26,581 nt of DNA from Anaerolineales bacterium (GTDB taxonomy: Bacteria; Chloroflexota; Anaerolineae; Anaerolineales; E44-bin32): NCBI GenBank assembly GCA_011772595.1, contig WVZH01000343.1, positions 42,619-69,199 on the forward strand. The letters run 5' to 3'. A program made the translations under genes and the position numbers. Below, in pieces: positions 1 through 26,581 of the stretch. The notes under the pieces are model-generated. The model did not search any database and was not told the origin of the DNA. It worked only from the letters and a program-made list of their open reading frames with translations. Positions within the stretch are counted from its first letter, which is position 1; the number at the start of each line of letters is the position of its first letter.

Positions 1-975
1 GAGCAATCCCCCACCTGCCGCCATGACCAGCGGCCCGAAAAGGCCGTCGAGTGTGCGAGCTGGGGATGGCGGTACTGGCTGTGGGGCAGGTGGGAGATGC
101 GGGTCTGTGAACTGAATCGGCGGATCACTTTCGACGGCAGAATCTGCTGAAGGAACTGAACGTTGAGGTACTGGGCTTTCAGCTTGATAGACTTGACTGA
201 GAACCTCGGCGATCCAGACTTTGGAAGGAATGATCGGCGGGATGACCGCCAGCAAAGCTCCAACCTTGCGCAGGTCCTTCTCCGTCCCCTGGCAATCGGC
301 GCAAGATGCAACGTGCGCCTTAACCGCCTTGCGCTCATCTGCACCAAGCTCATCGTCCCGGTAGGCGGAGATCAAATCCCCAAGTTCAACGCACCGCGCT
401 GGCCCCTCTACCAACAGCAATCGCCCAACATGAACTTCCTGGAAGCGTAATCGCGCCCGGTGCACTAGCTGTCGCACATTGTCATACGACCGCTGCAAGG
501 TATGGGAGATTTCCTCATACGAGAATTGGTTGAATTCACGCAGAATCAGGACCTGACGATAAAGTGCCGGAATGCTATCCAGCGTTTTCCATACCGCTTC
601 CCGTACTTCCCTCCGGCGCACCTTGTCCTCAGCCGGACGATGCTCCGTAGGCGACTTGCCGAATTCGTCGAATTCGTCGACATGCACCAGACGTTTCTCC
701 CGTTCCAGGAGATTAAGAGACAGGTTCCCGGCGATGCGGTAGATCCAGGACTTGAAGTCGTAAGGTGGGCCCAACCTATCGAGGTGCAAGTGCGCACGGA
801 TGAAGGCGTCCTGGGTGATGTCCTCAGCCGCCCCTCGGTCTCCAAGCATGCGATAGACATAGTTCAACACCGGTTGATGATGGCGTTGGAAGAGCTCGGT
901 GAAGGCCTCTTGGTCACCCGCCTGCGCTCGTCGAACCAGGTTGATGCTATCCCCAGCCGGGTCCCGCTCGGTCAT
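1..975 (-). CDS. ECF sigma factor with fused zinc-finger (zf-HC2-like) domain, partial (C-terminus beyond window)
   Basis: The reverse strand is open from ATG at 975 to the left edge (325 codons seen, no stop). Residues about 20-90 are sigma region 2 (RRAQAGDQEAF, then DITQDAFIR and DFKSWIYRIAGN). Residues about 120-182 are region 4 (LDSIPALYRQVLILRE, FSYEEIS, DNVRQLVHRAR). They are followed by a zinc anti-sigma signature: C195, then H221-x3-C225-x2-C228. A proline-rich linker leads to a hydrophobic stretch (residues 311-325) cut by the window edge, possibly a membrane anchor. The start is supported by GAGGG at 981-985. The family recruits RNA polymerase to stress or envelope promoters, and zinc anti-sigma domains normally hold the sigma factor inactive; here both functions sit in one chain (inference). 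A TGTCACAAA promoter motif lies just upstream, matching three nearby lipoprotein genes, so autoregulation is likely. The exact ECF group is not assigned. Confidence 0.9.
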   Translation of the reverse strand, partial: MTERDPAGDSINLVRRAQAGDQEAFTELFQRHHQPVLNYVYRMLGDRGAAEDITQDAFIRAHLHLDRLGPPYDFKSWIYRIAGNLSLNLLEREKRLVHVDEFDEFGKSPTEHRPAEDKVRRREVREAVWKTLDSIPALYRQVLILREFNQFSYEEISHTLQRSYDNVRQLVHRARLRFQEVHVGRLLLVEGPARCVELGDLISAYRDDELGADERKAVKAHVASCADCQGTEKDLRKVGALLAVIPPIIPSKVWIAEVLSQVYQAESPVPQRSVPSADSAVESDPPIQFTDPHLPPAPQPVPPSPARTLDGLFGPLVMAAGGGLL

Positions 976-996
976 ATGTGACCCTCTTTCATTCTT

Positions 997-1025
997 TAAA
1001 CAAACCTAAAGACTGGTTTGTGACA
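997..1025 (-). promoter_or_regulatory. Candidate ECF promoter of the sigma gene
   Basis: On the minus strand TGTCACAAACC begins at 1025 and a GTTTAAAG block begins at 1001. The -35-like block equals that upstream of the three lipoprotein genes (see 4499-4526, 5116-5142, 8497-8524). This is the weakest -10 match of the four (GTTT instead of GTTA), and the leader to the ATG at 975 would be only about 15-20 nt. Autoregulated ECF genes usually carry such a site. Confidence 0.6.
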
Positions 1026-1383
1026 GTGTCTTCGAACTAATAACACGATTGAGAATGCCATCGCTCATCAACGACGTTCACGATGATAAGAAAGGAATCA
1101 TCAGGCTCACACGTCATCCAATAAGCTGCGATCCAAACGTGCAATCTGTTCTCACAATTGAGTTTTCCCAAGAACTCTCTCTCTCACCTTGCTTCATATT
1201 GCGCATGACTCTTCTTTTGTATAAGGAAAGATCGTAGCGGATCGATCCACGTATCAGCTGAAGCTTACCCTCCTCCCGCCGATGATGGCATTAAGTTTCG
1301 TAATCCTTGCCTATTATCCTGCCAACCTACGAGAGAACCCTGACACCATGGACGCGGCTGAGGAGAAAGGTAGAAGGACAAAC
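1026..1383. other. Intergenic stretch without a recognised gene
   Basis: This lies between the sigma gene promoter and the 3' end of the first DUF3592 gene. The short reading frames here have no ribosome binding site and no recognisable composition or motif. I see no convincing terminator hairpin, tRNA or repeat. Confidence 0.5.
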
Positions 1384-1845
1384 TCAGGCGTTCAAGACCA
1401 TGAGGATTACCAATGCAACTCCAATTAATCCCAATCCAATAACGAAATCGATATATATTCTAGAACTACGACCCGTTTCCAGGAAGGACTGAGAAGGATC
1501 CTGGGGATCGTAGTAGACCCTGACGGATCGACCTTCGGGATAGCGGTGAACGTAGGGCAGGGCCTTCGATGGAGTGGTAAAGAACTTCGATCCGATAAAG
1601 ATCTGATCGGATTCAAATTCTTGCCCACGATAGGAGAACGTGTAGCGCACAAGCGGCTGGTAGTTAATAGCATCCCCAATGAAATCCTGCTTTACGCGGG
1701 ACTCTACTACCATGCCCAACGTAGAAGCCCATGCCCTCGTTCGGGCTGCCAGCCGCAAGCGACTGATCCCCTGCACGATCAACAATACCCCTGCTAAACC
1801 AAAAATGGCAAATGCACCATAGGCCAGAATCAACCCAAAATCCAT
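1384..1845 (-). CDS. DUF3592-type membrane protein (copy 2 of a tandem pair)
   Basis: This 153-residue protein has an N-terminal membrane helix (residues about 5-27) and a C-terminal one (about 130-151). They flank a soluble domain with the DUF3592 look: VRYTFSYRGQEFESDQIF, then RYPEGRSVRVYYDPQDPSQS. Function is unknown in the family; a small beta-rich domain held between two helices at the membrane is expected. GGAGGTGAG stands directly before the ATG, supporting the start. It is clearly paralogous to the gene immediately upstream (1946-2413), with near-identical central segments (LPYV-RYPEG, YNPQDP/YDPQDP), so it arose by tandem duplication. No ECF-type motif lies before it; the roughly 100-bp gap suggests co-transcription with its paralogue. 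Confidence 0.85.
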   Translation of the reverse strand: MDFGLILAYGAFAIFGLAGVLLIVQGISRLRLAARTRAWASTLGMVVESRVKQDFIGDAINYQPLVRYTFSYRGQEFESDQIFIGSKFFTTPSKALPYVHRYPEGRSVRVYYDPQDPSQSFLETGRSSRIYIDFVIGLGLIGVALVILMVLNA

Positions 1846-1945
1846 TGCTCACCTCCAATGTTACGCCATGCCTGTCATCATCCTTGCCTGCGAGAGTACT
1901 CAGCTCGGCGTGAACACAAACGAAGAGACGATTAGAAAGGTATGT

Positions 1946-2413
1946 CTACGATCTCAAAAACAGGAAGAAGATGAATACTGCAACTCCGATCAAGACCACT
2001 CCGGAAACGAGAACAACATATATTCTTGAACTATGACCCGTTTCCAGGACGGATTGATAAGGATCTTGCGGATTGTAATAGACAGTGACGGATTGCCCTT
2101 CGGGATAGCGTTGAACGTAGGGCAAGGCCTTCGAAGGTCTGGAAAACTGCTTCGCTCCGAGAAAGATCTGATCAGATTCGAATTCTTGCCCACGATAGGA
2201 AAACGTGTAACGCACAAGCGGCTGGTACTCTGTACTATCACCCGCACTAAACCTCTTATGTACGCGGGACTCTTTGACTATCCCCAACGTGGAAGGCCAC
2301 GCTCTCGTTTGGCCGGCCAACTGAAAGAGTCGGATCCCTTGGATGATCGAGTAAAGCCCCCACAAGCTAAAAAGGACACATAAACCGAAGGTCAAAATCC
2401 TTCCAATATCCAT
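1946..2413 (-). CDS. DUF3592-type membrane protein (copy 1 of a tandem pair)
   Basis: This is a 155-residue paralogue of the downstream gene. Membrane helices lie at residues about 5-27 and 132-153, and the central DUF3592-like domain includes QPLVRYTFSYRGQEFESDQI and RYPEGQSVTVYYNPQDPYQS. The start is backed by GGAGGCGAG five bases ahead of the ATG. It lies 118 bp downstream of the lipoprotein gene 2532-4307 on the same strand and could be read from that gene's promoter, as no separate promoter is obvious. Function is unknown for the family; the membrane location is predicted. Confidence 0.85.
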   Translation of the reverse strand: MDIGRILTFGLCVLFSLWGLYSIIQGIRLFQLAGQTRAWPSTLGIVKESRVHKRFSAGDSTEYQPLVRYTFSYRGQEFESDQIFLGAKQFSRPSKALPYVQRYPEGQSVTVYYNPQDPYQSVLETGHSSRIYVVLVSGVVLIGVAVFIFFLFLRS

Positions 2414-2531
2414 TGCTCGCCTCCATCACTTCGAATGGTTGAATGACTTCTTTCAACTTGGCAAACTTTATAGCTTACCGGATGCCCGGAGGTTCCGGGA
2501 AGCCGGCTTCTCCTTCATGCCAATAAAAACA

Positions 2532-3060
2532 TCAATACAGACATCCCACTTCCTGTACCGACGGGTGCCCTGAGGCCCCGGCACTGTTGAAGGCCTCCAC
2601 GCTGTAGGTATAGGGGCCGCTGCCCGGCGGGTTGTCTGTGTACTTGGTGGCGTTCTTCCCCAACGTGGCGATCAACTGCGCCTCCCGATACACCCTGTAT
2701 CCGTCCTCGTTCCCGGCGTTATCCTTCCACCCCAGGGTCACGGAGTAGGCTGTGTCCGTGCACACCCGCCCGGTGATGGCCAGCTTGGTCGGCGCCGCGG
2801 GCGGTTGCAGCCGCTCGACCTCAATCGTCACCCGGGCTTCTTGCTCCCCACCGGGCGACGTCGCCAGCAGCTTGTAGGATGTGGTTTTCTGCGGGCATAC
2901 CTGGCGCGCGTCGAGGGATTTCACTTGCTGGCCCTCGAGGGACACCTCGTTGGCATTTTCGACCTGCCAGCGCAGGGTGGTGCACTCGCCGACCTTAACG
3001 GCGTAGCTGTCGGCGTTGAAGTTGATCGAGAGCGCCGCAAGGGCCGTCGGGGTGACCGTG
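2532..3060 (-). repeat. Duplicated Ig-like/FN3 cassette, copy A
   Basis: The 3' part of the beta-helix lipoprotein gene matches the 3' part of the gene at 6854-8332 at DNA level, in the same orientation and about 4.3 kb apart. Blocks such as the region around 2594-2627 are base-identical. Similarity continues past the stop codon (2493-2531 against 6815-6853, sharing GGAAGCCGG and ATCAATACAG), so the duplicated unit was larger than the coding part. Similarity fades in the TP-rich linker. Confidence 0.85.
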
Positions 3061-4307
3061 GGCGTGGGGGTTGGGGTGGGAGTGTCCTCCGGTGTTGCGG
3101 CGAGGATGGGCTCTGAGACGGTCTCGAAATCGGCCTCATAGGCGCCGATGTCGCAGGCGTCGCCGAAAGGCCGGCTCACGCCGCGTTGGTCGGTCGCAGG
3201 ACAGTCGTCACTAGCCGCATCGATGGCCGGACTGCCGGGGAGCAGGGCGTGGGTAAACGTCGGGCCACCATTGTCAAGTAGGTGGCCGATGCCAGGATCC
3301 CTGGTAGGGAAATGAATCAGATCCGCGAGTCCTTCTTCATAGCCGCAGTTGAAGTCGTCGAAGAAATTATGACCACCTGATGCATACACACCCCCCCCAA
3401 CACAATCTCGAGCAACGTCATTGATGACGATGGTGTTTTCGAAGCTCGTCAAACCATCTGAACTTTGGTTTATAGCCGGAAGAACATTGTCAAAAACAGT
3501 CGAGCTCATGAACGTTATATCTCCCGCATTAAAGAATACGCCTTGGGGGACACCTTCGACGCCTGTGTTGCCGCTGACGGTTACATTCTCGAGCGATACC
3601 GTCGCCCCAATCCAGTTTGTGACTGCAGCTCCACCCGGGCTGTCTCCAAGACGATTCCAACTCAAGGTGGACCTTATCAGACGTGTGTTGCCATCATTGA
3701 AAATCGCGCCACCGATGTTTTCCCTGAGCGTGGTTTCTATAACTTCCAGATTGGCTCCTGTGGCAACGCTTACCCCTCCACCATCGTTTCGCTCCACCAC
3801 CGAAGTAACAAGCCTGACGGTCGTTCCCCTGTCCAGCTTCAAGCCAGCCCCAGATCCAAATTGGATGGTGACGCCGCTCATCTCAACACGGGTCCCTTCA
3901 CCAAGGACGTGGAACACACTATCGTGAAGTTCGCCAGAGACATATGCGTTCTCACCTGTGATGATGAGATCGTCTGTAATGTCGAGGTCACCCGTTTGCG
4001 CTCCATTCTCACCAGTACCCGTTCTTGTCAAAGCATAGCTGCCAAGGGGTAGCGCGATGGTTTGCTCTCCCTCACACTCATTGGCCATAAAAACTGCATC
4101 CCGCAGCGAGCAATCCCTTTCGTTGCAGATGCCGTCGAGGGTGTCCTCGGGCTTCGTCACCAACAATGCTGGCACCTCACAAAGCTCCAAATAACCCTCT
4201 GCAGCTGGGCCAGCAATGGCTTCGATCAGACCGCATCCTTGTAGAGCCGCCGACAACATCGCTGCGCTCAGGAAGCTGAGGATCCTAAATAAACGTCTGT
4301 CTATCAT
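2532..4307 (-). CDS. Secreted lipoprotein: parallel beta-helix plus Ig-like/FN3 C-terminal cassette
   Basis: The protein has 591 residues. A lipoprotein signal ends in LQGC (Cys25), so the mature protein should be lipid-anchored outside the membrane. CSLRDAVFMAN (from about residue 66) is the usual opening of bacterial right-handed beta-helix proteins. Helical-repeat segments run to about 320, then LLDNGGPTFTHALLPGSPAI and CDIGAYE mark the typical choice-of-anchor-Q end. A TP-repeat linker (about 403-420) leads to an Ig-like domain (ECTTLRWQVENA) and an FN3-like domain (GYRVYREAQLIATLGKNATKY), ending GCLY. This tail is nearly the same as that of the lipoprotein at 6854-8332. The role is probably surface binding or polysaccharide interaction; no catalytic residues are evident. 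An ECF-type promoter lies about 190 nt upstream. Confidence 0.88.
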   Translation of the reverse strand: MIDRRLFRILSFLSAAMLSAALQGCGLIEAIAGPAAEGYLELCEVPALLVTKPEDTLDGICNERDCSLRDAVFMANECEGEQTIALPLGSYALTRTGTGENGAQTGDLDITDDLIITGENAYVSGELHDSVFHVLGEGTRVEMSGVTIQFGSGAGLKLDRGTTVRLVTSVVERNDGGGVSVATGANLEVIETTLRENIGGAIFNDGNTRLIRSTLSWNRLGDSPGGAAVTNWIGATVSLENVTVSGNTGVEGVPQGVFFNAGDITFMSSTVFDNVLPAINQSSDGLTSFENTIVINDVARDCVGGGVYASGGHNFFDDFNCGYEEGLADLIHFPTRDPGIGHLLDNGGPTFTHALLPGSPAIDAASDDCPATDQRGVSRPFGDACDIGAYEADFETVSEPILAATPEDTPTPTPTPTVTPTALAALSINFNADSYAVKVGECTTLRWQVENANEVSLEGQQVKSLDARQVCPQKTTSYKLLATSPGGEQEARVTIEVERLQPPAAPTKLAITGRVCTDTAYSVTLGWKDNAGNEDGYRVYREAQLIATLGKNATKYTDNPPGSGPYTYSVEAFNSAGASGHPSVQEVGCLY

Positions 4308-4498
4308 TTTCCTATTTCCTTATTTGATCTTTCCGTCGGCAAGGTGTGCTGTCTGGTGCTTCCAACTCGCCATTGCGTCCTGGTTTACTCCATCTCTTAA
4401 CCAAGAAGCTACCGAATTTAAGTGCCTAGCTTTCCTCTCCAACGGAAACCGATCGTCTACTCCCAATTCACGTACGCTTGGGCTTCAATCTATGCCCC

Positions 4499-4526
4499 TA
4501 ACAACCAGGGGGCTTGTTTTGTGACA
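4499..4526 (-). promoter_or_regulatory. Candidate ECF promoter of the beta-helix lipoprotein gene
   Basis: The minus strand reads TGTCACAAAACAAG from 4526 and GTTA at 4502-4499, with 24 bases from the first T to the G of GTTA. It is identical in arrangement to the 8524 site. The predicted start of transcription near 4492 leaves a leader of about 185 nt before the ATG at 4307. Confidence 0.65.
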
Positions 4527-5115
4527 CTTCATCGGCGGTTTCTTTGAGGATGAGCCTCTCGTCAGCGAATATGGCAAGCTGTTTAATTTAGGAAGAGGTT
4601 TGCACTTCCTCGGCGAGGAAATGATCCCGCGAGGGAAAATATCGAATCGTGAAAGGCGGATCAACCATGAAGGGTGGCTTGACGATGCGAATAGCGTAAC
4701 GAGGAAGTAGCGAGTTGGAGGCACTCATATTAGGCCCAGGTATCGTTCACGGAACTGTGTTCCCAGTGCCTTCATTTTTTGGAGTGAGGGTATAAAAACC
4801 CACGCCTGCATCCTTTGAGCGCAAGAAACGCAGGCGCCACTATAGGCATCTCCTTCTATGGTACTGTAGCACCAACGGATGCCTGAGTTTATCATTTTTA
4901 AAACACTGGTGTCAATCAGAATACACCTCAGAAATAGTGTTGTCCTCCGGCAATCAACTCCAACTTGCAATGACAGTATTTGAATTTATCCCCGATTTGG
5001 GAGGGCGTAGTATCGACTGACACCAAGACGTCGGGGGGTTCCTGTCCTTGTGTATACGACAGCTCTTGGTGGATTCCACAACCACGAGGGATTGAAACTT
5101 GTCATGCTGGTGAGT

Positions 5116-5142
5116 TGTCACAAACTTGAGCGAAGGCGGTTA
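5116..5142 (+). promoter_or_regulatory. Candidate ECF promoter of the 5191 lipoprotein gene
   Basis: The plus strand reads TGTCACAAACTTGAG from 5116 and GTTACAGAGT from 5139. The latter ten bases also occur at the same relative place before the 6854-8332 gene (minus strand, 8500-8491). The distance to the ATG at 5191 gives a leader of about 40 nt. Confidence 0.7.
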
Positions 5143-5190
5143 CAGAGTCAAACGAAATCGCCAAAAAGCGTTTTCAGGAGGAGGTCTTCA

Positions 5191-6621
5191 ATGAATAACA
5201 ATCGCATCACTCGCCCAATCTTCGGCTTGGTCATTCTGGTCCTATCTGCGTTAGCGTGCAATTTGCCAGGGACGAACGCCAACCCCGAATTCGAAGTGGC
5301 TGCTACCGAAACCATGCAAGCGCTGGAGACAATCATCGCAGGGACGCTTCAACCAAAGGTAGCCGACGATCATATCCAGATGATCGAGGAACCTGCCCCC
5401 GAACAGCAAGGGTCAGCAGGTCTTGAGGCTCATGTAATCGCCAGTCCAGAAGCCACCGTTACACCTACCATAACACCCACCATCGTCCATCATGCCCGAC
5501 CTTCAAGCCCGGGCGCGGTGCAGAACTGGATCAGCGACCGATCTACAAGACCCCTCGCCAGTGAGCGTCGCGCCATTGCAGATAATTTCGCTTGGAACCT
5601 ATTGGAACGTCCGTATACGGGTGAGGTCATGGACTACCTGGAGCACCTCGACATCACCAGGGCTGAACTCAGCATGAACGCACCTTGGGTGTATATCACC
5701 ATCCACCTCGAAGGGCCCCCTCCAGACGGATCCCAGGCTAGCTACGCCGTCGAAATCGACCTCGACATCGACGGTCGCGGCGATTGGCTCATCACCGGCA
5801 TCGTCCCGCCGTCTTCTAATTGGACGACCGATGGAGTGCAAGCCTGGCGAGACACCGACAACGACGTCGGTGGCCTGACGCCAATTCACACCGACGCACC
5901 GCACCCGAGCCGTAACGGCTACGATGATCTCGTCTTTGACCAGGGCCTGGGTGTAGACCCAGATGCCGCATGGATACGACGAGCACCTTCCTCGAGTGAC
6001 CGGGTACAGTTAGCGTTCAAACACACACTGATCGGTTCGGATGGCGAGTTCATGTGGGGTGCTTGGGCAGACGAATGGATCAAGGAACCCGCCTGGCTCG
6101 ACTACAACGATCACTTCTCTCAGGAGGAGGCCGGATCGCCGGCCACGGAGAGCAGCCAGTACCCGATCAAGGCGCTCGCCGAGGTGGACAACACTTGCCG
6201 TTGGGGGTACGGCTTCACACCGACCGGCGCTGAGCCCGGTGTATGCTTCGTCCCGCCGACGCCTACGCCAACCGTGCAAACACCACCGGGCAAGATCGTA
6301 GTCCTGGTGTTCAAAGACCTTAATATGAACGGTGTGGTTGATGATGGCGGCGAAGATGGAACAGGAATCGGGGGTGCGCGGGTCCGAATTGGACGTGGCA
6401 GATGCCCCTCCACCGGCCATGCATCCACGAGCACGTATTCAAACGGCCTGGTCTACTTCACGGATCTACCAGCTGGGCGTTATTGTGTGAGCGTAGACAC
6501 AGGCACACTTCCGTCTCAACCCTATGGTTGGCACGCGACGACCCCGGTTCAAGCCACAGTCAACTTGGATCCGGGTGAGACTCTTGGTATTCCGTTCGGT
6601 TTCTTGGAGATCGTCGGCTAG
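5191..6621 (+). CDS. Secreted lipoprotein with C-terminal SdrD-B/Cna-B-like domain
   Basis: The protein has 476 residues from ATG 5191, chosen because AGGAGGAGG precedes it by seven bases and a lipoprotein signal follows (VILVLSALAC, Cys23); an upstream in-frame ATG at 5050 lacks both. A TP-type linker is followed by a beta-rich middle region with many Asp/Asn turns (EIDLDIDGRGDWLITG, DTDNDVGG), common in Chloroflexota exported proteins of unknown function. A second TP linker leads to a C-terminal SdrD-B-like domain (VFKDLNMNGVVDDGGEDGTG, then YFTDLPAGRYCVSVD), a prealbumin-like fold used as a spacer or for adhesion. No catalytic motif is seen. It lies between, and opposite to, two lipoprotein genes that share its promoter motif. 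Confidence 0.87.
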   Translation: MNNNRITRPIFGLVILVLSALACNLPGTNANPEFEVAATETMQALETIIAGTLQPKVADDHIQMIEEPAPEQQGSAGLEAHVIASPEATVTPTITPTIVHHARPSSPGAVQNWISDRSTRPLASERRAIADNFAWNLLERPYTGEVMDYLEHLDITRAELSMNAPWVYITIHLEGPPPDGSQASYAVEIDLDIDGRGDWLITGIVPPSSNWTTDGVQAWRDTDNDVGGLTPIHTDAPHPSRNGYDDLVFDQGLGVDPDAAWIRRAPSSSDRVQLAFKHTLIGSDGEFMWGAWADEWIKEPAWLDYNDHFSQEEAGSPATESSQYPIKALAEVDNTCRWGYGFTPTGAEPGVCFVPPTPTPTVQTPPGKIVVLVFKDLNMNGVVDDGGEDGTGIGGARVRIGRGRCPSTGHASTSTYSNGLVYFTDLPAGRYCVSVDTGTLPSQPYGWHATTPVQATVNLDPGETLGIPFGFLEIVG

Positions 6622-6673
6622 ATCCATCCACGGAGTTCATTCGATCACAAGGAGTTTGGGCAACATCAAAACG

Positions 6674-6704
6674 CCAGGGGCAACGATCCGTACGTTGCCC
6701 CTGG
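6674..6704 (+). terminator. Terminator-like hairpin after the 5191-6621 gene
   Basis: Perfect 12-bp arms CCAGGGGCAACG and CGTTGCCCCTGG enclose a 7-nt loop, 52 bases after the stop codon. A short T-rich stretch (GTTTCGATTT) follows. The symmetry means it could also stop transcription arriving from the other side. Confidence 0.75.
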
Positions 6705-6853
6705 GTTTCGATTTCAGTGGAAACAACTACCCTCCTAGACTGCCAGCGCGAAGATGCACCTCCACTTTTGAACTCCTCCACCTCTTAAGTGTGGGGGCCG
6801 CCGCCCGGATAAAACTTCCCGGAAGCCGGTTTCTCCTCATGCCCGCCGCTGCA

Positions 6854-7385
6854 TCAATACAGACAACCTCCCTCCTGCACCGACGGGCGCTCAGAAGCCC
6901 CGGCCGTATTGAAGGCCTCCACGCTGTAGGTATAGGGGCCGCTGCCCGGCGGGTCGTCCGTGTAGCTAGTGGCGTTCTTCCCCAACGTGGCGAGGAGTTG
7001 CCCATCTCGGAACACCCTGTAACCGTCTTCGTTCGCAACGTCCACCCAGCCCATGGTCACCTGGTACTCCTGGGCGTTGCAAACCTGGTTCGTGATGGCG
7101 AGCTGGCCCGGCGCGGCGGGCGGCTGCAGGGGCTCGACCTCGATCGTCACCCGGGCTTCACCCTCCTCGCCGACGGACGTCGCCACGAGCGTGTACGTGG
7201 TCGTGCTTGGCGGGCATACCTGGCGCGCGTCGAGGGATTTCACCTCTTGGCCCTCTAGGGATACGCCGATGGCGTTTTCGACCTGCCAGCGCAAGGTGGT
7301 GCACTCGCCCGCTTTAATGGCGTAGCTGTCAGCGTTGAAGTTGATCGCCAGCGGCGCCAGCACCATCGGGGTGACCGGAGGCGTG
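6854..7385 (-). repeat. Duplicated Ig-like/FN3 cassette, copy B
   Basis: This is the partner of 2532-3060, in the same orientation. Base-identical blocks include the stretch around 6914-6949, and the match extends into the 3' flank. Either recent duplication or gene conversion would keep the copies alike while the N-terminal halves of the two genes are unrelated. Confidence 0.85.
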
Positions 7386-8332
7386 GGTGGAAGTGACGTC
7401 GCTTCCGGCGTGTCGTCTGGCGTCATCGCTCCCTCACCGCCCCCGCCGCAGTCCATCGGGCAGCTCGTGAAGTCCTCCGTCGCAAGATCGCATATGTCAT
7501 CCCCGCAAGTGCTGCTGACGACGGCCTCTGAAGCCGTGCCGAGACCACAACTACGCCGCTCGAGGTTACATCCGATGTAAATATCTACAACGAGGTTCCT
7601 CGGCGGACCCGATGTCTCTTCAGCACCGCAGTAGATGCCCGGATCGATCCCGAATAAGGGCCTGGCGTACAACGGCGTCCCTGGGTAGGGAATCTCATTG
7701 AACGCCATGGTGCAATCTCCGGGAAGTAAATCAGCCCGCATGTCAAAGCGCCCAAACTCTCGGGTTTCGAGGTGGATGGCTTCGGAACTCATGTTGCAGA
7801 TTCTTTCAACTTGGGTACAAGGGGACAGTGTTAGCTGGAAAGGCCTGTGCCCGGCGCGAGCCCCGAAGCAAATACCATCGAAAACAGCCGATAATACCCC
7901 TTCTTCCTCATGGAGCACGTTGACATTTGCGGTCTTGATCGTTGGATCGCTGAGGCAGCCGCGCTCGTCGCAGACGATCGCCTCCAGCCTGAAGTTCAAG
8001 TCGTCCGGTGGTGTGACCACACGGGATCCGCTGACCTCGCTCCCGCTCACGGCGGGGGCGATCAGGTTAACGGGTGAGCTGATGAGGCTAGTAACAATCG
8101 AACAGGCTGAACCCCTGCCGCACCCATCGTGGACAGGCACGTCCCAGGAAACGGTCACCGATTCACCCGGACAGATGATCGGAGGCACGACCTCAAAGCC
8201 TGTCTCCGCCACCGCCTCGGCCGCCAACCCGGATCTGTCAAGTTCGCAGCCACCTATGGCCACCGCCGCCAACAGTAGCAATATGGCCACTTTGCCAATG
8301 GAACTTCCGTTTGCATTCAGACATCGAGTCAT
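6854..8332 (-). CDS. Secreted lipoprotein with the shared Ig-like/FN3 cassette
   Basis: The protein has 492 residues. A lipoprotein signal ends in AIGGC (Cys29) and GGGAGG precedes the ATG. The N-terminal region starts with an Ig-like segment (PPIICPGESVTVSWDVPVHD) and is cysteine-rich. A motif of the CGDDxC...E...CPxDC type (CGDDICDLATEDFTSCPMDC) resembles short calcium-binding or disulfide motifs of exported proteins. A P/T linker leads to the Ig-like domain (ECTTLRWQVENAIGVSLEGQ) and FN3 domain (GYRVFRDGQLLATLGKNATS), ending GCLY, nearly identical to the tail of the 2532-4307 protein. The different N-terminal halves on one shared tail suggest that the tail is a surface-attachment or binding module. 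The ECF-type promoter lies about 165 nt upstream. Confidence 0.87.
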   Translation of the reverse strand: MTRCLNANGSSIGKVAILLLLAAVAIGGCELDRSGLAAEAVAETGFEVVPPIICPGESVTVSWDVPVHDGCGRGSACSIVTSLISSPVNLIAPAVSGSEVSGSRVVTPPDDLNFRLEAIVCDERGCLSDPTIKTANVNVLHEEEGVLSAVFDGICFGARAGHRPFQLTLSPCTQVERICNMSSEAIHLETREFGRFDMRADLLPGDCTMAFNEIPYPGTPLYARPLFGIDPGIYCGAEETSGPPRNLVVDIYIGCNLERRSCGLGTASEAVVSSTCGDDICDLATEDFTSCPMDCGGGGEGAMTPDDTPEATSLPPTPPVTPMVLAPLAINFNADSYAIKAGECTTLRWQVENAIGVSLEGQEVKSLDARQVCPPSTTTYTLVATSVGEEGEARVTIEVEPLQPPAAPGQLAITNQVCNAQEYQVTMGWVDVANEDGYRVFRDGQLLATLGKNATSYTDDPPGSGPYTYSVEAFNTAGASERPSVQEGGCLY

Positions 8333-8496
8333 TCGGACCTCCCTTCTACCCTCGTATCTATGTCAATAAATCGCTTCCAGTCATCAGGAAAAGTGACCGC
8401 TATTCTCCTGATCTCCTCCGTCTAAGTCCACGTTTTCCATTCGGATGTCCGCAGGCCTCGATGGCATCCGTATGAATGTACGATTTCTATACTCTG

Positions 8497-8524
8497 TAAC
8501 GGAGAAAGGGCTGGTTTTGTGACA
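8497..8524 (-). promoter_or_regulatory. Candidate ECF promoter of the 6854-8332 lipoprotein gene
   Basis: The minus strand reads TGTCACAAAACCAG from 8524 and GTTACAGAGT from 8500. The -35-like block matches those before the sigma gene and the other two lipoprotein genes. The predicted transcript start near 8490 gives a leader of roughly 160 nt. Confidence 0.7.
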
Positions 8525-8667
8525 ATATATATCAATTATGTGTGAATTTCAACTACAAAGTACACATTATTCATGATGGGGATGTGTATTCGACATGGGT
8601 ACAGGAAGCCTACAAACGCCTTGGACTGAGGGGGCGAATTCCAACCTGCATGTCATCCCGAGCTACA

Positions 8668-8699
8668 TCCTGCCTGCACCTGTGGCGCAGGCACAGGTG
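8668..8699. repeat. 32-base dispersed element, copy 1
   Basis: The 32 bases are identical to 26550-26581. They contain the inverted repeat CACCTGTG / CACAGGTG around a 7-nt centre. The element interrupts another repeat-like sequence (CATCCCGAGC ... GAGCGGAGCC), with GAGC on both sides, as if inserted. Confidence 0.8.
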
Positions 8700-8871
8700 A
8701 GCGGAGCCGAAGGCGAAGTCGAAGGAGCAACGAGGGATCTCGTTATTGGGCTGTCTTGAGTCTTTGGGAGGACGGAATTCCTCCGGCTGGAGTATATTCT
8801 GAGCCCTTCGACCTAGCTCAGGGTGAACGCCGGCGAAGGGCGTGAGGAATGTTGGCGGGCCGAGAGAATCA

Positions 8872-8900
8872 CTACCCGGAAGCTCCGAGCTTCCGGGTAG
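8872..8900 (-). terminator. Hairpin closing the ubiquitin-like operon
   Basis: Perfect 13-bp arms CTACCCGGAAGCT and AGCTTCCGGGTAG enclose a 3-nt loop, 12 bases beyond the stop codon of the last operon gene. There is no T-run. The same core (ACCCGGAAGCT) forms the hairpin after the alpha-2-macroglobulin gene at 26451-26475, so it is a recurrent gene-end element. Confidence 0.7.
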
Positions 8901-8912
8901 CTCACTTGAAGA

Positions 8913-10031
8913 TCAACTGTCCTTGAAGCGAATGCGCGGCTTGCGTTTGCGCTTCGACATAATCCCGCCAGGAAGCGCAGTCGACACGATCCGGCCGATC
9001 AACCCGGGCAGGAAGAGCAGCGCCACCAGAAGTCCCAACGCCGCCAGGAAGAAGCTCCCACTTGCTGGTTCACCTACCTCCGGCACCAACCCTCCAGGGT
9101 TGTAGGCCGCCCCTTGCGTCGCCGTCCCAACTTCCGCCAGGGAGACAATCAGATGCCGCGTCAGACCGTCGCGCAACGAGCCCGGGGAGGTGTAGGTGAG
9201 GACGTACTCGCTCTGCAACACGCGCGCATAGCGCTGGTACAGGCGCGTCAGCCCCTCGACGTCGTTGGCGTAGGCGAATTCACCACCCGCCTGTGAGGCC
9301 AGGGACGTCAGCGCCGGAACGTCTAGGCCGGCCAAGGTTTCGTTGCGATGCTCGGGATTTCCCAGGCCCACAGTCGAGATCGAGAGGCCGGAAGGTCCGA
9401 TACTGGCGATGACGTCCGCCAGACCGAACTTGCTCATGTTGTCCATGCCGTCGGTCAGGACGATGATCGCCTTGCGACCCTGGACGGCTGCTAGGATATC
9501 GACGGCCTCGACCAGTGCGTCGTACATGGCCGTGTCCTCGATTGCGACCAGGCCATCGATGGCAGCGTTCACGCGCGCCGCGTCCGCTGTGATCGGCTGC
9601 ACGTACGCGATGGCTGTGTTAAAGGTCAGCAAGCCCACCTGATCACCGGCGCGCATCTGGTCCATATACGCGTGCGCCGCCGTTTTCGCTGTGTTCAACT
9701 TGTCGGCGCTGTTCATGCTGCCACTCACATCGATGACGAGCATCGTGGTCAGGGCATCGACGACGCCCGCGTTGCCCTGTAGTTGATCTGGTTGAATGGT
9801 CACCCCGTCTTCTTGCAGCACCAGATGCTCGGGTTCGATCCCGACGGGTTCACCTTCAGCGTCAGTGACCGAGACGTACACGGTGACGGTGGGGAAGCGG
9901 GAGGTGTCGACCTGGGTGATGTGCACCTGCGGCTCTTCCTCAGTGTCTTGAGCCAGCACAGGAACGCTCCACTGCGTCAGCAGCAGTAGGGTCACGATCC
10001 CAAGGGTTAGGAGTTTTCGTCTTATACACAT
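8913..10031 (-). CDS. Membrane-anchored von Willebrand factor A (VWA) domain protein
   Basis: The protein has 372 residues from ATG 10031, chosen over an upstream frame because GGAGGTGA stands five bases ahead and a signal sequence follows at once (residues about 5-28, ending VLA-QD). An N-terminal beta domain (about 35-90) precedes a VWA domain (about 95-275) with a full metal-ion-dependent adhesion site: D101-x-S103-x-S105, T167 and D194 (TDGMD). One membrane helix (about 326-350) and a very basic tail (KRKRKPRIRF) end the protein, so the VWA domain should face outward. VWA domains bind protein partners through a divalent ion. As last gene of the ubiquitin-like operon, four bases after the FHA gene, it may receive or present a target at the envelope (inference). 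Confidence 0.9.
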   Translation of the reverse strand: MCIRRKLLTLGIVTLLLLTQWSVPVLAQDTEEEPQVHITQVDTSRFPTVTVYVSVTDAEGEPVGIEPEHLVLQEDGVTIQPDQLQGNAGVVDALTTMLVIDVSGSMNSADKLNTAKTAAHAYMDQMRAGDQVGLLTFNTAIAYVQPITADAARVNAAIDGLVAIEDTAMYDALVEAVDILAAVQGRKAIIVLTDGMDNMSKFGLADVIASIGPSGLSISTVGLGNPEHRNETLAGLDVPALTSLASQAGGEFAYANDVEGLTRLYQRYARVLQSEYVLTYTSPGSLRDGLTRHLIVSLAEVGTATQGAAYNPGGLVPEVGEPASGSFFLAALGLLVALLFLPGLIGRIVSTALPGGIMSKRKRKPRIRFKDS

Positions 10032-10035
10032 GGCT

Positions 10036-10899
10036 TCACCTCCGCTCGTGATACACCATCGACGTGTTGCCCATACGGATCGCGTGACCGTCTGCCAGTT
10101 GCGCTCGCTCGATCTTGCGGTTGTTGATAAAGGTACCACTCAAACTCATGTCTTTCAGCGTGAAGTGGGCTCCCGCGCCGGTCAGCATGGCGTGCTGTGG
10201 GTCGATATCTGGATCGGGTAAGGCGATCTCCGATTTGAGGGGGCTGCTGCCGATGATGGCCGTCGGCCCACCCTCGGGGAGGAATTTGTCCAGGATGAAC
10301 GAGGTGCCTTTGAGCTTTCCGCTGGTCACCTCCAGCCAGGCGCGTGACAACAGGACCACAATCAGAGCGATCAAGGCCCCGATGAAAGCGCCCAGTAAAA
10401 CCAGGCCGGTAGCCTTTCCGGAAGTCAGGTCCTCTCCCCAGAGTTTGACGGTCTCGAGCATGGCACCGCCCACCAAACCGCCCAGTGCGCCACCCAGCGC
10501 GCCTTTCCACATCTGGGTTCCACCGGTCACACCCTCGGCAAGCCCGAGCAGCATCCCGAAGAAACCCCACCCGATCGCTCGACCGATCGCTCCGGCGCCG
10601 ACGGCCTGGAAAACCGCCTCACCAAGCGGTAGTCCGATCCCTCCGGCGAGAAGCCCCACGAGACCTCCGAACATCCCGGCGCGCAGCGCACGCAACGGGC
10701 TCAACGTGATCAACCCCTCGGCCGCGCCGAGCGGTACGCCGAGGCACAGTCCCAACAGCGCGCCGACGACCATGTCGCTGAGATAGATGCTGCGACTGAA
10801 GGAAAGCCCCATTAGATTGCTCACCTGCCAGCCGACAAGACCACCGATCGCGCCCAGGACGGCGTAATAATAAGTGCGCATCCTTCTACTCATCGTCAT
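10036..10899 (-). CDS. Polytopic membrane protein with C-terminal FHA-like domain
   Basis: The protein has 287 residues. About five glycine-rich hydrophobic segments fill residues 12-185 (for example ALGGALGGLVGGAM). A cytoplasmic C-terminal domain (about 195-285) follows with the FHA pattern: TAIIGSS, EIALPDPDIDPQHAML, SGTFINNRKI and DGHAIRMGN. The phosphothreonine-contacting Arg after the first Gly is Ser here (G217-S218), and the Ser three before His236 is Asp233. Binding may therefore be phosphate-independent or purely structural. The start overlaps the JAMM gene by 14 bases, with GGAG shortly upstream; a second ATG at 10893 is possible. FHA domains recruit phosphorylated partners, and here it may place the conjugation machinery at the membrane (inference). 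Confidence 0.87.
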   Translation of the reverse strand: MTMSRRMRTYYYAVLGAIGGLVGWQVSNLMGLSFSRSIYLSDMVVGALLGLCLGVPLGAAEGLITLSPLRALRAGMFGGLVGLLAGGIGLPLGEAVFQAVGAGAIGRAIGWGFFGMLLGLAEGVTGGTQMWKGALGGALGGLVGGAMLETVKLWGEDLTSGKATGLVLLGAFIGALIALIVVLLSRAWLEVTSGKLKGTSFILDKFLPEGGPTAIIGSSPLKSEIALPDPDIDPQHAMLTGAGAHFTLKDMSLSGTFINNRKIERAQLADGHAIRMGNTSMVYHERR

Positions 10900-11551
10900 C
10901 TACTCCATCGTCGGCCGCATCATCCGCCAGGTGCATGTTGCCCCATTCCACCACGCTGTCACCTTCTTTGGCCAGGATTTCACAAAAGCCGAAGTAGCGT
11001 TGCGGATCGAGGTCGCCTTCCATCTGACGGATGAAAAAGCCACCCACCACCGTGTGCGGTTCGATGACCAACGCCACCTGCCATGGCTCAGGGAAGAAGT
11101 GATCGTGGAGCCAAAGGTCGTAATGCGACAGGAAAACGCCCATGCGCGGGTGGGTGTGGTACCAGCCGACAAGTTGTCTCTCCGGGAAGCGCTCCTCGAG
11201 TTCGTCGTTCATGGCCACCAAAGTGTCCTGAGTGAACGTCAGAAAAGCGCTTCCTTGCCGCGTGAAGCGGGCCGGGATCACCCCCTCAATCAGGACAAAT
11301 TGCTCCTCCGTGCGGGCGTCGACGTGCCAACTGCCCACCAATCCACCACCAACTTCGTTCTCGAGGTCGATCCTGCTATGCTCGGTGAGTTGTGTGAAAG
11401 CCGCCGATGTGACGAAAACCGAAACCAGGGGCTTGGCGCCGTCCTCGAAAGGAGGACGCCAGCAGCGCATCAGCCGTTTGGAGATCCGGGAACGGAAAGG
11501 CGTCGTATCGGTCGGCGGGAACAGGCGAACCTGGGACTCAGAATCAGACAT
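10886..11551 (-). CDS. JAMM/MPN-family metalloprotease, predicted deconjugase of the ubiquitin-like system
   Basis: The protein has 221 residues, and AAGGGGG precedes the ATG. The complete JAMM signature is present: Glu66 in ENEVGG, then GWYHTHP with H132 and H134, seven residues to S142 and D145 (LSHYD). This is the zinc site that cleaves isopeptide or peptide bonds after ubiquitin-like C-termini in Rpn11, AMSH and bacterial JAB proteins. An acidic tail ends the protein (DDAADDGVDDDE). No signal peptide is seen, so it acts in the cytoplasm. It lies directly after the free ubiquitin-like gene and overlaps the FHA gene, so it is firmly part of the operon. Likely substrates are conjugates of the 88-residue protein and perhaps the TAGG junction inside the E2 fusion. 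Confidence 0.93.
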   Translation of the reverse strand: MSDSESQVRLFPPTDTTPFRSRISKRLMRCWRPPFEDGAKPLVSVFVTSAAFTQLTEHSRIDLENEVGGGLVGSWHVDARTEEQFVLIEGVIPARFTRQGSAFLTFTQDTLVAMNDELEERFPERQLVGWYHTHPRMGVFLSHYDLWLHDHFFPEPWQVALVIEPHTVVGGFFIRQMEGDLDPQRYFGFCEILAKEGDSVVEWGNMHLADDAADDGVDDDE

Positions 11552-11605
11552 CGTACCCCCTTCGCACCCACTTCACGCGGTCTCTCGGAATCATGGAACC
11601 CATCC

Positions 11606-11872
11606 TCATCCAGCTGTGACGTCGGCCGTGAGCATCAAACGATCCTCTTCCGGGACGCCTGCGGAGGCCAGGGTTTCCTCCTCCTGCAACTCACGGCCCA
11701 ACGCTTTGCTGTCGAGACGATAGCCCATCGGCCGTCCATCCGGACCAACCGTGGGCAGCTCGAGCGAGGTCGTGAGTTCGGGGATCAACTCATTCACCGG
11801 GACATCGTCGGGCACTTCGGCCGTCCGTGTGCCGCCGGCAGGTAGTACGAGGGTTACAGAGATGTCAGACAT
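11606..11872 (-). CDS. Ubiquitin-like modifier (YukD-like), free form
   Basis: This 88-residue protein reads as a single beta-grasp domain: a beta hairpin start (VTLVLPAGGTRTAEVPDDVP), a helix (VNELIPELTTSLEL), and later strands ending PEEDRLMLTADVTAG. The chain stops right after Gly, so the C-terminus would be ready for adenylation without processing. It is about four-fifths identical, without gaps, to the first 88 residues of the neighbouring E2 fusion protein. AAGGAGAAAGTGAC precedes the ATG. By family knowledge, YukD-like proteins are ubiquitin-fold proteins, some found beside E1, E2 and JAMM genes. Here it is the most likely modifier attached to targets. An alternative is a non-conjugated scaffold, as in type VII secretion, but no type VII ATPase is present. 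Confidence 0.9.
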   Translation of the reverse strand: MSDISVTLVLPAGGTRTAEVPDDVPVNELIPELTTSLELPTVGPDGRPMGYRLDSKALGRELQEEETLASAGVPEEDRLMLTADVTAG

Positions 11873-11951
11873 GTCACTTTCTCCTTCGATAAGTTGTTTT
11901 TTTATTCAAACGCATGCGATCGCAATGCATACCCAACCCATGACAGACAGA

Positions 11952-12836
11952 TTATTTCAACTTCACTCTGGGTTTCTTGATCTTCGGTTTCTTCTTTCGC
12001 TTCGCTTTGCCGTCCGCCGGCGCTTTCTCGGCGCGTATCTTTACCCGCTCAGGTCGAAGCAGCTCCCTCGTATCGACAGGGAAAGCGTCGGGGTTTTTCG
12101 TGCGATAGGCGCGGCACCAGCGGGCTGCCTCCGGATCCCAAGGGAAGGGTGGCTTGGTAGGATCGTCGTGGAAGTTCTTGTACTGCAGCATTTCACCCAG
12201 CATGATGATAAGCCGATCGAGGGATCGTGCTGCCGTCCACCAGGCCGCGTCGATGCACACACTGCCATTGATGTGGTTGATGTTGGGATGCCAGATGGGA
12301 GTCAACCATTTGAGACCCGGCCAACGCTGCGGATACTGGCTGTGGAGATACACTTCCACCTGGTGATGCTCAGCGTAAATCGGCTTGCCGCGTTTGTCGA
12401 CGCCGACGATGCTTTTACAGCGGAAGGTCACGATGTACCTCTCCGGAGGGACGCCTTTGCGAACAGACTGCGCTTCGAAGCCGATCAACGATGTGCGACC
12501 CTCAAGCTCGCGCATGCGCTCGTAATCGGCGCGCAAGCGTCGCATTCGCGGACTCTGTTCGACTGAAACGCCACCGGCCGTGATATCCGCCGTGAGAATC
12601 AGGCGATCTTCTTCCGGGACTTGAGCCGAGGCCAGAGTCTCGTCTTCCTGTAGTTCGCGTCCCAGCGCCTTGCTATCCAGGCGGTAGCCCATCGGCCGCC
12701 CGTCGGGTCCCACGGTCGGCAATTCCAACAAAGCCACCAATTCGCCTAAGAGATCCCCCACACTGACGTCATCGGGCACTTCGGCCGTTCGTGCGCCGCC
12801 GCTCGGCAAGACGATGGTTACTGTGAGGTCGGGCAT
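11952..12836 (-). CDS. Ubiquitin-like domain fused to an E2 ubiquitin-conjugating-enzyme domain
   Basis: The protein has 294 residues, and AGGAGA precedes the ATG. Residues 1-89 are a YukD-like ubiquitin-like domain ending LTADITAGG, paralogous to the downstream free protein. Residues about 95-250 are a UBC fold: EVYLHSQYPQRWPGLKWLTP, then the HPN motif (H183-P184-N185) and the predicted active Cys194 in GSVCID, followed by the WxxAxSLDRLIIMLGEML helix, as in eukaryotic E2s. A Lys/Arg-rich tail (about 265-294) could bind nucleic acid or acidic membranes. The E2 would accept the activated modifier from the E1 and pass it on. The fused domain may serve as a cis donor, an allosteric element, or a precursor cut by the JAMM enzyme (inference). 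Confidence 0.93.
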   Translation of the reverse strand: MPDLTVTIVLPSGGARTAEVPDDVSVGDLLGELVALLELPTVGPDGRPMGYRLDSKALGRELQEDETLASAQVPEEDRLILTADITAGGVSVEQSPRMRRLRADYERMRELEGRTSLIGFEAQSVRKGVPPERYIVTFRCKSIVGVDKRGKPIYAEHHQVEVYLHSQYPQRWPGLKWLTPIWHPNINHINGSVCIDAAWWTAARSLDRLIIMLGEMLQYKNFHDDPTKPPFPWDPEAARWCRAYRTKNPDAFPVDTRELLRPERVKIRAEKAPADGKAKRKKKPKIKKPRVKLK

Positions 12837-12868
12837 CGAGTCTCCTTTCCTTCCCTACGCTACACCGG

Positions 12869-13726
12869 CTAGGAATTATGATGAGGTACCTGGCAGGTGC
12901 CCGTCACCGCCCAACAATCGGCGTGATGCGACGTGTGACAAGTCGAGCATTCCACGACGCCGCGGGAATCCCTGGGTTCAACAATCTCGAGACAGTACGG
13001 ACAACGGTGCTCCACATGTGCGGTCAATCGTATCCGCGCTTGTGAGCGCCGTTTTGTGCGCCCGATGCGCTTCTGCTTGTCCGCTTTCAAAGGTGCTTTA
13101 CGTACCCTGGCTCGTCCGCGCTGGGTGGTTCCTAGGCCGACGGACTGACGGCGGGTGGGAACACCGGTTGCTGAGGCGTGAGCCAATGCCGACGGAGCCA
13201 TCACATCGCCTCCGGGGCGCACTCGTGAGCGCAGTACCCGCTGTAGGTTGCTCCGCGAAAAGCGTCGGCTGCGCGGGTGTGAAGGGCTCAGCGCTGCGCT
13301 TGGGCGCTTGGCCCAGGCACGAACCGCCAGCCACGCCGCCACTGCGCCCGACGCAAAGCGGAGAAGGCCTTCCCAATCTGGCTCGGGCACCCTGCGGCCG
13401 ATGAGATCCATGCCCAGCAGCCCTTTGCTCAACCACCCGAGGAAGATCATCCCCGCGCTCAGGCCGAACAACGCCACCAACCAGCGGATCAAGGGACCGC
13501 GGTGCGGCAACGTAAAGCGCGAGACCAGGCCGACGACCAGGCCCAACCCCGCTGCGCTTGCAATCACAAGCACAGAAGGTTCGATCGTGCGGTTGAAAAT
13601 GTAAAGAATGGCAAACCCCAATCCGGCGGCGATAGCCGCGCTGCCGGTCACCGCAACACCTGTATACAACGGCGTACGTGCGTTCGGTGATGTAAGAGGC
13701 GCCATGGCCTCGACCTGCACGCTCAT
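12869..13726 (-). CDS. Membrane protein with C-terminal RING-like zinc domain, candidate E3
   Basis: The protein has 285 residues from ATG 13726, preferred because GAGGA lies nine bases upstream, seven bases after the E1 stop; ATG 13741 (overlapping the E1 end) and 13759 are also in frame. Three or four membrane helices fill residues about 21-138. A long basic linker (about 140-235) leads to a binuclear zinc domain: C242-x2-C245, C260-x2-C263, then H267/H268, C271 and C278. The spacing fits the prokaryotic RING/treble-clef group (CPYC, ECSTCHTSHHADCW). RING domains recruit charged E2 proteins and speed transfer, which places this protein as an E3 at the cytoplasmic membrane face. The E1 and E2 neighbours support that reading; ligase activity itself is inferred. 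Confidence 0.88.
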   Translation of the reverse strand: MSVQVEAMAPLTSPNARTPLYTGVAVTGSAAIAAGLGFAILYIFNRTIEPSVLVIASAAGLGLVVGLVSRFTLPHRGPLIRWLVALFGLSAGMIFLGWLSKGLLGMDLIGRRVPEPDWEGLLRFASGAVAAWLAVRAWAKRPSAALSPSHPRSRRFSRSNLQRVLRSRVRPGGDVMAPSALAHASATGVPTRRQSVGLGTTQRGRARVRKAPLKADKQKRIGRTKRRSQARIRLTAHVEHRCPYCLEIVEPRDSRGVVECSTCHTSHHADCWAVTGTCQVPHHNS

Positions 13727-13733
13727 GAGTTCC

Positions 13734-15386
13734 TCAGTCATGCAAATGTATGCGCCCACGCGCCGGGCTGTCCGCGGTCACGGGCTCCTTGCGAATAGAT
13801 AGCTCGGGGCCAAGCTTGATCACGGGTCGCTCGAAGTGCCGAAAGTGAAGTGCACCCGCCAGATCGCCGGTAAGCTCGTAGAATCGGTACTGCTGACCGT
13901 TGTGGGCGCGCAGGATGTGCAATGGTGGGACGCCCAGCGTGCTCAAAGTGCGATCGAGAAACGGCTCTTCGCCGACGATCACGTGCGTCATCTCGACGTG
14001 GCGCACAAGCCCGCAACTCGGGCAATGCGCAGCGTCGAAGCTGACCTCCGAGATAGGGCGCATCACCTCCTCGACCACTTCACATTTTTGACACTGAAGC
14101 GAGAGCACCAACTCCTGGTCGAGCTCGATCACAGCGTCCGGACCGAGATCGCCGCGTGCGATTTGCAGCAATTCGATCAAGGTCGTGTCCTCGGCGCGTT
14201 TCTCTAATTCTACGATCTCACCGTAGTTCCAATGGCTTTCACAATCCTCACGCCTCACGTAACTGGTGGTGTGCATCTGATTGGTCATGCCGTTGACATG
14301 CACCACCTTGCCAGGCTCGACGGACAATCCGTGAATCAATTTGAGCGCCTCTTGCGCCTGCATGCCGCCGACGACCGAGGCGATGGTCGGTGTGGTAGGA
14401 ACTTTTCCCAGCAAGATGTTGGCACGGGCCAGTAGCGGGCAGGAATAGCGCATGGAAATCTCTCGTCTTGCCTGCTCCGTCAGGGTGCATTCAAAACAGG
14501 CGCCTTCTCCGGGGACGAAGACGCGCACCAAGCCGAGCAACTCCTGAATAGCACCGTCCACCCAAGGCTTGTTCAGCCAGTAGCTAAAGCGATTGACCGC
14601 CAGACGCGCCTCGCGGTTGTCGAGGCAGCCAATGATGGCGTCCATACGCCGGAACACACCCAAACCGACCTGGGTGCGCACGTCACCGTTGAAGTACTGG
14701 ATATGCACGTCGGGATTTAGCTCGCGCAAACGCGCAGCGGCGATTTCCGCCTTCGGTCTACCGTTGTCCCTCTCACGAAACAGCACGGACCGGGAGAGAT
14801 TGGCAGCCTCGATGACGTCGAAGTCAAGGATAAAAAGTTGACCGACGCCCATCAAAGCCAGGTTTTTGGCCACCTCGTTGCCTAACGCACCTGCGCCGAC
14901 GATCATCATCTTCGCCGCCTGTACCTTCTCGCGCTCCCACCAGGAAATGAAGTCGAAAGTCCCCAGTCGATCCCGACGTAGATTGGGGATGCGCAAGGGT
15001 CTCTCCGTGCTGGCGCTCACGCGAATCGGCTTGGGTCGCTGCGGAGCCTCTTCAAGCTCAGTCGGCACCTGGGCCACCGGAGCCTCTCGGACACCTACGT
15101 CGCGCGTACGATGGGCAAGCGCCAACTCGGTCGCTTGGACATAATTGCTGCGATCAAGCGGGCGCACAAAAGAACCCACGCCCTTCTTAACTTCAACCAG
15201 CCGGTTCTCGGAGAGCGCCTTAAGCGCTTCGCGCAACGTGGCACGGCTTACGCGTAGTTGCTTCATCAATGCCCGTTCCGAGGGGAGCTTCTCGCCCGGC
15301 TTCAACTCGCCGTCGAGAATGGAGGCCGCCAATCGCCCGGCAACGACTTGCGCCAACGTTGGGTGTTTAACAGGGTGGATCTTCAT
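13734..15386 (-). CDS. GntR-type winged helix fused to an E1-like (ThiF/UBA) activating enzyme
   Basis: The protein has 550 residues, with AGGAGG seven bases before the ATG. Residues about 8-75 form a FadR/PdhR-like winged helix (GEKLPSERALMKQLRVSRAT, LREALKALSE, VKKGVGSFV). Residues about 145-380 are an E1 adenylation domain: nucleotide loop G164-x-G166-x2-G169, DFD (D188, D190), NLSRS (N196, R199), K212 and CLDN (D256). CFECTL (C297, C300) matches the zinc-binding CxxC of E1 proteins and C316 in RYSCPLL is the best candidate for the thioester cysteine. A C-terminal zinc ribbon has C432/C435 and C455/C458, followed by an uncharacterised domain to 550. It should activate the ubiquitin-like protein with ATP and load the E2. 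The wHTH implies DNA binding, most simply at the TGGTCAGACCA palindrome before its own gene. Confidence 0.93.
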   Translation of the reverse strand: MKIHPVKHPTLAQVVAGRLAASILDGELKPGEKLPSERALMKQLRVSRATLREALKALSENRLVEVKKGVGSFVRPLDRSNYVQATELALAHRTRDVGVREAPVAQVPTELEEAPQRPKPIRVSASTERPLRIPNLRRDRLGTFDFISWWEREKVQAAKMMIVGAGALGNEVAKNLALMGVGQLFILDFDVIEAANLSRSVLFRERDNGRPKAEIAAARLRELNPDVHIQYFNGDVRTQVGLGVFRRMDAIIGCLDNREARLAVNRFSYWLNKPWVDGAIQELLGLVRVFVPGEGACFECTLTEQARREISMRYSCPLLARANILLGKVPTTPTIASVVGGMQAQEALKLIHGLSVEPGKVVHVNGMTNQMHTTSYVRREDCESHWNYGEIVELEKRAEDTTLIELLQIARGDLGPDAVIELDQELVLSLQCQKCEVVEEVMRPISEVSFDAAHCPSCGLVRHVEMTHVIVGEEPFLDRTLSTLGVPPLHILRAHNGQQYRFYELTGDLAGALHFRHFERPVIKLGPELSIRKEPVTADSPARGRIHLHD

Positions 15387-15407
15387 CAGTCCGTCCTCCT
15401 GGTATGG

Positions 15408-15418
15408 TGGTCAGACCA
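15408..15418. promoter_or_regulatory. GntR/FadR-type operator palindrome TGGTCAGACCA
   Basis: A perfect 5-bp inverted repeat surrounds a central base, the form bound by FadR/PdhR-subfamily GntR regulators. It lies 22 bases before the E1 start codon and just downstream of the -10 box, where a bound protein would block transcription. The first gene of the operon carries a FadR-like wHTH, so autoregulation is the natural reading. Confidence 0.75.
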
Positions 15419-15431
15419 GATTACCGGACTT

Positions 15432-15460
15432 AGGATACGCCGAAAGGCTTGGCGAGTCAA
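15432..15460 (-). promoter_or_regulatory. Housekeeping-type promoter of the ubiquitin-like operon
   Basis: On the minus strand TTGACT (15460-15455), a 17-base spacer and TATCCT (15437-15432) fit the -35/-10 consensus closely. Transcription should begin near 15425, seven or so bases before the operator, leaving a leader of about 40 nt. Confidence 0.7.
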
Positions 15461-15600
15461 CCCCCGCAGAGTACTATGGCGCGCGAGGAACACCTCAATA
15501 TCGTCGCAGGTGCGCGCTCCCTCGCGAGCAGCGTCTCTCAGACCCGGGAGTATTGACGCACACCAGAGTTCTCATCTTGATTGTCCCCGGGAGGGACACC

Positions 15601-16749
15601 ATGCCCACGGATTTTAAAACCATTTTTCTGCTCGACCCTGACGTCATTTACCTGAACCACGGGGCCTTTGGTGCTTGCCCGCGACCTGTGTTCGAGGTCT
15701 ACCAACAACTGCAAAGGGAACTCGAACGCCAACCGCAAGAGTTCCTGTCACGTCGTATCCAGGACCGCATGGCGCAAGCCCGCTCAGCCCTGGCTACTTT
15801 CCTCGGATGCCAGGCGGACGAGGTGGTCTATTTCCCCAACCCAACGACCGCCATCAATATGGTCGCCCGCAGCCTCGAGCTGAAGCCCGGCGATGAGATC
15901 CTGTCGACCGATCACGAATACGGCGCCATGGATCGCACATGGCGTTTCATCTGCGAGCAGAGCGGCGCGCGCTACGTTCGCCAACCCATCCCCCTCCCAC
16001 TGACCACGGTCGAGTCCTTCGCGCAGTCCTTTTGGAATGGCGTCAACGCTCACACACGCGTAATCTTTCTCAGTCACATCACCAGCCCCACAGCGCTGCG
16101 CTTTCCGGTTGAAAAGATCTGCCAACGTGCCCGCCAGGCTGGGATCTTGTGCATCGTGGATGGGGCGCACGCACCCGGTCAGATCCCTCTCGACCTCACC
16201 TCGCTGGGCGCCGACCTGTACACAGGCGCATGTCACAAGTGGCTCTGCGCACCAAAGGGTTCCGCCTTCCTCTATGCGCGCAAGGAGATCCAGGATTGGC
16301 TCCGGCCGCTGGTCGTCAGCTGGGGCTGGGAAGCAGATCAACCCAGCGAGTCGCGCTTCATCGACCACCACGAATGGCAGGGCACGCGCGATCCCGCGGC
16401 CTTCCTCAGCGTACCGGCGGCGATTGAATTTCAGCGCCAACACAATTGGGAAGCTGTCCGCACGCGCTGCCACCAGCTTGCCGCAGAGACTCGAGCACGC
16501 ATCAACACTCTCACGGGTCTCGAGCCCATTTGCCCCGACTCGACGACCTGGTTCGTGCAGATGTTCACCGCCCAGCTACCCGAAGTCGACGCGGAGGCGT
16601 TGCAGCAGCAACTCTATGAAACCTATCGCCTTGAGGTAGCGCTGAAGCGCTGGAACGAACAGCCCCTCATCCGGGTCTCTTTCCAGGCCTACAATGACCA
16701 AAAAGATTCCGACGCCCTTCTCAGTGCGCTGCAAGAGATATTGACCTAG
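15601..16749 (+). CDS. Class V PLP-dependent aminotransferase (isopenicillin N epimerase-like)
   Basis: The protein has 382 residues from ATG 15601, supported by GGGAGGG seven bases upstream and by the family-typical opening (VIYLNHGAFGACPRPV). PLP-site features are present: FPNPTTAIN, D187 with H190 (VDGAHAPGQ), and the Schiff-base lysine K213 in TGACHKWL, followed by APKGSAFLY. R-containing GTRDPAAFLSVPAA is the usual segment facing the substrate carboxylate. Relatives act as CefD-like epimerases, cysteine desulfurase-like lyases or aminotransferases; the substrate cannot be told from sequence. It diverges from the ubiquitin-like operon with 214 bp between starts. Its promoter is unclear, and regulation by the shared operator is possible but unproven. 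Confidence 0.9.
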   Translation: MPTDFKTIFLLDPDVIYLNHGAFGACPRPVFEVYQQLQRELERQPQEFLSRRIQDRMAQARSALATFLGCQADEVVYFPNPTTAINMVARSLELKPGDEILSTDHEYGAMDRTWRFICEQSGARYVRQPIPLPLTTVESFAQSFWNGVNAHTRVIFLSHITSPTALRFPVEKICQRARQAGILCIVDGAHAPGQIPLDLTSLGADLYTGACHKWLCAPKGSAFLYARKEIQDWLRPLVVSWGWEADQPSESRFIDHHEWQGTRDPAAFLSVPAAIEFQRQHNWEAVRTRCHQLAAETRARINTLTGLEPICPDSTTWFVQMFTAQLPEVDAEALQQQLYETYRLEVALKRWNEQPLIRVSFQAYNDQKDSDALLSALQEILT

Positions 16750-16901
16750 CACATGGAACCCGCGCATCCAACGACCCTTGAACAACCTCCCGCTCGAAAC
16801 CCCCGAAGCGTCCCCCCCATCGTTCAGGCCTCAAAGGCCTCATAATTCCCACGCTGAATTGGATCTATGAAAATCACTCAATAAGTGCAACAATGATCGT
16901 G

Positions 16902-16917
16902 CCAATAGGTCAATTGG
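16902..16917. promoter_or_regulatory. Inverted repeat CCAAT-N6-ATTGG before the MocR gene
   Basis: Exact 5-base arms surround AGGTCA, ending 22 bases before the start codon. MocR-type regulators often control their own gene from such sites. The arms are short, so chance is possible. Confidence 0.4.
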
Positions 16918-16939
16918 ACATAAGCGCACGGGGTGAACG

Positions 16940-18460
16940 ATGCGAATTCCGTTGAATCTAGAAAGTCCAGTGCCGCTGTATCAACAAATCCAGGGGTTTT
17001 TGCGAACGCAGATCGAGTCGGGGTCGCTGCCTTCCGAAATGAGGTTGCCCGCCACCCGAACGCTGGCCGCCAGTCTCGGGGTGAGTCGCATAACCGTGAC
17101 CAACGCTTATGCCGATTTAGAGGCCGAGGGTCTGATCTACATGCGACCCGGCAGTGGCACCTTCGTTTCGCCCACTCAAGGCGCTACCTATCCGATGCTA
17201 AAAAGCCGTGACCGGGCCAGCGACTGGCCACTTTGGCAGCAGGAACTCTTGAGCCGCACCTGGTTGCCGACTTACCGCGAATTGGAAAGCCTACTGACAC
17301 AAGTCACGCACCCAGAACCGATATCCTTCACTGCCGGTCTTGGCGCTTTGGAGATCTTTCCCGTTGAGGAATTTCGCAAGACCATGAACACCACTTTGCG
17401 ACGCGAGGGATATCGAGCGTTCGAGTATGGGGATCGTGCTGGAAACCCTACCCTGCGTGCAACCATCGCCCACATCCTTACCAATCAAGGAATCCCCACG
17501 ACACATAACGAAGTGCTCATCACCTCAGGGTCACAGCAGGCCATGGCGTTGGTCGCTGGGTTGATACTCCGACCCGGGGACATCGTCGTTGTGGAGAGCC
17601 CAACCTACGTCGGCGCAATCGACCTCTTCCGCTCGCTCGATGTCCGTCTTCTCGGTGTGCCCATGGACAAGCACGGCATGATCATCGATAGTTTGGACGA
17701 GATTTTGCAGACCAGCCGACCTCGCCTGATCTATACGATCCCCACATTCCACAACCCCACAGGTTCGTGCATGAGTGCCACTCGCAGAAGACGCCTGGTC
17801 GATCTGGCCAGTCGCTACGACGTCCCCATCCTGGAAGACGACTGTTTCGGAGATCTTCGTTTCGAGGGTCGTGCGCTCCCGGCGTTGAAGGCGCTCGACA
17901 CGGATGGGAACGTGATCTACACCAACACGTTCTCAAAGGTACTAATGCCCGGTCTGCGGATCGGCTTCTTGGTGGCCTCAGGACCCATCTACGAGGGCCT
18001 CATTGCTTGCAAGCACGCCAGTGACCTCGTCACCTGTAATCCGATACAGCGCGCGCTGGACGCCTACCTTTCCGTCGGCCGCTATCAGGCTCACGCACGG
18101 CGAACTTGCCGACTTTACCGACAACGGCGCGACGCCATGGTAAAGGCACTGGAACGCCATCTCGCGACGGACGTTCGCTGGCACACCCCGCGTGGCGGAT
18201 TGTTCATTTGGCTCCATCTGCCGGAGGGTTGCTCCGCCAACGATCTCTTCACCTTTGCAGGGAAGGAGGGCGTGACGTACGCGCCCGGCTCGCTATTCTT
18301 CCCTGGAGAGCGTGAACAACCCTTCCTGCGGCTAAACTTCACCATCAACCAACCAGAAATCATCGAAGAGGGTATTCGTCGTCTCGGGCGCGCGCTCGAC
18401 CGATATCTTGCTTCTGACGACAAGCCTCCAAACCAACGACCTAGGCCTGTCGCCATTTGA
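16940..18460 (+). CDS. MocR-family regulator: GntR winged helix fused to a class I aminotransferase domain
   Basis: The protein has 506 residues, and GGGGTGA precedes the ATG. Residues about 10-78 form the winged helix (VPLYQQIQGFLRTQIESGSL, LPATRTLAASLGVSR, YADLEAEGLIYMRPGSGTFV). Residues about 125-490 are a fold-type I aminotransferase domain: FEYGDRAGNPTLR, SGSQQAM, HNPTG (N272), LEDD (D300/D301), the PLP lysine K333 in NTFSKVLMPGLRIGF, and R340. MocR proteins such as PdxR and GabR use PLP as sensor and activate or repress vitamin B6 or amine metabolism genes. The adjacent class V aminotransferase is one possible target; no pdxS/pdxT is present here. The effector is not known. Confidence 0.93.
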   Translation: MRIPLNLESPVPLYQQIQGFLRTQIESGSLPSEMRLPATRTLAASLGVSRITVTNAYADLEAEGLIYMRPGSGTFVSPTQGATYPMLKSRDRASDWPLWQQELLSRTWLPTYRELESLLTQVTHPEPISFTAGLGALEIFPVEEFRKTMNTTLRREGYRAFEYGDRAGNPTLRATIAHILTNQGIPTTHNEVLITSGSQQAMALVAGLILRPGDIVVVESPTYVGAIDLFRSLDVRLLGVPMDKHGMIIDSLDEILQTSRPRLIYTIPTFHNPTGSCMSATRRRRLVDLASRYDVPILEDDCFGDLRFEGRALPALKALDTDGNVIYTNTFSKVLMPGLRIGFLVASGPIYEGLIACKHASDLVTCNPIQRALDAYLSVGRYQAHARRTCRLYRQRRDAMVKALERHLATDVRWHTPRGGLFIWLHLPEGCSANDLFTFAGKEGVTYAPGSLFFPGEREQPFLRLNFTINQPEIIEEGIRRLGRALDRYLASDDKPPNQRPRPVAI

Positions 18461-18490
18461 AAACCTCGCCCGCTGGCGAGGAGGTGCCCA

Positions 18491-18727
18491 ATGTACACAT
18501 GGATTGATTATTGGGTTGCAAAAGAAATCCACGAAGACCGACTCAGCCGAGCAGAACACGCACGGCTCGTACAAATGGCGGAGCGGTTATCCCATCGCCG
18601 GCCAAGCATTCGAGCTCTAGCCTTGGCCTGGCTCGGAAGGCAGATGATCTCTTTCGGGTCGCGCTTACAAGCGCGTTACGGCTCGGTTTCGCCTTTCACA
18701 CATAAGCCGCGGCCGACCGCGAGATGA
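18491..18727 (+). CDS. Small hypothetical protein coupled to the radical SAM gene
   Basis: The protein has 78 residues, starts MYTWIDYWVAKEIHEDRL, and has one of the best ribosome sites in the window (GAGGAGGTG before the ATG). The first half is charged and helical (RLSRAEHARLVQMAERLSHR). The second half has an amphipathic, partly hydrophobic helix (IRALALAWLGRQMISFGSRL), so peripheral membrane contact is possible. Its stop overlaps the next start as ATGA, which indicates translational coupling. It begins 30 bases after the MocR stop, so the three genes may form one transcript. I do not recognise a family and assign no function. Confidence 0.75.
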   Translation: MYTWIDYWVAKEIHEDRLSRAEHARLVQMAERLSHRRPSIRALALAWLGRQMISFGSRLQARYGSVSPFTHKPRPTAR

Positions 18728-19527
18728 CTGACTGTGGGATTCGCGACCGGAAAAGCGCGCCGAAGGACAAGCTCCCGCTCCAATCCGGGATTGTCTACGG
18801 TCCGGTGAATTCCCGCCGCCTGGGACGTTCGCTGGGTATCAACCTACTACCCACGGGATACAAAGTGTGCTCCTTCGATTGCATCTACTGCCAATATGGC
18901 CGCACACAGGTCAAGACCCTCACACCCGAAGAGAAGCATTTCCCAACCGTGGACACCGTCCTCGCAGCTGTTGAAGAGAGACTCAAATCCTGCCCACGCA
19001 TCGAAGCCCTCACCTTCTCCGGCAATGGGGAGCCGACCCTGCACCCCGAGTTCGCTGCCATTGCAGAAGGCGTTCGCCTGTTTAGAGACCAACACACTCC
19101 CCAAGCCAGGCTGGCATTGCTCTCCAACGCCACGACGTGCCATCTCGAACGTGTTCACCGCAGTATGGTGATCTTCGATCTTCCGATTTTGAAATTGGAC
19201 ACCGCACACGATCTGATGTTGTCGAGGCTCAATCGACCCGCACCAGCTGTGACACTCGAAAACATCTTGCCTGGATTAAAGGACATCCCTCATCTCGTGA
19301 TCCAATGCGTGCTGATCGCCGGACGCGTGAATAACGCACAAGGCGAGCCACTGGAAACCTGGATCGCCGCACTGAGTGCTATCAAACCAAGACGAGTTCA
19401 GATCTACAGCCTCGATCGCCCAACGCCAAACCGAAGCGTAAAGCGGATTTCGTCCCAGACCTTAACGCGTATCGCCGACGATGCCTCCCGAATAATTGGG
19501 GTTCCTGTCATTCCCTACCCGACCTAA
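18724..19527 (+). CDS. Radical SAM protein (COG0731-like, TYW1/wybutosine-related)
   Basis: The protein has 267 residues and starts in the ATGA overlap with the preceding small gene. The opening IVYGPVNSRRLGRSLGINLLP and the cluster motif C49-x3-C53-x2-C56 (VCSFDCIYC) define a radical SAM enzyme that binds a 4Fe-4S cluster and S-adenosylmethionine. GNGEPTLHPEF is the usual SAM-contact GGEP variant. The overall layout fits the short bacterial COG0731 proteins, related to the tRNA-modifying TYW1 but lacking the flavodoxin domain; their substrates are largely unknown. No partner gene here identifies the reaction. Confidence 0.9.
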   Translation: MTDCGIRDRKSAPKDKLPLQSGIVYGPVNSRRLGRSLGINLLPTGYKVCSFDCIYCQYGRTQVKTLTPEEKHFPTVDTVLAAVEERLKSCPRIEALTFSGNGEPTLHPEFAAIAEGVRLFRDQHTPQARLALLSNATTCHLERVHRSMVIFDLPILKLDTAHDLMLSRLNRPAPAVTLENILPGLKDIPHLVIQCVLIAGRVNNAQGEPLETWIAALSAIKPRRVQIYSLDRPTPNRSVKRISSQTLTRIADDASRIIGVPVIPYPT

Positions 19528-19738
19528 ACTGAAAATCCGCGGACCCCAACTGCATCTGGGCATGGTTCCTGCAACTTCACCTCCGCGAATACGGTCCTTA
19601 GTGGCGCGCCACAGCAGGGAATCTATACTTTAATAAAGCAGGTCCTGGAAGCATGGTGCGTAAGGGAGTATCGGGGCCAGCCAACCGATCCAAGCGACAC
19701 CAAGCACTCGAGTTTGGCCTCTAAATGAGGGACCCGGC

Positions 19739-20191
19739 ATGAAACCACGTTCACCGGGCAACAAATACACAACGGACCGGCGCTCTTATCATGTGCAACC
19801 CATCGATGAGGGTCGCCGACCAAAGGGCGTTATCCTGGTCGTAGAGGACGACGAGGCCATGCGCACAGCGCTGTGCGACATTCTCAACCTACTCAAGTAC
19901 CGCGTGCTCATGGCAGAAGGTGGCCAAGAAGCGGTCGAGATCTTCAAACGCGAACGCGTCGACATCGTCTTGAGCGATCTCATCATGCCGGAAATGGATG
20001 GCGAGTCCCTGTACCAGGCATTATGTGAAATAAATCCAGATGTAAGAATGATCGTGCTCACCGGCCTTCCTCTGGAGGATATGGATCTCAGCCAAGCTGG
20101 GATCTTCGCCTGGATACAAAAGCCCCTCGACATCGATGAGATTTCTCAAACCATCTCCGCAGCGTTAAAGCCTTCTAACCCAGACCCTTGA
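19739..20191 (+). CDS. Single-domain response regulator (CheY-like receiver)
   Basis: The protein has 150 residues, with GAGGG before the ATG. A 28-residue polar N-terminal extension precedes a full receiver domain (about 30-145): acidic pocket E36/D37/D38 (VVEDDEA), phospho-acceptor D80 (LSDLIMPEMDG), T108 (VLTG) and K128 (QKPLD). No output domain follows, so it probably signals by protein contact or phosphorelay. No histidine kinase lies in the window, making it an orphan here. The 210-bp gap before it holds only an AT-rich stretch (19622-19640) that might be a promoter. Confidence 0.9.
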   Translation: MKPRSPGNKYTTDRRSYHVQPIDEGRRPKGVILVVEDDEAMRTALCDILNLLKYRVLMAEGGQEAVEIFKRERVDIVLSDLIMPEMDGESLYQALCEINPDVRMIVLTGLPLEDMDLSQAGIFAWIQKPLDIDEISQTISAALKPSNPDP

Positions 20192-20381
20192 TTCCCCGGA
20201 CTGAATGTTCCTGCCAAACCGCGAGATTCTCAAAAATGGGCCTCATTTGTTGGATCGCCCGTTTGATGTTCTCCATGCTGTTTGCGTACGATAGCCGCAG
20301 ACAGCCTTCTCCATGTACGCCAAAGGCTGTCCCTGGCAACACAGCGACGCTCGCCTCCATTTCCCTCACCTCACACTCATG
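20175..20381 (-). pseudogene. 3' remnant of a class I aminotransferase gene
   Basis: The minus strand reads EASVAVLPGTAFGVHGEGCL followed by RLSYANSMENIKRAIQQM and a short tail to a stop at 20175. This is the unmistakable C-terminal end of aspartate aminotransferase-type enzymes (VAVxPGxxFG...GxxRLSYA). The frame is closed upstream by TAG at 20382-20384, and the lysine-bearing and substrate-binding parts are absent, so only about 65 codons of a normally near-390-codon gene remain. It overlaps the end of the response regulator gene tail to tail. The rest was probably deleted when the adjoining segment with the alpha-2-macroglobulin gene was joined. Confidence 0.75.
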
Positions 20382-20483
20382 CTAGACTGTGTCATCACAT
20401 TCAAAGCCCTCATGCGTGCTCCTGTTTGTGCACACAAGCAACGCTAAAACGCGTGAGGATCAAGCTGGGAGGGAAGAGTTTCC

Positions 20484-23400
20484 ATGAACATGAAGCGCTG
20501 TTTCATCGCCGGCCTGGCACTCCTTATGTTAGCACTTCTCTATGTGGGGTGCGCGCCGAAGACACCCGCGACTCCTGTTGCCACACCTACGCCTGCGGTC
20601 GAACTTGTGGACGAGGGACTGCCCCTGGCGCCAAAAGTGATCGCACAGCGCCCCGTCTATGGCGAAGAGAGCCCCCTAGATACGGCTTTCGAGATCATTT
20701 TCGACCAAGCGATGGACACATCGAAAACCAGCACCCTGTGGCAAGTCATCGATCCCGACGGGATCCCTCTTGCTGGACACACCTCCTGGCCGGATGAACG
20801 CACGCTGCTCTTCCAACCCGACCTGCTGTTGCAGCCGGATTCCAGCTATCAGGTCATCCTGGGCACCAGCGTCACCAGTGCTGAGGGCGTTCCACTGGCT
20901 GCAGAACGCACCTTCGTCTTCAATACCGTCGAGCGTTTACAAGTGGTCCAAGTATTCCCAGACGACGGGACATTCGAGGTCGAAACCGATGCCTTGATCA
21001 CGGCTATGTTCAACCGCCCCGTAGTGCCTCTCACAACAGCAGAGGAGCAAGTCGGATTTCCCCAACCCCTGCGCATTTCTCCACCCGTGGACGGGCAAGG
21101 GGAGTGGTTGAGCACGTCAGTGTACGTCTTTCGACCAGAGGCGCCGCTCACAGGCGGAACCACATACACGGCCACCATCCAGGCTGGTTTGACCGACGTC
21201 ACCGGCTCCGAAGCAACTCGCCTCATGGAGGACGTTTCGTGGCAATTCAGCACTGTAGCCCCAACCATCTCTTCTTTAAAGATCCCGGATGTCGTCAGCA
21301 GCCCCCCGGATGGGTACAGCGACATGCCTCTCAACGCCACGTTTGCTGTCGGATTCCGGCAACCCATGGACCAAGCCAGCGTTGAAGCTGCCTTCTCATT
21401 GACTTCCTTCGAGAACCAATTCGTACCCGGGATATTCGAGTGGGACGACGACGGGCTCGAGATGACCTTCATCCCCAATCGGTTGCTCGATCTGGGCATG
21501 GGCTACACACTCAACCTGAGCAGGAGCGCACGGGCGTTAGATGGAGGCAACCTTAGTGACGGGCTTTTCTGGCGCTTCCACACGGTCTTCCCACCGGCGA
21601 TCATGCACGTCACGCCAGCCAATGGCACGGTCCAGACCTATTTCACCAACGAATTCGTGATCAACTTCACCTCCCCGATGGATCAAGAGACCCTCGAAAA
21701 TCGGGTCGTGGTCACGCCTCGCCCGGAGGGTGGAATCCGCTGGAACTACTACAGTCGCAAGATGGTCGTCTACGGCCTGGAACCTTCCACAGCCTACAAG
21801 GTGCGCATCTTGCCCGGAATGGCCGATCCCTATGGAAATCGCATTCTCGAGGGAATGACTGTCAACTTCGTCACCGCCGAGCTTCAACCTTCAGCGTTCC
21901 TGCAAACACCGGGTTCCTACACCCTTCTACGGGCACAAGGTAAGCAGGAGGTTTATCTTCAGTACGTCAATGTGGAAACGATAGACTTCTCACTCTATCG
22001 GATGAGTCCGGAGCAGTTCGTCACCTATCGGAGCAAGAGGATCGCGGCCGAAGAGCACCAACCATGGCAGGGAGACCTCGTCCACGCCTGGACTGAGACC
22101 ACAACGGGACCGCGCGATCAAGATAACTTGAAGTCGATCGAACTCACCACCAGCGAAGGAGATCCATTACCTCCGGGCATCTATTTCCTGGGAATGAAAA
22201 GCTCCCGAATATCATCCACCTACAATTGGCTGAGCGCACGTGTTTTGATCGTGGCCACCGCCAACATGACGCTGAAATCCACGCTTTCCGAAGCGCTCCT
22301 CTGGCTGACGGACCTCGAAACCGGCGAGCCGGTCAGCGATGTGCCGATCTTCGGGTATGACAGAGCCACGGACTCCCTCGGTCGAGGGACGAGCGACGCC
22401 AGCGGACTCTTGCGCCTCGACCTGGTCGTGCCAGAAGGCCGCTACGAGGAACGCTACTACTTCGCTCAAGATGATCAGAACTTCGCTTTCGCCTCGAGCC
22501 ACATGGGCAGCGACGTCTACCCATACGACTTCGGCATCCGCACCAACTACTACCTCGATCCCAATCAAGTTAGCGTTTACCTGTACACCGACCGCCCGCT
22601 CTACCGCCCCGGCCACACGGTGTACTTCAAAGGCATCGTGCGCCTCAACGACGACCTAGAATACACTTTGCCCACCGAGGAAGAAGTGGAGGTGACAGTC
22701 AGCAGTTACGGGGAGACCGTCTTCGAACAAACGCTTCCGCTTTCCACCTTCGGCACCTTCGACGGCGATTTTAAACTGGATGAGCAGGCTGCACTTGGTG
22801 ACTACTCCATCCGCGTCCGCTTCCCTGAAGAAGAGACCTCCATCGGTTGGCGGTCGTTCAACGTCGCCGAGTATCGCAAACCGGAATTTCAGGTCGACAT
22901 CCAGGCTTCCGCAAGCGATGTTCTCGACGGTGACACAGTCGAGCTCGCTGTCAGCGCCGACTTCTTCTCAGGCGGGGCTGTGGCCGACGCTGAGGTAAGT
23001 TGGGTCCTGAGAACACAGGATTATATGTACCGCGCCTCCGGCGAGTTCAGCCGTTTCCAATTCCTCGATTTCGAGTACGACGCCCATTATTGGTATCAAG
23101 AGCCCTTCAGCTACAGCGATCTAATCGCAGAGGGCGAGGGCCGTACGAATGAGCACGGCGAGTTCCTTCTTTCGCTACCGGTCGACTTGAGCGAACTCGG
23201 CTCTAGCCAACGCCTCACTTTCGAGGCCACAGTGACCGATCTGGCCAACAACGAAGTCAGCAGCCGGGTGCAGATCGTAGCGCACCTCAGTGAGTTCTAC
23301 ATCGGTGTCCGTCCCCAAAACTACGTCGGTCGGGCCGGAAGTGAAGAGACCTTTGAGTTCGTCGTATTGGATTGGGATGGTGAGCCCGTGGCTTCCCAAT

Positions 23401-26400
23401 CGCTAGAGGTAGCAATCGTCGAACGTCGTTGGCACAGCGTCCAGGAAGTGGACGAAAACGGACGCACGGTATGGGTTTCCTCTGTGGAAGAGATTCCTGT
23501 CGCCAGCTTCAGTGACGTTATCGTCGGCGAGGACGGGCGCGCCTCCGTCAGCTTCACCCCTCCTGTTGGTGGCGTCTACAGCGCAAAGGCGACCTCCCGC
23601 GACAAACGCGGAACGCAGGTTCGGTCGTCCGCCTATATGTGGGTTTCAGGAGCCAACTACGTCTCGTGGCGACGTTCGAACGATCACAGCATCCAATTGA
23701 TCACCGACCGCGAAGACTACCAGCCCGGAGACACGGCGGAGATCATGATTGCCTCGCCCTTCCAGGGTGAGATCTACGCCCTTGTCACCGTTGAGCGCGG
23801 TCATATCCGTTATGCGGAGGTGATCAAGCTGCGCGGCAACAGCGCCATCTACCGTCTACCTATCACGGCTGAGATGGCTCCGAACGTTTATGTCTCTGTC
23901 ATCCTGATCAAAGGTGTCGACGACACGTCGCCTCTGCCGGATTACCGCATGGGCCTGACAGAGATCGCCGTCGATACCCGCGAACAGACCCTCAACATCG
24001 AGCTTTCCCCGGATCAAACGCACATCGGACCTGGCGACCAGGTCACGTTCGACGTGCGCGCAACCGATCACCAGGGGCAACCGGTCCATGCCGAATTCTC
24101 CCTGGCACTCGTAGATCTCGCCCTGCTGACCCTCACCGACCCCAACTCACCCCCTCTGATCGACCATTTCTACGACGCGCGCGCGTTGAGTGTCTTCACA
24201 GCTATGCCGCTTACTCTCAGCATTGAAGCCTACAACGTTGAAATCCGCGAACACGCCAAAGGCGGTGGTGGCGGTGGCGGCGATATGGGGATCATCGAAG
24301 TGCGGGAGGAGTTTCCCGACACGGCATTTTGGCAAGCGTATCTGGTCACCGACGAACAGGGCGAAGCTCGCGTGACCGTCAGCCTGCCCGACAGCCTAAC
24401 TACGTGGCGCATGGACGCGCGCGCTGTGACGCTCAATACACATGTAGGTCAAAACACCACCGACATCGTCACCAGCAAGCCGCTGTTGGTACGCCCTCAA
24501 ACACCGCGCTTCTTTGTGGCCGACGACGAACTTTGGCTGGGAACAGCCGTTCATAACAACACCGAAGACAGTCTGACCGCATCCGTGACTCTTAGCGCAG
24601 AAGGATTGACGATCGCTGCCCAGGCACAACAGGAAGTGGACATCCCCGCGGGCGCACAAGCCTTCGTGCGTTGGCCTGTACGCGTGGAAGAAGATGCGGA
24701 GCGTGCCGACCTCGTGTTTAAAGCCGTCGGCGGCGGCTATAGCGACGCCAGCCGACCAACGTTGGGCAGCTTGGAAGGTCAAGGGATCCCGGTTTACCAG
24801 TACGTTGTACCTGAGACTGTGGCCACGGCCGGAGAGTTGACCGCGGGTGGCTCCCGCACCGAATCCGTCAGCCTGCCCATCTTCCCCGATTTCGAGCTCC
24901 AAGAAGGGCAACTGACACTCAGCCTGGCACCCTCCCTTGTTGCTGGCTTCACCGACGGGCTGACTTATCTAGAGCACTTTCCCTACGAATGCACCGAGCA
25001 AACGGTTTCGCGATTCCTACCCAACCTCATCACCATGCGAGCGCTCAAATCGGCGGGGATCAGCGATCCGGATCTGGAAGCAAATCTCGATCACCAGGTC
25101 AATATTGCCTTACAGCGTCTATACAATCAGCAACACGCCGATGGAGGATGGGGTTGGTGGCCCACACGCGATAGCCATCCCCTATCCACCGCCTACGTTG
25201 TGCATGGCTTGGTCGAGGCGGAAACCAACGGCTACTCCATCAACGAGACTGTGCTTGAAGACGCAATCGATTTCCTATACCAGAATCTGGTCCCCGTGGA
25301 GTATTTCGAAGCCACCCATCTACTCAACCGGCAAGCGTACATCCTATACGTCTTGGCGCGCGCTGGGCAACCGGCGGTGAGCGAGACGATCAATCTGTAC
25401 GACTCACGACAGTCCTTGAGCCTCTTCGCACGCGGCTTCCTCGCCCAGACGATCTTTAGGATCGATGAGCACGATCCGCGCCTGGACACGCTGATCTCGG
25501 ATTTCGTCAATCACGCTGCGCTCTCAGCGACGGGCACACACTGGAACGAGACCTATCACGACTTCTGGAATTGGAACACCGATACGCGCACTACCGCCAT
25601 CGTCCTTGATACTCTTATCTTGATCGACCCCGAGAACTCGCTGAATGTGGAGGCCATTCGTTGGTTGATGGCCAACCGCAAAGAAGGGCGTTGGCGTGGT
25701 ACACAGGAGACAGCGTGGGCGCTGATGGCGCTCACACGCTGGGCCGTCTACAGCGACGAGCTCGAACCACAATACCTGTATGAGGCCGCGCTCAACGGCG
25801 AACGATTGGGCGGTGGAGCGGCCAACACGACAACCTTACGCATCACAAAAGACTTTCACGTCGAGGTTGCCGACCTGTTCTTAGACCAAATCAATCGCCT
25901 GACCATCGCTCGCAACGACGGTCCAGGGAACCTGTACTACACCACATACCTGACGGTTTCGATGCCTGTAGAGCAGATCCAAGCGCTCGATCGCGGCATC
26001 ACGCTGGCGCGCAGTTACTTCCACCCGGATGATCGCGAGACGTCGATCTCCGAGATAACACAGGGGGAAACCTTTTTGGGCCGCCTGACGATCATCGTGC
26101 CCAACGACTTGCACTACGTCTTCATCGAGGACCCACTCCCTGCAGGCGTAGAGGCGGTGGATCAATCACTCAAGACCAGCCGTCAGGCCAGTGCTCCCTC
26201 TCGCTATGACTGGGACGATCTGTTCCTGCATGGCTGGGGTTGGTGGTATTTCGACCACGTCGAGTTGCGGGACGAGAAGGTAGTACTTTCCGCCAGCTAT
26301 CTACCGGCAGGCGTTTATGAGTACACCTATCTGCTGAGGGCCACCACACCAGGTACCTTCAGAGTCATCCCTCCGACGGCGTACGAGTTCTACTTCCCAG

Positions 26401-26447
26401 AAGTCTACGGTCGCGGAGCGGGTACGTTATTCGAAGTGACGCAGTGA
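20484..26447 (+). CDS. Alpha-2-macroglobulin lipoprotein with thioester
   Basis: The protein has 1987 residues. A lipoprotein signal ends in LYVGC (Cys23) and a TP-rich linker follows. The N-terminal third holds several Big_5/SbsA-type Ig-like domains (repeated FDQAMD, FNRPV, FRQPMDQAS and FTSPMDQET). The MG2 signature TDRPLYRPGHTVYFKG lies near residue 700. A Gly-run (about 1259-1265) before DTAFWQAYLVTDEQGEARV probably marks the bait region. The thioester motif C1503-T-E-Q1506 (PYECTEQTVSRF) opens the complement-like alpha/alpha domain, and a C-terminal receptor-like beta domain ends the chain. Bacterial members trap attacking proteases: bait cleavage exposes the thioester, which bonds the protease covalently. 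The usual pbpC partner of enterobacterial copies is absent. GGAGGG lies ten bases before the ATG; ATG 20490 is an alternative start. Confidence 0.95.
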   Translation: MNMKRCFIAGLALLMLALLYVGCAPKTPATPVATPTPAVELVDEGLPLAPKVIAQRPVYGEESPLDTAFEIIFDQAMDTSKTSTLWQVIDPDGIPLAGHTSWPDERTLLFQPDLLLQPDSSYQVILGTSVTSAEGVPLAAERTFVFNTVERLQVVQVFPDDGTFEVETDALITAMFNRPVVPLTTAEEQVGFPQPLRISPPVDGQGEWLSTSVYVFRPEAPLTGGTTYTATIQAGLTDVTGSEATRLMEDVSWQFSTVAPTISSLKIPDVVSSPPDGYSDMPLNATFAVGFRQPMDQASVEAAFSLTSFENQFVPGIFEWDDDGLEMTFIPNRLLDLGMGYTLNLSRSARALDGGNLSDGLFWRFHTVFPPAIMHVTPANGTVQTYFTNEFVINFTSPMDQETLENRVVVTPRPEGGIRWNYYSRKMVVYGLEPSTAYKVRILPGMADPYGNRILEGMTVNFVTAELQPSAFLQTPGSYTLLRAQGKQEVYLQYVNVETIDFSLYRMSPEQFVTYRSKRIAAEEHQPWQGDLVHAWTETTTGPRDQDNLKSIELTTSEGDPLPPGIYFLGMKSSRISSTYNWLSARVLIVATANMTLKSTLSEALLWLTDLETGEPVSDVPIFGYDRATDSLGRGTSDASGLLRLDLVVPEGRYEERYYFAQDDQNFAFASSHMGSDVYPYDFGIRTNYYLDPNQVSVYLYTDRPLYRPGHTVYFKGIVRLNDDLEYTLPTEEEVEVTVSSYGETVFEQTLPLSTFGTFDGDFKLDEQAALGDYSIRVRFPEEETSIGWRSFNVAEYRKPEFQVDIQASASDVLDGDTVELAVSADFFSGGAVADAEVSWVLRTQDYMYRASGEFSRFQFLDFEYDAHYWYQEPFSYSDLIAEGEGRTNEHGEFLLSLPVDLSELGSSQRLTFEATVTDLANNEVSSRVQIVAHLSEFYIGVRPQNYVGRAGSEETFEFVVLDWDGEPVASQSLEVAIVERRWHSVQEVDENGRTVWVSSVEEIPVASFSDVIVGEDGRASVSFTPPVGGVYSAKATSRDKRGTQVRSSAYMWVSGANYVSWRRSNDHSIQLITDREDYQPGDTAEIMIASPFQGEIYALVTVERGHIRYAEVIKLRGNSAIYRLPITAEMAPNVYVSVILIKGVDDTSPLPDYRMGLTEIAVDTREQTLNIELSPDQTHIGPGDQVTFDVRATDHQGQPVHAEFSLALVDLALLTLTDPNSPPLIDHFYDARALSVFTAMPLTLSIEAYNVEIREHAKGGGGGGGDMGIIEVREEFPDTAFWQAYLVTDEQGEARVTVSLPDSLTTWRMDARAVTLNTHVGQNTTDIVTSKPLLVRPQTPRFFVADDELWLGTAVHNNTEDSLTASVTLSAEGLTIAAQAQQEVDIPAGAQAFVRWPVRVEEDAERADLVFKAVGGGYSDASRPTLGSLEGQGIPVYQYVVPETVATAGELTAGGSRTESVSLPIFPDFELQEGQLTLSLAPSLVAGFTDGLTYLEHFPYECTEQTVSRFLPNLITMRALKSAGISDPDLEANLDHQVNIALQRLYNQQHADGGWGWWPTRDSHPLSTAYVVHGLVEAETNGYSINETVLEDAIDFLYQNLVPVEYFEATHLLNRQAYILYVLARAGQPAVSETINLYDSRQSLSLFARGFLAQTIFRIDEHDPRLDTLISDFVNHAALSATGTHWNETYHDFWNWNTDTRTTAIVLDTLILIDPENSLNVEAIRWLMANRKEGRWRGTQETAWALMALTRWAVYSDELEPQYLYEAALNGERLGGGAANTTTLRITKDFHVEVADLFLDQINRLTIARNDGPGNLYYTTYLTVSMPVEQIQALDRGITLARSYFHPDDRETSISEITQGETFLGRLTIIVPNDLHYVFIEDPLPAGVEAVDQSLKTSRQASAPSRYDWDDLFLHGWGWWYFDHVELRDEKVVLSASYLPAGVYEYTYLLRATTPGTFRVIPPTAYEFYFPEVYGRGAGTLFEVTQ

Positions 26448-26450
26448 CAT

Positions 26451-26475
26451 ACCCGGAAGCTTGAAGCTTCCGGGT
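26451..26475 (+). terminator. Hairpin after the alpha-2-macroglobulin gene
   Basis: Arms ACCCGGAAGCT and AGCTTCCGGGT (11 bp, 3-nt loop) start four bases after the stop codon. There is no T-run. The core is the same as the hairpin at 8872-8900, which also closes a gene. Confidence 0.7.
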
Positions 26476-26549
26476 CGGTCGGAGTTCTAAACATGTGGAC
26501 GGGCGTGGGAGCCCAGCCTCCTCATTAGGAGCAGCGGCTCCCACGCCTG

Positions 26550-26581
26550 TCCTGCCTGCACCTGTGGCGCAGGCACAGGTG
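26550..26581. repeat. 32-base dispersed element, copy 2 (reaches window end)
   Basis: The sequence is identical to 8668-8699, including the CACCTGTG / CACAGGTG inverted repeat. The element may continue past the window. It lies 75 bases beyond the gene-end hairpin. Confidence 0.8.

Follow-up and report, generated by a model that had tools for sequence, protein, structure and literature searches.

Seven minus-strand genes of an Anaerolineales bacterium (GCA_011772595.1, WVZH01000343.1, positions 42,619-69,199 of the forward strand; this whole stretch of 26,581 nucleotides is referred to as the window, and coordinates count from its start) were found to form an operon that probably encodes a bacterial ubiquitin-type conjugation pathway, likely tagging proteins at the membrane via the T-A-G tail of its modifier and predicted to be repressed by the GntR domain of its own E1. 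The gene set comprises a GntR-E1, a membrane RING protein, a YukD-E2 fusion, a free YukD modifier, a JAMM protease, a membrane FHA protein and a secreted VWA protein (Table 1). An earlier note on this DNA had described seven such genes, spaced from overlapping to 79 bp, and all seven ORFs were recovered at the place and on the strand given there, spanning 8913-15386. The coordinates bear out the spacing as well, with overlaps of 26 bp (E1/RING) and 14 bp (JAMM/FHA) and gaps of 32 bp (RING-E2), 79 bp (E2-modifier, the widest), 54 bp (modifier-JAMM) and 4 bp (FHA-VWA, assuming that the VWA start is the ATG at 10029-10031). The end point of the note, 15460, is the last base of a -35-like element, which together with the -10-like element we take to be the promoter hexamers of the operon. 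Pfam searches upheld the domain assignments, and the two fusions likewise stand, as do the RING, FHA and VWA proteins as membrane partners.

Table 1. Features of the operon in window coordinates
Feature	Position (strand)	Description
-35-like element	15455..15460 (-)	TTGACT, operon promoter, read from sequence; 17-bp spacer to -10-like element
-10-like element	15432..15437 (-)	TATCCT
Predicted GntR-E1 operator	15400..15418 (-)	TGGTCTGACCACCATACCA, exact match
Likely ribosome-binding site	15395..15399 (-)	GGAGG, abutting operator
E1	13734..15386 (-)	GntR winged helix, ThiF/E1 adenylation domain, C-terminal domain, disordered tail
GntR domain of E1	15165..15353 (-)	Residues 12-74, PF00392 8.5e-21
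Terminal motif of E1	13743..13754 (-)	RIHL, residues 545-548
Membrane RING protein	12869..13759 (-)	Prok-RING_1 domain at the C-terminus, four transmembrane helices predicted
Prok-RING_1 domain	12881..13015 (-)	Residues 249-293, ligands C-C-C-C-H-C-C-H
Ubl-E2 fusion	11952..12836 (-)	UBC-fold E2 (HPN, C194) preceded by a YukD-type Ubl
T-A-G end of fused Ubl	12573..12581 (-)	Residues 86-88, predicted JAMM cleavage after Gly88
Terminal motif of E2	11958..11969 (-)	RVKL, residues 290-293
Free modifier	11606..11872 (-)	YukD-type, 88 aa, ending DVTAG
JAMM/MPN+ protease	10886..11551 (-)	Closest solved relatives Rpn11
FHA protein	10036..10899 (-)	FHA domain at the C-terminus of a membrane protein
VWA protein	8913..10031 (-)	Secreted/anchored: signal peptide, VWA, C-terminal TM helix and a basic tail placed in the cytosol by prediction
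Terminal motif of VWA protein	8925..8936 (-)	RIRF, predicted cytosolic side

Conservation of the operon

The earlier note had made its reading depend on the genes being conserved as a unit, and the neighbourhood comparison identified this unit, in the same order, in 80 Anaerolineae/Chloroflexota loci, 69 of which carry all seven genes; in the remaining 11 the absent genes fall past a contig end. Identity of the E2 among these loci amounts to 65-84%, and the order is the same wherever no contig end intervenes. The operon is preceded by the nusG-rplK-rplA-rplJ cluster in 23 of 58 loci and followed by lexA in 21 of 59, and a search of 72,556 plasmid and 50,697 phage records gave no match to the system. 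Counts given below are based on ORFs judged full length (E1 68/78, RING 72/79, E2 79/80, modifier 75/77, JAMM 71/76, FHA 40/75, VWA 66/71). The pathway is further supported by fusions and by a sister system: among 120 listed of 176 relatives, four VWA-Prok-RING_1 fusions (one being the query's own cluster) and six VWA-FHA fusions were found, and the sister system exists without GntR, FHA or VWA.

Enzymes and modifiers

Catalytic and ligand residues, claimed earlier to be intact, are indeed so and are kept in at least 97% of the rows in alignments of full-length homologues plus the window protein (E1 69 rows, E2 80, JAMM 72, RING 73). For the E1 (ThiF 7.2e-56, GntR 8.5e-21) these are G164/G166/G169, D256 and C316, hence the nucleotide motif and the cysteine expected of a ThiF-type E1, with C316 likely being the catalytic one. 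Its C-terminal domain holds four invariant cysteines (zinc ribbon) and is possibly UFD-like, as judged from the predicted model. Structure prediction, proposed earlier as a check, was carried out for the E1, and the model supports an E1 fold, its alignments to UBA1/UBA7/SAE2 extending to model residue 505-510. The E2 fusion (UQ_con 7.7e-11, YukD 2.5e-9) retains H183-P184-N185 and C194, which by sequence assigns it to the UBC-fold enzymes with HPN motif and catalytic cysteine. In the JAMM protein (JAB 5.2e-10), E66, H132, H134, S142 and D145 make up the complete E-x(n)-H-x-H-x(7)-S-x-x-D signature. The RING protein of the window matched Prok-RING_1 at 1.1e-5 and 25.7 bits, under the 29.1-bit Pfam cut-off, and the family was matched by 72 of the 73 aligned members at E<=0.01 (best 6.1e-12). 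C253, C256, C271, C274, H278, H279, C282, C289 and H293 are its conserved residues. The result lists of a structure search were filled by matches to the transmembrane bundle, and the RING assignment is supported by family membership and invariant ligands, both read from sequence.

The modifier, said before to end in glycine, has the C-terminus ...ADVTAG, hence a single glycine and not Gly-Gly (YukD 7.7e-12). Among relatives the C-terminal consensus is D-[IV]-T-A-G and the free modifier stops exactly at T-A-G in 74 of 77 cases, the three exceptions being one copy cut by a contig end and the ends TAGGR and TAGA. Some relatives' free modifiers bear 1-5 additional residues, as expected for a protease-processed precursor. 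Modifiers of the sister system end in T-A-G in 13 of 16 cases, with extensions A, RS and QGRRA in the other three; in locus L086, where modifier and E2 are split, the modifier end is TAGRQL. In the fused copy T86, A87 and G88 are present in 80/80 rows and conservation of the following position falls to 23%, marking a sharp boundary after which A (48), G (17), S (13) or K (1) occurs (n=79). The conserved T-A-G of the fused Ubl could be structural instead of a cleavage site. Across 72 loci free and fused Ubls form separate orthologous groups (free/free 0.80, fused/fused 0.75; free versus fused 0.72 within and 0.70 between loci), therefore gene conversion between the two copies was ruled out.

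The FHA domain (2.3e-11) shows G217-S218 in 41/41 rows and mostly Ala or Asp at position 233 ahead of P-Q-H236. Canonical phosphothreonine-binding FHA domains carry an Arg after the Gly of the G-R motif and the Ser of S-x-x-H; the FHA domain here lacks both, and input by a phospho-signal is thus not supported. In the VWA protein (VWA_2 9.9e-17) the MIDAS residues are intact.

Alternative interpretations

Defence roles are known for bacterial E1/E2/JAMM/Ubl operons other than BilABCD. The operon might be an anti-phage system of the BilABCD, CBASS or Bub kind, with phage or defence proteins as the targets of its modifier. The E1 and JAMM match PADLOC E1-E2 and JAB models, and the bacterial E1/E2/JAMM/Ubl operons studied so far are mostly defence systems (BilABCD: PMC11354881), but no BilA/B/C, CD-NTase or effector gene is present among the seven. 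Of the Bil models, the best 25 PADLOC matches gave only BilD, weakly (1.6e-7 on the ThiF domain), and none for E2 or Ubl. A CD-NTase, which type II CBASS would have beside Cap2/Cap3, turned up neither in the operon nor in the other genes of the window that were scanned. Together with the constant gene order, the E2 identity, the chromosomal neighbours and the lack of plasmid and phage matches described above, this renders a defence function improbable. Still less probable is a sulfur-carrier system after the logic of MoeB/ThiF/Urm1, in which the E1 would make a modifier thiocarboxylate for a biosynthetic step. The ThiF-family E1 and a divergent neighbour resembling aminotransferase V/SufS (cysteine-desulfurase-like, 15145-16749) would fit such a role; however, L002, a close relative, is the only one among the 80 loci with the desulfurase-like gene near the operon, and the RING protein, the Rpn11-like JAMM and an E2 of UBC fold whose HPN and Cys are invariant argue against it. 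No sulfur-transfer role is known for a dedicated UBC-fold E2, RING protein or Rpn11-like JAMM.

As the modifier belongs to the YukD family, with the Pfam matches given above, an accessory cluster of type VII secretion, of which YukD is a component in Firmicutes and Actinobacteria (PMC1779556), was weighed too. It was rejected as very unlikely, the remotest of these readings, given that no FtsK/EssC-type ATPase or WXG100 gene was found among the window genes scanned, that WXG100 exceeded the cut-off in only 5 of 21 system-bearing genomes and that E1, E2 and JAMM are not parts of such systems. The window genes scanned also contain no AAA+ domain, whereas a vWA-MoxR FtsH ternary system would have MoxR and double FtsH AAA+ ATPases as well as EAD1. 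Coupling to a 20S-type proteasome was likewise rejected, PF00227 being matched in 1 of 37 genomes (24.1 bits versus a cut-off of 22.4 bits).

Transcriptional control

Directly upstream of the E1 the predicted operator consensus TGGTCTGACCANCATACCA was identified, of which the window holds one perfect copy (mean in shuffled sequences 0.02). The E1 thus combines a winged helix with a predicted palindromic operator at its own promoter, as GntR-type regulators do. A score of at least 15/18 was reached in 65 of 69 E1 upstream regions and 13 at most in 652 background windows; GntR-E1 copies without a good operator are L026, L052, L063 and L074 (13-14/18) as well as G594 and G606 (14/18). Where the E1 leaves no room for a GntR domain, the best score was 10-11 in 11 loci and 10 in G643; L102, outside these 11 control loci, scores 18 with the aligned start. 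A lone TGGTGTGACCA was seen at window position 8009, inside a gene.

Among 21 whole genomes the operator occurs at the operon with up to three mismatches in 18, and away from it with up to two mismatches only twice, both in Pelolinea submarina; matches with three mismatches are at background level in the genome scan. Only background was seen in a set of 43 genomes that either have the sister type or gave no match for E2. A scan of 50 genomes, found positive at the operon in all 50, is no independent test there, as its loci had been preselected at >=16/18; it served to find further sites (reversed control: 3 matches). Of 15 off-operon sites, 10, in 8 genomes, precede a lipoprotein gene by roughly 35-75 bp, seven of one family and three of another, and 5 are not ahead of lipoproteins. 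At several of the other sites a second, divergent lipoprotein-like gene resides on the far side and may be the regulated one instead. The operator at the E1, its tie to the GntR domain and the lipoprotein sites lead to the prediction that the E1 represses its own operon and controls an envelope regulon; another GntR protein could bind the operator instead.

A shared terminal motif

The E1, E2, VWA and many JAMM proteins, although not homologous to one another, have in common a terminal motif, R-[IV]-K-L. By a pattern defined after the tails had been inspected, it was found within the last 12 residues of 40/68 E1, 59/79 E2 and 47/66 VWA proteins versus 3/673 neighbouring ORFs, and within the first 45 residues of 35/71 JAMMs versus 19/675 controls, the controls being mechanical ORFs of at least 100 aa. 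Five of five extra JAMM proteins outside the motif-discovery set carry it; it is absent from the last 45 residues of 15/68 E1, 10/79 E2 and 6/66 VWA proteins. The strict C-terminal motif gave 17 matches in 21 system-bearing genomes, of which 7 map to the operon and the other 10 are below the 32 of the reversed control, and 12 matches in 10 genomes of a 61-genome phylum sample (at least three carrying the system). A genome-wide protein tag is thus not supported, and no client proteins were found by the strict motif in these two sets.

We propose that R-[IV]-K-L is a docking motif, its partner being a guess. With a probability somewhat short of even, the same pathway would operate with the motif being a basic tail that binds membrane or nucleic acid, or an auto-conjugation site that bears lysine, as its basic, often terminal character and the lysines at +2 (58%) and +4 (48% of 298 instances) would allow. 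Against this reading it was considered that the alternating I/V and L are kept whereas K, R and H interchange at the basic position, that some copies, e.g., RIRLHD, have no lysine, and that the motif is rare in the 673 neighbouring ORFs and its strict C-terminal version at background elsewhere in the genomes.

Proposed mechanism

In the suggested mechanism the E1 would adenylate Gly88 of the modifier and form a thioester on C316, from which the modifier would be handed to C194 of the E2, recruited, as the model may suggest, by the UFD-like C-terminal domain of the E1. The four-helix Prok-RING_1 protein is the putative E3 for membrane or envelope-associated targets. The JAMM would strip the modifier from targets and free a second modifier from the E2 fusion after T-A-G, and the FHA and VWA proteins, the latter secreted with TM helix and cytosolic tail, may form a membrane platform sensing the cell surface. 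R-[IV]-K-L, by analogy with SUMO-interacting motifs, might dock E1, E2, VWA and JAMM on one and the same partner, for which the acidic modifier is the simplest candidate. Dimerisation is known for MoeB/ThiF/UBA5. An E1 dimer on the predicted TGGT-N3-ACCA repeats at the transcription start would repress the operon, and E1 loading would be a simple switch, the E1 releasing DNA once free modifier runs short. Operator sites before two lipoprotein families in the Pelolinea group make an envelope-maintenance response the likely purpose of this circuit. The assembled circuit is less likely than not: GntR-E1 would sense the free-modifier supply and couple membrane conjugation to its own operon and to envelope lipoproteins, R-[IV]-K-L on E1, E2, JAMM and the transmembrane VWA receptor would be a SIM counterpart, and some of the modifier would arise from a Ubl-E2 polyprotein through cleavage by the JAMM.

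If true, bacteria possess a chromosomal, non-proteasomal, membrane-centred ubiquitin-type pathway, more housekeeping-like than phage defence, with an analogue of SIM-type docking and with what would be the first E1 known to repress its own operon. The origin of RING-type ligation would become directly testable in bacteria, the class including cultured members (Leptolinea, Pelolinea), and the T-A-G tail (tryptic remnant LMLTADVTAG) makes proteomic substrate discovery straightforward.

Relation to known systems

That YukD-type clusters with E1, E2, JAMM and RING had been predicted before, as noted earlier, is agreed: Burroughs, Iyer and Aravind reportedly described in 2011 prokaryotic E1/E2/RING/JAB systems with YukD-like Ubls and Prok-RING_1, hence the same component set with a RING of the same Pfam family. 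The arrangement itself had been said not to be known as characterised; this held insofar as the titles and abstracts listed in literature searches gave no description of this operon, operator or motif (the operon may have been drawn earlier), but the Ubl-E2 fusion is not unique, being described for FtsH ternary systems (PMC7159879). Like the present operon, that module comprises JAB, E1, RING-type E3, Ubl-E2 fusion and a vWA partner, and release of the Ubl by JAB was proposed for these vWA-MoxR systems too; unlike it, the present operon has no MoxR, FtsH, EAD1 or caspase-like effector and instead an FHA membrane protein and GntR-E1, and the phyla named for those systems are other ones (PMC7159879). 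The Caldiarchaeum subterraneum operon is similarly compact (E1/E2/RING), its Rpn11-type JAMM trimming pro-ubiquitin and cutting Ub-GFP; it is archaeal and uses Gly-Gly ubiquitin, with no GntR, FHA or VWA mentioned in the passages drawn on, whereas the modifier here is YukD-type and ends in T-A-G (PMC5654768). BilABCD and type II CBASS Cap2/Cap3 share E1, E2-type and JAMM chemistry in bacteria but serve defence with other Ubls, the present operon having RING/FHA/VWA partners and a syntenic chromosomal context (PMC11354881, PMC10097602). In the SUMO system, E1 tail and protease extensions likewise carry short hydrophobic beta-strand-like motifs, SIMs occurring in SAE2 and SENP tails, whereas the motif here is basic and its docking partner only proposed (PMC12687455). 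Beyond the 2011 component set, this analysis adds the T-A-G processing pattern, the GntR operator with its lipoprotein sites, the terminal R-[IV]-K-L motif and the VWA fusions and sister system, with the roles suggested for them above.

Components of the operon

The seven minus-strand open reading frames which the earlier note had described as a complete ubiquitin-like conjugation operon are present in the window. Pfam searches with the window proteins identified the E1 as ThiF plus GntR, the E2 fusion as UQ_con plus YukD, the free modifier (88 residues) as YukD and the protease as JAB, and the FHA and VWA proteins match FHA and VWA. The membrane RING protein was assigned to Prok-RING_1, a family matched by 72 of the 73 aligned RING members, the window copy scoring under the curated cut-off. 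The top sequence matches among solved structures are eukaryotic, namely UBA7 and UBA1 for the E1, UBE2K for the E2 and Rpn11 for the JAMM protein. Alignments of full-length homologues bear out the earlier claim that the catalytic residues of E1, E2 and JAMM are kept. C253, C256, C271, C274, H278, H279, C282, C289 and H293 of the RING protein are kept in the alignment, unlike the columns beyond the zinc domain, which are mostly variable; the model of this protein comprises four confident transmembrane helices, a disordered linker and then a confident C-terminal domain. D100, S102, S104, T166 and D193 of the VWA protein (numbered from the homologue-search translation) occur in about 99% of 67 rows and correspond to the MIDAS pattern, and judged from these rows the metal site is intact; the N-terminus is hydrophobic, and a C-terminal hydrophobic segment precedes a basic tail. 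As to the FHA domain, the residues canonical for phosphothreonine binding are an Arg, whose expected position is held by Ser in 41 of 41 rows, and the Ser of S-x-x-H, which the domain lacks.

The E1 C-terminal domain was predicted with high confidence (model residues 391-507), and multi-domain alignments of the model to UBA1, UBA7 and SAE2 extend to residue 505-510 at 3.9-7.7 A rmsd, which is suggestive, and only that, of a UFD-like, E2-recruiting domain.

Conservation and genomic neighbourhood

When GTDB species genomes were searched with the E2 fusion as query, 91 relatives were recovered; the analysis kept the 80 best loci, all belonging to Anaerolineae or Chloroflexota by their record titles, with Leptolinea tardivitalis and Pelolinea submarina among them. 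Across these loci tblastn located the E1 in 78, RING in 79, E2 in 80, JAMM in 76, FHA in 75 and VWA in 71, and a separate modifier gene was found in 77. The genes are conserved as a unit: in 69 of the 80 loci the full set of seven is present with unchanged gene order, and for each of the other 11 the absent genes fall past a contig end. The operon lies 593-765 bp downstream of the ribosomal L10 gene in 23 of the 58 loci with 2 kb upstream (a nusG-rplK-rplA-rplJ cluster) and upstream of lexA in 21 of the 59 with 1 kb downstream, both flanks being present in 19 (gene families verified in locus L004 only); the window operon has neither the L10 cluster nor lexA as neighbour. Searching plasmid and phage collections with the E2 fusion gave zero matches. 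Within the class, 54 of 396 genomes match, and judged from the rows these are 17 of the fusion type, one split, 29 of an unfused sister type (16 fetched and read) and seven partial or distant.

One relative, locus L086 of genome G643, is expanded: RING and JAMM genes are each present twice, VWA is fused to RING in one protein, and the E1 lacks GntR; a VWA-like gene is apparently interrupted there, and transposase-like insertions were judged by eye.

The predicted GntR-E1 operator and its sites away from the operon

Upstream of the E1, TGGT-N(0-4)-ACCA was identified in 56 of 69 regions, as compared to 0.72 on average after shuffling and one upstream of the E2. The full element, TGGTCTGACCANCATACCA, scores at least 15/18 in 65 of these 69 regions, always 24-46 bp 5' of the E1, the maximum in 652 background windows being 13. 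With up to three mismatches the operon operator was recovered in 18 of 21 whole genomes; the exceptions are G643, and G594 and G606, which encode a GntR-E1 yet reach only 14/18. In the 11 loci where a GntR domain would not fit into the E1, scores peak at 10-11, and in G643 at 10. Among 43 genomes of the class (29 with the sister type and 14 that lack any E2 match) nine operator matches, all with two mismatches, stand against eight for the reversed control, and the control gave three in total in 50 further genomes, which were chosen behind loci already known to carry the operator. On these grounds the E1 is predicted to be a repressor acting via its GntR domain and an operator at its own promoter.

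Away from the operon, the 21-genome and 50-genome searches identified 15 sites with up to two mismatches, all of which were inspected. Ten of them lie about 35-75 bp 5' of a gene whose product bears a lipobox-type signal peptide and are preceded by -35/-10-like elements; the other five reside within genes, at a contig end or 5' of unrelated genes. Seven sites belong to a first lipoprotein family (53-85% identical; G003, G775, G777, G778, G781, G783, G786) and three to a second (39-54% identical; G003, G781, G782), and Pfam gave zero matches for the two lipoproteins of G003. At several family-one sites a second lipoprotein-like gene, a DUF3048 protein in locus L155, runs in the opposite direction, hence the operator may act for either or both genes. 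The ten sites at lipoprotein genes are predicted to mark a small envelope regulon of the GntR-E1.

Modifier tail and its proposed processing

Of the 77 loci with a free modifier, 74 have T-A-G as its very last residues; the remaining three are one truncation at a contig end and the tails TAGGR and TAGA. The copy fused to the E2 holds T86-A87-G88 in 80 of 80 rows, followed by a variable residue (Ala 48, Gly 17, Ser 13, Lys 1; n=79). Over 72 loci the free copies group apart from the fused ones and gene conversion between the two is not evident, so the fused-copy tail appears to be retained by selection of its own. In L086 the modifier, which ends in TAGRQL, and the E2 are encoded separately, and sister-system modifiers end in T-A-G in 13 of 16 cases, with extensions of 1, 2 and 5 residues in three. 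Such extended and fused tails resemble protease-trimmed precursors, and by analogy cleavage is inferred for this system; in Caldiarchaeum, an Rpn11-type JAMM trims modifier precursors (PMC5654768).

Terminal motif common to several subunits

The tails of E1, E2 and VWA differ in length and sequence, the E1 tail being disordered in the model, and share [KRG]-[IV]-[KRH]-[LIF], usually as P-R-I-K-L-K close to the stop. Its core occurs within the last 12 residues of 40/68 E1, 59/79 E2 and 47/66 VWA proteins versus 3/673 neighbouring open reading frames, and within the last 45 of 53/68, 69/79 (raised by an internal R-P-E-R-V-K stretch in the E2) and 60/66 versus 18/673. In the last 45 residues of the other subunits it was counted in RING 11/72, FHA 1/40 and modifier 0/75, and the first 45 residues of JAMM carry it in 35/71 versus 19/675 for the control. 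A shuffle test with an earlier form of the motif was concordant for E1, E2, VWA and JAMM. As the form was picked post hoc, the fair tests are the neighbouring-frame control and five extra JAMM proteins, which were found upon inspecting six loci with a long modifier-JAMM gap, were excluded from the motif definition and all end in the R-I-K-L motif. With a mean net charge of -8.0 the modifier is acidic, and it is devoid of the motif, for which reason we propose, as the weakest step, that it may be the docking partner, by analogy with the SIMs of SAE2 and SENP tails (PMC12687455).

Among the best 120 of 176 matches to the L086 VWA-RING protein, VWA is joined to Prok-RING_1 in at least four proteins, one from the query's own cluster, and to FHA in at least six. 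Both extra JAMM proteins examined for it hold an FHA-like stretch N-terminal to JAMM, which passes the FHA cut-off in L069 and falls short of it in L075. The sensor, FHA, RING and protease modules are thus repeatedly joined to one another in single proteins.

Sister system and other genes

The sister loci (L081, L082, L087-L099, L103) are without GntR, FHA or VWA and comprise an E1 (found in 14/16), a YukD modifier that is highly conserved and ends in PEVTAG, an E2 that is not fused and, in most cases, a pair of JAMMs. By pattern, 13 of 16 encode at least one RING-like zinc protein and ten encode two; Pfam, run on L091 only, placed both of its RINGs above the Prok-RING_1 cut-off (39.5 and 30.8 bits). 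In some of them (L082:6130-7992; equivalents in L081, L092, L093, L095, L096, L098) a CAP-domain (SCP) protein and/or a protein of about 400 aa is encoded 5' of the sister operon, with I-T-x-[ED]-D-[ILV] as a recurring motif. This motif also occurs in the RING1 N-terminus of several loci and is possibly the docking motif of that system.

In the window, a TGGTGTGACCA half-palindrome resides at 8009 within the lipoprotein-like gene. Of the 80 loci, one has a cysteine-desulfurase-like gene close to its operon.

Features of the window and of related loci
Feature	Location	Strand	Remark
Operator, exact match	window 15400-15418		13 bp past -10-like element; abuts GGAGG
Cysteine-desulfurase-like class V aminotransferase	window 15145-16749	+	divergent from E1 promoter region
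MocR-type GntR-aminotransferase regulator	window 16940-18460	+	second GntR fusion near GntR-E1
Bacterial alpha-2-macroglobulin	window 20484-26447	+	1987 aa; four Big_5 Ig-like stretches
Two adjoining DUF3592 genes	window 1384-2413	-	probably tandem duplicate
Lipoprotein-like gene	window 6854-8332	-	3' of operon; no Pfam match
Extra JAMM proteins	L067:4861-6069, L069:4667-5752, L074:11277-12413, L075:11246-12358, L076:11200-12330		between modifier and JAMM
Lipoprotein-family members carrying the E1 operator	L155:7871-8632, L156:8015-8659		Pelolinea group; no Pfam match

Comparison with known systems

YukD-type modifiers accompanied by E1, E2, RING and JAB were reportedly predicted in a 2011 study. 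Assignment of the window genes to BilABCD, CBASS, T7SS or FtsH systems was rejected, as the window genes scanned do not show the defining features of any of these. A report on FtsH ternary systems describes a Ubl-E2 fusion together with JAB and RING and also proposes Ubl release (PMC7159879), and these components and the release idea are common to the window operon. New to us, relative to the literature searched, are the predicted GntR-E1 operator and regulon, the motif shared at the termini, the pattern suggestive of tail processing and the conserved seven-gene unit.
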